Shown: piece by piece, positions 1 to 58,940 of the stretch | How positions within the stretch are numbered: the first letter of the stretch is position 1 | How the letters are laid out: each line of letters starts with the position of its first letter | Assembly (NCBI GenBank): GCA_016841675.1 | Contig: JAENYQ010000012.1 | Location: forward strand, 1-58,940 | Direction: 5' to 3' | DNA: 58,940 bases | Source: Desulfotomaculum sp. | GTDB taxonomy: Bacteria; Bacillota; Desulfotomaculia; Desulfotomaculales; Desulfallaceae | The notes under the pieces: generated by a model | The model's input: the letters and a program-made list of their open reading frames with translations, nothing else | Databases searched by the model: none | Told to the model about the DNA's origin: nothing | Made by a program: the position numbers and the translations under genes

Positions 1-169
1 GTTAAATGCGCCCATACAGTGGTTGGATTCATAGCAATGACAGGCTTAAAAGGTTCTTTAATTCTTGTATTCATAACAAGACAATCCAAGCAGCTCTTCA
101 TCCTTCTGATGGTGCCGCGATAGCTGTACGGGGTAGTCCGCCTCTGCGGGGACTGCTGAGGGGTTACTA
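1..169. repeat. Partial copy of dispersed intergenic repeat
   Basis: No gene is seen here. The stretch around 27-65 (ttcatagcaatgacaggctt and the following bases) recurs near 4975-5040 and 20890-20935. The segment around 97-125 (cttcatccttctgatggtgc) recurs near 20950-20985, and in shorter form near 1229. It appears to be a truncated member of the dispersed repeat families described below. Confidence 0.6.
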
Positions 170-946
170 TTAATCTTTAAAAATAGGTAACAGATCGAGC
201 AGTTTAGGGATGGTCCGGTATTCGGTCAGGTCGAAATGTAGTGGAGTAACCGAAATGAACTTGTTATTTATTGCTTCTGCATCAACGTCGGCGTTAATCG
301 CCGGATCTTGTGGTACTGAATCTTCCGGTTCACCGGCCATCCAATAATAAACCCCACCCCGCGGGTCAATGCGCTTGTGGAATACATTTACATAGCGTCT
401 TCTGCCTAAACGGGTGATTTTTACTCCCCGGGGTTGGCCCGATGGGACGTTAATGTTAATCAGGGTGAACTCGGAGGCCGCGCTGCCGCCGGGAACCAGG
501 GCGGGTACGATGCGGGCTGCGAATGCGGCGGCGTGTTCATAATTTTCATTTTCATATGTAGCCAAGGACATGGCAACCGAGGGAATGCCGTTAATGATAC
601 CCTCAATTGCTGCCGATACGGTGCCCGAGTAAAGCACATCGGTACCTAAATTAGCTCCCCGGTTGATGCCGGATATCACTATATCCGGTGCTTGTGGCAG
701 CAAGGCCTCAATGGCTAGTTTAACGCAGTCGGCCGGGGTGCCGTTGACCGACCACCCCGTGGACCCGTCTCCCAACTCCACCTGCTTTGGTCTTAATGGC
801 TTGTGGGCGGTAATGCCGTGCCCGGTACTACTCTGTTCTTGCTCCGGTGCTACTACATGAACTTCCCCCAGGGGGTTAAGCGCCTTCTTTAAGGCCAGCA
901 GTCCGCCGGCGCGGATGCCGTCGTCGTTGCTGATTAAGATTTGCAT
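170..946 (-). CDS. surE: 5'/3'-nucleotidase SurE
   Basis: SurE is a cytoplasmic metal-dependent nucleotidase that removes phosphate from nucleoside monophosphates and is linked to stationary-phase survival. The 258-residue product has the family's usual length. The metal-binding DDG is at residues 8-10, NGTPADCV near 70 and SGINRGANLGTDVLYSGT near 92-109, which together hold the active-site Asp, Ser and Asn residues. The ATG at 946 follows a GGAGGG site. It stands alone, flanked by repeats on both sides. The family call is secure; the physiological substrate is not shown by sequence. Confidence 0.97.
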   Translation of the reverse strand: MQILISNDDGIRAGGLLALKKALNPLGEVHVVAPEQEQSSTGHGITAHKPLRPKQVELGDGSTGWSVNGTPADCVKLAIEALLPQAPDIVISGINRGANLGTDVLYSGTVSAAIEGIINGIPSVAMSLATYENENYEHAAAFAARIVPALVPGGSAASEFTLININVPSGQPRGVKITRLGRRRYVNVFHKRIDPRGGVYYWMAGEPEDSVPQDPAINADVDAEAINNKFISVTPLHFDLTEYRTIPKLLDLLPIFKD

Positions 947-1445
947 ATGGGCCCTCCAAAATAATGAAGTTTCCTAGTTACTACCCTGAAGATTCTTTTG
1001 AGCGTTACTGGTATCTGGCGATCCGGTGGTATCGCTCCGTTCGCTCTTGCAATTCTACTTGTTGTAGCAGGCAAGGCTTAGGTGAACGCGCGCGGCTAAC
1101 TACCTGACCATTAGTTACGCCCTAAGTAGCCATGAATTCGGGGCTATGACGGGCTAGACAACGTATTCAGGTGCACCGCTCTCTCCGGATACCACCGGAT
1201 CGCCTCCATACGCTTGATTTTTCATACACACTGATGGTGCCGCGCGCGGCTTGACGTCTATTCAGAAAATAATCTTTATGGTGTCATCCTGAGCATAGCG
1301 AAGGATCTTAAAGAAAGATTCTTCACTTCGTTCAGAATGACGTGAAAACAAAATGACGTGAAAAATGCACTGTACATAGATTTTCATTCTTCATTCTTCA
1401 TTCTTCATTCTGACTACTGACTACTGACTACTGACTACTGAGTAT
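947..1445. repeat. Intergenic region: 17-bp inverted pair, dispersed palindrome, tandem heptamers
   Basis: There is no gene in this roughly 500-bp spacer. It holds three kinds of repeat. Perfect 17-bp inverted arms at 1017-1033 and 1188-1204 (GGCGATCCGGTGGTATC and its complement) enclose 154 bp. A copy of the dispersed hairpin (gtcatcctgagc... ...ttcagaatgac) is at 1283-1341. A tandem heptamer tract follows at about 1385-1441, with roughly four CATTCTT units and then roughly four CTGACTA units. The tract ends directly at the stop of the downstream minus-strand gene. Confidence 0.7.
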
Positions 1446-1631
1446 TTACGTTTCATATATTGATATGGTTATAGTTTTCTCATCGCTGTTTCTTGTCATT
1501 CCAAACATGATGTTTTTATGTTTCAAACTCTTATTCAGGAAATCAACCACTTTATACATTTCTTCATGGGAGGTAAATGATTTAATGGCGATTAACTCAA
1601 TTTTCCCCCGTTCTGTTCCCCCATGTTCCAA
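1446..1631 (-). CDS. Small YpmA-like (DUF4264) protein
   Basis: A 61-residue conserved small protein of unknown function. The segment MYKVVDFLNKSLKHKNIMFG, followed by a C-terminal strand TITISIYET, resembles Bacillus YpmA (DUF4264), which has a similar size. The start is TTG at 1631, seven bases after GGGAGGAG. It lies 17 bp downstream of folE and is probably cotranscribed with it. The homology is recalled, not searched, and no biochemical role can be assigned. Confidence 0.7.
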   Translation of the reverse strand: MEHGGTERGKIELIAIKSFTSHEEMYKVVDFLNKSLKHKNIMFGMTRNSDEKTITISIYET

Positions 1632-1648
1632 AACGTTTCTCCTCCCGG

Positions 1649-2209
1649 TTATTGATTAATAAGGGCGAAGGCTTCAGCTCTTGTGGCCTCACTGCGCTGG
1701 AACTGGCCACGTACTGCCGAGGTGACAGTTTTAGAACCGGGTTTGCGCACCCCGCGCAGGGTCATGCACATATGTTCAGCCTGGATTACCACCAATACTC
1801 CGTGCGGGTTCAATCGTTTCATTATTGAATCTGCAATTTGTGTGGTCAACCTTTCCTGCAACTGAGGCCGCTTGGCAAAACCATCCACCACCCGGGCTAG
1901 TTTGGAAAGGCCGGTGACATTCCCCTTGCGGGGAATATATGCCACATGCGCATGACCGTAGAACGGCAGCAAATGGTGTTCGCACATGGAGTAAATTGGT
2001 ATGTCCTTAACCAGTACCATTTCCTCGTGTTCTTCAGAGAACATCTTTTGTAAATGTCTTTCCGGTTCATCCCAAAGTCCGCAAAATATTTCATTGTACA
2101 TCCGGGCTACCCGGGCAGGAGTCTCCTTTAGCCCCTCACGTTCGGGATCTTCCCCAATTGCTTCCAGCATCATACGAACGGCATTTTCTATTTTAACTAA
2201 ATCAATCAT
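1649..2209 (-). CDS. folE: GTP cyclohydrolase I
   Basis: FolE converts GTP to 7,8-dihydroneopterin triphosphate, the first step to folate and, in this organism, to the tetrahydrofolate used by the Wood-Ljungdahl pathway. The 186-residue product carries [18 protein letters not shown] (zinc and catalytic residues), [12 protein letters not shown] and [17 protein letters not shown], the three diagnostic blocks. A longer reading frame goes up to 2272, but the ATG at 2209 follows a strong GGGGGAG site and starts at the conserved N-terminus ([11 protein letters not shown]). It is followed closely by the YpmA-like gene. Confidence 0.97.
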
Positions 2210-2551
2210 TGCCGTCTCCCCCTCTCTCCCCAGATTTACGACCATGGCATCCAACCTAAAAGTCTGTAACATAATTCGGCTCTACAAGGAACTGCAGGGT
2301 TAGTTACTGCAGTTTTTTGCATAACATTCGGCCCTACCGGGTTTACACTTTATTAGGTTTTCCGGTTTGCAACCCATGTTTTTTCTATTACTTCCCGTAC
2401 CCGGTTTTAAATATTTCGCCGTTTTTCAGCATTCGTCCTGCCAGGTATTAAAAAAAGCGCGCTTTTACTCTAAACCATAAAAAAAAGGCCGAATTATTTC
2501 AATCCGGCCCCGGGAGATGGAAAAACAAAACATAACTTAAATAAACATAAA
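2210..2551. other. Spacer with hairpins, no gene
   Basis: A 342-bp spacer between folE and the TPR gene. A hairpin with arms CTGCAG/CTGCAG and a T6 run on the plus strand sits near 2291-2319, although no plus-strand gene precedes it. The only other clear signal is the TPR-gene terminator at 2479-2509. No coding potential was recognised. Confidence 0.5.
2479..2509 (-). terminator. Rho-independent terminator of the TPR gene
   Basis: On the minus strand GGCCGG and CGGCC form a stem around an AT-rich loop and are followed by a run of eight T. It is about 40 bp beyond the TPR gene stop. Confidence 0.85.
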
Positions 2552-3649
2552 CTAAACTGCTAAACCTAATGCTTTGCGGTAGCTTTCAGCGGCTTCCCCG
2601 ACCCGCCCAAATGTATTTAACAGTTCGGCCCGCAGGGTCCAGAGTTCGAATTCATTACTGCTGCCGTCACAAAACATTTGGTCGCATGATTCAAGAGCTT
2701 CCTGATACCTATGCAGCCTAATCAGACAGTTTACCTTATTTATTAAAACTGTGTTTTTAATGTTCTGTTCCTTGCCTATCGCCAAGGCGCGGTCGTAGTA
2801 TTGAAGAGCTTCCACTGCTTTGCCGCTTATTTCCAGGCACATGGAAAGATTGTTTATCAGCAGGGGATCGTCGGGATTTTGTTCAACTACGGTGCTAAAG
2901 CACTGATAGGCTTTTGCCGCTGCACCGGTTTTGGCATAGCAGGCCGCCAGATTGTTAAATATTATATAATCGTTGGAAACCATGCCGCGGGCTAATTCGT
3001 AACAGGTTTGGGCTTCATAGTAACGGGACAGGTTAAACAAACTGTAACCCTTATTATTTAGTAGTTCCAGGTTGTTAAGTCCCAATTCCTGGGCCTTTTC
3101 GTAATAGACAAGTGCTTCTTCGTGTTTGTTTAACTTACTTAGCGCCACGCCGGTATTGAAAAACAACCCGGGATTAGATTTTTGCTGCTGCAGTTCCTGT
3201 GAAAAAAACTCCAGGGCACCCTCAATTTTACCCTGTTCAAGCATTTCCAGCCCTGGATCTTGCGAGCTGGGTTCCGGGATATTACTTCGGTTAAGTGCCA
3301 AGCAAGGTTCATCGTATTCCGGCGCCAAGAAGCAGAGATTTCTCCTTGTTTTACTGTACAGGTCGGGTATGCGGTTAGATTTATTCAGCCAGTAAATGAA
3401 ACATCCGATGTCCTCCGGGCCGGCTGCCTTTTTCCAATGTGTTACCGCCATGTCCACCTGCCCTTTTTTTAGGCACAGGCGGCTGGCGTGAAGGTGCAGC
3501 CATCGATTATGGGGAAATTTCTTAATCGTGTTATTGAACATTCCCAGGGCCATGCTGCGCAAGCCTAGGATTTCCAAGACCAGTGCCAGGCTGTATAACA
3601 CTGCGGAAGTGCCGTTTAAGCTTCTGAGACCCATAACAATTCCATACAC
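2552..3649 (-). CDS. Tetratricopeptide-repeat protein
   Basis: A protein of about 365 residues with at least six TPR-like helical pairs from about residue 145 to the C-terminus. Examples of the repeat consensus are LFFNTGVALSKLNKHEEAL, LLNNKGYSLFNLSRYYEAQ and LLINNLSMCLEISGKAVEA. The N-terminal 50 residues are hydrophobic and could be a membrane anchor or a further helical repeat. TPRs bind proteins, but the partner cannot be predicted. The start is taken as GTG at 3649, seven bases after AGAGGT; an in-frame ATG at 3634 is the alternative. The gene is monocistronic with its own terminator. Confidence 0.85.
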   Translation of the reverse strand: MYGIVMGLRSLNGTSAVLYSLALVLEILGLRSMALGMFNNTIKKFPHNRWLHLHASRLCLKKGQVDMAVTHWKKAAGPEDIGCFIYWLNKSNRIPDLYSKTRRNLCFLAPEYDEPCLALNRSNIPEPSSQDPGLEMLEQGKIEGALEFFSQELQQQKSNPGLFFNTGVALSKLNKHEEALVYYEKAQELGLNNLELLNNKGYSLFNLSRYYEAQTCYELARGMVSNDYIIFNNLAACYAKTGAAAKAYQCFSTVVEQNPDDPLLINNLSMCLEISGKAVEALQYYDRALAIGKEQNIKNTVLINKVNCLIRLHRYQEALESCDQMFCDGSSNEFELWTLRAELLNTFGRVGEAAESYRKALGLAV

Positions 3650-3862
3650 TAATCCCACCTCTTTTTTGCTTGTTGAATTATAGTCCTACTTCGCTAACCA
3701 GTAACCATATCCTGCTAAATAGTCCATAAATAAGTAGACAAAAACATCCTCTATAAGACAATATTTTCGGGAAAAGTTATGTTTTGGTTAGGTGTCTTGG
3801 CATCTTATATTTTTAAATGGTGCGAACATAATAATTCTAAATATGCTGGAGGTGTAATTAAA

Positions 3863-4006
3863 ATGAAAATATCACGGTCTGCAAAAAAAATGCGCCGGGG
3901 AGATGCTTTTGTCGATGAACCGACAGGATCTGCGCCCCTAATAAACCTGGACGGTAAAACCGAACACCGTTCGACTGAGGAAGTAAACAAGATCACAAAA
4001 GAATAG
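3863..4006 (+). CDS. Small hypothetical protein, 47 aa
   Basis: A short, charged, cytosolic-looking peptide (MKISRSAKKMRRGDAFVDEP...). ATG at 3863 is preceded by a good GGAGGT site ten bases upstream, which supports translation. A longer frame open from 3779 has no ribosome site. It lies 68 bp upstream of the small membrane-protein gene on the same strand and may be cotranscribed with it. I do not recognise the family. Confidence 0.55.
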   Translation: MKISRSAKKMRRGDAFVDEPTGSAPLINLDGKTEHRSTEEVNKITKE

Positions 4007-4074
4007 CGGTTTTTTGCGGCATATTCATCTCCCTCGCACATAAAATTTAAGGTAATAAAGGGAGGTGTATAAAT

Positions 4075-4473
4075 GTGGCAATGAAGGAGGATAAGGCCGG
4101 CTTTGGCGCACTAAGTTTTGCTGCTATTGTCAAGGGTGTCCTAATAGCGCTTATAATTACCGTACTCGGCAGTGCGTTGCTTGGTGTGGTTTACCAACTC
4201 ACCGGCGTGGCTGAAAAAACGCTGCCGGCTACGTCTGTAGCGCTGTTTTACCTGAGTATTTTAATCGGAAGTTTTTTAGCTGCTCGTGATGCGGGATCTC
4301 GGGGTTTGCTGCATGGTGTTGTGGTGGCAATTCTGTTTATGCTGTTGGGATTAATGTTGGCCGGGTTGTTTTTTGACTTTAAAACTGCAGCGGGGAATTT
4401 GCTTCTTAGGGGCAGCTTGTCCAGTATTGCCGGTGCTGTTGGCGGTGTGTTGGGGGTGGGGATATCAAGGTAG
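4075..4473 (+). CDS. Small integral membrane protein (TIGR04086/YrzE-like)
   Basis: A 132-residue protein with four predicted transmembrane helices: about residues 15-38 (AAIVKGVLIALIITVLGSAL), 52-70, 80-105 and 112-130. The glycine-rich ending and overall layout resemble the TIGR04086 family of Firmicute membrane proteins of unknown function. The start is GTG at 4075, eight bases after GGAGGT. An ATG two bases earlier is out of frame and closes after three codons. Topology is inferred from hydrophobicity only. Confidence 0.75.
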   Translation: MAMKEDKAGFGALSFAAIVKGVLIALIITVLGSALLGVVYQLTGVAEKTLPATSVALFYLSILIGSFLAARDAGSRGLLHGVVVAILFMLLGLMLAGLFFDFKTAAGNLLLRGSLSSIAGAVGGVLGVGISR

Positions 4474-4528
4474 TCAGCCCAGGCATGTGTGCTCGCCTTC
4501 CGGGTTATTAATACACCAAAAAAAGAGA

Positions 4529-5074
4529 ACATTTTTAATAAACAATTGTGCACCGCGGGGGGAGAGCTGTCATCTAAGAGCGTTAGCGAAGGATCTAGAT
4601 TCTTCACTTCGTTCAGAATGACAACGCGTACCCGCACCACGATAAACGAATACAATCCTTTGTCAAGATTAAGCTTGTCATCCTGAGCGTAGCGAAGGAT
4701 CTGGGCCTTAAGATTCTTCGCTGCGCTCAGAATTATTATGCGTACTCGCACCACGATAAACGAATATAACTTGCTGGCTGTATTCATAACAATGGCTATT
4801 TTAGCGTCCCGGGAAAAAGGCCTATTGTAGGGAACGCCCCCTGTGGCGTTCCGACCACAGGTCAGCGATGTCGTTAGAACGGAACGGCACAGGGGCCGTT
4901 CCCTACGACCCTGCCACGGCGGAGATAATACAAGCCTTGAAGACAAACGGATAAAACATCGGTTACCGGTTATATTCATAGCAATGACAGGCTTAATAAC
5001 AAGGTTCGTCACTTCTTTTATTCATAGCAATGACACGACGCTGTACCACTTACTGAGTTAACGGTATAACCATG
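4529..5074 (+). mobile_element. MITE-like composite repeat with nested inverted repeat
   Basis: No gene is present. From left to right it has the motif acaattgtgcaccgcggggg, a hairpin copy at 4569-4622, a linker with acccgcaccacgataaacga, a second hairpin copy at 4677-4738, an inserted inverted repeat with 27-bp arms (4827-4853 and 4880-4906), and the terminal segment gacgctgtaccacttactga ending ggtataaccatg. The same blocks in the same relative order occur at 12319-12636 (inverted), 14982-15156 and 19059-19235. No transposase is encoded, so this would be a non-autonomous element. Confidence 0.65.
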
Positions 5075-5080
5075 TAAATT

Positions 5081-5124
5081 AAAACACCGGTCAGTAATTC
5101 GGGTCATGATTCCGGTGTTTTTTG
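5081..5124. terminator. Bidirectional terminator near dinG 3' end
   Basis: AACACCGG and CCGGTGTT pair around a roughly 21-nt loop. T6 follows on the plus strand and TTTTAATTT on the minus strand. A second hairpin (GGAGCG/CGCTCC) is at about 5196-5222. The interval up to dinG (5125-5385) holds nothing else I recognise. Confidence 0.6.
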
Positions 5125-5385
5125 TTGCTATGTTGTAGCGCATCGCAAAAGCCAAGGCCGTAAAAATAAAAACAATGAAGCCTGATCAAAGCCGAAGGAG
5201 CGAACCTGTTGGCCCGCTCCCGGTGTTTTTACTTGATTACTTTGGCTAACCAATTACGTAAAAAAGAAGGAAGACGTACAAAATATACCCGCAACGCTTT
5301 CACGCTCCTTCGCTGGTTTTGTTTATATTATATTATTGGACCGGTACTACTAATGTGCCATTATATAACTCCAAAGGCTATAATA

Positions 5386-8181
5386 TTACCGGATCCAGTC
5401 GGCCAATATTTTCCTGAAGGCAGCCAACTCGCCCCGCAAGTGCGTTTCGACCGGCAGAGAGTTAAAAAAAACCCGGCCGTAGCGCTTTTCAATAATCCGC
5501 CTGTCCAGTACTACCACTGTACCCCGGTCACGATTACTCCTGATTAGCCGGCCAAAGCCCTGTTTAAACCGGATAACCGCCTGGGGTAGGCTTAGACCGT
5601 AAAAGGCATTATGCCCCCGGGCGATGATTAACTCTTGCCGGGCTTCCTGAATTGGATCGTATGGTGGCGCGAAAGGAAGCTTGACAATAATTACACTTAC
5701 CAAGGCCTCTCCCGGAATGTCCACTCCTTCCCAAAAACTGGATGAGCCAAATAGCACACTGCGACCGTCCTTGATAAACGCATCAACCAATCGGCCGCGC
5801 CCGCCATCCAGGTTGTGGCCCAACAAGCAAATTCCTGAATCTTCTAACCGGGGCTTGATGCGGTGATATACGTCGCGTAGAAGTTTGTGTGCGGTGAACA
5901 GCACCAGGGTTCGGCCCCCGGTATCCAAAACCAGATGGTAAATCGTGTCCACCAGCGCATTCAGATAATCCTCGACGCTGACTTCTGCCGGCAGCGGTAT
6001 GTGATCTGCTACATAAAGCAGACATTGATGCTCGTAATCAAATGGTGAATTCATGACCCTGGTATGCACACGTTCTGCGGGTAATAGATCCAGTCCACAC
6101 CGGCTCATAAAGTGTTCAAAACTGCCGTTAACCGTCATGGTGGCCGAGGTGAGCACGATGGAACGGGAAGTACTAAAAAGTTGCTCGTAAAGCATTTTGC
6201 TTATATCCACGGGGGTGGCGTGCAGGGTACAGTTTACGTATCCTTGCTGGTATGGATGTCTGTATACATCCAACCAGTAAACATAGTTGTCGGCGGGTTC
6301 TCCCATAATAAAAAGCAGGTCGGCCAGGTGTCCGGTACCAAGGCCGGATACAAACATCACGTCCTGCAGTTTATCTTCCCAAGGTTCACCGCTGGCGGTC
6401 CAATCTTCCAGCAAATTACGGACAGTTTTGAGCCCGCCGGTAAGAAAACTGCGTAAACAGTATAAAAAGTTTTGCCACTCTGCATCAACCAGAGCCAGTA
6501 GATGGGGTTCTCGGTGCAGACGAAATCTGTTAGTGTTAAAGCCCTGGGTTGTGTGTTCAGCACAGCCTGACGCCAGGCAGTTAAAGAAAGTGTCGGCGCT
6601 CTCCTTTAGCTCATAACGTTCCTGTTCGGCCTCGCTTAAGGCACCAAACCATTGCTTATTGTCCCGGGGAGGAACCGTTCCTTTAAACTTTTTAAAAGTT
6701 CGTCCTACTAAAGATAACCATTGCCCAATTCCGGAGCGGGAAACTTTTTTGCCCAGATGCATAGTGGCAGTATCATCAATATGATGGGCTTCATCAATTA
6801 TTAGTGTATCATGGGGCGGGAGGATTTTCATTTCAGCAATCATGTCGGTGAACAGTAACGCATGGTTAATAATCAATAATTGTGCATTCTCCGCATTACG
6901 TCTGGCCCGGGTTACGAAACAGTACCGGTTGTACCAGCGGCAGGAATTGCCCAGGCAGGACTCGCTTTCCGAACACAACTGCAGCCAGGTTTCGTTATCC
7001 GGTCCAAATAGGTTAAGCTCGGCCCGATCACCACTATCGGTATGCTGCAGCCAAACCAGGATTCGAGCGGTCAGTTTGGCCTCATCCGGTGTTAATGAGG
7101 AAACACTGCCGGCTAGGTGAAAAAAGCGGCGCAGGCAAAGGTAATTGGCTCGGCCCTTGAGCAAGGCTGTTTGGAAGGGTGTGTTAATCAACTTTTTCAG
7201 CATCGGGATGTCTTTATGCCAGAGCTGTTCCTGCAAATTGATGGTGTTAGTGGCTATAACTGCCCGCTGGTCACGGTGCAGTGACCAAAGTAAGGCCGGT
7301 ACCATGTAAGCCAAAGATTTTCCGGTGCCGGTTCCTGCCTCCACCAGCAGTACCTTGCCTTCGGCTAAAGTCTCGTCCACTGCCGAGGCCATGTTGATTT
7401 GCTCCCGGCGCAGCTCGTAATTGGGCAGTAATTCTGCCAGGGGGCTTTCGGGACCCAGCAAATTTTCAATGGTCAAGTTAGCTTCATGCTTCAGGTCTTG
7501 GGGTTGTTTAAGGAGCGGCTTGGTGGTAGGTAGGGGTTCTTTGATTGGTACCCGGCCGGTAATTTTTGCCCGGCTAAAATTGGCGATTTTATCTTTGGTA
7601 AGAGTCTCGATTACTTGTATCCAGGTCGATTGCCCCTGGCGCAGGAGAGGTAACAGTTGGAGCAAAACTTCCATGCTAAGGAGTTCCAGCTTTTTGGCCA
7701 GAGTTAGATACAAGTCGGTGGTGGTAAGAACATCGTCCATCGCCCGGTGCAGTTCACGGCTTTTCAGTCCCAGGTAGCGGGCCAGGGCGGCGAGGCTGTG
7801 TCCCGGGGCATCGGGTACGATTACCCGGGCCAGTTCCAATGTGTCCAGGTTGGTGGTAAATGGCAGCCTGCCCAGGTTGGCCTCTAGAAAAGCGCGGTCA
7901 AATTCAATGCTGTGTCCAACCAGCGGTACAGGGGTTACAAATTTTTTTATATCTCCCATAATCTGCTGCCAAGAGGGACTGGATGCCACTAGCTGATTAT
8001 CTATTCCGGTGAGCCTTTTTATTTTTAGCGGAATGCTGCATTGCGGGTTCACCAGAGATGTAAAAGAGTCGACTATTTCTCCATCAACGATCCTGGCCAT
8101 AGCAATTTCTATAATTTTGTTTTGATCCGGCTGAAAACCTGTGGTTTCCAGGTCGCAGACGATTAACTCCAACTGGTTCAC
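5386..8181 (-). CDS. dinG: DinG-family helicase fused to DEDD 3'-5' exonuclease
   Basis: A 931-residue fusion. The N-terminal ~170 residues form a DnaQ/PolC-type exonuclease: DLETTG at 10-15, GHSIEFDRAFL near 94, HRAMDDVLTT near 135. The rest is a superfamily 2 XPD/DinG helicase with Walker A AGTGTGKS near 283, DEAH in LIIDEAHHIDD, and the motifs GSSSFWEGVDIPGEAL and QGFGRLIRSNRDRG. Four cysteines in CSESESCLGNSC...C between motifs could bind the Fe-S cluster typical of XPD/DinG. The architecture is that of Gram-positive DinG and implies a DNA repair or processing role. The start overlaps the stop of lapA by 4 bp. Confidence 0.93.
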   Translation of the reverse strand: MNQLELIVCDLETTGFQPDQNKIIEIAMARIVDGEIVDSFTSLVNPQCSIPLKIKRLTGIDNQLVASSPSWQQIMGDIKKFVTPVPLVGHSIEFDRAFLEANLGRLPFTTNLDTLELARVIVPDAPGHSLAALARYLGLKSRELHRAMDDVLTTTDLYLTLAKKLELLSMEVLLQLLPLLRQGQSTWIQVIETLTKDKIANFSRAKITGRVPIKEPLPTTKPLLKQPQDLKHEANLTIENLLGPESPLAELLPNYELRREQINMASAVDETLAEGKVLLVEAGTGTGKSLAYMVPALLWSLHRDQRAVIATNTINLQEQLWHKDIPMLKKLINTPFQTALLKGRANYLCLRRFFHLAGSVSSLTPDEAKLTARILVWLQHTDSGDRAELNLFGPDNETWLQLCSESESCLGNSCRWYNRYCFVTRARRNAENAQLLIINHALLFTDMIAEMKILPPHDTLIIDEAHHIDDTATMHLGKKVSRSGIGQWLSLVGRTFKKFKGTVPPRDNKQWFGALSEAEQERYELKESADTFFNCLASGCAEHTTQGFNTNRFRLHREPHLLALVDAEWQNFLYCLRSFLTGGLKTVRNLLEDWTASGEPWEDKLQDVMFVSGLGTGHLADLLFIMGEPADNYVYWLDVYRHPYQQGYVNCTLHATPVDISKMLYEQLFSTSRSIVLTSATMTVNGSFEHFMSRCGLDLLPAERVHTRVMNSPFDYEHQCLLYVADHIPLPAEVSVEDYLNALVDTIYHLVLDTGGRTLVLFTAHKLLRDVYHRIKPRLEDSGICLLGHNLDGGRGRLVDAFIKDGRSVLFGSSSFWEGVDIPGEALVSVIIVKLPFAPPYDPIQEARQELIIARGHNAFYGLSLPQAVIRFKQGFGRLIRSNRDRGTVVVLDRRIIEKRYGRVFFNSLPVETHLRGELAAFRKILADWIR

Positions 8182-8507
8182 TTCCCGGTTTGGTTGTTTT
8201 CCAGCGGCGGTTGCTGGCCGGCTTTTAGCTTGTTAATTTCATCTTGCTGACGTTGATTCTCTTCAACCAACTGGCGATTTTTATTTTTCAAGTCTTTAAT
8301 GTGTAACATTTGCTTAAAATTTTTAGCGATATTTAGTACAATTGTAAACAGGACCCCGGTGATAAAGGTACCCAGAATAATTACCACCAGGGAGATATCA
8401 GCAAAAGACCAAAACAGCAGTTGAATATCCACTGGCGCGGAATTTTGCACCGCGAAAACAGATACAGCTAGTGCGAACAAAAGAATTAACACCGTAATGA
8501 TTTGCAT
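8178..8507 (-). CDS. LapA-domain (DUF1049) membrane protein
   Basis: A 109-residue protein with two transmembrane helices (about 3-20 and 32-60, ...SLVVIILGTFITGVLF), followed by a charged coiled coil rich in K, N, E and Q (LKNKNRQLVEENQRQQDEIN). This is the LapA/YrvD-like DUF1049 layout. It sits immediately upstream of dinG with a 4-bp overlap, so the two are translationally coupled. ATG at 8507 follows GGAGGG. The cellular role is unknown; related proteins are involved in lipopolysaccharide assembly in proteobacteria, which does not transfer to a Gram-positive. Confidence 0.8.
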   Translation of the reverse strand: MQIITVLILLFALAVSVFAVQNSAPVDIQLLFWSFADISLVVIILGTFITGVLFTIVLNIAKNFKQMLHIKDLKNKNRQLVEENQRQQDEINKLKAGQQPPLENNQTGK

Positions 8508-9241
8508 GGCCGGCCCTCCTGCACTATGTTAATTTATATAAAACTAAGCAAGATTTTAATACTGGGGGTCACTACATTTGGCTTGTCATTGTTATAAATA
8601 AAAGAAGTGAAGAACCTTGTCATTAAGCCTGTCATTCTGAGCGTAGCGAAGAATCTTAAAGACTAGATCCTTCGCTACGCTCAGGATGACAAGCTTAATC
8701 TTGACGAAGGTAGATTGTATTCGTTTATCGTGGTGCGGGTACGCATGGTCATTCTGAGCGAAGTGAAGAATCTAGGTCCTTCGTTCGCTCAGGGTGACAG
8801 CTATAAAGTCTATTTTCAGTATAGCTGCCCAAGCTGCGCGCAGCGTTAATAGTGGGTGAAACCTATTTTTCAGGACAACTTGATGTTGTAGGGGCACCCC
8901 TTGCGGGTGCCCCTGCGAGGATGACAGCTTTACTAAAAGTGTATTTTCTAGACTAGTCACCATGCCTGTGTCACGGCATCAGCAGATAGATGAAAAAACA
9001 AGTCTTTGCGGGCTAACCGGTTCCATTGGGGACACACCCATCCTTTTCTTGATTCGAAAGTTTGTCTTTAATGCCCAAGTAGGACATTGTGCGTGTCCGG
9101 GCAACCCCTGGGGTTGCCCGGACAAGTATTTTTGGATAGTATTCTGTAATGGGCAGTGTTTATCCTGCCTGCGCCGATGAAGGTTGTTAAGAGTAAATGG
9201 CGGTCACCGCCTAAGGTTTTTATTATATTGGGGGTGTCGTA
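8508..9241. repeat. Repeat-rich spacer with hairpin copies and GC palindromes
   Basis: No gene is seen in this 734-bp spacer. Hairpin copies lie at 8631-8690 and 8748-8798, separated by the linker aagcttaatcttgacgaagg...gtacgcatg; this order is inverted relative to 4622-4680. Two compact GC-rich palindromes follow: GGGGCACCC/GGGTGCCCC at about 8889-8912 and GTCCGGGCAACCCC/GGGGTTGCCCGGAC at about 9093-9121. A lone GGGGACACACC motif is near 9035. The mosaic suggests repeated insertion of short non-coding elements. Confidence 0.6.
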
Positions 9242-10039
9242 TTGTACGAGCGTTACCTGGACGTATCATGGGCTGTTAATTATCTGGATGAAGTGATGGG
9301 TACGGACTGGCTGAAGGAAAGTTTGAAGCTGCTCAAGGGATATGCCAGCGGCGGAGGCAGTTTTGGACGGGGTATTGATTTATCGGCCTGTGAAGTTTCA
9401 GAGACGGCTTATTACTGGTACAGGGCCAGGGAAGAGCTAGCGCTTGACATTATCGGCGGTCAGGGGCCCGGCCTTTACGCACTGCAGGCCGCCGTTATTG
9501 GCGACGACCTTTGGGTGCTGCGGGACAGCCAAGGGTTGTCAGAAAGGGTTGAAGGGCTTAAACAACCGGCGGATGCCGGGCAAGTGATTACAGAACTGGT
9601 CATTGCCGCCGGGTATGCCCGAAGTGGTCGCCGGGTGGTTTTTACAAACCAGGTTGGTATTTTTAATGTCCTGGGGCCAAAAATAAACGTCTATTTAGAA
9701 CATTGCAACCGCTGCCCCGGGCCTGGGAATGGGAATACAAGAGTAGATAAAATGGTAAGCAGTGAAGGATGCACTCAAAACCAGCCGGATACTGCGTTTT
9801 CGGTTTTCTACCGCTATCAAAACAAGCCCGGTTTAAATTCATACTGTGACTTTTATGACGCTGAGCCCGGCGGAATGGATTGCGCCGGGAGCGGGGACCT
9901 GGTTGTGAATTGTAGTTTTATTGCCCGCCAAGGTCCCCGGGGACCAGAAATAGTGCGCAGCTACGCGTTAGCCGAAGGCCATCAACCAGCTCCGGACAGG
10001 CATATTCCCAACGAAATTATTATGCCGGTGCGGGAATAG
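9242..10039 (+). CDS. Hypothetical protein, 265 aa
   Basis: A complete open frame with no family I recognise. The start is TTG at 9242, about six bases after GGGGGTG. The N-terminal half is mixed alpha/beta (AGQVITELVIAAGYARSGRRV). The C-terminal half carries a cysteine/proline/glycine-rich patch (HCNRCPGPGNGNTRVDKMVS) and further scattered cysteines, which might bind metal or form disulfides. No signal peptide or membrane helix is evident. It is isolated between a repeat-rich spacer and a convergent minus-strand gene. Codon use and a clean start support a real gene; function is unknown. Confidence 0.65.
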   Translation: MYERYLDVSWAVNYLDEVMGTDWLKESLKLLKGYASGGGSFGRGIDLSACEVSETAYYWYRAREELALDIIGGQGPGLYALQAAVIGDDLWVLRDSQGLSERVEGLKQPADAGQVITELVIAAGYARSGRRVVFTNQVGIFNVLGPKINVYLEHCNRCPGPGNGNTRVDKMVSSEGCTQNQPDTAFSVFYRYQNKPGLNSYCDFYDAEPGGMDCAGSGDLVVNCSFIARQGPRGPEIVRSYALAEGHQPAPDRHIPNEIIMPVRE

Positions 10040-10079
10040 TGCAGACACGTATCGGAGCAATGTACGTTTACTCGAATTC

Positions 10080-10104
10080 GGACTAGTGCCCAAAGGCACT
10101 AGTC
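10080..10104. terminator. Hairpin between convergent genes
   Basis: GACTAGTGCC and GGCACTAGTC form a perfect 10-bp stem with a 4-nt loop between the plus-strand gene ending at 10039 and the minus-strand gene ending at 10099. There is no T run, so terminator function is only suggested by position. Confidence 0.45.
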
Positions 10105-10347
10105 TTCGCACTGGCATTCATGTTCCGTAATTACCGGCCTGACCATCAGTGCAGCTGTTTCACCCAACTTGCCGGGGCCCGGGTGCAAGAGACGCAGCAC
10201 CAGGGCGGCACCGTAAAGCTGGCCGTGCAGGTATGCTTGATAGTTTTCACCGACCTCGGCTGTGCGAGCTTTTTTTACGTCCTCCGTCAATTGGGATAGG
10301 TAAGCTAATACTTGTTCGGTATTACCAGGCAGGGGCTCACAGCTCAT
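10099..10347 (-). CDS. Small hypothetical protein, 82 aa
   Basis: A short acidic, helical protein (AYLSQLTEDVKKARTAEVGENYQAYLHGQLYGAALVL...) ending in a cysteine-containing tail HECQCED. Its ATG at 10347 overlaps the 3' end of the MBL-hydrolase gene, suggesting translational coupling; a GTG at 10356 is the alternative start. I do not recognise the family. The C-terminal H-x-C-x-C could bind metal, but that is speculation. Confidence 0.55.
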   Translation of the reverse strand: MSCEPLPGNTEQVLAYLSQLTEDVKKARTAEVGENYQAYLHGQLYGAALVLRLLHPGPGKLGETAALMVRPVITEHECQCED

Positions 10348-11023
10348 AGCTATCACCGGGTTGCATTATAACAACCCGGGCCGGTGTTTCTTTTTCCACG
10401 TCTTGCTTGAACTCTTCAGGATTTTGAGCAATCAGCGGCCAGGTGTTGTAGTGCATGGGTATAACAACGCTCGGTTTAATCAGTTTTACTGCTTCCAATG
10501 CGTCGTCGGGCCCCATGGTGAAGTTGTCGCCGATGGGCAGCAGGGCCAGATCTATAGGTTGACGTTTGCCAATCAAGCCCATGTCGCTGAAAAGCCCGGT
10601 ATCGCCGGAATGGTAAACTGTTTTGCCATCCAGGTTGATAACAAAACCACAGGGGTTACCTAAGTAGTGAATTGTCCCGTCTTCGTCTACCATGCCGCTG
10701 CCATGCAGGGCCGGTATTAGTTTAACTTGCACCGGACCAAAACGGTTGCTCCCGCCAATGTGCATGGCGTGAGTCTGAACCCCAAACTGGGCGCAATAGC
10801 TAGCTAACTCGAACACTGAAACAATTGTAGCTCCGCTGCTTTTGGCAATAGCTACGGTGTCTCCCATGTGGTCAGCGTGCCCGTGCGTTACAAGTATCAA
10901 GTCTACGTTGATATCTTCCGGTTTGATTTTGGTCATCGGGTTGCCGGTAATAAAGGGATCAATTAGAATTTTGGTTTCGCCTTCCAGCAAAAAGCAGGAG
11001 TGACCCATAAAGGTAACTTTCAT
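10337..11023 (-). CDS. Metal-dependent hydrolase, UPF0173 MBL-fold
   Basis: A metallo-beta-lactamase-fold protein of 228 residues in the UPF0173 (YtkL-like) family. The opening MKVTFMGHSCFLLEG, the metal motif THGHADHMGD near 52 and later histidines in YHSGDTGLF and MHYNTWPLI form the di-metal site. The reaction and substrate are not known. The ATG at 11023 is chosen because AAAGGAGA lies just upstream; a longer frame to 11041 starts inside that ribosome site. It is followed 27 bp upstream by meaB, so the two may be one operon. Confidence 0.9.
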   Translation of the reverse strand: MKVTFMGHSCFLLEGETKILIDPFITGNPMTKIKPEDINVDLILVTHGHADHMGDTVAIAKSSGATIVSVFELASYCAQFGVQTHAMHIGGSNRFGPVQVKLIPALHGSGMVDEDGTIHYLGNPCGFVINLDGKTVYHSGDTGLFSDMGLIGKRQPIDLALLPIGDNFTMGPDDALEAVKLIKPSVVIPMHYNTWPLIAQNPEEFKQDVEKETPARVVIMQPGDSYEL

Positions 11024-11050
11024 AAAACAATCTCCTTTCAAGTTGTTGTT

Positions 11051-12013
11051 CTAGCAATTATTACCTTGTTTTTCTGACTTGAGATGCTCCAAAATTTTAT
11101 TAGACGCTGAGTAGGGGTCCATTTCTCGGGCGGTTACCCTGTCCAGAAGTTCATTTACCCGGTCGGGCAGTTTTAACTGAGTGAATATTTGTTGCTGCCA
11201 TTTGTGGATGGTGATATCCAGTGTTTCGGCCCGCATCCTTTCACTGCGTTTGGAATGCAAAATATTGTGGTCCAAAAGGTACGCGCGGTGTTTTTGTATG
11301 TCTCCCACCAGGTTGTTGACGCCCTGGCCGTTTAAACACGAAACCGGCACTACCGGAGGCCGCCAGCCTTCGTGCGAACTTTGCTGGTCCAGCATAATCT
11401 GCACTTCGGCAACCACCTTGTCAGCACCGGGAAGGTCGCACTTGTTAACGGCAAAGATATCAGCTATTTCCATAATCCCGGCTTTAATGGTCTGAATAGC
11501 GTCTCCGGCGCCGGGAGTTAAGACCACCACGGTGGTATCCGCGACATGCATAATATCCAATTCTGCCTGACCAACGCCCACTGTTTCGATGATTACCCAG
11601 TCAAACCCGAATGCGTCCATCGCTTTAACCACCTCCTTGGTGGCTTTGGCCAGCCCTCCCAGACTACCCCTAGTGCTCATACTGCGTATAAAAACTCCCT
11701 TGTCCAAGGCATGATCCTGCATTCTGATGCGGTCACCCAGCAGTGCGCCGCCGGTAAAAGGACTGGATGGGTCTACAGCAATAATACCTACGGTTTGCCC
11801 TGCCGAACGTAGCGTTTTTACCACTTGGTCCACCAGTGAACTCTTGCCCGCGCCCGGAGAGCCTGTAAAACCAAGCACGTATGCTTGCCCGGTCAGGTAG
11901 AACAACTCTTTAAGTATATTTTCGTGGCTGGGGTCTTGGTTTTCTAACAGGGAAATGACACGGGCCAGTGCCCTTGTTTCGCTGGTTTTAAATCTTTCCA
12001 TAATATTTTCCAT
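11051..12013 (-). CDS. meaB: Methylmalonyl-CoA mutase-associated GTPase MeaB/ArgK
   Basis: A G3E P-loop GTPase of 320 residues that protects and reactivates B12-dependent acyl-CoA mutases. Seen: Walker A GFTGSPGAGKSSLVDQV, the switch region AVDPSSPFTGGALLGDRIRM, Walker B-like VIIETVGVGQAELD and the guanine motif VNKCDL. ATG at 12013 follows TGGAGGT by eight bases. No mutase gene is in the window, so its partner must be elsewhere. The presence of a corrinoid-enzyme chaperone fits the cobalamin operon further along. Confidence 0.93.
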   Translation of the reverse strand: MENIMERFKTSETRALARVISLLENQDPSHENILKELFYLTGQAYVLGFTGSPGAGKSSLVDQVVKTLRSAGQTVGIIAVDPSSPFTGGALLGDRIRMQDHALDKGVFIRSMSTRGSLGGLAKATKEVVKAMDAFGFDWVIIETVGVGQAELDIMHVADTTVVVLTPGAGDAIQTIKAGIMEIADIFAVNKCDLPGADKVVAEVQIMLDQQSSHEGWRPPVVPVSCLNGQGVNNLVGDIQKHRAYLLDHNILHSKRSERMRAETLDITIHKWQQQIFTQLKLPDRVNELLDRVTAREMDPYSASNKILEHLKSEKQGNNC

Positions 12014-12118
12014 TCCCGTGGACCTCCAGTGCATGTAAATGTTTGAATCTCCGGTTAAAGGTTAAGTTTTCGCCGTTTAAAGGTTGAAATCCTGTTTAAA
12101 TGATCAAATTGAGCTAAT

Positions 12119-12144
12119 AAAAAACCCCCTGGCTAGGAAGGGGG
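12119..12144 (-). terminator. Minus-strand terminator upstream of meaB
   Basis: On the minus strand CCCCCT/AGGGGG closes an eight-base loop and is followed by TTTTTT. It lies 106 bp upstream of the meaB start, so it is either the end of a transcript entering from the right or an attenuator in the meaB leader. Confidence 0.6.
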
Positions 12145-12318
12145 ACAAAAAGACCGGTTTTCAGGATATTTCTCCATTAACACTTGAATTATTACCGTTT
12201 AAGGATTATTCATTCCCTTATTTACGTGCTGTATATAAAATAAGAATAACCAAAGTGTTAATAACCTAATCTCCTCTCCCTTTCTCCGCTGTATCTTTTG
12301 GATACAGCTATTTTTTTT
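12125..12318 (+). ncRNA. Candidate structured RNA (orientation uncertain)
   Basis: An AT-rich segment without a convincing gene. ATTAACACTT (12176-12185) pairs with AAGTGTTAAT (12253-12262). Inside these lie GGATTATTC/GAATAACC and CTTATTT/AAATAAG pairs, giving a long rod-like hairpin. It ends in a strong plus-strand terminator (12288-12318) and is bounded on the left by a minus-strand terminator. The shape recalls regulatory RNAs of about 190 nt, but I could not match it to a known family, and no clear promoter is visible. Confidence 0.3.
12288..12318 (+). terminator. Rho-independent terminator, plus strand
   Basis: GCTGTATC TTTTG GATACAGC forms a perfect 8-bp stem, followed by TA and eight T. 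No plus-strand protein gene lies immediately upstream, which is why a non-coding transcript is suggested for 12125-12318. Confidence 0.75.
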
Positions 12319-12636
12319 CATGGTTATACAGTTAATAAATAAGTGGTACAGCGTCGTGTCATTGCTATGAATAAAACGAATTTGTCATTCTGAGCGTAGC
12401 GAAGAATCTTAAAGACTAGATCCTTCGCTACGCTCAGGATGACAAGCTTAATCTTGACGAAGGTAGATTGTATTCGTTTATCGTGGTGCGGGTACGCATG
12501 GTCATTCTGAACGAAGTGAAGAATCTAGATCCTTCGCTAACGCTCTTAGATGACAGCTCTCCCCCCGCGGTGCACAATTGTTTATTAAAAATGTTTATCT
12601 CATCAATGGGGATACTGAGTAAAGGGAATAATCATG
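12319..12636 (-). mobile_element. MITE-like composite repeat, inverted copy
   Basis: This carries the same blocks as 4529-5074 in reverse: catggttatac end, gtggtacagcgtcgtgtcat, hairpin copy 12384-12443, linker with tcgtttatcgtggtgcgggt, hairpin copy 12501-12554, ctctccccccgcggtgcaca, and the AGTAAAGGGAATAATCATG end. There is no coding sequence. The remaining bases to trxB contain a GGGGACA-type hairpin (12693-12725) and a short CTGACTA repeat. Confidence 0.65.
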
Positions 12637-12692
12637 TTATTCTTTAGTAATTAGTTAGTTGGTAGTTAGTGGAAGTGAGATATTGATGGCAA

Positions 12693-12725
12693 GGGGACAC
12701 CCCTTCCAGATCGAGGAATGTCCCC
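12693..12725. repeat. GGGGACA-type REP-like hairpin
   Basis: GGGGACA...TTCC and GGAATGTCCCC form an imperfect stem-loop. Related hairpins with the same GGGGACA/TGTCCCC ends recur at 16020-16070, 16130-16180, 47829-47863, 56369-56417, 56430-56478 and 58773-58809. Confidence 0.6.
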
Positions 12726-12763
12726 AATGTAATGTTTTACGGTTAACTCATTCTGACTACTGA

Positions 12764-13678
12764 CTACTGTTCAATATACTTTTCTGCTGCTACGGCGGCG
12801 ATGGCCCCATCGGCAACGGCGGTAACTACCTGACGCAGCAGCTTCTGCCTAATATCCCCGGCGGCAAATATGCCGGGTTTGGATGTGTGCATTTCATCGT
12901 CGGTAACGATATAACCTTTTGGGTTCAGCTGAATCAAGCCGCTGACAATTTCAGATACAGGCCGTGTGCCTACGTATGCGAAAACACCATCTACCTTAAG
13001 GGAACTGGTTTGGCCAGTAACAACATTTTTTAATAAAATCTCCTGCACTGTTTGTTCACCGCGAATTTCTTCTACAATATTTGACCAATGAAAAACTATC
13101 TGTTCGTTAACTTGGGCCCGTTGCTGCAAAATCTTAGTTGCTCTAAGTTCATCCCTGCGATGAATAAGGTGCACCCGACTGGCAAATTTGGTCAGGTAAA
13201 GTGCCTCCTCGACAGCGGCGTCACCACCGCCTACCACAGCTACTTCTTTGCCTTTAAAAAAGGCACCGTCACAGGTGGCGCAGTATGATACACCGCGACC
13301 GTGGAATTTTGCTTCCCCCGGGATATCCAGCTTCTGGGACTGTGCTCCCGTGGTCAAAATTATTGTTTTGGTTTTAATCTCGCCATCGTCGGTAATCACG
13401 GTAAAATAACCTTCACCTTCGATGATGGACTCGGCATTGGCACTTTGTACCTCCAACCCAAACCCGCGGGCCTGGGCATCCATTTGCATCATCAATTCCG
13501 GACCGCCTATACCTTCGGCAAAGCCAGGATAATTTTCAATCATTTCGGTACTGGCGGCAAGACCACCGGGCATACCCTTTTCAATGAGTACCGTCTTTAG
13601 GGCCGCTCTGGATGCGTATATACCCGCGGCTAATCCAGCCGGACCACCGCCGATGATTGTTACATCATAAATTGACAT
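12764..13678 (-). CDS. trxB: Thioredoxin reductase
   Basis: A flavoprotein of 304 residues that reduces thioredoxin with NADPH. Seen: FAD motif GGGPAGLAAGIYASRA near the N-terminus, the redox-active CATC near 137 (in YCATCDGAFF), the second nucleotide motif GGGDAAVEEALYLT and the C-terminal FAD contact GIFAAGDIRQ. ATG at 13678 is preferred because the longer frame begins inside the GGAGGTG ribosome site. A consensus promoter lies at 13724-13752 and overlaps an inverted repeat shared with the divergent XRE regulator gene, so transcription may be controlled by that regulator. Confidence 0.95.
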   Translation of the reverse strand: MSIYDVTIIGGGPAGLAAGIYASRAALKTVLIEKGMPGGLAASTEMIENYPGFAEGIGGPELMMQMDAQARGFGLEVQSANAESIIEGEGYFTVITDDGEIKTKTIILTTGAQSQKLDIPGEAKFHGRGVSYCATCDGAFFKGKEVAVVGGGDAAVEEALYLTKFASRVHLIHRRDELRATKILQQRAQVNEQIVFHWSNIVEEIRGEQTVQEILLKNVVTGQTSSLKVDGVFAYVGTRPVSEIVSGLIQLNPKGYIVTDDEMHTSKPGIFAAGDIRQKLLRQVVTAVADGAIAAVAAEKYIEQ

Positions 13679-13723
13679 TTTACTGTCCGTCACCTCCTGA
13701 AAATTCAGAGAAATACTTTTGGT

Positions 13724-13752
13724 ATAATATCGTAGTTATGTAATATTGTCAA
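13724..13752 (-). promoter_or_regulatory. Sigma-A promoter of trxB
   Basis: On the minus strand TTGACA (13752-13747) is separated by exactly 17 bases from TATTAT (13729-13724), about 45 bp upstream of the trxB start codon. Confidence 0.8.
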
Positions 13753-13771
13753 TGTCGATATGCTGACATTG
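13750..13771. promoter_or_regulatory. Putative operator between trxB and XRE gene
   Basis: CAATGTC - 8 bases - GACATTG is a perfect 7-bp inverted repeat. It overlaps the trxB -35 box and lies 22 bp before the XRE start codon. Position and symmetry suit a dimeric helix-turn-helix repressor. Binding is inferred. Confidence 0.5.
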
Positions 13772-13792
13772 TTGGTTAGGAGGAGTATTCTT

Positions 13793-14164
13793 GTGGATAG
13801 CGAAGGCGGAGTAGTTCTGGGTAAAAAAATCAAGGAGACCCGTCTGAAACTGGGTTTGACCCAGGAAGGTCTGGGCAAACGGGTCGAACTGCATTACAGC
13901 TATATCGGTCAGGTAGAACGCGGCAACAAGGTTCCGTCTATTAGGACGCTGAAAAGAATTGCCTTGGCATTAAATATTCAGGTTGAGTCACTGTTATAGA
14001 AAGATGTCGGCCGAGGAAGCGGCGACGAGGATATTCTGGTGCGTGAGTTGGTAAACGTGGTCAGGGATTGCTCGCCCGGGGAATTAAAACTGATTTTGAA
14101 CATTGTCAGGCAGTTAAAACGGTATTTCAATGAGCCTTCTACAAAGAGCTATTCCGTTAATTAG
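13793..14164 (+). pseudogene. XRE-family regulator interrupted by in-frame amber codon
   Basis: GTG at 13793, nine bases after AGGAGG, opens a 68-residue helix-turn-helix domain (GKKIKETRLKLGLTQEGLGKRVELHYSYIGQVERGNKVPS...). A TAG at 13997-13999 ends it. The same frame then continues without another stop for 54 codons to TAG at 14162. That continuation (EDILVRELVNVVRDCSPGEL, then LKLILNIVRQLKRYF) looks like the amphipathic C-terminal helix common in Firmicute XRE proteins of about 120 residues. Either this is a recent nonsense mutation, a short functional regulator followed by a relic, or a read-through product. It is divergent from trxB, with a shared palindromic operator. Confidence 0.7.
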
Positions 14165-14263
14165 CTGCACTAGCAGGTTGCTGAGCATAGTGTCCTCCTT
14201 TAAATCATATACAAGGGGCCTGCCGCCCCGCGGCGGGCCCCTGTATACTGTTTAAGACATTGA

Positions 14264-14782
14264 TTACATTTCGACCGGCACTTTTTTCAGCAGGGTCCAC
14301 TGCTGGTCTTTAACTTGTAAGAGGTACACAGGGCTTTTAACTGGCTCTTGGTTTTCCAAGAAGGTGGTTACACCCGAGACACCGGGATACTCTTTAGTTT
14401 GAGCTAACGCTTCAACAAACACCTTGGGATCGGCGCTGTCAGCTCTTTCCATGGCATCGCAGATAATTTTCAAAGCGTCGTAACCCTGAGCGATAAACAG
14501 TTCGGCTTCTTTGTTATACTTTGCCTGCACGTCTGCTATAAACTTGGCGGTTTCTTCAGTGGGCTGCTCAGGGGAGAACCCGCAGTAGGAAATGCTGCTT
14601 TCAACGGCTTCGCCGCCTATTTCAGTGATGGCATCTTTAAAAATTTTGCTCAGGCTAACGCTGAATTCACTGTTAACGGCAGTAATCAGGGCCACTTTTT
14701 TGAAGCCCAATTCGTTAATCATATAATCAATAGTAGCGGGACCGCCTACGGTGTCCAGCAGCGTATTGCGGAAGATGTTCCT
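14264..14782 (-). pseudogene. Remnant of LivK-type amino-acid-binding protein
   Basis: A C-terminal fragment of a periplasmic-binding-protein (Peripla_BP_6) solute receptor. Recognisable sequence starts at RNIFRNTLLDTVGGPATIDY, without a start codon, and continues through LGFKKVALITAVNSEFSVSL. At GGEAVES it jumps directly to the C-lobe segment (FSPEQPTEETAKFIADVQAK ... GYDALKIICDAMERA). In full-length homologues these two parts are separated by roughly 80-90 residues, so there is an internal deletion as well as loss of the signal peptide and N-lobe. ATG at 14722 could open a 152-residue frame, but no functional receptor would result. Confidence 0.75.
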
Positions 14783-14822
14783 GCAGGTTGTTCCTTGGCA
14801 TAGGTAAATTAATTTAACAATT

Positions 14823-15206
14823 GAGGTTTAAATAATCTAAATTAAGTTAAATTAAGCCGGTTTGCATGATGTATGCACATATACATTTCTGCAAACCGGC
14901 TTCTGTTGCCGTAAATTACCTTAATAAAATTTAAAGGTCGAAGATTATCGAAAATAATTGTTGGGTGTAATTATAAAATAACATGGTTATACCCTTTACT
15001 CAGTAATCCCCATTGATGAGATAAACACTTTTAATAAACAATTGTGCACCGCGGGGGAAGAGCTGTCATCCTGAGCGTTAGCGAAGGATCTAGATTCTTC
15101 ACTTCGTTCAGAATGACACGACGCTGTACCACTTACTGAGTTAACCGTATAAACATGTTATAAAATAATTCTAGATCAAAAACAATAGTAGACCAGGAAG
15201 CGCTAA
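14823..15206. repeat. Spacer with perfect hairpin and composite repeat
   Basis: Two structures fill this spacer. AAGCCGGTTTGCA (14854-14866) and its exact complement (14890-14902) form a 13-bp stem with a smaller ATGTAT/ATACAT stem inside. A MITE-like element at 14982-15156 carries one hairpin copy (15065-15117) and ends in catggttatac and gtataaacatg, which are inverted with respect to each other. No gene is recognised. Confidence 0.6.
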
Positions 15207-15950
15207 TTACATTTTTTGAGCCACGTAAAAGTGACGCACGCTGCTGTTGTCAGCGGGTTTAAAACCGAAAGCGTTAAAACTGCCCAGTATCTTGAATCCG
15301 GTATCTGATAGACTGGAAACTATTTCCAGCGGGTGGTAGCCTTTTTCCTGGTGTATTTCGGTCCATTTATGATAGATATTCCCTTCACGAACGAAAGCGA
15401 GCAGTTTGATGGTCCAAATTTCACTTGCCTGAACATAACCGGATTCCCAAATCAGGGTCATATCTCGTTCGTCTACCACCACCGGGGTGTTATCAGACCC
15501 AGACAACCAGGTGACCCGGTTCAAGTCAAAAATAAAGGTACCCCCCGGGCGCAGATTGTTATTAACCCGCTTGAAGGTTTGTCTGATATCTTTGATATCC
15601 AGCAGATAGTTCAGCCCATCGTGGAAACAGGTAATCAGGTCCACTTGTTCAGGCAGCGCCAGTTCACGCATGTCTTGCTGAATGAAATAAACGTCCAAGT
15701 TTTGGGTCTGGGCCTTTGACTGGGCCAGGTCCAGCATGGCCCTTGATATGTCCACGCCCACGGTTTTATAACCACGGTGGGCAAACGGAAACACAGTATT
15801 GCCTGTGCCGCAGGCAATATCGGCGATGCTTGCTGCTTGGAGGCCAAAGCGGCCTAGCAATTCTTCGACATAATCGCACCAGCCGTCAAAGTCAACTCCG
15901 GATACCAGGTAATCATATATCTGAGCCAGCCCGCTGTACTTCTTGGTCAT
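15207..15950 (-). CDS. Class I SAM-dependent methyltransferase
   Basis: A 247-residue Rossmann-fold methyltransferase. Motif I is IADIACGTGNTVFPFAHRGY near 42-61, followed by the acidic VGVDISRAML, and VDLITCFHDGLNYLL near 105 matches motif IV. The N-terminal YSGLAQIYDYLVSGVDFDGW is typical of YbxB/UbiE-like small-molecule methyltransferases of Firmicutes. The substrate cannot be deduced. ATG at 15950 follows AGGTGTGAT. It stands alone between repeats. Confidence 0.88.
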   Translation of the reverse strand: MTKKYSGLAQIYDYLVSGVDFDGWCDYVEELLGRFGLQAASIADIACGTGNTVFPFAHRGYKTVGVDISRAMLDLAQSKAQTQNLDVYFIQQDMRELALPEQVDLITCFHDGLNYLLDIKDIRQTFKRVNNNLRPGGTFIFDLNRVTWLSGSDNTPVVVDERDMTLIWESGYVQASEIWTIKLLAFVREGNIYHKWTEIHQEKGYHPLEIVSSLSDTGFKILGSFNAFGFKPADNSSVRHFYVAQKM

Positions 15951-16270
15951 TTTTTATATCACACCTGCATTTAATTTTTAAAGAAGACTTGGTTCAGGTG
16001 GGGTTTTGAACCATACGTTGGGGACATACCTCGACCCAAAAGTTTGACCTATTAGCAGAGGTGTGTCCCCTATCCGCTAACCCTTAGCCGCACTTATTTC
16101 GAGCTTACAGCCTGTTAATCCCATTAGTTGGGGACATTCCTGTCCCCAAAGAAATACCCATGCTTCAGCAGGTGTGTCCCTTTTCCTTATGCGAGGGCGG
16201 GGTCTTACAGGCTGTGCGAAGATAAGCCCCCGGTGATCTGTTGGATTACCAGGGGCTTATGAAAATTTGC
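15951..16270. repeat. Spacer with two REP-like hairpins and adk 3' hairpin
   Basis: GGGGACA-type hairpins are at 16020-16070 (GGGGACATACCTC...GAGGTGTGTCCCC) and 16130-16180. A stem at 16222-16260 (TAAGCCCC...GGGGCTTA, with an inner GGT/ACC pair) lies just beyond the adk stop and may act as its terminator, though no T run follows. No gene is present. Confidence 0.6.
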
Positions 16271-16912
16271 TTATTTTTTCAGTGCGGCCAGAATGTCTGT
16301 TAGCACGTTTTTGATTTCCTGGTCGCCATTGATGTTAAACAATAACCCCTGCTGATTATAGTAATCAATTAAAGGCTGGGTTTGAGCTTCATAAACATCC
16401 AGGCGGTTGCCTACGGCTACTTCGTTGTCATCACTGCGCTGGTACAGTTCGCCGTTGCAACTGTTACACTTGCCTTCCACCTGTGGTAGATTGAATATTA
16501 CGTGGTAACTGGCGCCACAACCTTTACAGACTCTGCGCCCGGTCAGACGAGCCATTAATTTCTCTCTGGGTACCGCTATGTTGACTACGCCGTCCAACTT
16601 GATGCCCATTTCAGTCAGGGTAGCGTCTAAGGCTTGCGCCTGATCCAGGGTGCGCGGAAAACCATCCAATAGGAAGCTGTCGCAGTCCGGCTTGGAAAGT
16701 CTTTCTTTGACCATGCCAACAACGACCTCATCCGGCACAAGGGCGCCCTGGTCCATGTATTCTTTGGCTTTTCTGCCCATTTCAGTGCCCTCTTTGATGG
16801 CTGCGCGGAACATATCACCGGTTGAAATGTGCGTAAGTTTAAGTTCCTTAACCATCACTTCAGCCTGGGTACCTTTACCGGCCCCAGGAGGTCCCATGAT
16901 TAAAAGCTTCAA
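16271..16912 (-). CDS. adk: Adenylate kinase
   Basis: Converts ATP plus AMP to two ADP. The 213-residue product has the P-loop [10 protein letters not shown], the AMP-site STGDMFRAA, the substrate motif [12 protein letters not shown] and [11 protein letters not shown] in the LID. The LID holds a four-cysteine zinc site (CKGC...CNSC), as in Gram-positive long-type kinases. The start is TTG at 16912, about seven bases after GAGGAGGGGG; a longer frame to 17005 lacks a ribosome site. A TATAAT with a TG extension (16958-16963) could be its promoter. It is unlinked here to secY and map, its usual neighbours. Confidence 0.95.
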
Positions 16913-16957
16913 AAAAAATCCCCCTCCTCGTTTAACACTGGATATTAGCTTGTACAC

Positions 16958-16966
16958 ATTATAGCA
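16958..16966 (-). promoter_or_regulatory. Possible extended -10 promoter of adk
   Basis: On the minus strand TGC-TATAAT lies about 45 bp upstream of the adk start. The region 17 bp further upstream has no good -35 box, so an extended -10 element is proposed. Confidence 0.4.
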
Positions 16967-17037
16967 AATATGTAGACTGTAGGAAATACAAATTTCCAGT
17001 GTCAAAAACCTGACACCTTATTCAATGTCCAGTTTCA

Positions 17038-18916
17038 ATGACTTCCGCCAACATTTCCGGCATGGCCCGCCAGTTTATTGTCGGTGTTGACGCCAAAGAT
17101 GCCCTGTCCGCCCTAAAAAAGGTACGTAAAGACGGTGTTGCTTTTACTGTCGATTTGCTGGGTGAGGCAGTTGTTTCCGAGCAGGAAGCGGGCGAGTATT
17201 TCGAACGTTACATGGATTTATTCAAGATTATGTCTGCCGATCAGCGCAAATGGAAGGCCCTGGGTGGCGGCAATGGCGACCTGGACTGGGGGCACTCGCC
17301 CAAAATAAACATTTCCATTAAACCATCGGCTTTGTATTCCCAAATGGATCCCAAAAGTATGGCCTTATCTATAGCCAAGGCCAAGGAACGGCTGCGCCCG
17401 ATCTTCCGTGAAGCCATCAGCACGGGCTCATTCGTGCTATTGGATATGGAACATACTACCCTGAAAAACTTAACCCTGGCCCTTTATAAAAGTTTATTGG
17501 ATGAAGAGGAGTTTAAATCATACCCTTATATCGGCATCGTCATCCAGGCCTACCTAAAGGACAGTGAACAGGATCTACTGGATCTAATTCAGTGGGCCAA
17601 AGAAAAGGGTCAGCGCATCACCATTCGACTGGTCAAAGGCGCTTATTGGGATGCCGAGGTAATCCTGGCCAAGCAGAAAAACTGGGGTATTCCGGTATTT
17701 ACTAATAAATATGAAACCGATGCTAATTTCGAAAAGCTATCCAGTCTACTATTGGAGAACCACCAGTATGTTTCCTACGCCTGCGCTTCCCATAATATCC
17801 GATCCATCGCCTATGTCATGGAAAGGGCTAAGGAACTGGGTGTTCCGGAAGAATACCTGGAATACCAGGTGTTATACGGGATGGCGGAACCGGTGCGCAC
17901 CGCCCTGCGTAAGGCCGGGCTGAAACTGCGCCTGTACGCGCCCGTTGGCGAAATGATTCCGGGCATGGCTTACCTGGTACGCCGGCTGCTGGAGAATACC
18001 GCCAACGAGTCCTTCCTGCGGCAAAGCTTTGCCGAGGGCACGTCCAAGGAATATCTGCTGCGTAATCCGCTGGAACTGCTGGCCGAGAACCCCACGCCGG
18101 AGTCTCCTGCTGTTACCGCGCCTGAATACGGGGACAAGGATGTATTTCGCAACCTCTCCATTTACGACTGGACCATTGAGCAAACCCGGCGGGAATTCAC
18201 CGGGGCGCTACAGGGTCTGCGCGCTAAACTGGGCGCTCAGGTGCCCCTGTATATTGGTGGCCATGAAGTCAAAACCGGCCGGGAAATTGTCTCTACCAAC
18301 CCCAATAAACCAACTGAGGTAATCGGCTCGGTTTCATCTGCCGGACAGGCAGAGGCTGAGCAGGCCATAACTGCCGCTCGCATCGCTTTTCCGGCCTGGC
18401 GTGACATAGAACCCCGGCAACGGGCCGAGTACCTTTTTCGGGCTGCTGAGGTGGCCAGGCAGCGCCGGGCTCAATTGGCCGCCCTGCAGGTGCTGGAAGT
18501 GGGCAAAAATTGGAGTGAAGCCGATGCTGACGTTGCCGAAGCAGATCAAGCCCGGCAGCCGTCTGGCCCAGGAGGAAATCTTCGGTCCGGTACTGAGCGT
18601 GCTTAAAGTCAAAAACTTTGATGAGGCATTACAGGTAGCCAACGGGACCCGGTTTGCCCTTACCGGCGGCATTTTCTCCCGCAGCCCCGAAAATATCGAC
18701 CGGGCCAGGCGGGAATTCCGGGTGGGCAACCTGTATATCAACCGCGGCTGCACCGGGGCCATCGTGGAAAGGCATCCCTTTGGCGGTTTCAAGCTGTTCG
18801 GGATCGGTTCCAAGGCCGGCGGGCCTGATTACCTGCTCCAGTTCACCGTTCCTCGCGTAGTAGTAGAAAATACCCTGCGCCGAGGCTTTGCTCCGCCAGA
18901 GGAAGGCGACGAATAG
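17038..18916 (+). pseudogene. putA: Decayed proline dehydrogenase/P5C dehydrogenase (PutA)
   Basis: PutA oxidises proline to glutamate in two steps. The proline-dehydrogenase barrel is largely present (FTVDLLGEAVVSEQEAGEYF, IRLVKGAYWDAEVILA, LRLYAPVGEMIPGMAYLVRR), but the expected N-terminal region is missing and no ribosome site precedes the first ATG. The aldehyde-dehydrogenase part runs normally to KNWSEADADVAEA near 18540. It then joins, out of frame, sequence that belongs some 270 residues further on (IKPGSRLAQEEIFGPVLSV), ending at 18916. The catalytic Cys and Glu of the dehydrogenase lie in the lost part. A truncated 522-residue product could still be made but would lack the second activity. 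Confidence 0.85.
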
Positions 18917-19280
18917 GATAAAACGCGTCTTATCATTGCTATGAATACAAGAAAAGAACCTTGTCATTAAGCCTGTCATTCCGAGCGCAACGAAGAATTT
19001 TAAAACCAGATCCTTCGCTGCGCTCAGGATGACAGCTTGCACAATTGTTAATAAAAAACATGATTATTCCCTTTACTCAATAATCCCCATTGATGAGATA
19101 AACATTTTTAATAAACAATTGTGCACCGCGGGGGGAGAGCTGTCATCTAAGAGCGTTAGCGAAGGATCTAGATTCTTCACTTCGTTCAGAATGACACGAC
19201 GCTGTACCACTTACTGAGTTAACGGTATAACCATGATAAAAAATATTAAGTAAAGGGAATAATCAGGTTATAAAAATTAG
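18917..19280. mobile_element. Repeat cluster with MITE-like element
   Basis: A partial repeat with one hairpin copy (18975-19033) is followed by a composite element at 19059-19235 containing acaattgtgcaccgcggggg, a hairpin copy (19142-19195) and gacgctgtaccacttactga. The outermost sequences TGATTATTCCCTTTACT (about 19062) and AGTAAAGGGAATAATCA (about 19250-19266) are inverted copies and may be terminal repeats. No gene is present. Confidence 0.65.
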
Positions 19281-19312
19281 AAAACCCCCTCTGCTATTGC
19301 AAAGGGGGTTTT
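19281..19312 (-). terminator. Terminator of tRNA-Pro
   Basis: On the minus strand AAAACCCCCT/AGGGGGTTTT closes a short loop immediately after the encoded CCA end, with a T run within the distal arm. Confidence 0.75.
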
Positions 19313-19389
19313 TGGTCGGGATGACACGACTTGAACGTGCGACCTCACGGTCCCGAACCGTGCGCTCTACCAAACTGAGCTACATCCCG
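19313..19389 (-). tRNA. tRNA-Pro (anticodon CGG)
   Basis: The minus-strand sequence folds as a cloverleaf. The acceptor is CGGGATG/CATCCCG with discriminator A and an encoded CCA. The D arm begins TAGCTCAGTTTGGTAGAGC. The anticodon stem CACGG/CCGTG encloses TTCGGGA, so the anticodon is CGG, which reads CCG proline codons. The T arm contains GTTCAAGTC. It is a single tRNA with its own promoter and terminator. Confidence 0.97.
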
Positions 19390-19431
19390 ATGTATCTTTT
19401 TAAGACCAAGTTTAAAAACCAGGCAAAAAAT

Positions 19432-19460
19432 ATAATATCGTATATCGCCAAGGTTGTCAA
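19432..19460 (-). promoter_or_regulatory. Sigma-A promoter of tRNA-Pro
   Basis: TTGACA (19460-19455), 17 bases, then TATTAT (19437-19432) on the minus strand, about 43 bp upstream of the tRNA 5' end. The match to consensus is near perfect, as expected for a stable RNA. Confidence 0.85.
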
Positions 19461-19622
19461 TTAAAAGAGCCAGGTGTTTTTTAACAACCTGCAAATATTG
19501 GCTTGGTTCAAGAGAAGATCATTAATGAGCGGGCTAATAATTGGCTGGTTTTTGTATAAACTAAGGTTTATTAGTGATGATGATATTGCGAATTTAAGTC
19601 CAAGGAAAAACGGAGGTGTACT

Positions 19623-19946
19623 ATGACCAAATCTCTCAATGCATTTACCTTCTCCGCCCCCATCCAGGGAGTTCAAGTAAAGCCGTTAAAACAAGACGGC
19701 AAAGAAATCGCGGTCCGTTACAACGGAATGCTCAACCAGAATGGCGCCAGGCAAGTGTGGCTGCACGGCGGCTTTGGGGAAGGTAACGAGTGGAAGGAAA
19801 CTAAAGATTACCTGATGCAAAGGACAGAAGAAGGTTGGGTGCAAACTGTTGATATAAAAGACAGTCAACTTAATTTCTGTTTTAGGGATGACGCACTCAA
19901 CTGGGACAATAATAGTGGCGTAAACTGGATTTACAGAATTACCTAA
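19623..19946 (+). CDS. Stand-alone carbohydrate-binding module (CBM25/CBM53-like)
   Basis: A 107-residue protein that is essentially one starch-binding-type beta-sandwich. VRYNGMLNQNGARQVWLHGG, then the W, Y and M residues of EWKETKDYLM, and NFCFRDDALNWDNNSGVNW match the CBM25/53 pattern found at the ends of amylases and starch synthases. Here no catalytic domain, signal peptide or linker is attached. It may act on an intracellular glucan, or in another protein's complex. ATG at 19623 follows GGAGGT. Family assignment is from motif memory. Confidence 0.75.
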   Translation: MTKSLNAFTFSAPIQGVQVKPLKQDGKEIAVRYNGMLNQNGARQVWLHGGFGEGNEWKETKDYLMQRTEEGWVQTVDIKDSQLNFCFRDDALNWDNNSGVNWIYRIT

Positions 19947-19967
19947 AAATAAAGTTTAAGTTATGCT

Positions 19968-20000
19968 GGCTGTATACCCCTGAGGTGTACAGCCTTATTA
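19968..20000. terminator. Hairpin between convergent genes
   Basis: GGCTGTA...TACAGCC with an AT-rich tail TTATTATATTT on the plus strand lies between the carbohydrate-binding-module gene and the DUF3786 gene. It could end transcription in both directions. Confidence 0.6.
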
Positions 20001-20606
20001 TATTTGTTCCGTCATAACCTGCAATTTTCTGGTCAGCTCACAGCCCAGCACCCACAGTGCCGCTGTAGTAAGCTGATGCGGTGCGATGCTGTCGAATAAG
20101 ATTACCGCCTTGGCTGGGAACTCGTCGTCCCCTTCCCAAATAGCGACGGCCAGTGGCAGTTTAGCAAAAGCCGGCACATAAACCGCTGTGTCTCCCATCT
20201 GAATGTTATTGGCTCCCAGTTGACTCGCTAACTGGTTAAATAATTCGAGGCGGTGGCCAAATGTTTGAGCCAGGGGATGGCAAGCGTCATTCAGAAAAGG
20301 TTCGTGATGCATTATTCCCTCGGGCAGTTCCAGAAATGACAGCCATTTACCCCGGGGCGGCAAGCCGCTGCACTGCCTTAAGTATTGCAATATTAGTGTG
20401 GCATCGTTTAATGAAACTGTTTCCCCCAGGGTTGTTTTAACTTCGCCGTTTTGTAGTGAAACCAAGTATTTTTTACCGAAATACTCAATTAAAATATGCT
20501 TACGGTCATTTGAGTATGTCGTCCCGCATTTGATTACCATTTCCTCCGGTTGGGTGGAGAGAAAACCTTTTAGTGCTGTAGCATGAGCGGTTGGTTCATG
20601 GCACAT
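19998..20606 (-). CDS. DUF3786 domain protein
   Basis: A protein of about 202 residues. The blocks GLPPRGKWLSFLELPEG, LPLAVAIWEGDDEFPAKAVI and LFDSIAPHQLTTAALWVLG are characteristic of DUF3786, a family frequent in anaerobes and often found near corrinoid or acetyl-CoA pathway genes. The function is not established. ATG at 20606 follows TAGGAG by eleven bases; a GTG at 20618 lies within the ribosome site. No functional partner is adjacent. Confidence 0.75.
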   Translation of the reverse strand: MCHEPTAHATALKGFLSTQPEEMVIKCGTTYSNDRKHILIEYFGKKYLVSLQNGEVKTTLGETVSLNDATLILQYLRQCSGLPPRGKWLSFLELPEGIMHHEPFLNDACHPLAQTFGHRLELFNQLASQLGANNIQMGDTAVYVPAFAKLPLAVAIWEGDDEFPAKAVILFDSIAPHQLTTAALWVLGCELTRKLQVMTEQI

Positions 20607-21019
20607 ATAAACACCCACTCCTAACTTCTAAACTTTAACTAATCTTTATCGCAGGGGCGCCCGCGAGGTGTGCCCCTGTGATGTGGAATTGCACCGTGAT
20701 CTACCCTGAAAACGGACTTTAGGTTGTCATCCTGAGCGTAGCGAAGGATCTAGATTCCTCACTTCGTTCGGAATTATCACGCGTACCCGCACCACAATAA
20801 ACGAATACAATCTACCTTCGTCAAGATTAAGCTTGTCATCCTGAGCGTAGCGAAGGATCTGGGTTTTAAGATTCTTCGCTGCGCTCAGAATGACAGGCTT
20901 AAAAGGTTCTTCAATTCTTGTATTCATAGCAATGACAAACCAAACAGATCTTCATCCTTCTGATGGTGCCGTGATAGCGGCATGGTGGTCTACCCTAAAA
21001 AATACAGAATGACATAGTG
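20607..21019. repeat. Repeat-rich spacer
   Basis: There is no gene. It contains an imperfect GC palindrome near 20651-20680 and hairpin copies at about 20726-20779 and 20835-20894, separated by the linker acccgcaccacaataaacga. After that come the segment attcatagcaatgac and the motif cttcatccttctgatggtgc (about 20950), both shared with positions 1-125. Confidence 0.6.
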
Positions 21020-21451
21020 TTACTTGGCGGTCAAATATAGCACAATAGCGGTAATTACTCCTACCAGCATGATTACCGTGCTCATGCCACCAAAATTGGT
21101 CAAGGCTTTTAGCTTGAATCCTTCCTTTTCAGCCCGCTCGCGCATTCGGTTATACACCGGTATGCGTCCGATGACGCTCATGGCCAAATTGTCCGCCAGA
21201 TCCGGTTCGCCACCCCGGTCCAACAAACTTTGCACAACAGATTCTAACCATTGTGCTTGGGATTCCAGTGTCATTGTTTCATATTGACGCTTCATGAAAG
21301 ATTTAAAGTCTTTTTCTCTACGCTTAAGTTGACCAAAATAAGCCCGCCGGTCATCTTTTTTTAATTGGCGGGTTGTTTTGCTCAGCAGGTTGATTTCGTT
21401 TTCGTTTAAGTTAAATTCCTTTTGCAGTAATTCAATAAAAATAACGGCCAC
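21020..21451 (-). CDS. Hypothetical protein with C-terminal membrane anchor
   Basis: A 143-residue protein. The N-terminal 100 residues are highly charged and helical (LLSKTTRQLKKDDRRAYFGQ). The C-terminal 22 residues (GGMSTVIMLVGVITAIVLYL) form a single transmembrane segment at the very end. GTG at 21451 is chosen because AGGAG lies nine bases upstream; the frame extends to 21502. This would be a cytoplasmic domain tethered by a C-terminal helix. I do not recognise the family. Confidence 0.6.
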   Translation of the reverse strand: MAVIFIELLQKEFNLNENEINLLSKTTRQLKKDDRRAYFGQLKRREKDFKSFMKRQYETMTLESQAQWLESVVQSLLDRGGEPDLADNLAMSVIGRIPVYNRMRERAEKEGFKLKALTNFGGMSTVIMLVGVITAIVLYLTAK

Positions 21452-21673
21452 CTGGCTCACTCCTGTTAAGTTATCCCTATTCTGGCTGTAATATCCTGGC
21501 AAAGGTCATAATATATAATGACAACAAGGGATGATTATATATAATATTATAAGGTAGCTTTATCTTCAACAGACAAATATATTATTATTGGTTAATGATC
21601 ATGGTAGTAATTCGGTCCAAAGGCCGTACATTTTTATAAAATGGCAACAAGCGCCGGAAATGGGGGTTCACAA

Positions 21674-22501
21674 TTGGAAGTATACGCATTGGTAGGATCA
21701 AGCGGAACGGGGAAAAGTCACCGGGCTGTTCTGCTGGCTTACCAAACGGGTGCCGAAGTTATCATTGACGATGGATTAATTATTAAGGGGAACCAAATTG
21801 TAGCCGGAATTTCGGCTAAAAAACAGCCCACCCGAATTGGGGCTATCAAAACGGCATTATTTAACGAACCGGAACAAATGGAAGCGGCCAGAAAAGCCAT
21901 TGGCGAATTGGCGCCGGATAGATTGCTAATTCTGGGTACTTCAGTTAAGATGATCGACAAAATTGCCCACAGGCTTGGTTTGCCCGGTATAACCAAATAC
22001 ATCAATATCGATGAAATTGCTTCACCCAAGGAGATTAGAAAAGCCAGAACCATGCGAAGCCAACACAGCAAGCATGTAATCCCGGCCCCTACGGTTGAAG
22101 TAAGAAAAACCTTTCCCGAATCCATAATTAACCCGCTGCAAGTTTTTATGCGCCGTAAAGGACACCGAGGGAACAAAAGCTGGCGGGAGCAGTCGGTGAT
22201 CAGGCCCACTTTCACTATGTACGGTAAACTAACCATTTCCCTGGGGGCGCTTAAATCTATTGTCACTTGGGCATCCAATACAGTTTCCGGAGTGGCGGAA
22301 GTAAAAAAATTAAGCATTGACAGAAATGAAAATGAGGTAAGCATAACAATAGAAATCCTGGTTGATATAAAAACACAGATCAATAATACCAGCCGGGAAG
22401 TGCAGGCGTACGTAAAGGAACAAGTAGAACATATGACCGGGTTAACGGTGAAGTATGTTAATGTAACCGTTGCCGGCATCAAGGTGCGAGAAATAGTGTA
22501 A
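21674..22501 (+). CDS. P-loop ATPase-like protein with Asp23/Gls24-like C-terminus
   Basis: A protein of about 275 residues with two parts. The N-terminal part has a Walker A (VGSSGTGKSHRAVLLAY) and strands such as VIIDDGLIIKG and PDRLLILGTS, suggesting a small nucleotide-binding domain. The C-terminal ~110 residues (TMYGKLTISLGALKSIVTWA, ...VSITIEILVDIKTQINNTSR..., TGLTVKYVNVTVAGI) resemble the Asp23/Gls24 envelope-stress fold. TTG at 21674 lies eight bases after GGGGG; an ATG at 21641 has no ribosome site. The function is unknown. It is convergent with sleB. Confidence 0.65.
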   Translation: MEVYALVGSSGTGKSHRAVLLAYQTGAEVIIDDGLIIKGNQIVAGISAKKQPTRIGAIKTALFNEPEQMEAARKAIGELAPDRLLILGTSVKMIDKIAHRLGLPGITKYINIDEIASPKEIRKARTMRSQHSKHVIPAPTVEVRKTFPESIINPLQVFMRRKGHRGNKSWREQSVIRPTFTMYGKLTISLGALKSIVTWASNTVSGVAEVKKLSIDRNENEVSITIEILVDIKTQINNTSREVQAYVKEQVEHMTGLTVKYVNVTVAGIKVREIV

Positions 22502-22520
22502 GCAGGAGGCTAGCCCCTGC

Positions 22521-23198
22521 TTATGCTTTAGTGGCAAAAACATGCCTGCCGATGCGCGTTACGACGGGCAGTGTAGTGATCCATTTATCTGTGCTGATGG
22601 AGGGATTATAAAAGAACAGCGCCCCACCAGTGGGGTCGTTTCCTTCCAAGGCCTCCAACGCAGCTTCGATGGCGGACTGGTCCGGCTCCAGGTTAATAGT
22701 ACCATTGGAAACCGGCGTAAACTGAAAAACGTGCTTGTTGCTCTGCATAATTACTTCTCTTAAAGTGTTAGGAAAAAGCTTGCTATGCACGCGGTTAACA
22801 ATTACCGCTCCCACAGCCACTTGACCCATAAAGCCCTCCCCGCGTGCCTCAGCGTGAATAGCCCTGGCTAAAAGCATCAATTCTTCCCTGGATATATTCC
22901 CTCGGGACAGGGCGGTTGTTTCTAACTGTCCTTCCGGTGGAAGCACCAGGTTTTGGCGAGGATGGATCACCGTTGATTCCAGGTTGTTGACGCGAATTAA
23001 TTGTTTTAAATTGACATTAAATTCTTTAGCGATCCCCGATAAGGTATCCCCCGTCTGTATGGTATAGATTACTGTTTCCGCGGTAGTATCACTGACCACT
23101 TTTTTTTCCGTTCCGGCCTGGGCACTGCTTATATTAAAGAACAAAAAGCACAGCACCAGCAGTAAAACGCCGGCCAATCTGGAAAAACAAGCGCTCAT
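22521..23198 (-). CDS. Spore cortex-lytic-type hydrolase with LysM (SleB-like)
   Basis: An exported cell-wall hydrolase of 225 residues. It has a signal peptide (about 1-29, LAGVLLLVLCFLFFNISSAQA), one LysM peptidoglycan-binding repeat (YTIQTGDTLSGIAKEFNVNL...) and a C-terminal Hydrolase_2/SleB domain. That domain has the likely catalytic Glu in ARAIHAEARGEGFMGQVAVG and the conserved VNRVHSKLFPNTLREVI. SleB enzymes cleave muramic-delta-lactam cortex during germination. Here LysM replaces the usual binding domain, so the role may be spore or vegetative. ATG at 23198 follows AAAGGAGGAG. Confidence 0.88.
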   Translation of the reverse strand: MSACFSRLAGVLLLVLCFLFFNISSAQAGTEKKVVSDTTAETVIYTIQTGDTLSGIAKEFNVNLKQLIRVNNLESTVIHPRQNLVLPPEGQLETTALSRGNISREELMLLARAIHAEARGEGFMGQVAVGAVIVNRVHSKLFPNTLREVIMQSNKHVFQFTPVSNGTINLEPDQSAIEAALEALEGNDPTGGALFFYNPSISTDKWITTLPVVTRIGRHVFATKA

Positions 23199-23264
23199 GT
23201 TCTCCTCCTTTCCGCGCAAATAGTATTATTACCCAATAAAAATCAAAAATACTGGAAAAATGTG

Positions 23265-23344
23265 GATGGGGTCAGGCTCTTAACTTATTAACTTATTGGC
23301 GAAGTTCAGCCAATAAGTTAATAAGTTAAGAGCCTGACCCCATC
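23265..23344. repeat. Perfect 36-bp inverted repeat
   Basis: Positions 23265-23300 and 23309-23344 are exact reverse complements around an 8-base loop (gaagttca). Each arm starts GATGGGGTCAGGCTC and contains a tandem AACTTATT. It lies between the 3' end of cbiC and the 5' end of sleB, both transcribed leftwards, and could act as a terminator for the cbi operon or as a REP-like mobile hairpin. Confidence 0.85.
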
Positions 23345-23358
23345 TTCCTTTCCTTTTT

Positions 23359-23979
23359 CTACAGCATATAAAGTAATGCATTTACTACCGAGGCGGCAAT
23401 GGTGCTGCCTCCTCTGGTGCCTATCATACTTACGTAGGGCACTTTGTTCAGTGCTACCAGCAATTCCTTGGACTCCCGAGCTCCCACAAATCCTACCGGC
23501 GTGCCTATAACCAGCGCCGGGCTGGCGGTACCGGCCTCAATCATTTCGCACAGGGCAAAAAGCGCCGTAGGGGCATTGCCGATGACCACTATATCGCCAT
23601 CCAGCGGTCCGGCGGAGCGCATGGCCGCCCTGGCCCTGGTTTCCCCAGTTCGCTTTGCTTGCGCCACCACATCGAAGTCGCCTATGCGGCAGGCGGCATT
23701 AACATTTAGTGTGGCCATTTTTGTTCTGTTCAGGCCGGCCAGCACCATGTTCACATCGGTAAATATAGTGCAGGAGTTCTTAAGGGCGGCCAGCCCTGCC
23801 TCAACGGCCCGGGGATGTATTTGCACCAGCGATGCGATATTAAAATCCCCGGTTGTATGGATAATTCTTTTTACAATTGCTCTCTCTCCCGCCGGGAGTT
23901 CCAAAATAGCAGGCACATTCCGTTCAATAATGGCCATGCTTTCGCGTTCTATTTCCGACGGGTTAGGATTATAATTCAC
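23359..23979 (-). CDS. cbiC: Cobalt-precorrin-8 methylmutase
   Basis: CbiC moves a methyl group from C11 to C12 of the corrin ring, giving cobyrinate. The 206-residue product has the family's length and blocks: VKRIIHTTGDFN with the catalytic His near 45, DVNMVLAGL, VIGNAPTALFALCEMI and GTPVGFVGARESKELL. It is the last gene of the cbi operon. Its GTG start at 23979 overlaps the cbiX stop by 11 bp. Confidence 0.95.
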   Translation of the reverse strand: MNYNPNPSEIERESMAIIERNVPAILELPAGERAIVKRIIHTTGDFNIASLVQIHPRAVEAGLAALKNSCTIFTDVNMVLAGLNRTKMATLNVNAACRIGDFDVVAQAKRTGETRARAAMRSAGPLDGDIVVIGNAPTALFALCEMIEAGTASPALVIGTPVGFVGARESKELLVALNKVPYVSMIGTRGGSTIAASVVNALLYML

Positions 23980-24349
23980 TTTTTGACGCCTCCTTGACCC
24001 GGTCCATGATAATATCCAAAAGACGTGGATCAGCCCCGATGTGTTCGGCCATCGATATTTTGACCCCGGGGTAACGGTTTTTTTGTTCGGCCAGAATTTC
24101 CGGGATGTCGCGCTGCATGTGCAGTCCCAGGTACAGGAATAGTGGTACCACTACAACCTGTTGGGCGCCTTGACCCGTTGCCCGGGCGATGGCTGCGGGC
24201 AGGTCGGGTTGGTTAAATTGCAATGCTGCTCCTTCTACGATAAATTTTTCATCGACCTCGGAAGAAACCAAAGCAGTAATTTTTTGCAGGGTGGCTTGTG
24301 CCTCCGGCAACCTGCTGCCATGACTAAGGATAATGATTGCAGTTTTCAT
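23969..24349 (-). CDS. cbiX: Sirohydrochlorin cobaltochelatase, short form
   Basis: CbiX inserts Co2+ into sirohydrochlorin at the entry of the early-cobalt pathway. At 126 residues it is the short, single-domain form, which must dimerise. Seen: SHGSRLPEAQATL with the metal-binding His near 10, and EHIGADPRLLDIIMDRV with the second His region. No C-terminal histidine-rich or Fe-S extension is present. The ATG overlaps the cobK/cbiJ stop (ATGA). Confidence 0.93.
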   Translation of the reverse strand: MKTAIIILSHGSRLPEAQATLQKITALVSSEVDEKFIVEGAALQFNQPDLPAAIARATGQGAQQVVVVPLFLYLGLHMQRDIPEILAEQKNRYPGVKISMAEHIGADPRLLDIIMDRVKEASKSEL

Positions 24350-25125
24350 TTACATTTCGTCCTTTCGTATAACGCAATAATGGTCAGCAATTCCTCTATA
24401 TTATCTACTGCCCCTTCCGGCACCGGAGGCCTTGTAATCAAAACCACCGGTATGGCCAAAGCAAGAGCAGCCTCAAGTTTGGCGTCGGTACCGCCGATGG
24501 TGCCGCTTTCCTTGGTTACCAGTACATCGGCTTGGTAATGAATTATTAGCTGTTTATTCAGGTCTGCGGAAAAGGGCCCCTGCATGGCCACAATGTCCCC
24601 GGGCTCGATACCCAATTCAAGGCATTGGCGCAGGCCCTCCAAATCCGGCATAACCCTGGCGATCACCTTCTTCCCCGCAGTGCGGGCGGCAGTCACAAAT
24701 GTGGAGAGGGTTTTGACGCCGATGGTCAAGAAAATACATTGCTCAGCCAGTTTCACCGCCCGGTCAGCTGCTTCCCGGTATCCTCGTACCGGGTGGATAA
24801 GCGGGCTTACCGGCATCACCAGAGCCGGCCTTTGGAACCTGATGTATTTGGCTGCAGCAACGGCACAGGCCTGGTCTGCATTGACGGTGGCCGCTTCTGC
24901 GTACGGGTGGGTGGCGTCTATGACCAACTGTACGTTTCGGTTACAAATTAGTTCGGCTAGTTCTTCCGCGTTAAGGCGGCCGGGGATAATTTCTTCGGCA
25001 CTTGAGTTTTCCAGGAGCCGGCCTCCGTATTCGGTGGCCGCACAGGCGATAAACCGATGGCCGGCGTCACCGAGGCGGACGGCAATCTCTCGGCCATCAG
25101 CAGTGCCGGCCAGGAGCAGGATCAT
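24346..25125 (-). CDS. cbiJ: Cobalt-precorrin-6A reductase
   Basis: It reduces the macrocycle of cobalt-precorrin-6A with a pyridine nucleotide. The 259-residue product opens MILLLAGTADGREIAVRL, has LVIDATHPYAEAA near 68 and VLVTKESGTIGGTDAKLEAA near the C-terminus, all typical of CbiJ/CobK. It is coupled by 4-bp overlaps to cbiH upstream and cbiX downstream. Confidence 0.95.
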   Translation of the reverse strand: MILLLAGTADGREIAVRLGDAGHRFIACAATEYGGRLLENSSAEEIIPGRLNAEELAELICNRNVQLVIDATHPYAEAATVNADQACAVAAAKYIRFQRPALVMPVSPLIHPVRGYREAADRAVKLAEQCIFLTIGVKTLSTFVTAARTAGKKVIARVMPDLEGLRQCLELGIEPGDIVAMQGPFSADLNKQLIIHYQADVLVTKESGTIGGTDAKLEAALALAIPVVLITRPPVPEGAVDNIEELLTIIALYERTKCK

Positions 25126-25850
25126 ACCTGGTAACCTCGCGGTGTAACCATAAAATCGCCTAACCGGCGGGTGGAGCGGTTGCCCACGATAACCGTGCTC
25201 AGCATGTCCACCGGGTGTTCCAGCATGCCCTGCAAATCGGTAATGACCACGGTTTCCTCTTCCCTAGCTGCATTTTTAACAATCCCAACCGGTGTTGTCG
25301 GTGGTTTATGGCGTAAAAATATTTCTTGCGCCTTCTCAATCTGCCAGGTTCTTTTTTTGCTGGCCGGGTTGTATAGAACAATGACAAAGTCTGCCCGGGC
25401 AGCCGCTTCCAATCTCTTTTCGATGGTTTCCCAGGGCGTGAGCAGGTCACTAAGGCTGATTACTGCGAAATCATGCATCAAGGGCGCGCCCAGCTTGGCG
25501 GCCGATGCTGTGGCCGAAGTAATACCCGGGATTACCTCTACGGGAATTTTCCCCAGCAGCCCTTCGGTTTCCATTATTTCAAGCACCAGCCCGGCCATAC
25601 CATACACACCGGGGTCGCCGCTGCTAATTACGGCTACCCGCCGGCCCGAAGAAGCCACTTCCACCGCCTTGCGGCACCGTTCGATCTCTCTGGTCATACC
25701 GGTGCTGATAATCTCTCGTGCACCAATGAAGTCCCTAATTAAATCTATATAAGTTATGTATCCCACAATTACCTCAGCGGAGGCCAGCGCTTCCCGGGCT
25801 TTGATACTCAAGTATTCAATGGCACCGGGGCCGGTACCGATAACAGCTAT
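25122..25850 (-). CDS. cbiH: Cobalt-precorrin-3 C17-methyltransferase with non-standard start
   Basis: SAM-dependent methylation and ring contraction at C17. Body motifs: VGYITYIDLIRDFIGAREII, VAVISSGDPGVYGMAGLVLE and VEVIPGITSATASAAKLGAP. The nearest conventional start, TTG at 25811, would remove the conserved SAM-binding opening. That opening is encoded in frame just upstream as IAVIGTGPGAIEYLSIKARE, beginning with ATA at 25850. GGAGG lies four bases before the ATA, and the ATA overlaps the cbiG stop as ATAG, like the usual ATGA coupling. No ATG, GTG or TTG exists in frame before the preceding stop. An ATA (or ATT, further upstream) start, or a base error, is therefore inferred. Confidence 0.85.
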   Translation of the reverse strand: MAVIGTGPGAIEYLSIKAREALASAEVIVGYITYIDLIRDFIGAREIISTGMTREIERCRKAVEVASSGRRVAVISSGDPGVYGMAGLVLEIMETEGLLGKIPVEVIPGITSATASAAKLGAPLMHDFAVISLSDLLTPWETIEKRLEAAARADFVIVLYNPASKKRTWQIEKAQEIFLRHKPPTTPVGIVKNAAREEETVVITDLQGMLEHPVDMLSTVIVGNRSTRRLGDFMVTPRGYQV

Positions 25851-26908
25851 TGATCCTCCGCTACCGCTATGGTGATGCCCTGAAATTTGTGTTTCGGTAA
25901 TAACAGTTCACCCTTTCTGGAGGCCAGAAGCGCTGCCGGTTCACACACCGCAGGGGCTCCTACCTTTTGATGTACGAATTTTGAAAGCGCTATATTGTGC
26001 TCGGCTTGCTGCAGGAATTGGTTGATCCGGGCCGAGGAAAAAACAACCAGGGGTAGCTGTAAACGTTTGGCTGTACTGCGCAAGCCCGGTTCCTTTTCCT
26101 TGACGTCAATAGTGGCCAGGGCTCGCAGGCTGAGCGGGGAGCACCGGCACAGTTCTAGGGCGGTGTTTAAGGCGGCCATTATCTGATCATCAGCAGTGCC
26201 TGACCGGCACCCTACCCCTGCTATCAGGTTGCGGGGCCGTAGGAAAACAGTATGGGGTTCTTCCCGATCCGGTATGCGGTTGGTGACCACAACATGGTAT
26301 TGGACATCTGCGCAACGGTGCGGGTAATCATCCGGGTAACGGTACTCTATACCGGGTACTCTGGACCGCGTTATTTCTGTGGGGGCATAGAAACAAACAG
26401 TACCGCCATTGACCAGAGCGGTGTTAATTACTTTGGCTGTGGCTGGCGGATCCATGGCCAGGTTGTAAACCCGGGCCAGGTCATCAACCGCCGGCAGACC
26501 GTGCACATCAGTGGCTGTGGTAATAACCGGACGGGCCCCGGTCAGAGTGGCGATTAGCCTGGCCAGTTCATTGGCCCCCCCCAGGTGTCCCGACAAGACA
26601 CTAATTACGTGTTCCCCCGCTTCGTCCAATACTACTACTGCCGGGTCGGTATGCTTATCTTTGATATGAGGAGCAATCATCCTGACCACAATACCCAAGG
26701 CCATGATCAAAATAATGCGGTGGTAGCGGGAAAAAGCTTCTGCCACCGCGGCAGCCAGGGAACTAAAAATAATGGTTTGCTCGGGCCGGGCAAACTCTTT
26801 GCCCGGGGCGTATAAATCCGCCTGTTCACCCTGTAAAACCAGGGATTGTTTGATTTTTAGGGCCAGATTATAACCAGCGGCGGTGAGACAAAAAAGAGCG
26901 GTTTTCAA
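25847..26908 (-). CDS. cbiG: Cobalt-precorrin-5A hydrolase
   Basis: CbiG opens the delta-lactone of cobalt-precorrin-5A, releasing acetaldehyde, a step found only in the anaerobic pathway. The 353-residue product has the N-terminal region (MALGIVVRMIAPHIKDKHTD), HVISVLSGHLGGANELARLI near 107, and the C-terminal core IAGVGCRSGTADDQIMAALN. The start is TTG at 26908, overlapping the cbiF stop as TTGA. Its TAG stop overlaps the proposed cbiH start. Confidence 0.95.
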   Translation of the reverse strand: MKTALFCLTAAGYNLALKIKQSLVLQGEQADLYAPGKEFARPEQTIIFSSLAAAVAEAFSRYHRIILIMALGIVVRMIAPHIKDKHTDPAVVVLDEAGEHVISVLSGHLGGANELARLIATLTGARPVITTATDVHGLPAVDDLARVYNLAMDPPATAKVINTALVNGGTVCFYAPTEITRSRVPGIEYRYPDDYPHRCADVQYHVVVTNRIPDREEPHTVFLRPRNLIAGVGCRSGTADDQIMAALNTALELCRCSPLSLRALATIDVKEKEPGLRSTAKRLQLPLVVFSSARINQFLQQAEHNIALSKFVHQKVGAPAVCEPAALLASRKGELLLPKHKFQGITIAVAEDQ

Positions 26909-27660
26909 TCGTCTTCACCGCGATACCCATGGGCAAAGCCGGCGTCGTAAAGGTACGAGGGACGATAACCGGCGCTGAGGGCTTCGCCAACGATAATCAT
27001 GGCGGTGCGGGTAATTCCGGAAGCATGCGTTTTAGCTGCAATATCCGCTAGAGTGCCTACAAGCGCACGTTCTCCGGGCCAGGAGGCCTTTTCCACCACT
27101 GCCGCCGGTGTTTCATCAGCATAGCCTCCGGCTATAAGCTCCGCGGCTAGCTTGTCCAGCATATGTACGCTAAGAAATATGCACATGGTAGCCCGGTGAG
27201 CGGCCAGGGAGCGAATGGACTCTCTTTCCGGCACCGGGGTGCGGCCCCCCATTCTGGTCAGAATAACGGTTTGGGTGACACCAGGCAGGGTAAGTTCGTG
27301 GGGTATAGCTGCCGCGGCAGCTAAAAAAGAGCTGACGCCGGGAACTACTTTGTAGGGCACCGCCTCCCGGTCCAGGATGTCCATCTGTTCTTGGATGGCG
27401 CCATAAAGGGACGGATCGCCGGTGTGCAGTCGCACCACCGCTTTACCGGCCCGGTACGCCTCAACCATAACCCCGGTTATTTCATCCAGGGTCATAGTGG
27501 CGCTGTTGTGTATTTCGGTACCCTGGGCACACATGTCCAGCAGTTCCGGATTTACGAGGGACCCGGCGTATATGACAACCTGGGCCCGGCTCAGCACTTT
27601 AGCTCCCTTAACCGTAATCAATTCCGGGTCACCGGGCCCGGCGCCCACGAAATAAATCAT
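26905..27660 (-). CDS. cbiF: Cobalt-precorrin-4 C11-methyltransferase
   Basis: SAM-dependent tetrapyrrole methylase of 251 residues. It shows the opening VGAGPGDPELITVKGAKVL, the middle block VVRLHTGDPSLYGAIQEQMD and VPYKVVPGVSSFLAAAAAIP, then LPGVTQTVILTRMGGRTPVP, which is diagnostic for CbiF/CobM. ATG at 27660 follows AAGGGATGG. It lies 31 bp downstream of cbiL. Confidence 0.95.
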   Translation of the reverse strand: MIYFVGAGPGDPELITVKGAKVLSRAQVVIYAGSLVNPELLDMCAQGTEIHNSATMTLDEITGVMVEAYRAGKAVVRLHTGDPSLYGAIQEQMDILDREAVPYKVVPGVSSFLAAAAAIPHELTLPGVTQTVILTRMGGRTPVPERESIRSLAAHRATMCIFLSVHMLDKLAAELIAGGYADETPAAVVEKASWPGERALVGTLADIAAKTHASGITRTAMIIVGEALSAGYRPSYLYDAGFAHGYRGEDD

Positions 27661-27691
27661 TTATCCATCCCTTTCGCATGGTCCCCTTTTC

Positions 27692-28408
27692 TTATTGGGA
27701 CTTGCTTTTTTTAACTACTAGCAATGACATGTAATGCAATTTTTGCTCCAGCACCGTTTCCGGTTTAGCGGTGGTAAACTGATCCGGGTAACCGCAGCGG
27801 CTGACAAAGAATGTTTGCACATTATCATACTGCTTCAGGAACTGCATTAATTCAGGCATCCGGCGGCTTACTTTCATCAATACCACAGTGTCAAAAACAT
27901 CAATTATGTTTTTCAGGTCGTCCAGGTTGTACGCGGCCGGCACGACCGCCAGTTTTTCATCGCCTTCCACGAGCGGTTCTAAAAGGGCAGCCGGGCAGGC
28001 CGTTATGGAAGATACCCCGGGCACGATTTCCACAGCCACTTGGGGGTAATTGACCTTGATAAACCTGAGCAGATAGCCAAATGTACTGTACAGGGTGGGG
28101 TCGCCGATAGTAATGAAGGCTACATCCTGTCCAGTCATTAATTTTTCGGCGACCTGTTGTCCCGCGTTTTGCCAGCTTTGTTCCAGAACTTCGCGGTCCA
28201 TGGACATGGGAAACTCCAGTTCCAGAAGGTTATGTTCCCGGTCAGCCACCGCCTTGACCACCGACATGGCCAGGCTTTCGTTTTCCAGGCGTGATTTGGG
28301 TACACAAAGTACATCGACCCGGGAAAGTATTTTTTGGGCTTTCAAGGTGATCAGTTCCGGGTCGCCTGGTCCCACCCCAATGCCGTAAAATATGCCTGTC
28401 AAATTCAT
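27692..28408 (-). CDS. cbiL: Cobalt-precorrin-2 C20-methyltransferase
   Basis: First methylase of the corrin branch after cobalt insertion. The 238-residue product has GVGPGDPELITLKAQKILSR, VAFITIGDPTLYSTFGYLLR and VEIVPGVSSITACPAALLEP. The assigned ATG at 28408 abuts the GGAGG ribosome site; an in-frame TTG two codons later (28402) has better spacing and may be the real start. Confidence 0.94.
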   Translation of the reverse strand: MNLTGIFYGIGVGPGDPELITLKAQKILSRVDVLCVPKSRLENESLAMSVVKAVADREHNLLELEFPMSMDREVLEQSWQNAGQQVAEKLMTGQDVAFITIGDPTLYSTFGYLLRFIKVNYPQVAVEIVPGVSSITACPAALLEPLVEGDEKLAVVPAAYNLDDLKNIIDVFDTVVLMKVSRRMPELMQFLKQYDNVQTFFVSRCGYPDQFTTAKPETVLEQKLHYMSLLVVKKSKSQ

Positions 28409-28452
28409 TCCTCCATTAACTGTTAAAAATAATGGTTCAAGGGGTGCCTATT

Positions 28453-29040
28453 TCATTGCTTGTCCAGGGTGATGATGCATACCGGGTTTAACGCCCGCCA
28501 CATGTGCACTTGGCCGGCTGGAACGGATCGGGAAACCTGCAGCTGAACTATTTCGCACCGCCACCCTTCGGGCGGGACGATTAAACCGGCCACGGTTTCC
28601 AGGGTCACGGCATTGATGACAATGCGCCCGTCCGGCACCATTCTTTTTAGCACATACGCCAATATTTCCGCCAGCCTGCCACCGCTGCCGCCGATTAGCA
28701 CGCGGTGTGGCGAGGGCAGTTCTTTTAACACCGCCGGAGCTTCCCCCGCCACGGGAACCACGTTATCAAGTCCGAACCGGCGGGTGTTTTGGACAATCAG
28801 CTCAATGCCCGCCGGGTTTTTTTCTACGGCGTACACGGTGCCGCCTGGTGTCAGCCGGGCGGCTTCCACTGATAACGATCCCGTACCCGCACCGACGTCC
28901 CAGATAATCTGCCCCGCTGCAGGCCTGACTTTAGCCAGGGTGACCACTCGTATTTCTTCTTTGGTCATGGGGATTTTGCCCCTGATAAACATGTCATCCG
29001 GAATGCCCGGGGTTAGATAAGGCCATCGTTTATTTTTCAT
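28453..29040 (-). CDS. cbiT: Cobalt-precorrin-6B C15-methyltransferase (decarboxylating)
   Basis: A Rossmann-fold methyltransferase of 195 residues that methylates C15 and decarboxylates the C12 acetate. Seen: GIPDDMFIRGKIPMTKEEIR at the N-terminus, characteristic of CbiT, then motif I IIWDVGAGTGSLSVEAARL and VLIGGSGGRLAEIL. It is a separate gene from cbiE and overlaps its end by 11 bp, in contrast to the fused CobL of aerobic producers. Confidence 0.94.
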   Translation of the reverse strand: MKNKRWPYLTPGIPDDMFIRGKIPMTKEEIRVVTLAKVRPAAGQIIWDVGAGTGSLSVEAARLTPGGTVYAVEKNPAGIELIVQNTRRFGLDNVVPVAGEAPAVLKELPSPHRVLIGGSGGRLAEILAYVLKRMVPDGRIVINAVTLETVAGLIVPPEGWRCEIVQLQVSRSVPAGQVHMWRALNPVCIITLDKQ

Positions 29041-29665
29041 TAATAATCACCATGATACAGTTACTTGAGGACCATTGCTCTGCTGCGGCCAGTTCTTTTA
29101 AAGTGGTGGTGGTCAAAGATTCGTCATTATAGGACAGGTTGCAGGCCACATGTACCGACAAGTCACCAATTCCCCCGCCCAGCAACGCCCGGGCCAGTGC
29201 GGGGGGGGTGTTTTGCGGATCGGTAAGCGTAATCACCTTGGCATGCTTATTTACTGCTGCCACCAAAGCCGCCGGATCACGTCCGTGACAACTGGTCAGA
29301 CAGGCATCTTCCCAGGATATGCCAAGCTTGGCGCAGCCCAATTGGAATGATGATATACCGGGCACTACCTCAGGCCGCAGTCCCGGGAGACGGCGCTTCA
29401 AGGTGGACAGAATACCGTAAAACCCCGGGTCGCCTGAAGCCAGCACGACCACGTGTTTTCCGGCTGCCACGTTTGCTTCTATAATATCCACTAGCGGTGC
29501 CATATCCGCGGTGATTGGATATTTTTCCACCGTCAGGTGGTTGTACATATCCAGGTGTCGGCGCCCGCCGATCAAGATGTCAGCCTGGTTAATAGCGTGT
29601 TCTGCGGCTTCGGTCAGATAATCTCTGCTGCCCGGGCCCAATCCAACTACAGTTATACCCGCCAT
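29030..29665 (-). CDS. cbiE: Cobalt-precorrin-7 C5-methyltransferase
   Basis: Tetrapyrrole methylase of 211 residues that adds the C5 methyl. Motifs: VVGLGPGSRDYLTEAAEHAI, VVVLASGDPGFYGILSTL, PEVVPGISSFQLGCAKLGIS and SCHGRD. Its start overlaps the cbiD stop by 13 bp and its end overlaps cbiT, so D-E-T are coupled. Confidence 0.94.
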   Translation of the reverse strand: MAGITVVGLGPGSRDYLTEAAEHAINQADILIGGRRHLDMYNHLTVEKYPITADMAPLVDIIEANVAAGKHVVVLASGDPGFYGILSTLKRRLPGLRPEVVPGISSFQLGCAKLGISWEDACLTSCHGRDPAALVAAVNKHAKVITLTDPQNTPPALARALLGGGIGDLSVHVACNLSYNDESLTTTTLKELAAAEQWSSSNCIMVIINEK

Positions 29666-30756
29666 CCCAACTCACGTCCTATCTCGCGGGCCTGCCGGTC
29701 AGCAGCCACCAGCCTGCCGTCCATAGAAAGCAGAGCGGTACCCACCACCAGTTGGCCTCTTACATGTTCGGCAGCCCTGGCGCTGGTCCGCTTGGCAGCC
29801 AGTTCAAGTACTTCAAGCAGATTATGTTCCGCTAATATTTGGGTCATCGCCTCGGTGGTGTTGCAGCTCATTAGGGAACGCACAGTTTCACGCTCGGCAC
29901 CCAGGTAAGCGGCCAAGGCGGCCATGATTTCGCCTCTAGCATCGGCCACGCGGCTGTGGGTGTGGAATATACCCGCCGCTACTTTAATCAGCTTGCCGTG
30001 GTGGCCCCATAACAATACTTTTCTAACGCCCTTATCTACACATGCGTTCAACATAAAGCCTACAAAATTACTCATTTCCACTACTGCTTTTTCAGGCAGG
30101 CCGTAGTTTACCGCGTTGCGGTAACCCATCCGGCCCGGCGTAAGCACCACTGTTTCGTAACCGGCCGCCATAGCCAGGTCGACCTGAGGGGCCAGAGAAT
30201 CTTTAAAAGCATCCTCGGACATGGGCCGCACGATGCCGGTGGTGCCCAGGATGGATATGCCCCCCACGATGCCCATCCGTGGGTTCAAGGTGCGCTCGGC
30301 TGCTTTGGCCCCACCAGGCACGCTGATGGTTACGGTACAGCCGTAATTTTCCGGTAGTACTTCGGCTAGGGCGGTTCTAATCATCTTCTCGGGCACCGGG
30401 TTGATGGCGGGGCTCCCTACCGGCACCTGCAATCCCGGGCGGGTCACCGTGCCTACTCCTTCCCCGCCGCTTATAGATACTGAACCCTTTGCGGTGGTGG
30501 AGACAGATACAGTGATGGCCAGTCCATGGGTGACGTCCGGGTCATCGCCGCCGTCTTTGATCACCACGGCCCCTTTACCATCGGGCAGATCAAAATAATG
30601 GCTGATTGGTATTTCTATGATGTCTCCGGCGGGATTGCTAACCGTCACGTAATCGGGATACAAACCTGCCCAAAGGGCGCTGGCTGCTGCTTTGGCGGCC
30701 GCTGCCGCCGAAGCCCCGGTGGTGATGCCGGTGCGTAGTTTTTTATTACGGGGCAT
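29653..30756 (-). CDS. cbiD: Cobalt-precorrin-5B C1-methyltransferase
   Basis: CbiD methylates C1 in the anaerobic pathway. The 367-residue product has RTGITTGASAAAAAKAA at the N-terminus (many homologues read TGTCA here), GGEGVGTVTRPGLQVPVGSP near 105, GGISILGTTGIVRPMSEDA and LLWGHHGKLIKVAAGIFHTH. It is the first cbi gene. ATG at 30756 follows AAGGAGA. Only 63 bp separate it from dnaC, leaving no room for a cobalamin riboswitch. Confidence 0.95.
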   Translation of the reverse strand: MPRNKKLRTGITTGASAAAAAKAAASALWAGLYPDYVTVSNPAGDIIEIPISHYFDLPDGKGAVVIKDGGDDPDVTHGLAITVSVSTTAKGSVSISGGEGVGTVTRPGLQVPVGSPAINPVPEKMIRTALAEVLPENYGCTVTISVPGGAKAAERTLNPRMGIVGGISILGTTGIVRPMSEDAFKDSLAPQVDLAMAAGYETVVLTPGRMGYRNAVNYGLPEKAVVEMSNFVGFMLNACVDKGVRKVLLWGHHGKLIKVAAGIFHTHSRVADARGEIMAALAAYLGAERETVRSLMSCNTTEAMTQILAEHNLLEVLELAAKRTSARAAEHVRGQLVVGTALLSMDGRLVAADRQAREIGRELGWRV

Positions 30757-30819
30757 AGTGTCTCCTTGACCAATAAACCTGCTCCGGGACAGAACAGGCC
30801 GGTTAAATCTAAAACCTGC

Positions 30820-31548
30820 CTACCGCCTGGCCTCCTGCATACGGATATCCACATCCACCAGCAGGCGGTAAGGACGGCACATTTGGAAAATGCGGGACGT
30901 TGTCCTTTCACCCAGGTAATCATCCAAATCTTCCAGGTTGATGTTGCTGGTAATAATCGTGGGCAAAAGGTAGTTTAAACGGTAATTAATAATTGAATAA
31001 ATCTTATTTCTAGTCCAGTCAGTGTAATTGTGCGCCCCCAGGTCATCCAGTATTAATAGCGGGACTTCCCGGGCGGTATCAAGCAGTTGGGTCTCGGTGA
31101 CTGTATTTAAACGATTGATATCATAAGTGGCTTTAATTTGGTCCAGCAGATCAGGGACAACTGCAAAAAGCAGGGTTTTGTTTTGGCCCAGCAGAGTGTT
31201 GGCAATGCAGCAGGCCAAAAAGGTTTTACCGCTGCCCACTGGGCCGGTAAATAGTAACCCTGGAATATGCATATCTTCTAGGTAGTCGCTGATAAATTTT
31301 TTGGCCGCCTGCAAGGTAGTGGAAGCCGAGCTTCGATAAGAAATTTTTTTAACCGGATCGATTTTATGATCAGAATAATACTTAAGCTGAAAACTTTCAA
31401 AAGTATACGTGCTCATTTTAGGTGGAATTCGTGATGCTTTAAATCGATTGTAAACCAAGCGTTGTTTAACGCATGGGCATTGTTCCGCTTCGTTGTCACG
31501 GATGATCAACCCGCGGCCTGCGCAAAGATTACACTGTTCGGACAACAC
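30820..31548 (-). CDS. DnaC/DnaI-type helicase loader ATPase
   Basis: An AAA+ ATPase of 242 residues that probably loads the replicative helicase. It has an N-terminal cysteine cluster (CNLCAGRGLIIRDNEAEQCPC) that could bind zinc, Walker A GPVGSGKTFLACCIA near 102, and Walker B LLILDDLGAHNYTDW. An IstB-type transposition helper is the alternative, but the DnaD neighbour and absence of a transposase argue for replication. Start codons GTG (31548) and TTG (31545) are adjacent after AGGGG. Confidence 0.85.
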   Translation of the reverse strand: MLSEQCNLCAGRGLIIRDNEAEQCPCVKQRLVYNRFKASRIPPKMSTYTFESFQLKYYSDHKIDPVKKISYRSSASTTLQAAKKFISDYLEDMHIPGLLFTGPVGSGKTFLACCIANTLLGQNKTLLFAVVPDLLDQIKATYDINRLNTVTETQLLDTAREVPLLILDDLGAHNYTDWTRNKIYSIINYRLNYLLPTIITSNINLEDLDDYLGERTTSRIFQMCRPYRLLVDVDIRMQEARR

Positions 31549-31572
31549 CGGACAACCCCTTATTTCTTAGGT

Positions 31573-31760
31573 ATTCAGAATTCAGGAGTCAGAATTCAGA
31601 ATATCCCGTGATAATACTTCAATTTACCAATCTGTTGGGTAAAAATATTATGATTCACTTGAAGGTGATAAACAGCAAGCATGAAATAAGTGTGACTTTT
31701 GCCGTCAGCAAACGCTTTTGCTTTTCTTTTATTCTGAATTCTGACTCCTGACTCCTGAAT
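31573..31760. repeat. Inverted arms flanking 128 bp between dnaD and dnaC
   Basis: attcagaattcaggagtcag at about 31573 and its near-complement attctgaattctgactcctg at 31731-31760 enclose an AT-rich segment without a gene. The right arm reaches to within three bases of the dnaD stop codon. It looks like a small insertion in the dnaD-dnaC spacer. Confidence 0.6.
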
Positions 31761-31762
31761 AA

Positions 31763-32536
31763 TTAACTCATATACAGGGACTGGATCATACTCTTCTTGT
31801 TGTTCTCTTTACCCCGGGCTCCCTGCTTGGAGCTGCTGTGCCGGTTTTTAAACCGTTTGTCGTATTCTTCCACGTCGCCCGGGTTGCGCAAATTATTTTT
31901 TTCCCATTCCAGCAAGATGCTGTCAATGTACTTAAAGTTGTGTTTACCCATCATCACAGCTTTGCGCAGTGCCTCCAGGACCATGTTAGAGTTAAGCTTA
32001 GTGGACCAAAGGTTAATTTGTTCCACTTCCATGGGTGATAATGGGCGCCCAAATTCTTTTTCAAAACTGCTATATAGATTCACGGCCGCGCCGGGTTCAT
32101 TTTCCATCATCTTACTAAGCCGCTCGTTTTCTCTAACTCTAATACAAGCCCATATTTCGGATAGTTTTTCAAACAGCGGTTCAAAGTCGTAGCCCTTGAT
32201 CACCAGGTGTCTACCGTCGTCGTAAAAATCGGTCACTCTAAGCATTTCCTTTTGCAACAAGCTTTCCAGATCAGCGGTAATTTGTTCTTCGTTTTTTTGC
32301 ATCACATTACCCAGTTCTTTAAGCGATGGCAGAAAATTTTTGTCTTCGGTACGCAGCCTAAATAATTGAATAACCAACATCATTTCGGTGTCTGAAATAC
32401 CCATATTTTTATATAGCTTAAGTAACAAATTTGGAATGGATGTAAAACCCTGAATGAAAAGGTCCGTTCCAAAGGCGGCGGTAATGTTACCTTTTTTGTA
32501 TTTTTTTACTGTCCTTGCCTGCCCGGTGTTTTCCAT
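31763..32536 (-). CDS. DnaD-domain replication initiation protein
   Basis: A 257-residue protein. Its N-terminal half is a winged-helix replication-initiation domain. The C-terminal half is the DnaD/DnaB2 domain, with YSSFEKEFGRPLSPMEVEQI, the YI of FKYIDSILLEWEKNNLRN and a basic tail. DnaD acts with the helicase loader in primosome assembly, and the loader gene follows here. ATG at 32536 follows AAAGGAGA by eleven bases, and a promoter is seen at 32592-32620. Confidence 0.88.
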   Translation of the reverse strand: MENTGQARTVKKYKKGNITAAFGTDLFIQGFTSIPNLLLKLYKNMGISDTEMMLVIQLFRLRTEDKNFLPSLKELGNVMQKNEEQITADLESLLQKEMLRVTDFYDDGRHLVIKGYDFEPLFEKLSEIWACIRVRENERLSKMMENEPGAAVNLYSSFEKEFGRPLSPMEVEQINLWSTKLNSNMVLEALRKAVMMGKHNFKYIDSILLEWEKNNLRNPGDVEEYDKRFKNRHSSSKQGARGKENNKKSMIQSLYMS

Positions 32537-32591
32537 TCCTAAAATCTCTCCTTTAATTGAGAACATTTCATCGGGGACATCATTCTAACAT

Positions 32592-32620
32592 ATTTTATGG
32601 TACCATGGTAGGTTTGTCCA
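32592..32620 (-). promoter_or_regulatory. Promoter of dnaD (possibly of dnaD-dnaC-cbi)
   Basis: TGGACA (32620-32615), 17 bases, TAAAAT (32597-32592) on the minus strand, about 56 bp before the dnaD start. No other clear promoter is seen before cbiD. Confidence 0.6.
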
Positions 32621-32659
32621 CTACATTATCCGGTCATGGTTTCGACAGGTGCTCTTAAA

Positions 32660-32796
32660 TCAGACAATTTTGGCACCCAACACCGATTCCATTTGCTGCA
32701 ACGCCCAGATGTGTGCCTCATGATCAAAGCTGGCTACCCCGTCACGGTAAACAGTTCAATAACCTTGCCATCCACCGGCGGAGTGGTTAATATCAT
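32660..32796 (-). pseudogene. Possible remnant of a small gene
   Basis: ATG at 32796 follows a good TTTGGAGGG site and opens MILTTPPVDGKVIELFTVTG, closed by TAG at 32734. A second frame continues immediately as VASFDHEAHIWALQQMESVL, ending at 32660. The join looks like a frameshift in a short gene. I do not recognise the family. Confidence 0.35.
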
Positions 32797-32898
32797 GGCA
32801 ATCCCTCCAAAATATACACCCTTTATTATTTACGTCAGTGAGCATAACAATCCTGCTTGACTCTCATTTTGGAACCAATAAATTATTCTTAGCATTTA

Positions 32899-32928
32899 TT
32901 GTCAGGATAGTACATTATGTGTTATCAT
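32899..32928 (+). promoter_or_regulatory. Possible promoter of gapA
   Basis: TTGTCA (32899-32904), 18 bases, TATCAT (32923-32928), about 80 bp upstream of the gapA start. Confidence 0.45.
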
Positions 32929-33009
32929 TTTCACTAACTCTTAAAACCTTGCCCAGCTTAATTTGTTAGAAAGTTCGTTAATAAATTTCTTAAAGGAGTG
33001 AAATAATTC

Positions 33010-34002
33010 TTGATCAAACGCATCGGTATTAACGGTTTTGGTCGTATTGGAAAGAATGTTTTTCGTATTGCACAACAGGTACCCGGAATTGAAGTGGTGG
33101 CCATTAATGACCTTGCTGATGCACATACCCTAGCTCACCTGCTGAAATATGATTCAGTGCACGGAAAGGATCCCGGGGATGTACAAGTGGTCGAAGATGG
33201 GATTTTATATAATGGAAATAAGGTTGCTATTACGGCTCAAGACAAGCCTGAAAACATTCCTTGGGGCGAGTTGGGCGTGGAATACGTGGTTGAATCCACA
33301 GGTAAGTTTAATAATAAGGCGGCGGCGGCAAAACATTTGTCTGCCGGAGCAAGAAAAGTAATGATATCTGCGCCGGCTAAGGAGCCGGATATAACCATTG
33401 TTATGGGTGTTAACGAAGAACAATACGATCCTGACAAACACCATATCGTTTCGGGAGCATCATGCACTACCAATTGCCTGGCACCCTTGGTAAAGATTCT
33501 TAATCGGGAATTTGGCATTGTCCGGGGCATGGTTACCACAGTGCATGCCTATACAAACGACCAGCGCATTCTGGACCTGCCCCACAAAGACCTTCGCCGA
33601 GCCAGAGCCGCAGCGCTTTCCATTATCCCAACCACCACCGGTGCAGCCAAGGCGGTATCTTTGGTGCTGCCTGAAATGGCCGGGAAACTTAACGGCATGT
33701 CCATCCGTGTACCAACCCCCAACGTTTCTGTGGTGGACCTGGTGGCTCAAATGGGCCGTTCTGTGAGTGTAGAGGAAGTCAACGGAATCTTCCGGGATGC
33801 GGCTGCCGGGGAATTGCGGGGGATTATCGATTACTGCCAGGAACCGCTTGTCTCTAAAGATTTCAGCGGGTCACCCTTTTCAGCTGTGGTAGACGCTTCC
33901 TGCACTATGGTTACAGACGGATCGCTGGTTAAAGTGATCGCCTGGTATGACAACGAGTGGGGTTATTCCTGCCGCGTGGTAGATACACTTCTTTATATAT
34001 AA
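33010..34002 (+). CDS. gapA: Glyceraldehyde-3-phosphate dehydrogenase, type I
   Basis: The glycolytic/gluconeogenic enzyme that interconverts glyceraldehyde-3-phosphate and 1,3-bisphosphoglycerate. The 330-residue product has the NAD-binding INGFGRIGKNVFR at the N-terminus, the catalytic Cys in SGASCTTNCLAPL near 152, VHAYTNDQ and WYDNEWGYSCRVVD. The start is TTG at 33010 after AAAGGAG. It is monocistronic; the usual pgk-tpi neighbours are absent. Confidence 0.97.
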   Translation: MIKRIGINGFGRIGKNVFRIAQQVPGIEVVAINDLADAHTLAHLLKYDSVHGKDPGDVQVVEDGILYNGNKVAITAQDKPENIPWGELGVEYVVESTGKFNNKAAAAKHLSAGARKVMISAPAKEPDITIVMGVNEEQYDPDKHHIVSGASCTTNCLAPLVKILNREFGIVRGMVTTVHAYTNDQRILDLPHKDLRRARAAALSIIPTTTGAAKAVSLVLPEMAGKLNGMSIRVPTPNVSVVDLVAQMGRSVSVEEVNGIFRDAAAGELRGIIDYCQEPLVSKDFSGSPFSAVVDASCTMVTDGSLVKVIAWYDNEWGYSCRVVDTLLYI

Positions 34003-34019
34003 AATAACGGGCTTATAGA

Positions 34020-34125
34020 AGGGGGACAGAGTGTGTCAAAGGACCGTCCCCTGACACATTAAAAAAACCGGGTGCTGTATGTGGCATTTTAACACATACC
34101 CGCACCCGGTTTTCGCTTCTTTTTC
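34020..34125. terminator. Bidirectional terminator between gapA and hdrA
   Basis: ACCGGGTGC (about 34067) pairs with GCACCCGGT (34102-34110), extended by GTATGTG/CACATAC. T runs follow on both strands, so it can end gapA and the convergent hdrA. A smaller GGGGAC/GTCCCC hairpin precedes it at about 34022-34051. Confidence 0.8.
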
Positions 34126-34129
34126 GCTG

Positions 34130-37100
34130 CTATACAAACAATCCATCTACTGCTTTGCTTAATTGACTATCACTGTAACCCTGAAGTGTTATGGCCTTGT
34201 TGGGACATTCACTGGCGCAGGTACCGCAACCCTGGCAAATCACCGACTCAATTTCTGCCCTGTGATTTTTAATGGTTGGGGCTTTAAAGGGGCATAGGCG
34301 TACGCAGGTCAGGCAGGCAGCGCATTTATCCTGCTGTACAACGGCTACCACGCCGCCCGACTCCAAGGTATCCCGGCTGAGTATTACAGACGCGCGACCC
34401 GCTGCCGCTTTGGCCTGGGTAATCGTCTCCTCAATATTTTTAGGCCCGTGGGCCAGCCCGCACATAAACACGCCTTCCGAGGCAAAATCAACCGGCCGCA
34501 GCTTCATGTGCGCTTCCTGGAAAAAGCCGTCCTGATTTAAAGGAACCTTTAGCAATTGAGATAACTGCCGGTTGGATTCCGGCGGTGCCACCGGCGCAGC
34601 CAGAACCACCAGGTCCGGGTTAACCTGGAAAGAACCACCGAATACGTGATCCGTCGCGGTTACCCGCAGCATATCCCCCCCGTTATTCGGCACTGTCTCC
34701 ACCACCGGTTTATTATCCTGTTCATAGCGGAAAAACAGTACTCCCTGTTCCCGTGCTGCGCGGTAGTTATCCTCTAAGAAACCATAAGTCCTGATATCTC
34801 GGTACAGTACTATTATTGAACAATCAGGATTGATTTCTTTTAGTTGTAGGGCTAACTGCATTGTTCTGCTGCAGCAGATGCGGCTGCAGTAAGGCCGCTG
34901 CTCATCCCGGGAGCCGACACATTGGATCATCACTATACTGCGAGCGTTTTTGACCCGCGGTTCAGCGGCGGCGATGGCCTGATCCAGTTCCAGTTGGGTC
35001 ATTACCCGTTGATCCTGGCCGTAAAGGTATTCAACCGGTTTCGCTTCCTCAGCACCGGTGGCAATAATAGTAACTCCATGCTTGACTTGCCGACCGTCTG
35101 AAAACATGGTGGTGAAATTGCCCTTGTAACCGGATACTTCACGTATGTCGCAGCCGTTGTAGATGTCGATTAGAGGATTGTTATTAACTCTGTCTGATAG
35201 TCCTGTTACTAATGCGTTGATATCCTCGTTGTTAAAGCCCTTGCTAATTAGCCTGGCGTTACCGCCCAACTGATTACTTTTGTCCAATAAGTGCACCCGG
35301 TAACCCTGTTCGGCAAGGTTTAGAGCGCTTGTCATACCTGCCACCCCTCCGCCGATGATCAGGGCGGCTCGGGTAACGTTCACTTTAATATTCTTTATCG
35401 GTGTCAACAGCGATGCTTTGGATACAGCCGCGCTGCTAAGGTCTTTGGCCTTCTCGGTGGCTTTGGCCGGCTCGTGCATGTGTACCCAGGAACATTGGTC
35501 CCTGATATTGGCCATTTCAAATAGGTACGGGTTTAAACCCGCTTCCCGTAATGTTTCTTTGAAAAGCGGCTTGTGTGTCCTGGGGCTGCAGGACGAAACA
35601 ACGATTCTGTTTAACTTGTGTTCCTCAATCAATTCCCGCATCGCGGCCTGGCTATCCTGGGAGCAGGCGTAAATATTGTTGGTGGCGTAAACCACATGGG
35701 GCAGTTTTTTAACATGTTCCACTACAGCGGGTACGTCCACCACCCCGGCGATATTTTTCCCGCAATGACAAATAAACACCCCGATGCGCGGTTCCTGACC
35801 GCTAACATCAATTTCTTGCGGGAATTCCCTTTCGGTCACCAGTGAATTGCGAGCCGGTGAAAGAAAGGCGGCGCAGTCACCCGCTGCAGCGCTGGCCTGC
35901 ATCACTGTTTCAGGAATATCTTTGGGCCCGCTGAATACCCCGGCCACGTATATGCCCGCCCGTGAAGATAACACGCCGGTCAGGGCGTTGGTGCGGCAGT
36001 AATCGTACTGGTTCAGGTCAATACCCAGTATGCCGGCCAGCTCTGTTGATTCCTTTGATGGTTTAAGTCCCACCGATAATACCACCAGGTCGAAATCTTC
36101 CTCCACCATGGTCCCGTCTGCGGCACGGTATCTGATACGCAGTTCTTTCGATTGCTGTAGCTCTTTTACCGAACTGACCATGCACTTTACGTATTTGACT
36201 CCGTAATCATACCTGGCACGGTTGTAATACTTTTCGTAATCTTTGCCATAGGCCCGTACGTCAATGCAAAAAATGGTTACGTCCAGGTCAGCTTGGTGTT
36301 CTTTGGCAATGACGGCTTCCTTGGTGGCATACATGCAGCACACCGAGGAGCAATAACCCCGGTTAAGCGATACGTCCCGCGAACCAACGCACTGGATGAA
36401 GGCGATCTTTTTGGGTTCAGCACCGTCAGCTTTTTGCAGGTGTCCCTCATATGGTCCGGAGGCACTGAGCATTCTTTCAAATTGTAAGCTCGTCAATACG
36501 TTATCGTAAACTCCAAAACCGAATTCACCCCGCAACTCGGAATCAAATAGCTCGTAACCTGTGCACAGAATAACAGATCCGACCTGTACCTGTATTTCTT
36601 CAGCCTGCATTTCGTGATTGATGGCATCTACCGGGCATACTTCCAGGCATTTGCCGCAGGCCCGTGGTTTTTTAATCCTCAGACACCTGGTGGCGTCTAT
36701 GGCGAAAGCGTTCGGGTAAGCCTGCGGGTATAACTTGTGTACGGCTTTACGTTCACTCAAATACTGGTTGAACTCATTGGCCACACTGATGGGGCATTCT
36801 TCGGCACATGCGCCGCAGCCCAGGCATTTGTCGGGATCAACATACCTGGGTCGTTTATTAATTTTGACGCTGAAATTACCGGCTTCCCCTTCCAGCCCAA
36901 TAACGCCGGAACAGGTAAAAACCTCTATATTGCGGTGTCTGCCGCATTCAACCAGTTTGGGTGAAAGGATACACATTGAGCAATCATTGGTGGGGAAAGT
37001 TTTATCCAGCATGGGCATGTGCCCGCCGATGGCAGGAGATTTTTCAACTATATATACTTTATAGCCGGATTCCGCCAGGTCCAGGGCGGACTGCATACCG

Positions 37101-37174
37101 CTGATGCCGGCGCCGATAATTAGTACGGAACCTACTATTTGCTCGCTGTTTATTTCCTTAGAATTATTTTTCAA
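34130..37174 (-). CDS. hdrA: HdrA-like flavin/iron-sulfur subunit, duplicated form
   Basis: A 1014-residue heterodisulfide-reductase subunit A of the long bacterial type, with two FAD-binding halves. Half 1 has [20 protein letters not shown], the Fe-S cysteines in [20 protein letters not shown] and two clusters CLGCGACAEECP and CGKCLEVCP. Half 2 starts at GGGVAGMTSALNLAEQGYRV near 605 and ends in two ferredoxin motifs, CAACLTCVRLCP and CQGCGTCASECP. HdrA is the electron-splitting flavin site of Hdr complexes. The start is TTG at 37174, behind GGGGGT. It is the third gene after hdrC and hdrB; no mvhD is linked here. Confidence 0.93.
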   Translation of the reverse strand: MKNNSKEINSEQIVGSVLIIGAGISGMQSALDLAESGYKVYIVEKSPAIGGHMPMLDKTFPTNDCSMCILSPKLVECGRHRNIEVFTCSGVIGLEGEAGNFSVKINKRPRYVDPDKCLGCGACAEECPISVANEFNQYLSERKAVHKLYPQAYPNAFAIDATRCLRIKKPRACGKCLEVCPVDAINHEMQAEEIQVQVGSVILCTGYELFDSELRGEFGFGVYDNVLTSLQFERMLSASGPYEGHLQKADGAEPKKIAFIQCVGSRDVSLNRGYCSSVCCMYATKEAVIAKEHQADLDVTIFCIDVRAYGKDYEKYYNRARYDYGVKYVKCMVSSVKELQQSKELRIRYRAADGTMVEEDFDLVVLSVGLKPSKESTELAGILGIDLNQYDYCRTNALTGVLSSRAGIYVAGVFSGPKDIPETVMQASAAAGDCAAFLSPARNSLVTEREFPQEIDVSGQEPRIGVFICHCGKNIAGVVDVPAVVEHVKKLPHVVYATNNIYACSQDSQAAMRELIEEHKLNRIVVSSCSPRTHKPLFKETLREAGLNPYLFEMANIRDQCSWVHMHEPAKATEKAKDLSSAAVSKASLLTPIKNIKVNVTRAALIIGGGVAGMTSALNLAEQGYRVHLLDKSNQLGGNARLISKGFNNEDINALVTGLSDRVNNNPLIDIYNGCDIREVSGYKGNFTTMFSDGRQVKHGVTIIATGAEEAKPVEYLYGQDQRVMTQLELDQAIAAAEPRVKNARSIVMIQCVGSRDEQRPYCSRICCSRTMQLALQLKEINPDCSIIVLYRDIRTYGFLEDNYRAAREQGVLFFRYEQDNKPVVETVPNNGGDMLRVTATDHVFGGSFQVNPDLVVLAAPVAPPESNRQLSQLLKVPLNQDGFFQEAHMKLRPVDFASEGVFMCGLAHGPKNIEETITQAKAAAGRASVILSRDTLESGGVVAVVQQDKCAACLTCVRLCPFKAPTIKNHRAEIESVICQGCGTCASECPNKAITLQGYSDSQLSKAVDGLFV

Positions 37175-37201
37175 CTTAAATTAGACCCCCAATTACAAGG
37201 T

Positions 37202-38056
37202 TTACCGCACTAGTGAAAGAGAACGAAGGAGCGGCCTAGGATCAACGAGATGTAATTTAAACCATCGATCAGTATCCGGTAAGTCCATAGCCAGACCAAT
37301 TAATTCCGTAAAGTAAAATGCCGCTATATCTGTATCCCCTTTGTTTCGACGCATTTCCAGGTTGGACTGGCAAAGGGGGCAAGCAGTTACGATGGCACCC
37401 GCTCCCGCTTCTTTGGCAGCGTTCAGCAGGCGTCCTACCATTTTCTGAACAATGTCGGATGATGTCAGGCTTAAACTGGCTCCACAGCAATCAGTTTTAT
37501 AAGACCAGGGAATAGTATGGGCGCCCAGTGAGTTGATGATGTTGTCCAGTGATTCGGGGTTTTCCCTGTTGTCAAACTGCGTAACCTCGGGTGGTCGCAC
37601 CAACAGGCACCCATAATAGCAAACAACGTTCAGCCCTTTGAGCGGTTTTTTTACACTCTTGGCAATAGATTTAACTCCGATCCCGGTGATAATAGCTTCC
37701 AACAGCGAAAGGACATTTACTTTGCCGTCGTACTTAAAACCCGTAATATTTTCAGTTTTTTGTCGCATGGTTTCGTCATTGCGCAGCGTGTAATCGGTTT
37801 TCTTAAGCATACTGTAGCAGGCTGAACACGGGGTAGTCAGGTCTGCGCCCTGCTCCTGAGCTAGTGCTATGTTCCTTGCGGGCAGTGCTACCGACAGTGT
37901 GTGGTTGGTGCTGTGCGCGGATGTGGCACCGCAGCAGACCCAGTCTTTTAATTCCATAAGTTCGATTCCCAGGGCTTTACAAACGGCACGGGAAGACAAG
38001 TCGTATTCTTTGCCGGTAGACTCAAGGGAACAACCCGGAAAATAAGATAGTTTCAA
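37202..38056 (-). CDS. hdrB: HdrB-like subunit
   Basis: A 284-residue protein with two CCG domains: GCSLESTGKEY...WVCCGATSAH...CSACYSML in the first half, and YYGCLLVRPP...TDCCGASLSL...CPLCQSNLEM in the second. In HdrB these bind the two non-cubane [4Fe-4S] clusters that cleave disulfides. The physiological disulfide or thiol substrate is unknown, as bacteria lack CoM-S-S-CoB. TTG at 38056 lies behind AAAGGGG. A gap of 211 bp with a hairpin (38171-38192) separates it from hdrC. Confidence 0.92.
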   Translation of the reverse strand: MKLSYFPGCSLESTGKEYDLSSRAVCKALGIELMELKDWVCCGATSAHSTNHTLSVALPARNIALAQEQGADLTTPCSACYSMLKKTDYTLRNDETMRQKTENITGFKYDGKVNVLSLLEAIITGIGVKSIAKSVKKPLKGLNVVCYYGCLLVRPPEVTQFDNRENPESLDNIINSLGAHTIPWSYKTDCCGASLSLTSSDIVQKMVGRLLNAAKEAGAGAIVTACPLCQSNLEMRRNKGDTDIAAFYFTELIGLAMDLPDTDRWFKLHLVDPRPLLRSLSLVR

Positions 38057-38170
38057 TTTGCCGTGACCCCTTTCCTTGTAAGGTTTATCAATTATTCTAG
38101 AACACGGCGGTGTTGTTAGCCAAAGTTTTAATATTTTACAATAGTTATTTGCTTACTAGTTTTCTGATTA

Positions 38171-38192
38171 AAAGCAACCCCCGCTGGGTTGT
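38171..38192 (-). terminator. Weak hairpin between hdrC and hdrB
   Basis: CAACCC/GGGTTG with TTTT following on the minus strand. It may attenuate hdrBA relative to hdrC. Confidence 0.4.
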
Positions 38193-38267
38193 TCATTTTT
38201 ATCAGGGAGGTTGTTAAACAACTTTGCCGTATATTTTTTGTTGCAAGCTTTAGGCAATAAGAAAGAA

Positions 38268-38807
38268 TTATTGGTAGCTCTGTTTAAAGATATTTTGTAA
38301 GATTTTCCTGTTTTTCACCCGGCTGGGCAGTAAAGGCATTTTTCCTTTTTTGAACATGTCAAAACCAAAACCAAGGTCGGAAAAAAGGTCTTTACTTTTC
38401 AATTTGAATATAGCTAACATGACGGGTTCATGCACTCTTCCGTTGGCCCGGACCGAGTTTAAGAATGTAGTATGGAACAGGTGAACCTTTTTCTCTTTAA
38501 CCATATTTTCGGCAATGGCCATTTCCTTTAGTACATCTATAACTGCTCGAGTGTTAATTCCATTGGGACACCGGGCGCCACATGTTTCGCAGCTTGAACA
38601 TATCCAAATGCTGGAACAGTTCAGCGCTTTTTCTTTTTGCCCCAGTTGTACAAGACGAAGTATTTCATTGGGATAAAAATCCGCGTACTCGGTGGCAATG
38701 CATCCGGAAGCACACTTCTGGCACTGGTAACACAGTTCAATGGGTTGGCCGCTTTTTTCTCTTATTTCGCGATAGAAGTCCAAACCTTCCTGGTTAATAA
38801 TGCTCAT
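38268..38807 (-). CDS. hdrC: HdrC-like iron-sulfur subunit
   Basis: A 179-residue protein with two four-cysteine cluster motifs, CYQCQKCASGCIATEYADFY and CSSCETCGARCPNGINTRAV, linking HdrA and HdrB in electron transfer. The flanking helical sequence matches HdrC. ATG at 38807 lies behind GGGGGGATG. It starts an hdrC-hdrB-hdrA set. Confidence 0.92.
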   Translation of the reverse strand: MSIINQEGLDFYREIREKSGQPIELCYQCQKCASGCIATEYADFYPNEILRLVQLGQKEKALNCSSIWICSSCETCGARCPNGINTRAVIDVLKEMAIAENMVKEKKVHLFHTTFLNSVRANGRVHEPVMLAIFKLKSKDLFSDLGFGFDMFKKGKMPLLPSRVKNRKILQNIFKQSYQ

Positions 38808-39207
38808 CTATACTTCATCCCCCCGTGAAACTTTTGAACTTTCATCAGGTATTCAAAAGGTATTCAAGTTTTTCACTTAAACTTTATAAAAATTACGCAA
38901 ATAATAATATTAGTTAATTCACGTATAGCGTATATATTATATATTACTTATTAATTAAAATAAAGCAAAAATCTTAATAATTTTCGACACAACCGGAAAC
39001 TCTAAATTTTACTGATAGAACAAAAAACGAGGTAGGTTAGGCCTACCTCGTAAAAAGCTTATTTGGTTAATACGAAAGAACCAATGACAATAGGTATTAA
39101 AGCAGATACATGAGCTATCTAACCACTAATGATAATTATTGGTTAGATAAAAGAGTCTTTTAAAAAATGTATAGATGGTTGTAAAGCACGTTCATATATC
39201 TATGAAT
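38808..39207. other. AT-rich spacer with a terminator
   Basis: Apart from the terminator at 39027-39051 I see no gene or repeat. The AT-rich 38880-38960 part may hold the hdrC promoter, but no clear -35/-10 pair was found. Confidence 0.5.
39027..39051 (-). terminator. Terminator of the gene at 39208-39603
   Basis: ACGAGGTAGG/CCTACCTCGT is a perfect 10-bp stem followed on the minus strand by six T. Confidence 0.8.
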
Positions 39208-39603
39208 CTATGAGGAGGATGTTTCGCTGTGCACATACTCCTTATAATTTCCTTTGAGTAAGCCCATAAATTGTGCATATTTTGCGGTCATGTTTTCGCC
39301 TGTAAACAACATGTGCACATTTAGCCCGTTATAGTCTACCGTTATAACAAGAACTTTTTTGGGCTTTCTGTTCTTGTCAGATGTAAAACTTGTCTGGGAT
39401 AACGCCATTGGGGTGCCCGGGCCAAAGTTACTTAAGGTTATTTTTTTGATAGATTGAACCGGTAATACAGGCCGGGTCGCTTCCTTAAATTGTATGTTGT
39501 TGTCAGCTCTGAATGCGGTCAATGTTCTTTGTTTCGGCAGCTCCGGGTGACCACCCAGGTATTTTAGGGATATAGAGACTTGTTTCTTGTCAAAGGAAAA
39601 CAT
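39208..39603 (-). CDS. Hypothetical protein, 131 aa
   Basis: A soluble beta-rich protein (VLPVQSIKKITLSNFGPGTP, KVLVITVDYNGLNVHMLFTG) with a C-terminal helix. The strand pattern and final amphipathic helix recall bacterial PH-like domains, but this is only an impression. ATG at 39603 follows AGGGGGTG; a longer frame to 39624 starts further upstream. It is flanked by terminators and so probably monocistronic. Function unknown. Confidence 0.6.
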   Translation of the reverse strand: MFSFDKKQVSISLKYLGGHPELPKQRTLTAFRADNNIQFKEATRPVLPVQSIKKITLSNFGPGTPMALSQTSFTSDKNRKPKKVLVITVDYNGLNVHMLFTGENMTAKYAQFMGLLKGNYKEYVHSETSSS

Positions 39604-39901
39604 TAAATGCACCCCCTTTTCCAATATTATACCAGCATGTTACTTATGAGCATATGTCAATGACGGGCCATAAAGACCGTTTACGGTTAAAATACGACAA
39701 GTTAGGAACTCATGTTCATTATTGCTTACAAATTCATAGCGTAAAAAAAATAAAGGCCTTGCGGAAAGGGAGTAAGGAAAGGGGACACGCCTTCCACGTT
39801 GGAAGTTAGAAGTTGGAGGTTACCCAACTAAATAAAGAAGGGCTATTCCCCAGGTAGGAGGAATAGCCCTTTAATTGTGAAGAGTTAATTCGGTTATGGC
39901 A
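39604..39901. other. Spacer with metF terminator
   Basis: No gene. A lone ggggacacgcc motif of the REP-like family lies near 39781, and the metF operon terminator is at 39837-39872. Confidence 0.5.
39837..39872 (-). terminator. Terminator of the hdr-flx-met operon
   Basis: AGGGCTATTCC/GGAATAGCCCT is a perfect 11-bp stem followed on the minus strand by TTCTTTATTT. It is 30 bp after metF. Confidence 0.85.
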
Positions 39902-40828
39902 CTAGTTTACCTTGGGTCTGGGGTACAGACCGGATCTTTCTACTATTTCAGGTACTACCTCTTCCCAGGCGATGGCCATGATATGCACGCCGTGTACACC
40001 TTTGATGTTTTCCTTGATGTACTTAATTTGTTCAATACAAATATCGACGCCTTCCTTTTTGGGGTCTTCGGCGTTCTTCAGGCGTTGAACCAATTCTTCC
40101 GGTACAATCATGCCACTGACGTTGTTCTGGATATATTTAGCTGCCCGCCAGCCTTTTAGGGGCGTGACGCCGGCTAGAATGTGGACTCGCTCATCAATAC
40201 CGCGCGCCCGGACCATCTCCATGAAGCGCTCGAAGCGTTCCATATCGAAAATGCACTGGGTCTGAATAAATTCTGCGCCTGCCTCGACCTTCTTTTCTAA
40301 CCGGGCTACCCTGTATTCGAAAGGGTCCGCGAAGGGGTTGGCCACCGCTCCGATGAAGAACCGGGGTTCGTGCTCTTTAATTTCTTCACCCGAGAAAAAC
40401 TTCTTCTCGTCACGCATCCGGCGCAGCAATTGAATTAGCTGCATGGAGTCAACATCGTAAACGTTCTTTGACGTAGGGTGGTTACCAAACTTCTGGTGGT
40501 CACCAGACAGACAAAGGACGTTGCGCATGCCCAAACTGTAAGCGCCCATTAGGTCTGACTGCATGGCGATCCGGTTACGGTCGCGGCAGGTCATTTGGAC
40601 GATGGGTTCAATGCCGGAATCCAGGATGTGTACGCCGGCGGCGATACTGGATAGACGGACAATGGCAGTCTGATTATCGGTAATATTAGTGGCATCCACG
40701 TGCTCTTTCAGCATGTGAGCGTGGTGGCGCATGCCTTCCGACGAAGAGTGCTTGGGCGGGCCTATTTCCGCTGTTACACCAAATTGGCCGTTGTCAAGAA
40801 TTTGTTGTAATTTGCTCTCAGTTTTCAA
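39902..40828 (-). CDS. metF: 5,10-methylenetetrahydrofolate reductase catalytic subunit
   Basis: MetF reduces methylene-THF to methyl-THF, the last step of the methyl branch. The 308-residue product is a TIM-barrel flavoprotein with VTAEIGPPKHSS at the N-terminus, NITDNQTAIVRLSSIAAG, GMRNVLCLSGDHQKFGNHP and EFIQTQCIFDMERF. The start is TTG at 40828, overlapping metV (TTGA). In acetogens such as Moorella, MetF works with MetV, MvhD and HdrABC in one complex, and the same genes are contiguous here. Confidence 0.95.
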   Translation of the reverse strand: MKTESKLQQILDNGQFGVTAEIGPPKHSSSEGMRHHAHMLKEHVDATNITDNQTAIVRLSSIAAGVHILDSGIEPIVQMTCRDRNRIAMQSDLMGAYSLGMRNVLCLSGDHQKFGNHPTSKNVYDVDSMQLIQLLRRMRDEKKFFSGEEIKEHEPRFFIGAVANPFADPFEYRVARLEKKVEAGAEFIQTQCIFDMERFERFMEMVRARGIDERVHILAGVTPLKGWRAAKYIQNNVSGMIVPEELVQRLKNAEDPKKEGVDICIEQIKYIKENIKGVHGVHIMAIAWEEVVPEIVERSGLYPRPKVN

Positions 40829-41496
40829 CCGATCATCACATCCTCCCGGACTGCCCGGCGGGGGCCGCCATCGCGGGACTTGGTCCAGTCTTTGGGCGGC
40901 TGTATTTCCATCAATTTGTCAAGTTTACCAAGGGCGGTCATACGGTCATAGATAAGTTGCCAGGCACAGTCCACGTCCTTGGATATTTCGCATTTGCCAT
41001 ACTGGGAACCGCCGCAGGGGCCGTTCAGAATGCTCTTGGAACAGCGGATAATGGGGCAAATGCCACCGGTGAGATGCAGCACACAGTCGCCGCACAACCC
41101 GCATTTTTCCTCCCAGACACCGTGTTCAGTGGCACCGCCGATAAACTTGGTGTCCAGGGCGGGTACCACCCACTTGTCCTTGAACCGTTCGGCCAGGTAT
41201 TGAACCCCTACGCCGCAGGCCAGGGACACAATGGCGTCAACTTCTTGCACCATGTTATCCAGAGCGACAATATATTCGGGATCGCACTGTCTGGTGGCTG
41301 TAAAGGTGACTGTTTCAATAGGCTTATGCTCCAGTTTGCGCATGATGCGCAAGCTGGAGGCCAATATTTCAGTTTCCTTTTCGCCGCCGGCCAGACATAC
41401 GGTAACACACCCGGCACAGCCCACGAACAGGACCTTGTTGCAGTCACTGATCATGGCAGCGATATCCTTGACAGGCTTTTGTTGGGCGATAATCAT
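40825..41496 (-). CDS. metV: MetV, iron-sulfur partner of methylene-THF reductase
   Basis: A 223-residue MTHFR C-terminal-type protein with many cysteines: FVGCAGCVTVCLAGG near 30, CGLCGDCVLHLTGGICPIIRC near 130, and GPCGGSQYGKCEI. These would bind Fe-S clusters passing electrons to MetF. It is coupled by 4-bp overlaps to mvhD upstream and metF downstream. Confidence 0.92.
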   Translation of the reverse strand: MIIAQQKPVKDIAAMISDCNKVLFVGCAGCVTVCLAGGEKETEILASSLRIMRKLEHKPIETVTFTATRQCDPEYIVALDNMVQEVDAIVSLACGVGVQYLAERFKDKWVVPALDTKFIGGATEHGVWEEKCGLCGDCVLHLTGGICPIIRCSKSILNGPCGGSQYGKCEISKDVDCAWQLIYDRMTALGKLDKLMEIQPPKDWTKSRDGGPRRAVREDVMIG

Positions 41497-41933
41497 GCTA
41501 TCCCACCTTCTTTCCCATCAGGATTAGAAGTTAATGGATTGGGGCCTAGTTTCATAATCCGTTCGGTCATTTCCTTGACTATCTCGGCGAAACGCTGGCC
41601 CTGGGCCGCGGATAGATTGAAAAATTCAACCCGTTCGCCGCCGAAACCTATTTCATCAAGAATTTGTTTAACGTGATTTACGCGTTTCTTGCCCCGGATA
41701 TTACCTTTAAGGAAGTGGCAGTCCCCTTCCATGCATCCGGCCACGAACACTCCGTCTGCTCCGTCTTCAAAAGCGTGCAGGATAACCCGGTGGTCAATGG
41801 TGCCCGAGCAAGGCATTTCAACTATTCTAACGTTAGAGGCATACTGTAATCGCATCGAACCTGCCAGGTCCGCAGCCGAGTATGCTCAGTAGTGGCAGCA
41901 AAAGGCCACTATTTTAGGTTGAAATTCGGCCAC
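41493..41933 (-). CDS. mvhD: MvhD-type iron-sulfur subunit, selenoprotein (Sec16)
   Basis: Reading from GTG at 41933, which follows GGAGGTG and is one base past the hdrA stop, the frame gives VAEFQPKIVAFCCHY, then UGA (41888-41886), then AYSAADLAGSMRLQYASNVR and onward to 41493. Family members have CxxC (FCCNWC) where this has CHYU. The product is 146 residues including Sec. Downstream blocks EMPCSGTIDH and GCMEGDCHFLKGN are normal MvhD. A stem-loop 14 nt after the UGA (41857-41871) could be a bacterial SECIS. MvhD links an electron donor to HdrA. If UGA were a stop, the conserved N-terminus would be lost. Confidence 0.9.
41857..41885 (-). promoter_or_regulatory. Candidate SECIS element in mvhD
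   Basis: GGACCT GGC AGGTTC forms a 6-bp stem with G at the first loop position, starting 14 nt after the in-frame UGA. This is within the spacing seen for bacterial SECIS elements. Confidence 0.6.
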
Positions 41934-41934
41934 T

Positions 41935-44900
41935 CTAACGCACCTCCTTGAATAAGTCATCCATCATGTTCATATACATATCGTCATTGTATCCCTGCAG
42001 GGTAATGGCCTTGTTGGGGCATTCACCGGCACAGGTGCCGCAGCCCTGGCAGAGAACCGACTCAATTTCAGCCGCGTAATTATTCACGCGTGGTGCGCCA
42101 AATGGACACAAGCGGACGCAGGTAAGACATGCCGCGCACTTGTCGGGCTGTACAACCGCGACCACACCGTGTGATTCCAGACGGTCCTTACTGAGGAAGG
42201 TGGCAGCGCGCCCGGCGGCAGCTTTGGCCTGGGCGATGTTCTCTTCCATGTTTTTAGGTCCATGGGCGATGCCGGCCATGAATACACCTTCGGCGGCAGA
42301 GTCAACCGGACGAAGTTTCATGTGTGCTTCCAGGAAGAACCCGTCGGCATTTAAGGGCACCTTGAACAGCCGGTTCAGCTTGACGTTGTCTTCCGGCGCC
42401 ATGATGGCCGCAGCTAAACCGACCACATCAGCCTCAATCACAATGGGCTGCCCCAGTACATGATCTGTAACCGTTACCTTGACCGTGTCGCCGTCCTTTT
42501 CAACCACTGGTTTACTATCGGGGGCGTAACGGACGAAAATGATTCCCTTGGCCCGGGCTTCCTCGTAAAGCTCTTCCAGGAAGCCGTAGGTGCGGATGTC
42601 CCGGTACAGGATAAATATATTGGTATTGGGGTTCTTTTCCTTCATCTTCAGAGCCAGGGTGATGGATTTGGTGCAGCACACCCTGCTGCAGTAAGGCCTT
42701 TCAGGTTCGCGTGAACCAACGCAGTTAATCAATACGATGTTCTTGGCGTCCTTAATCCGCCCTGCGGCGATGGCCTCGTCCAGTTCCAGGTGCGTCATCA
42801 CCCGATCGCTTTCGCCGTACAGGTACTCGTTAGGTTTGTATTCACGGCCGCCGATGGCAATAATCGTTACGCCGTGTTTGATTTCCCGGCCGTCGGCCAG
42901 CTCGGTGTTAAAATTACCCACATAGCCGGTAACGTCCTTGATTTCTACGCCGGTGTATACGCTGATTAACGGGTTAGCGTTTACCTTGGCCGCTAAATCG
43001 GCAACCAGGGCCTGAATATCCTCACCCTTGAAGCCTTTTTGCAATCTCCTGGCCAGTCCACCCAGTTCAGCTGACTTTTCTACCAAATGTACTGCGTAAC
43101 CCTGCTCAGCCAGACTTACGGCATTGGTCATGCCGGTGATACCGCCGCCGATAACCAGGGCGGACTTGGTCACACCGACCGAACCCTGCTTAATCTGCTG
43201 CAACAGTCTAGACTTGGCCGTGGTCATGGTGACCAGGTCTTTGGCTTTGGCGGTGGCCTTATCCGGTTCGTGCATGTGGACCCAGGAGCACTGGTCGCGA
43301 ATATTGGCCATCTCAAACAGGTACCGGTTCAGACCGGCTTCCTTTAGCGTTTCCTGGAATAGCGGCTTGTGCGTCCGGGGACTGCAGGAGGCCACTACCA
43401 CCCGGTTGAGTTGATGTTCGTTAATAATATCCTTCATGGTCGCCTGGCTATCCTGGGAGCAAACATATAGATACTCTCCGGCATAGACCACGCCCGGCAG
43501 CTTTTTGGCCGTTTCTACCACTTCGGGCACTTTAACCACGCCACCGATGTTAATACCGCAGTTACAAATAAATACGCCAATCCTTGGTTCCTCTCCCGCA
43601 ACGTCACGTTCCGGCGGGAATACTATCTCTTTGACCAGGGCTCCACGCACATCACCAAGTAAACTTTCAGCTGCTGATGCCGCAGCGCTGGCCTGCATTA
43701 CTGTTTCCGGAATATCCTTGGGCCCGGAGAAGGTACCGGCTACGTAAACACCTTCGCGAGATGTGTTAACGCCCGTCATCGGGGCCAGCTCGGCAAAACC
43801 GTACCGGTTAAGTTCAACGTCCATAATTTGTCCCAGTTCCTTGGCCTTGGCACCGGCCTGGAAGCCTACCGAGAGAACCACCATATCGAATTCTTCAGTA
43901 GTGATGGAACCGTCCTCGTTGGAGTAACGGATGGTGGGGTTCTTATCCTCACCTGGTGCATCCATCACTTCAAATATCCGGGAGCGGACAAAATTGACGC
44001 CGTGTTCGTTCTTGGCCCGTTCGTAATATTTTTCAAAATCCTTGCCGTAGGAACGCATGTCCATCATGAAGATGGTGGTGTCCAGCGGCTGGGCACTATG
44101 TTCTTTGGCGATAACCGCTTCTTTGATGGCGTACATACAACATACCGACGAGCAGTAATTATGCTCGATGCGCTTGTTGCGGGAACCCACGCACTGGATC
44201 CAGGCGACTTTTTTCGGCTCTTTGCCGTCATAAGGCCTGACCAGGTGACCGCCATACGGTCCGGAAGCGCTCAAGATACGCTCGAACTCAATACTGGTAA
44301 CCACGTTGGGGTTCTTGCGGTAGCCATAGTAGAACAGGTCGGTGGGATCGCATATCTCGGCCCCTGAACTGAGGATGATGGCGCCCACTTCCAGCTCCAG
44401 TTCCTCATCGCGCATGTCGTGGTTGATTGCTTCACGCAGGCAGGTCTTGACGCACTCGCCACACTCGGAGCATACAGCGCAGTTCAGACACCGCTGCGCT
44501 TCTTGGCGAGCGGCTTCTTCACTGATGCCCAGTGCTACTTCGGCAAAGTCGGCGACCCGTTTGGCAGGCTCGACAAAGCTACCTTCAAAACGTGGGGTTT
44601 CCACCTTATTACCCGGTGAATTTTTAGGAAAGTCCACCACTGATTCTTTGGTGGCCCAGTTGAAACAAATGGTTGCTTCCTCACCCCGGCAATACTTATC
44701 TATGGAGGCGGCGGCTTTTTTACCGGTACCGATGGCGTCCACTACGGTGGCCGGACCGGTTACCACATCACCGGCGGCAAATACACCGGGTACGTTGGTA
44801 GCCATTGTTGCTCCGTCCACGACGATGGTATTACGCCTGCTCAGTTCCACAGCTCCGCCCAAACCAGATACGTCAACGGCTTGGCCGATGGCAACAATGA

Positions 44901-46359
44901 TGTTGTCCACGTCAATGGCAAACTCGCTGCCAGCCACAGCAACCGGCCGGCGGCGACCGCTTTCGTCGGGTTCGCCCAGTTCATTTTGAATGCATTCCAG
45001 TTTAGCGATTTTGCCACCGTCACCGTGCATGGCGACAGGACTGGTCATCATTTGGAATACTATATTCTCTTCCTTGGCCTCATGAATTTCTTCTTCGGCG
45101 GCTGTTATTTCAGCCTCGGAACGGCGGTAGACAATAGTCACTTCCTGGGCGCCGCAGCGTAGCGCGGTACGGGCGGCGTCCATGGCGGTATTACCGCCGC
45201 CGATGACGGCTACCCGTTTGCCCAGGGCAATTTTTTCGCCCATGTTGACCCGGCGCAGGAAATCGACACCAGGGATTACACCATCCAAATCTTCGCCCGG
45301 CACATTCAAGGACGTACCCTTGTGCGCGCCAATACCCAGGAACACGGCTTTATAGCCCTGTTTCATCAGGTCGTCGATAGTGAGCTGTGGACCCAGCGGG
45401 GTGTTGGTCTTAATTTCCACGCCCATTCTTGCCAGCAAACCAATTTCCAGCTCTACAATGCTCTTGGGCAGACGATACTCGGGAATGCCCACCCGGAGCA
45501 TGCCGCCTGCTACCGGCAGGGCCTCAAGAACCGTTACCGCGTAACCGTTCTTGGCCAACTGGTAAGCTGCGGAAAGGCCGGCGGGGCCGGAACCAATTAC
45601 AGCTACTTTAATGCCGTTTGACGGAGCAACTTCCGGCAGAGGCAGTTCTTCCAGGTTACGGTAGGCTACTTCTGCGGCTACGCGTTTTAGTTCCCTGATA
45701 CCAACCGGATTGTCCACGCTTTTACGGTGACAGGCGGTTTCGCAGGGGTGGGTGCACACTCGGCCGCAAATTGCCGGCAGCGGGTTGTCCTTGTATATTA
45801 ATTGCCATGATTCAATAAACTTGCCGTCTTTAATAAGTTGCACATAGCCCTGGGCGTTGACGCCGGCGGGACAGGCAGCTTTACAGGGGGATGTACCTGT
45901 TTTTTCAATGGAATAAGCAGCGGGCATAGCCTGGGCGTACATTTTGTAGATGGCTTTCCTTTGGCCCAGATCGGCATCGAACTGGCTGGGTACTTCCACC
46001 GGACAGGCGTCCTTACACTCGCCGCAGCCTGTACACTTTTCCAGATCGATGAACCGTGCTTTTTTACGCAGTTTTACCTTGAAATTGCCCGGCTCGCCTT
46101 GAACGTCAACGATATCTGTAAGCATGTGTTTCTCTACGTTCAGGTGTCTCCCGCATTCTACGAGTTTGGGAGAAAGGATACACATGGAGCAATCATTGGT
46201 GGGGAAAGTCTTATCCAGCCGCGGCATGGTGCCGCCAATGGCCGGTGATTGCTCCACGAGATAAACGTAATAGCCGGACTCTGCAAGGTCAAGTGATGCC
46301 TGAATGCCGGAAATACCAGCACCCACTACCAGCACCGAGCCTACTTTATTTTTGTCCAT
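41935..46359 (-). CDS. hdrA: HdrA-GltD-HdrA fusion flavoprotein
   Basis: A 1474-residue protein. It opens as HdrA ([52 protein letters not shown]). From about 150 to 580 it carries an inserted GltD/NfnB-type module: Fe-S helical region CGRVCTHPCETACHRK, FAD motif VIGSGPAGLSAAYQLAKNGY, NAD(P) motif VAVIGGGNTAMDAARTAL and GVFAAGDVVTGPATVVDAIG. HdrA then resumes (CSECGECVKTCLREAI) and a second HdrA half starts near 1055 (GGGITGMTNAVSLAEQGYAV), ending in two ferredoxin motifs. The insert should let pyridine nucleotide feed the Hdr flavin. ATG at 46359 is taken over a longer frame. MvhD follows one base after its stop. Confidence 0.92.
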   Translation of the reverse strand: MDKNKVGSVLVVGAGISGIQASLDLAESGYYVYLVEQSPAIGGTMPRLDKTFPTNDCSMCILSPKLVECGRHLNVEKHMLTDIVDVQGEPGNFKVKLRKKARFIDLEKCTGCGECKDACPVEVPSQFDADLGQRKAIYKMYAQAMPAAYSIEKTGTSPCKAACPAGVNAQGYVQLIKDGKFIESWQLIYKDNPLPAICGRVCTHPCETACHRKSVDNPVGIRELKRVAAEVAYRNLEELPLPEVAPSNGIKVAVIGSGPAGLSAAYQLAKNGYAVTVLEALPVAGGMLRVGIPEYRLPKSIVELEIGLLARMGVEIKTNTPLGPQLTIDDLMKQGYKAVFLGIGAHKGTSLNVPGEDLDGVIPGVDFLRRVNMGEKIALGKRVAVIGGGNTAMDAARTALRCGAQEVTIVYRRSEAEITAAEEEIHEAKEENIVFQMMTSPVAMHGDGGKIAKLECIQNELGEPDESGRRRPVAVAGSEFAIDVDNIIVAIGQAVDVSGLGGAVELSRRNTIVVDGATMATNVPGVFAAGDVVTGPATVVDAIGTGKKAAASIDKYCRGEEATICFNWATKESVVDFPKNSPGNKVETPRFEGSFVEPAKRVADFAEVALGISEEAARQEAQRCLNCAVCSECGECVKTCLREAINHDMRDEELELEVGAIILSSGAEICDPTDLFYYGYRKNPNVVTSIEFERILSASGPYGGHLVRPYDGKEPKKVAWIQCVGSRNKRIEHNYCSSVCCMYAIKEAVIAKEHSAQPLDTTIFMMDMRSYGKDFEKYYERAKNEHGVNFVRSRIFEVMDAPGEDKNPTIRYSNEDGSITTEEFDMVVLSVGFQAGAKAKELGQIMDVELNRYGFAELAPMTGVNTSREGVYVAGTFSGPKDIPETVMQASAAASAAESLLGDVRGALVKEIVFPPERDVAGEEPRIGVFICNCGINIGGVVKVPEVVETAKKLPGVVYAGEYLYVCSQDSQATMKDIINEHQLNRVVVASCSPRTHKPLFQETLKEAGLNRYLFEMANIRDQCSWVHMHEPDKATAKAKDLVTMTTAKSRLLQQIKQGSVGVTKSALVIGGGITGMTNAVSLAEQGYAVHLVEKSAELGGLARRLQKGFKGEDIQALVADLAAKVNANPLISVYTGVEIKDVTGYVGNFNTELADGREIKHGVTIIAIGGREYKPNEYLYGESDRVMTHLELDEAIAAGRIKDAKNIVLINCVGSREPERPYCSRVCCTKSITLALKMKEKNPNTNIFILYRDIRTYGFLEELYEEARAKGIIFVRYAPDSKPVVEKDGDTVKVTVTDHVLGQPIVIEADVVGLAAAIMAPEDNVKLNRLFKVPLNADGFFLEAHMKLRPVDSAAEGVFMAGIAHGPKNMEENIAQAKAAAGRAATFLSKDRLESHGVVAVVQPDKCAACLTCVRLCPFGAPRVNNYAAEIESVLCQGCGTCAGECPNKAITLQGYNDDMYMNMMDDLFKEVR

Positions 46360-46377
46360 GACATCACATCCGTCCTC
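46360..46377 (-). promoter_or_regulatory. Leader GAGGACGGATGTGATG before hdrA fusion
   Basis: The 16-nt sequence GAGGACGGATGTGATG immediately precedes this start, and is identical upstream of the hdrA at 51165-54191. It contains the ribosome site and an ATG-TGA start-stop pair. Confidence 0.5.
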
Positions 46378-46431
46378 TTGGTTTTGAGTCCATAAAAACA
46401 AAGCAATCTATCTATTGTACAATCTATATTT

Positions 46432-47667
46432 TTACTCTGCCGCTTCTTCTTTCTCGGGCATAATCAACGCTCTTTCCATCAGCGAACACATGTGTAAGTT
46501 CTTGGAACTGGATTTTTCCTCGTACCACTTGTTCAGGTCGGTAAACTGGTCCATGCAGTTGTGGCAGGGCACGATGACAATTTCCGCGCCGGTGGCCACT
46601 ACCTGGTCCACTTTCCGCTTGCCCTTGGCCTTGCGCATATCATTGTATTCGGGCATCGCCATAGCGCCGCCGCCACCACCACAGCAGTAGTTCATTTTGC
46701 CGTTGGGGTTCATGTCCACGAAGTTTTTAATGAAACTGTTAATCAGTTCCCTAGGTGCCTCGTAAACGCCTTCTTTACGGGCGGTGTTGCAGGGGTCGTG
46801 GTAGGTGACTACTTCGGTAATGGCATCGGGATCGAGCTTCAGTTTGCCTTCTTTAACCAGTTCGTTAAGCAGTTCCAGGATGTGTCTAATGGGAAACTGC
46901 TTGCCCTTCCAGAATGTCCGATAGCCCCAACGCATGGAACGGAAGGCGTGACCGCACTCAGTGACGATTAGTTCTTCACATTCCAGGTCCTCAACTTCTT
47001 GCCACAGGGGCATCGAGATGGCCTGAAAGTCATCATTCTGACCGGTGAACAAAGAAATGTTGGTGGCGTCCCAGCGTTTGGTGCTGATGGTGTAATCGAT
47101 ACCGGCGGCGTAGAAAATTTTCAGCGTCGCTTGCAGTTCGTTGGGATAGTACTTGATGTCCCGGGCGTTGAAACCGTAGAAGTACTTGGCCCCCTTCTTG
47201 TTGAGCGGAATCTTGTAATCAGGGTCGCCTAGGTCTTCCTGCAGTTCCTCCTCGATCCACTCCAGGGTTTCCTCATAGTCGGTCTGGTCAACGTTCATCT
47301 GGTTGTTGGACTCAATGTGTTCCCTGGCAATGGTCTGCAGGTAACCCGGAATCTTGTCTTTGTCCCAGGTGCCGCGCAGAGTGCGTACCAGCACCGCCAT
47401 GTTAATATTCATGGGGCACTCGATGGTGCAGCGCTCACACATGGTGCAGTACCAGATATATGGGTCTGCAAAAACTTCTTCTTTCATGCCCAGCAGTACT
47501 TTACGCAGGAACTTGCGGGGATCCTGGTTTTCATGTACGTCTGAGTACGGGCATCCGGCGGTACACATGCCGCAGGCCAGGCAGTTGGTGAAATCAATGT
47601 TTTTCAGCAGGCCGGCTACTTCGTCCCTGAATTGGGGGTTAAGATCGGCAGCTTTAATTACTTCCAT
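46432..47667 (-). CDS. HdrCB fusion, DsrK/HdrD-like
   Basis: A 411-residue protein. The N-terminal ferredoxin region has CLACGMCTAGCPY and CTMCERCTIECP. The C-terminal part has one CCG domain, with CGHAFRSMRWGY, HDPCNTARK, YCCGGGGGAMAMPEYNDMRK and CHNCMDQF. The first CCG half is present as sequence but lacks the cysteine pattern. This layout matches HdrD, DsrK, TmcB and HmcF, which carry a catalytic [4Fe-4S] for disulfide or trisulfide chemistry. It replaces separate hdrB and hdrC in this operon. ATG at 47667 follows GGAGG. It lies between flxA and the HdrA fusion. Confidence 0.88.
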   Translation of the reverse strand: MEVIKAADLNPQFRDEVAGLLKNIDFTNCLACGMCTAGCPYSDVHENQDPRKFLRKVLLGMKEEVFADPYIWYCTMCERCTIECPMNINMAVLVRTLRGTWDKDKIPGYLQTIAREHIESNNQMNVDQTDYEETLEWIEEELQEDLGDPDYKIPLNKKGAKYFYGFNARDIKYYPNELQATLKIFYAAGIDYTISTKRWDATNISLFTGQNDDFQAISMPLWQEVEDLECEELIVTECGHAFRSMRWGYRTFWKGKQFPIRHILELLNELVKEGKLKLDPDAITEVVTYHDPCNTARKEGVYEAPRELINSFIKNFVDMNPNGKMNYCCGGGGGAMAMPEYNDMRKAKGKRKVDQVVATGAEIVIVPCHNCMDQFTDLNKWYEEKSSSKNLHMCSLMERALIMPEKEEAAE

Positions 47668-47873
47668 GATTTAGCCTCCCTCCGAATCTTGGCGTATAAA
47701 CGGAGAATCGTTATAGCAATATTAGGGACTTTCTTATTTATGATACGGGCTGACAGGGTCGTCCGCCCCTACGTTTAGGTGTGTGTCCCCATTCAATCAT
47801 TGGGACAATTCCTCTGCGACATTCCATCGGGGACATTCCTTCGTATTTTGAAGGTGTGTCCCCTTTCCTCTGT
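47668..47873. repeat. Spacer with REP-like hairpins inside the operon
   Basis: Two or three GGGGACA/TGTCCCC motifs occur at 47781-47863. The clearest is GGGGACATTCCTTC...GAAGGTGTGTCCCC (47829-47863). No gene or promoter was recognised. Confidence 0.6.
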
Positions 47874-48713
47874 TTAATATTCGTTGGGTAGTTCGTTAAG
47901 CTGGGCCCTAGTAAAAATGGGGCCATCTTTGCAGACGTACTTACCACCCACGTTGCACCGACCGCACATACCGATACCGCACTTCATCCGGTTTTCCAGC
48001 GACATAATCGTGGTTTCCGGTGTAAACCCAAGCTTTTCAAGCACCGGCATGGTGAACTTAATCATTACCGGCGGGCCGCAGATAATGGCGTGAGCGTTTT
48101 CCGCGCTGGGTGCCACTTCCCCTGTGACGGCGGGGATAAAGCCGACCCTGCCGTTCCAGCCTTCCGCTTCCCTGTCCACGGTGGTGATTAGGTCGATGTC
48201 CGGACTGGCTTCCCAAGCCGCCAGTTCGTCTTTGTAAAGCAGTAGGCCGGGGTTGCGGGCACCGTAAATAACAGTAATTTTACCGAAGTCGCCGCGGCGG
48301 TCGGGATGCATCATGTAAGTGGCCAATGAACGCAGCGTGGTAAAAGCAAAACCGCCGCCGATAATAACCACGTTTTTACCCTTAAACTGGTCCACCGGGT
48401 AGTAATTGCCCAGCGGGCCGCGAACACCCACGATACTTCCTTCTTCCATCATGTGCAGCGCTGTGGATACAGTACCCACCTTGGCCACTGAAAACTTCAG
48501 GAATCCCGGTTCGGTGGGAGACGAGGCGATCCCAAAGGGCGCTTCGCCTTTACCGAAAACACACAACTCGGCAAATTGCCCCGGCATGTAAGGAAAGCTC
48601 TTTTCGTCTTCCTCGCTGAGGAACTGCAGGGTAAAGGTATGGATTAGCTTATCTTCTGTTTCGGTGAAGTTTTTAACCAGCTTCATTGGTAGCGGCAGAT
48701 ATGGATTTTTCAT
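47874..48713 (-). CDS. flxA: FlxA-like FAD/NAD-binding oxidoreductase
   Basis: A ferredoxin-reductase-like protein of 279 residues. Seen: FAD-binding PFGIASSP with MPGQFAELCVFG, the nucleotide motif NVVIIGGGFAFTTLRSLA, the NAD-site ICGPPVMIKFTMPVL and a C-terminal four-cysteine cluster CGIGMCGRCNVGGKYVCKDG. In FlxABCD-HdrABC complexes (described for Desulfovibrio vulgaris) FlxA oxidises NADH. ATG at 48713 overlaps the flxB stop (TGATG). Confidence 0.9.
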   Translation of the reverse strand: MKNPYLPLPMKLVKNFTETEDKLIHTFTLQFLSEEDEKSFPYMPGQFAELCVFGKGEAPFGIASSPTEPGFLKFSVAKVGTVSTALHMMEEGSIVGVRGPLGNYYPVDQFKGKNVVIIGGGFAFTTLRSLATYMMHPDRRGDFGKITVIYGARNPGLLLYKDELAAWEASPDIDLITTVDREAEGWNGRVGFIPAVTGEVAPSAENAHAIICGPPVMIKFTMPVLEKLGFTPETTIMSLENRMKCGIGMCGRCNVGGKYVCKDGPIFTRAQLNELPNEY

Positions 48714-49741
48714 CAACTATCCAACCTCGCTTCCGAACCCCGAATGTTCTCCAGTACCACCCGGATGTCCATATTAACGGGGCAGTTTTTAATGCACCGT
48801 CCGCAGCCGACACAACCTATTTCGTTAAAGTTATCAACGAAATACTTGAACTTGTGCATAATCCGGTTACGGTAGCGCTCTTTATTGCTGGTCCGCGGGT
48901 TGTGCCCGGAACCATGCAGTGTGAATAGCGGGAAAGCACAGGAGTCCCAGTTACGTACCCGGCAACCGGTGCAGTCCACTGCGTCGTCCACGATGTCAAA
49001 ACAGTGGCAGGTGGGGCACAGATAGGTGCAGGCTCCGCAGCCCAGGCATTTTTCATGGATTCTTTCCCATATGGGGTCGTAGAAATTTACATCCAGTTTG
49101 GCTTTCAGACCGTCAGTGTTCACCTGGCAGGTCACCACGGCGGCTTCCTTGGCCGCTGCCGCAGCAGTCTTGTCAGCATCTGAAGCCGCAGTCAAACCGG
49201 CCTGGTCAGCCAGGGCCTTGCCCTTTTCGGTGATCAATTCCACTACGTAAGCGTCACCTGTATCCACCAGCAAAAGGTCCAGCCCGCTGGTATCAAAGGG
49301 TCCGCTGTTGACCGAGGTGCAGAAACAGGTGCTGGCCGGACTGTTGCATCCGATACCCACCATCACTGTATTCTCTCGCCTGGTCAGGTAATAGGGATCC
49401 TGAAATTTATCGTTGTCGAAAACATTATCCAGCAGCTTAAGGCTCCTGGCGTCGCAGGGCCGCACGCCAAACAACACTTTCTTCTTGTCGTCCATGGGTG
49501 CTTCAAGCTTGGTGCCCTCTTCGGTGACACTGTAGCTGAACAGTTTTTCCGACTGCGGGAAGAACAATTCTTTGGCCGGAAGCTTGGTGTTTCCCTCGCC
49601 CACTACTGCATCAGTTCCGGAGGCGACGGGCTTGAAAACCGTAAAATTATCCTTCTTCACAGGCGCTATAACTTCGTATTCGGCAATCATTTTATCCAGG
49701 AGGTTGGGTATATCTTTTTTGCTTACGATCATCAGTTTCAC
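48713..49741 (-). CDS. flxB: FlxB-like iron-sulfur subunit (HydB/AsrA-like)
   Basis: A 342-residue protein with an N-terminal domain carrying FGVRPCDARSLKLLDNVF, typical of HydB/AsrA-type subunits, and two C-terminal clusters, CLGCGACTYLCPTCHCF and CVGCGRCIKNCPVN. Extra cysteines lie in DCTGCRVRNWDSC. It would relay electrons between FlxA and FlxD/HdrA. GTG at 49741 follows AAGGAG. The B label rests on order and domain type; B and C names could be swapped. Confidence 0.82.
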   Translation of the reverse strand: MKLMIVSKKDIPNLLDKMIAEYEVIAPVKKDNFTVFKPVASGTDAVVGEGNTKLPAKELFFPQSEKLFSYSVTEEGTKLEAPMDDKKKVLFGVRPCDARSLKLLDNVFDNDKFQDPYYLTRRENTVMVGIGCNSPASTCFCTSVNSGPFDTSGLDLLLVDTGDAYVVELITEKGKALADQAGLTAASDADKTAAAAAKEAAVVTCQVNTDGLKAKLDVNFYDPIWERIHEKCLGCGACTYLCPTCHCFDIVDDAVDCTGCRVRNWDSCAFPLFTLHGSGHNPRTSNKERYRNRIMHKFKYFVDNFNEIGCVGCGRCIKNCPVNMDIRVVLENIRGSEARLDS

Positions 49742-49742
49742 C

Positions 49743-50699
49743 TCACTCCTTCACCAAGAAAGGTTCTGGGTCGTCAGCTGCAAATGTTGCCATGGCTGCC
49801 TTATCGTCCATGCTGACACCAGCTTCGGCGTTGAACAGTACCTTGACATCTTTGACTAGCTTACGGGTTAGCAGGCGCAGGTTGATGCCCATGGGGCAGG
49901 CCCTCTCGCAAGCGCCGCAATCGGCACAGCGACCGGCGCTGTGAAATACCCTAACTGCCTGAAATAGAATATTATCTTGGACGTTCGCCGCACTCTTGCC
50001 AATCCACTCCGGCTGGGAGCAATCCACAAAACACTCCGTGCAATAACACATGGGGCAGGCATTGCGGCAGGCATAACATCTGATGCATTTGCTGAATTCT
50101 TCGGTCATAAAAGCCCGGCGTTCCGCGGTAGTTTTGGCTTCGAATGCCTTAATCTCGGCAAAATCTTCTTCTGCCTTTTCCGGCATTAGGGTACCGATTA
50201 GTTCATCGTAAACCACAGGGTTACCGTACCGGCAGTCGATACAGGAGTTATGCAGCAAGTCCGCCAGTTTGGCGGTTTCAGCGAAACCATTGCCCTTTAG
50301 CACGATAGTGTCGCCCTGATCGACTACTTCCAGGACTTCTTTGCCGCCTAGCAGTTTACCGACTTTTTTACGGTCGACCATGCCGTCACAGGGTACGCCG
50401 ATGATATAAAGGTTGTCACGGTCAATCTGGTTTTCCTTGGTTAGGGCCACGATTGAACGGACGTCACAGCCCTTGGCTACAACAGCTACTTTACCTTCCC
50501 GCTTGCGCAGGAAATTGGCCAGGTTATTTTCACAGCCCCTGTTCCAGGTTAGTTGGTTAGCTTCTTCGGGTGTACGGGCGAAAAACGGTGTGCCGCGCAG
50601 CGGCAGGCTGCCTTCGGCGAAACCAACCACCAGGTCAACTTTCTTGTCTTCCAGTAGTTTCTTCGCGGCCTCTTTTACTTGAGCTGCTATTGCTTGCAT
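49743..50699 (-). CDS. flxC: FlxC-like iron-sulfur subunit
   Basis: A 318-residue protein. The N-terminal half resembles the FrhB/FdhB beta-subunit fold (VAVVAKGCDVRSIVALTKEN, IIGVPCDGMVD). The C-terminal half has Fe-S motifs CIRCYACRNACPMCYCTECF and CADCGACERACPMGINLRLL. ATG at 50699 overlaps the flxD stop. It is an electron-transfer subunit of the Flx-Hdr complex by context. Confidence 0.82.
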   Translation of the reverse strand: MQAIAAQVKEAAKKLLEDKKVDLVVGFAEGSLPLRGTPFFARTPEEANQLTWNRGCENNLANFLRKREGKVAVVAKGCDVRSIVALTKENQIDRDNLYIIGVPCDGMVDRKKVGKLLGGKEVLEVVDQGDTIVLKGNGFAETAKLADLLHNSCIDCRYGNPVVYDELIGTLMPEKAEEDFAEIKAFEAKTTAERRAFMTEEFSKCIRCYACRNACPMCYCTECFVDCSQPEWIGKSAANVQDNILFQAVRVFHSAGRCADCGACERACPMGINLRLLTRKLVKDVKVLFNAEAGVSMDDKAAMATFAADDPEPFLVKE

Positions 50700-51142
50700 C
50701 CGCAACACCCCGATTCACTTTCAATTAGGCCTTGATCAGCTATTCCATTATTGGGCCCAAGTTCCTTAACTTTGTCCGTTACGTCCTTGACCAACTCGGC
50801 GAATCGGCCGCCCTCGGCTGCCGATACCCAGGAGAAGTTTACCCGGCCTTCGTCCACGCCGACGTATTCCAAAAGGTCTTTAAGCAGGGCGAATTTCCTA
50901 CGGGCCACCAGGTTGCCACTAACATAGTGGCAGTCGCCGGGGTGTCACCCGGAGGTCAGCACGCCGTCAGCTCCGTGACGCAACGCGCTGATTATGAACA
51001 GCGGGTTAATCCTACCGGTACAAGGTATGCGCACCACCCGGATGTTGGGCGGGTACTGGATACGTCCGATACCGGCCAAGTCGGCGCCGGCATAACTGCA
51101 CCAGTTGCACAAGAATGCTACAATTTTGGGATCGCGTTCCAT
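50687..51142 (-). CDS. flxD: FlxD/MvhD iron-sulfur subunit, selenoprotein (Sec66)
   Basis: Reading from ATG at 51142 behind [27 protein letters not shown]..., then GADGVLTSG, then UGA (50947-50945), then [20 protein letters not shown] and on to TAG at 50687. The product is 151 residues including Sec66. Homologues have SGCHPGDCHY here, and the other MvhD in this window has AGCMEGDCHF, so UGA replaces a conserved cysteine. A perfect stem-loop 12 nt after the UGA (50914-50932) is a good SECIS candidate. The C-terminus ends CCGCKQ. It would connect the FlxABC module to HdrA. Confidence 0.92.
50914..50944 (-). promoter_or_regulatory. Candidate SECIS element in flxD
   Basis: TGCCACTA TGT TAGTGGCA, a perfect 8-bp stem with G in the loop, begins 12 nt after the in-frame UGA. 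Confidence 0.65.
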
Positions 51143-51164
51143 ATCTGGTGTTTCCCTCCCCCAT

Positions 51165-54100
51165 CTACAGCGCTTTAATCATGGCTATAAGCTGCTGGTT
51201 CGTGCAACCCTTGACATTGATTGCTCCACAGCGGCAGGTTGACGCGCAGGCACCGCAGCCCTTGCATAAAGCCTCGTTAACCACGGCAACTTTTTTAATC
51301 GCATCCACTTGAACGGCCTTGGCCGGGCAAACAGCTTCGCAATCGCCGCAGCCGGCGCACTTTCTCTCATTGACAAAAGCGCTCTTGCCTTCCACGGAAA
51401 TTGATTGCTTGGCCAGAACCGTACAGGCGCGACCCACTGCGGCTTTAGCCTGGGAGATGTTCTCTTCCAGGTTCTTGGGCCCGTGGGCCAGTCCGCACAT
51501 AAACACGCCGTCGGTGCCAAAGTCCACTGGGCGCAGTTTCATATGTGCCTCCAGGAAGAACCCTTCCTGGTTAAGAGGTACCTTGTAGAACTGGCTGAGT
51601 TTACTGTTAGTATCCTTGTCCGGCACGATAGCGGCAGCCAGACCCACTATATCCGCGTTGATCTCAATCGGTATGCCCAGCACATGGTCGGTTACGGTCA
51701 CTTTCACGCTGTCAGCACCGGCTTCGACAACAGGTTTGTTGTCTGCGCTGTAGCGAACGAAGATAACGCCCTTGTTGCGGGCTTCCCGGTACATTTCTTC
51801 GAAGAAACCGTAGGTTCTAATATCCCGGTACAACACAAATACATTGGCATTGGGGTTGAGTTCTTTAACTTTAAGAGCCTGTTTAACGGATTTGGTGCAG
51901 CAAATTCTACTGCAATAAGGCCGCTCGGCGTCCCTGGAGCCTACACACTGAACGAAAACAACGTTCTTGGCACCGGTTACTTTGCTGTCTTTGTTGGCCA
52001 GCAGGCTTTCCAGTTCCAGCAGGGTCATAACGTTTTTGTTTTGGCCGTATAGGTACTCGGTAGGCTTATATTCCCGGGCACCGGTGGCGATTATAGTTAC
52101 ACCATGTGGTATAACGTCGCCGCTGGACAGGGTAGTCTCAAAGTTACCCACGAAACCGTGCACGTCAGTAATTTCGACGCCGGTACTCACTTTGATGTTA
52201 GCATCGGCGTTAACCTCGGCCACCAGGTCACTGATGTAACTAGGCAGGTCTTCGCCTCTCATGCCGAAACGCAACTGGTTGGCAATGCCGCCCAGCTCGG
52301 CGGACTTTTCCACCAGGTAGACTTTATAACCCTGTTTGGACAGACCCAAAGATGCAGTTATCCCGGCTACACCGCCGCCGATAACCAGAGCGTCATGGTT
52401 CATGTCCAGGGTCACACCGTCAATAGGTTCCAGTAGGGCAGACTTGTAGATAGCCATTTTGACCAGGTCTTTGGCCTTGGCAGTTGCCTTTTCAGGTTCC
52501 TGCATGTGTACCCAGGAGCACTGATCGCGAATATTGGTCATTTCAAACAGGTTGGCGTTCAAGCCAGCTTCCTTCAGCGTTTCCTGGAACATTGGCTCGT
52601 GGGTCCGCGGACTGCAAGATGCAACTACGACTCTGTTTAAGCCGTATTGATCGATGGCCTCCTTGATTTGGGCGGAAGTGTCTTGGGAGCAGGCATACAG
52701 TTTTTCATCAGCAAATGCAACTCCCGGCAGCGTCTTGGCATAGGCCACTACTTCAGGCACGTTGACCACGCCGCCAATGTTGATACCGCAGTGACAAATG
52801 AACACGCCGGTACGAATAACCTCGCCGGCCACGTCTTTTTCAGCCGGGTATTCCTTGGCCTTGGTCATGGTGCCGCGCACATCCGCCAGGACGGCTGCCG
52901 AATCGGATGCTGCCGCGCTGGCCTGCATCACAGTTTCAGGAATATCCCGCGGACCGCTAAATGCGCCGGCCACAAAAATACCTGGTTTGCTGGTACCCAC
53001 ACCGGTAAGGCTGGGTGATTCACAGAAATTAAACTTATTTAATTCCAGACCTAATTTATCGGCCAGTTGCACCATTCCAGAAGGCGGTTCCAGACCTAAG
53101 GAGAGAACCACCAGGTCGAAGTCTTCGGTGACAATGGTGCCGTCCTCGTTGGAGTAACGGATCTGGCAATTGCCGGTATCATCAAAGGTGTCGGTCACTT
53201 CAAACACGCGGGAGCGAATGAACCGCACCCCGTTTTCCAGGCGGGCTCGGTCATAATATTTTTCAAAATCCTTACCGTAAGTGCGCATGTCCATGAAGAA
53301 AATAGCCGTATCCAAGGGGTACTTAGTATGCTCTTTGGCGATAACAGCTTCCTTGATGGCATACATGCAACAGACTGAGGAGCAGTAGCCGTGTTCATTG
53401 CGGCAGTTCCTGGAACCAACGCACTGAAGCCAAGCGATTTTTTTCGGTTCTTGGCCGTCGGCCGGTCTTTGCAGATGACCGCCGAAGGGGCCTGAAGCAC
53501 TAAGGAGACGTTCAAATTCCATGCTGGTGATAACATTGGGCAACTTACCGTAACCGTAATACCAGAGCTGGCTGACGTCATACTTTTCAAAGCCGGGGCA
53601 AAGGATGACCGAACCAACTTGTAATTCCAAGGTTTCGTCCTGCATTAAGTGATCAATGGCGTTTGCCTGGCATACTTCCAAACATTTGCCGCAGGCCTTG
53701 GGTTTTTTAATTTTCAAGCACCGAGTGGTATCAATGGCGTAGGCGTTAGGGTAAGCCTGGGCGTACAGTTTGTAAATGGCTTTACGCTTATTAAGCCCCT
53801 GGTTAAAGTCATCATCCACTTTAACGGGGCATTCTTCTGCACAAGAGCCGCAACCTGTACATTTATCAGGATCAACCATACGCGCCTTTTTATTGATAGT
53901 TACTTTGAAATTGCCAGGTTCACCCTGAATGTCAGCCACTTCAGAATTGGTAATGGTCTCGACATTCAAGTGCCTCCCGCACTCAACCAGTTTGGGAGAC
54001 AGGATGCACATGGAACAGTCATTGGTGGGGAAAGTTTTGTCCAGCATGGGCATGGTGCCGCCAATGGCGGGGCTTTTTTCAACCAGGTATACATAGTATC

Positions 54101-54191
54101 CTGATTCTGCCAGATCAAGCGAAGCCTGAATACCGGCGATACCTGCGCCAACCACCAGAACGGCTCCAACCTTATCAGGTTTGGTACTCAT
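51165..54191 (-). CDS. hdrA: HdrA-like flavin/iron-sulfur subunit, duplicated form
   Basis: A 1008-residue HdrA. Half 1 has [20 protein letters not shown], the [20 protein letters not shown] cluster region, [12 protein letters not shown] and CGKCLEVCQ. Half 2 begins [20 protein letters not shown] near 590 and ends with [16 protein letters not shown] and [16 protein letters not shown]. It is the first gene of the long operon, with flxD 22 bp after its stop, as expected for the HdrA of a Flx-Hdr complex. The ATG at 54191 is 17 bases from the GGAGG; no better in-frame start is visible. Confidence 0.93.
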
Positions 54192-54400
54192 CTAAGCATC
54201 ACATCCGTCCTCCTAGTTTCAGCGTGCAAAAATATGCCTTCTTCCGCCAGGCCGGGTGCGTGTGACGGGCCGTTTACCGCCCAACCGGCCATAAAAAAAC
54301 TGGTTTCACTTTGCAATTAATTAGTTCGCTTCAGCGGCTGTTTTTGGTGCAAAATCTTAGTTTTATGCACTATTACAGGGTTTATACCCATCTTGAACAC
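54192..54400 (-). promoter_or_regulatory. Long 5' leader of the hdr-flx-met operon
   Basis: About 200 nt separate the predicted transcription start from the first codon. It contains GTGCATAAAA/TTTTGCAC and GC-rich stems and ends in GAGGACGGATGTGATG. I could not match it to a known riboswitch class. Confidence 0.45.
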
Positions 54401-54429
54401 AGTATAATCCCTAACCAACCTACTGTCAA
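54401..54429 (-). promoter_or_regulatory. Sigma-A promoter of the hdr-flx-met operon
   Basis: TTGACA (54429-54424), 17 bases, TATACT (54406-54401) on the minus strand. Confidence 0.85.
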
Positions 54430-54464
54430 ATAGCTGGAATAAAATAAAAAGAACCGCCCTTAGA

Positions 54465-54504
54465 GGTTATGAAAAGGAGGTTTGGGGGCCGCCTTTTCAT
54501 AACC
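54465..54504 (-). terminator. Hairpin downstream of acsE
   Basis: GGTTATGAAAAGG and its exact complement form a 13-bp stem, with TTCTTTTTATTTT further on in the minus direction. It separates the acs genes from the hdr-flx-met promoter. Confidence 0.65.
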
Positions 54505-54534
54505 AATACGGCATGTATTAGTCTTCCCGTTAAT

Positions 54535-55329
54535 TTACCTGGAACGGTAAGTTTTTAGGAACGAATCGCAATAGATGTCTTGGTTCATCAGGATTTTGGC
54601 TGCTGCCACTGCATCAAGCAGATCATCATCATCAACATCGGCAATAGCTGAATCCAGCCCGTTGGCTATGGACATAATCAGGAATGTCCGGTTAATCAGC
54701 TTCCTGTTGGTGCAGCCCTGGGATGAGTTGCTCAGACCCATGGTTGTACGAGGCGGCGGGTCGGCCAATGTCTTGATTTGACGCAGGGTTTCCAACACTT
54801 CGACACCGTGTTCCTGGGCCACGTTGGCCGGCAGCATCAGCGGGTCGATATACAGGTCTTCCATGGGCACGCCGTGCATATCGCAGTTAACCACGATTTC
54901 CATGGCCAGGGCCACCCGATCGGCAGCGCTCTTGGGCACGCCCTTTTCGTTCATGGCCAGACCGATAATGGCGGCGTTGTATTTGGCAGCCATGGGAATA
55001 TAGATGTCCATTTTCCACTGGTCGGCAGTGGTGGAGTTAATCATCGCTTTGCCCTTGTGTACTTTTAAACCGGCTTCGATGGCTGCCGGGTTGGTGGAGT
55101 CAACGCAGCAAGGCAGCTGCGCGGCTTCCTGGGCAATTTTGACCAGCCATTCCATAACAGCGGGTTGATCTTCGGCTTCAACAGTGGGGCCGGTGTTGAT
55201 ATCAAGGAATCCGGCGCACATTTCATACTGGCGTTTAGCCCAATATTGGATAGGTTCCGGGTTTTTGTTCAAAATGCCCTCGCGGATATCTTTAAACATT
55301 CCATTAATCCGTTCGCCGATTAGAATCAT
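54535..55329 (-). CDS. acsE: 5-methyltetrahydrofolate:corrinoid/iron-sulfur protein methyltransferase
   Basis: AcsE (MeTr) transfers the methyl of methyl-THF to the cobalt of the corrinoid iron-sulfur protein. The 264-residue TIM barrel (pterin-binding family) starts MILIGERINGMFKDIREGIL and has FLDINTGP near 57, CCVDSTNPAAIEAGL, MINSTTADQWKMD and TTMGLSNSSQGC. The length matches the family. ATG at 55329 follows AAAGGAGG. It is the last acs gene. Confidence 0.96.
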   Translation of the reverse strand: MILIGERINGMFKDIREGILNKNPEPIQYWAKRQYEMCAGFLDINTGPTVEAEDQPAVMEWLVKIAQEAAQLPCCVDSTNPAAIEAGLKVHKGKAMINSTTADQWKMDIYIPMAAKYNAAIIGLAMNEKGVPKSAADRVALAMEIVVNCDMHGVPMEDLYIDPLMLPANVAQEHGVEVLETLRQIKTLADPPPRTTMGLSNSSQGCTNRKLINRTFLIMSIANGLDSAIADVDDDDLLDAVAAAKILMNQDIYCDSFLKTYRSR

Positions 55330-55377
55330 GCTTTTAGCCTCCTTTACTTACAATAAATAGTATTTTTAAGTAATATT

Positions 55378-56328
55378 TTAATAGGCGTTGCTTTCCATTA
55401 CCTTGGCAAAATGAGTATTCACGTGTTTAATGGTCTCTGGGTGACGCAGGATAAAGATCGAACCACCGGCTAGAGCGAAGGAAGTGGTGGTGACAACTTC
55501 CCACAGGATGGCCCGTTTGTCCAGAGCGCCCCACTCGGGAGTCTCTTCATCCGGGCTCTTGGCTTCCTTGGCTTTCCAGGCTTCCTGGCCTACAAAGCAG
55601 ATAACCGGCATAGCCAGCATTTTGTCGCCCATCAGGGCGCCCATGCGGGCCCGCTCCATGATGGAGTAGGCGTATTCAATGCCGTAACCCAGCGCGCCAA
55701 CCAGCGGGTCAATAGCGATGCGGTTGGTGGGCAGATTCATTTCGGTCATTAGGATGTTCAGCTGCTTGGCCAGGTTAATGTCCAGCGGGCTGGACGCTAT
55801 CACGCTGTGGCCGTTAACCATGGCAGCGGCGGTGATTGTTTTATAGTTTTTCTCGGTGGCACAGCCAATCAGGCATTGCTTCCCGTTTAAAGCTTCCCCA
55901 ACTTTTTCCATGACCGCGGCGTCTTTTTCGTCAATACCACAGCCGATTAGCACTAGAGGTACATCGACAGCGTCAGCCACTGCTTTAGCAGTAGCGGCAC
56001 ATTCTTCGGGAGAGGCATCTTTAAAGTCGGGATGAGCGCTCATAAAACGTATGGCAATCAGGTCAGCACCATATTCTACGTTTTTCTTGGCCCAAGCTAC
56101 GGGATCAGCCAGTACGCCATCAAAGGGTTTTTTCAGAATGTCGGGCCACTCGGTGGGTTCCATATCCCATACTTCTAAAGCCAAAACCGGACGGTTGGGA
56201 ATTTCACCCTCAAAGTGCAGGAAAGGCAGCGAGGTTTCCCCGCCTACTTTGATAGCCTTGGCCCCTGTGCCCAGTTCCATTTCTCCGACTTTGCTGGTCC
56301 ATTTTTCTTTTGCTATCGTAACAGCCAT
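55378..56328 (-). CDS. acsD: Corrinoid/iron-sulfur protein, small subunit
   Basis: AcsD forms the heterodimeric corrinoid iron-sulfur protein with AcsC. The 316-residue TIM barrel carries GGETSLPFLHFEGEIPNRPV near the N-terminus, ALEVWDMEPTEWP, FMSAHPDFKDAS, CGIDEKDAAVMEKV and RIAIDPLVGALGYGIEY. ATG at 56328 follows GAAAGGAG; a longer frame to 56436 runs into a repeat. The spacer to cooC carries two REP-like hairpins. Confidence 0.96.
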   Translation of the reverse strand: MAVTIAKEKWTSKVGEMELGTGAKAIKVGGETSLPFLHFEGEIPNRPVLALEVWDMEPTEWPDILKKPFDGVLADPVAWAKKNVEYGADLIAIRFMSAHPDFKDASPEECAATAKAVADAVDVPLVLIGCGIDEKDAAVMEKVGEALNGKQCLIGCATEKNYKTITAAAMVNGHSVIASSPLDINLAKQLNILMTEMNLPTNRIAIDPLVGALGYGIEYAYSIMERARMGALMGDKMLAMPVICFVGQEAWKAKEAKSPDEETPEWGALDKRAILWEVVTTTSFALAGGSIFILRHPETIKHVNTHFAKVMESNAY

Positions 56329-56368
56329 TGTTTCGCTCCTTTCTACATTAGAAAGCTTGGTATAAGTT

Positions 56369-56478
56369 GGGACATTCCTCGACCTGTAAGTTTGACCCAA
56401 AAGCTGAGGTGTGTCCCTTTTCATAAGTTGGGACATTCCTCGACCCGTAAGCTCGACCCATAATCAGAGGTGTGTCCC
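56369..56478. repeat. Tandem pair of REP-like hairpins
   Basis: Two similar units, 56369-56417 and 56430-56478, each run GGGACATTCCTCGACC...GAGGTGTGTCCC, preceded by ataagttg. They lie within the acs operon between cooC and acsD. Confidence 0.7.
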
Positions 56479-56485
56479 TTTTCCG

Positions 56486-57244
56486 CTACACGATGGCAGC
56501 TTTTTTAAGGATATCGTCAATCACCGCCACCGCTGGTGACTGATCAGGTAAGCTGATCAGTGGTTTGCTAAGTAGGTCATATTCCATAACCTGGTCGTCT
56601 GTGGGTATGGCACCAACCAGCTCTAGACCGGTTTTTTCTATTTCGGGCATTAGGGCTTCAATGGAACCTTCTTTTACTCTGGAGACCACCAGGTACATTT
56701 TCTTCATGTCCAGATTAAGGGTTTCCACCAGTTCGCGGATACGGCCTGCCGAACGAATGCCCCGCGCTGATGCATCGCTGGTTATGAAAAGTATGTCGAC
56801 ATTCTGGGTTGTACGCCTACTTAGATGCTCCAGGCCGGCTTCATTATCCATAACCAGATAAGGGTAATTTTTGCTCAGTTCAGCCACAAACCCGCGCAGG
56901 ATGTTGTTGGCGTAACAATAGCAACCTGCCCCTTCGGGACCGCCCATTACCAAAAGGTCAACGTTTTCTCCCTCGGCAAGGGACTCGTGCACCTTAAAGG
57001 CCACGTACTGGTCTTTGGTCATGCCTGCCGGCAGTGGATCCAGGTTATTGTAAATCCTGGCTAAAACCTCCGAGATGGTCCCTTCAATTTCCAGGCCCAG
57101 CGCTTCGTTAAGGTTGGCATTGGCATCGGCGTCCACCGCCAGAATAGGTCCTTTTTTCGCTTTGATCAATTGCCTGATAATCAGCGAGCACAATGTGGTT
57201 TTCCCCGTGCCACCCTTGCCGGCAACTGCTATATGAAATGCCAT
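56486..57244 (-). CDS. cooC: CooC-type nickel-insertion ATPase
   Basis: A MinD/CooC P-loop ATPase of 252 residues needed to mature the Ni-containing CODH/ACS. Seen: deviant Walker A GKGGTGKTTLCSLII near 9, DADANANLNEALG, and the CxC metal motif in GPEGAGCYCYANNILRG, then LVMDNEAGLEHLSRRTTQ. It lies between acsC and acsD, a common arrangement. ATG at 57244 follows AAAGGAGG. It could equally be called acsF. Confidence 0.92.
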   Translation of the reverse strand: MAFHIAVAGKGGTGKTTLCSLIIRQLIKAKKGPILAVDADANANLNEALGLEIEGTISEVLARIYNNLDPLPAGMTKDQYVAFKVHESLAEGENVDLLVMGGPEGAGCYCYANNILRGFVAELSKNYPYLVMDNEAGLEHLSRRTTQNVDILFITSDASARGIRSAGRIRELVETLNLDMKKMYLVVSRVKEGSIEALMPEIEKTGLELVGAIPTDDQVMEYDLLSKPLISLPDQSPAVAVIDDILKKAAIV

Positions 57245-57344
57245 AAGATTGGTCCTCCTTTGGCTTGGTTATAACAACTGTTATAATTAATCTAAAGGTT
57301 TGCGGGCCACACTCGCTTAAGTTTAATTTAAAACTACTTCTGGC

Positions 57345-58667
57345 TTATGCGCCCCAGCGCTGCTTGATAAAGGACGGAATTCCGCCGGATTCTCTGGGTC
57401 CAACCAGTACTTCCCAGCCGCTCAGTTCATGAAGCTTGCCGCTTAAGACCGCCACGCCGCCGGGGATAACAACCTTGCGGTGCGATACTTTATCCGCTAC
57501 GCCGGAGGTGTTCAGCATTTCGGTAATTTTTTCAGGTGTAAACTTACCAGCGGCCCAACCGGTCATTACGGAAATACCGTCGGTGTCCACCGGCAGGATG
57601 TAACCGTTAATCCGGCCGCTTTCTACGTCGCCCTGCACGTTAAAGTAAGTGAGGGAGAAGTTGGTGGTCACGAATACAGGTGAATCCGGTCCCGGGGTGC
57701 CAATCTCGTACAGCTTGGATTCCACTGCGATGGGCTTTTGCGGGTCGGTGTAAATGTTCAGGCGCAGCGTAATCAGTGGCAGTAAGTCGGCGGGATCAGC
57801 AGAATCAACCACTACGATTCCGGCATACTTGGCGATATAAACGCTGGCATCCACAACCGCTTGGATAGGATCGGTATTGTCGGCAAAGGTAATGGTCGGA
57901 TAGCCGAAAGGACGGAATTTTTTCAGGGCCTGGCGGCGAATTTGGGTTTGGTCGGCCAGAACCTTGTTTACTTCACGGGCGCCGGAATCAAGGAACAGTT
58001 TCTTGTAACCAGCTTTTTCCACTAGGGATTCCAGCTCTTCAAGACCATTGCCCTTAACCACCAGCGGAGCGTCATACTTCTTGGCCAGTTCCACCATAGC
58101 TTCCAGGTTGGCAGCATTGGCGCCGCAGATAAGCGGGTTATTGGCACCGGCCGCTTCCAGCGCGCTACCCATGGCGGCGGGATCTTCGCTGACTAGAACC
58201 AACGGAAATTCAGTATTAGCCTGAACGGTTTTGGCCGCTTCAGCAAACTTGGCGCCGTCGCCGGAAGCGTTCACTACGGCTACTAAGTTAACACTGTGAA
58301 TTTGACCTACGCGGTCGAAAACCAGCTTGTTAATGCCCGCTACCTTGGAGGCGATATCACCGTCGGTATCCTTAACGGCGATGGCAATGCCCGTTGGATA
58401 TTCAAAACGCTTTTCATGGCGGAACAGTACAGTCTCGTTACCCAACGCCACTTCTTTTTCGCCTTTGCCTATTTTAACCAGGGCTATCGGCGGTGCAGAT
58501 GCTGAATCCAGGGCTTCTTTGGCAGCGTCGCTGACATGGGGGCACTGATCAAGGGCGGCTTTGCCGCTGGCCAGTTGCATGGCAAACGCCAGGCAGGTCG
58601 GTTGACCGCAATCTTTGCAGTTAGTTTTCGGGAGCTGTTTAAAAATCGCTAAACCTGTTAAACCCAT
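57345..58667 (-). CDS. acsC: Corrinoid/iron-sulfur protein, large subunit
   Basis: AcsC (CdhE-type) binds the corrinoid and a [4Fe-4S] cluster. The 440-residue product begins MGLTGLAIFKQLPKTNCKDC. The cluster motif is CKDCGQPTCLAFAMQLA with a fourth Cys in DQCPHVS. The C-terminal part (VMTGWAAGKFTPEKITEMLN, VIPGGVAVLSGKL) is the corrinoid-binding domain. ATG at 58667 follows AAAGGAG; a longer frame to 58811 runs into a repeat hairpin. Confidence 0.96.
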   Translation of the reverse strand: MGLTGLAIFKQLPKTNCKDCGQPTCLAFAMQLASGKAALDQCPHVSDAAKEALDSASAPPIALVKIGKGEKEVALGNETVLFRHEKRFEYPTGIAIAVKDTDGDIASKVAGINKLVFDRVGQIHSVNLVAVVNASGDGAKFAEAAKTVQANTEFPLVLVSEDPAAMGSALEAAGANNPLICGANAANLEAMVELAKKYDAPLVVKGNGLEELESLVEKAGYKKLFLDSGAREVNKVLADQTQIRRQALKKFRPFGYPTITFADNTDPIQAVVDASVYIAKYAGIVVVDSADPADLLPLITLRLNIYTDPQKPIAVESKLYEIGTPGPDSPVFVTTNFSLTYFNVQGDVESGRINGYILPVDTDGISVMTGWAAGKFTPEKITEMLNTSGVADKVSHRKVVIPGGVAVLSGKLHELSGWEVLVGPRESGGIPSFIKQRWGA

Positions 58668-58886
58668 TACTCCAAACTCCTTTCGCTGAAACCTTGTATA
58701 AGTTAGGGACATTCCCCTTACCTTTATATAGAACTTACATAGAACACCGGGGGGGGGCAGAACCCTTTGGTTGGGGACACACCTCCATCGTTCACGGAGG
58801 TGTGTCCCCATTATTTTTGTCTTTAGTTCCTTAGGATTCCGCCTTTAGTGTTCCTAAAACTCGCAAATAAATTACTTACCTAATAA
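58668..58886. other. acsB-acsC spacer with hairpin
   Basis: A perfect hairpin GGGGACACACCTCC/GGAGGTGTGTCCCC at 58773-58809 belongs to the REP-like family, and a run of nine G lies near 58749. No gene is seen. Confidence 0.6.
58773..58809. repeat. REP-like perfect hairpin
   Basis: A 14-bp perfect stem with a 9-base loop. It is the most regular member of the GGGGACA family in this window. Confidence 0.75.
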
Positions 58887-58940
58887 TTACATCAGTGGAT
58901 CCATGGTCAGCGCCGGGTGTCCTTTCTCTTCGAGGAAGGA
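58887..58940 (-). CDS. acsB: Acetyl-CoA synthase, C-terminal end (partial)
   Basis: The last 17 codons of a gene that continues past the window: SFLEEKGHPALTMDPLM, then TAA at 58887. The ending HPALxMxPxM is typical of the catalytic subunit of CODH/acetyl-CoA synthase, and acsC follows in the usual order. The short length limits certainty. Confidence 0.8.
   Translation of the reverse strand, partial: SFLEEKGHPALTMDPLM

Follow-up and report, generated by a model that had tools for sequence, protein, structure and literature searches.

The flxD gene, part of a carbon-fixation gene cluster of an anaerobe on the reverse strand of a 58,940-nucleotide stretch of Desulfotomaculum sp. DNA (contig JAENYQ010000012.1; hereafter, the window), almost certainly encodes a selenoprotein, in which codon 66, a UGA at a conserved cysteine position, would on all of the sequence evidence be read as selenocysteine (Sec66). 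The whole explanation that we favor, namely that the gene encodes the relay subunit FlxD and that UGA66 is translated as Sec through a hairpin downstream, is very probably correct. Family membership, the conservation of the UGA, selection on the hairpin, and the genes of the Sec machinery are parts of this explanation established at the level of sequence, and the role of FlxD in electron transfer would follow from its homology to MvhD and from the gene order.

The flxD gene and its genomic context

The flxD frame (51142-50687) contains one in-frame UGA, which is read through, and is terminated by TAG. Its translation matched PF02662 (FlpD) with 177 bits, compared to the curated cut-off of 22.3, over profile positions 1-123 of 123. 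The conserved cysteine columns are named C1 to C5 here and correspond to C12, C15, C41, C66, and C71 in FlxD numbering; over these columns flxD has the pattern CCCUC, and its N-terminal CxxC reads CNWC, such that the CxxU motif is absent and the Sec is at C4. FlxD aligned over nearly its full length with the PDB MvhD chains 5odc_D, 7bkb_F, 9sw2_D, and 8rvu_F (E values of 2.6e-48 to 9.8e-45), and whereas these MvhD chains of solved Hdr complexes have Cys printed at the aligned C4 position, flxD has Sec. A [2Fe-2S] cluster in FlxD is predicted from this homology. The FlxD tail (50687-50720) reads GCCGCKQ, and similar Cys-rich tails were seen in the other six Flx-type rows printed.

Table 1. Location of flxD, its recoding elements, and the surrounding genes in the window.
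Feature	Coordinates	Strand	Details
flxD, FlpD/MvhD-type [2Fe-2S] subunit	50687..51142	-	151 residues with Sec66; PF02662, PDB MvhD chains
UGA = Sec66 at conserved cysteine C4	50945..50947	-	codon 66 of the 151-residue frame
bSECIS hairpin, 8-bp stem, loop UGU	50914..50932	-	begins 12 nt after the UGA
likely ribosome-binding site, purine-rich GGGGGAGGG	51154..51162	-	ahead of ATG 51142; by eye
hdrA, 1008 aa, directly upstream of flxD	51165..54191	-	NF040770 969.8 bits, below the model cut-off of 1100
flxC-like Fe-S protein	49743..50699	-	start ATG 50699 or GTG 50708, within the last flxD codons
flxB-like, AsrA/sulfhydrogenase beta type, Fer4_22	48713..49741	-	profile matches
flxA-like FAD/NAD-binding reductase, AsrB type	47874..48716	-	profile matches
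fused HdrC-HdrB type protein, Fer4 + CCG domains	46432..47667	-	domains
long HdrA/HdrL-like protein, 1488 aa	41935..46401	-	inserted pyridine-nucleotide reductase domain
mvhD paralogue, GTG start assumed	41493..41933	-	Sec codon 41888-41886 at C2
metV	40825..41496	-	position before metF; no NCBIfam match
metF, methylenetetrahydrofolate reductase type	39902..40828	-	NF006396 244 bits, below the cut-off of 453

As listed in Table 1, flxD adjoins hdrA and flxC-, flxB-, and flxA-like genes, a neighborhood that we take to be Flx from the gene order; the names of the fused HdrC-HdrB type protein (from its domains) and of metV (from its position before metF) are likewise putative. The FAD/NAD-binding FlxA-like ORF suggests an NADH-dependent bifurcating complex FlxABCD-HdrABC, with FlxABC as the putative electron donor by homology. 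The 1488-aa HdrA-like protein resembles HdrL described in Desulfobacterium autotrophicum. Two hairpins, at 54446-54513 and 58766-58820, matched the Rfam families Chlorobi-1 and Trp_leader below their cut-offs and are possibly terminators.

A preceding sequence-only reading of this DNA had placed the UGA where an MvhD paralogue of the same operon has Cys, and this was confirmed: the PF02662 match spans codon 66, and its context, LTSG-U-HPGDCHY, aligns with AGCMEGDCHF in the paralogue. The paralogue has a UGA of its own in place of the second cysteine of its N-terminal CxxC (C2), which is residue 16 if GTG 41933 is the start and corresponds to Cys15 of flxD. The two paralogues of the operon therefore do carry Sec at different conserved cysteines, as had been claimed, but the claim of two such genes holds for the operon and not as the scope of the genome, in which there are six FlpD matches, four of them with one in-frame TGA each. 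The two further genes with TGA (G000:C40:8125-8496 and 20585-20956) have it at C2. One of this pair has a C-terminal ferredoxin-like extension, and behind the other lies a NuoE-like frame (both named by eye). The FlpD domains without TGA are at G000:C125:16549-16926 and C135:6926-7294; one is part of a 746-aa frame and has Asp at C2, and one is without three of the five cysteines.

The genome also has a tRNA-Sec (66.5 bits; anticodon TCA by ARAGORN), a SelB gene (389 bits, cut-off 242) directly behind a SelA-like ORF that is named only from its position and a reading of its sequence, and a SelD gene (399 bits). The presence of these genes excludes an objection anticipated in the sequence-only reading, that the UGA might lie in a genome without Sec machinery. 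The SelD gene (G000:C134:74587-75504) has one in-frame TGA, and SelD is probably itself a selenoprotein. In annotation, C4-Sec forms of FlpD will end at residue 65 if the UGA is taken as a stop.

The hairpin downstream of the UGA codon

The perfect 8-bp stem-loop that had been noticed 12 nt after the UGA was recovered as a hairpin with the stem TGCCACTA/TAGTGGCA and the loop TGT in DNA, with a folding energy of -17.8 kcal/mol (z -2.44; 3 of 200 shuffles were as low). The SECIS core was evaluated as the pairs i + j = 48 for i = 15 to 21, numbered from the U of the UGA, leaving out 5 matches that lacked the spacing (one degenerate, L006; two partial, L151 and L166; two fragments, L168 and L176). 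All 7 core pairs were found in 76 of 76 C4-Sec rows of the own genome and relatives, and in 82 of 89 C4-only rows overall compared to 1 of 26 all-Cys rows and 0 of 12 C2-only rows, counts that are not independent draws because the rows are related. The 7-pair stem was broken in 7 of the 13 C4-only rows taken from double-Sec loci, and those lineages would accordingly have a different or weaker hairpin.

The ninth residue after the Sec is Ser in 75 of 89 C4-only rows, with the codon AGT in all 75 (and in 75 of the 76 C4-Sec rows of the own genome and relatives); the background use of AGT is 12% (5325 serine codons from coding matches at these loci) or 13% (493 serines elsewhere in these genes). 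In all-Cys forms this position is occupied by K, S, E, D, or T, and 1 of their 6 serines is encoded by AGT. At pair 20-28, C-G was found in 73 and T-A in 13 of the 89 C4-only rows, which is a change on both sides; 12 of the 13 T-A rows, mostly with Asp codons, came from loci of the double-Sec scan and 1 from a relative. Synonymous-codon shuffles, for which the C4-only and all-Cys groups were used and the double-Sec groups were not, gave a mean z of -1.44 for C4-Sec (n = 88) versus +0.08 for all-Cys (n = 26). For flxD alone the result was moderately unusual (p 0.07), and p 0.05 was reached by only 31 of the 88 C4-Sec rows.

A search of the genome with Rfam SECIS_1 gave no match, and likewise none was obtained in 14 controls; a permissive Rfam scan of 39500-58940 gave no match at the flxD UGA. 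Judged by the comparisons above, the hairpin downstream of UGA66 behaves as a bacterial SECIS that is conserved beyond protein coding and is under selection.

Selenocysteine at C2 and C4 in the FlpD family

PF02662 was searched in 60 genomes, the own genome included, and the rows of relatives were taken from the best-scoring matches listed. Among these, 115 distinct FlpD of the own genome and relatives comprised 75 with C4-Sec, 12 with C2-Sec, 26 with all Cys, and 2 degenerate sequences, frequencies that are biased because every listed TGA row was taken, along with only five rows without TGA and 30 automatic loci, such that TGA was favored. None of these 115 FlpD, among the matches listed, had Sec at a column other than C2 or C4. 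The exact string LTSGUHPGDCHY was present in 36 distinct FlpD sequences, among the matches listed, which include flxD and those of the three congeners that were fetched (L077, L105, and L118). In two members (L005 and L218), the C2 position is Asp or Ser, so the family does not strictly require a cysteine at C2.

In a phylum-wide draw, the DNA motif for C4-Sec was found in 65 of 299 genomes (49 of 215 genera), compared to 1 of 299 in the backward control, and the C2-Sec (CxxU) motif in 7 of 299 genomes (5 of 215 genera), with a control of 0; the motif patterns are strict and unequally so, and these frequencies are lower bounds. The double-Sec motif was found in 0 of 398 in the phylum-wide draw. 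A scan of genome_contigs for paired UGA codons at the two sites, at a distance of 153 nt, returned 62 loci, and 62 of 62 were FlpD with Sec at both C2 and C4. By record title they were mostly from Desulfobacterota, the rest including Aminicenantes, Acidobacteria, and two archaeal records. In several Desulfobacterota loci (L134, L136, L138, L164, and others), double-Sec and C4-Sec FlpD were seen on the same fetched stretch.

One of the archaeal records belongs to the Jordarchaeia, which are Asgard archaea. In its phylum, TGA was present in 12 of the 30 loci fetched, among the matches listed, and these 12 had Sec at both sites (8), at C2 (3), or at C4 (1), that is, only at C2 or C4. The phylum of the second archaeal record, represented by five genomes, contained three double forms, one being the record itself, and one C2-only form. 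By these alignments, the pair of sites is common to bacteria and archaea, although their SECIS systems differ, the archaeal SECIS being located in the 3' UTR according to the available passages of PMC9499178. The family alignment proposed in the sequence-only reading thus placed Sec only at C2 and C4 in the FlpD rows read, from bacteria and archaea, with many proteins using both.

The exchange between Sec and Cys in FlpD appears to have happened repeatedly, a conclusion supported by parsimony, which required at least 8 changes at C2 and at least 16 at C4 on a tree in which gains are not distinguishable from losses. The tree was built without the C2 and C4 columns (131 columns, 216 rows) and is poorly resolved, with many open forks; 3 rows were left out of the set, and the labels of the degenerate L005 and L006 were unused, yet both were kept in the tree as not-Sec. 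In the family to which the window belongs, Met-type copies with Cys occur alongside others with Sec, and one relative (G009:C1:1641908-1654865) has all-Cys, C2-Sec, and C4-Sec FlpD within about 13 kb. The earlier proposal of independent Cys-to-Sec replacement therefore stood as regards repeated exchange, but the difference in site is not peculiar to this operon; a differing cluster chemistry, the alternative offered there, stands as a hypothesis. The C4-Sec of flxD is, on these alignments and motif counts, no local oddity.

Mechanism, partner genes, and known systems

In the favored explanation, FlxD would act as a [2Fe-2S] relay that passes electrons from the FlxABC-like (NADH-oxidizing) module to the 1008-residue HdrA, UGA66 would be decoded as selenocysteine by SelB and tRNA-Sec via the hairpin, and the Sec at C4 would be a ligand of the [2Fe-2S] cluster or a thiol beside it, tuning its potential or exchange rate. 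The MvhD/ElpC cluster is described in PMC12350162, where, in the passages available, it is called unknown how electrons leave the MvhD-type [2Fe-2S] cluster and reach the bifurcating flavin, which lies 25 Å away in one Elp-Hdr state. Natural exchange of Sec and Cys at two fixed, partner-sorted sites points to thiols that matter, and the natural FlpD variants of bacteria and archaea provide a matched set for testing this electron crossing.

The TGA that is present in the assembled sequence would also be accounted for if it were a true stop or an error of sequencing or if flxD were a pseudogene, and an error at 50945-50947 had been raised as an objection at the outset. However, the identical TGA occurs in the three congeners and across the order, the C4-Sec motif recurs through the phylum far above its backward control, and the stem is under selection. 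Reading of UGA as Trp or Cys under an alternative code would also leave the flxD frame open, but the neighboring flxC frame terminates in TGA (49745-49743), tRNA-Sec and SelB are present, and UGA is confined to two cysteine columns in the FlpD rows read. We regard each of these readings as having a negligible chance of being correct, and they were rejected. It is improbable, though compatible with the favored explanation, that UGA66 is in addition a selenium-sensitive switch, with translation stopping at 66 without selenium and less flxC and later genes being expressed. The flxC gene begins within flxD, 13 nt (ATG) or 22 nt (GTG) ahead of its end, the scored downstream start overlaps the flxD end in 34 of the 59 C4-Sec rows examined for this (the choice of start being uncertain, and one overlap being an implausible 217 nt), and all-Cys FlpD exist in relatives, in one case beside C2-Sec and C4-Sec copies, as described above; the overlap is nevertheless absent in 25 of 59 C4-Sec and 22 of 23 double-Sec rows and present in 3 of 5 all-Cys rows. 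The suggestion in the sequence-only reading that selenium could tune the whole operon is a conjecture, for which the sole hint is the flxC start inside the flxD end.

The partner of each of 216 distinct FlpD was taken as the next gene downstream. Beside flxC/B-like genes, there were 65 C4-only, 39 double, 6 all-Cys, and 0 C2-only FlpD, such that C4-Sec was present in 104 of 104 Sec forms; beside metV, there were 10 C2-only, 2 double, 1 C4-only, and 5 all-Cys FlpD, with C2-Sec in 12 of 13 Sec forms. The sole C4-only Met-type case, L221, is from an Aminicenantes genome, and the remaining FlpD adjoin hdrA, something else, or a contig end. A Fisher test of C2-only versus C4-only by partner gave 1e-11, which describes a pattern and not a probability, because descent is shared and the doubles, having been fetched for being double, were chosen as such. 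As a pattern in these sequences, the Sec site tracks the partner gene: C4 in Flx-type FlpD, usually C2 in the Met type, and both sites in some lineages.

It may be that the electron donor decides which of two thiols close to the cluster has to be a selenol, with Flx-driven FlpD needing C4-Sec, MetVF-coupled FlpD needing C2-Sec, and double forms serving both kinds of exchange, but we consider this rather unlikely; if it were true, the position of Sec, as read from sequence, would show the direction in which, or the partner from which, electrons enter HdrA bifurcation. That the choice of site is functionless, C2 and C4 being equivalent near the cluster and each lineage keeping the site that was hit first, is a serious possibility that falls somewhat short of probable. 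All combinations are in use, Met-type FlpD occurring with Sec at C2 only, at both sites, at C4 only (L221), or not at all, and the Sec state is strongly clustered on the tree, so the association with the partner may be one of shared descent. Against a functionless choice, no Sec form adjoining flxC/B has C2-Sec only (39 of the 104 having been chosen as double), and at least 3 changes on starred branches are required to explain the C2-only state, which must have been entered or left on more than one occasion.

FlpD selenoproteins themselves were already known, and flxD belongs to the same family (PF02662): FrhD/MvhD/VhuD selenoproteins were reported in 2006 with exchange of Sec and Cys in both directions, and 19 bacterial FrhD selenoproteins, two in Desulfotomaculum reducens, were counted (PMC1794560). 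They were also reported in Desulfobacterium (PMC2702500), and a 2016 count gave 131 FrhD selenoproteins in 53 organisms (PMC5029168). What is new here is the two-site map, the link to the partner, and the SECIS evidence; the literature passages searched contained no statement of C4-only forms, of a division between C2 and C4, or of any rule linking site and partner. A 2026 listing gives CxxU as the FrhD motif, with two Sec, in the passages available (PMC13188914); flxD differs in keeping Cys in its CxxC and in having C4 as its only Sec site. Archaeal FrhD with multiple or up to two Sec are also on record in such passages (PMC13188914, PMC9499178); the archaeal loci read here, from the phyla of the two archaeal records, use the same C2 and C4. 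The HdrABC-MvhD-MetVF complex of Moorella thermoacetica, known to us by description (passages of PMC5736913, PMC6085437, and PMC10608574), has the same gene set as the other half of the operon, whose MvhD has C2-Sec; unlike that complex, flxD stands with FlxABC-like genes.
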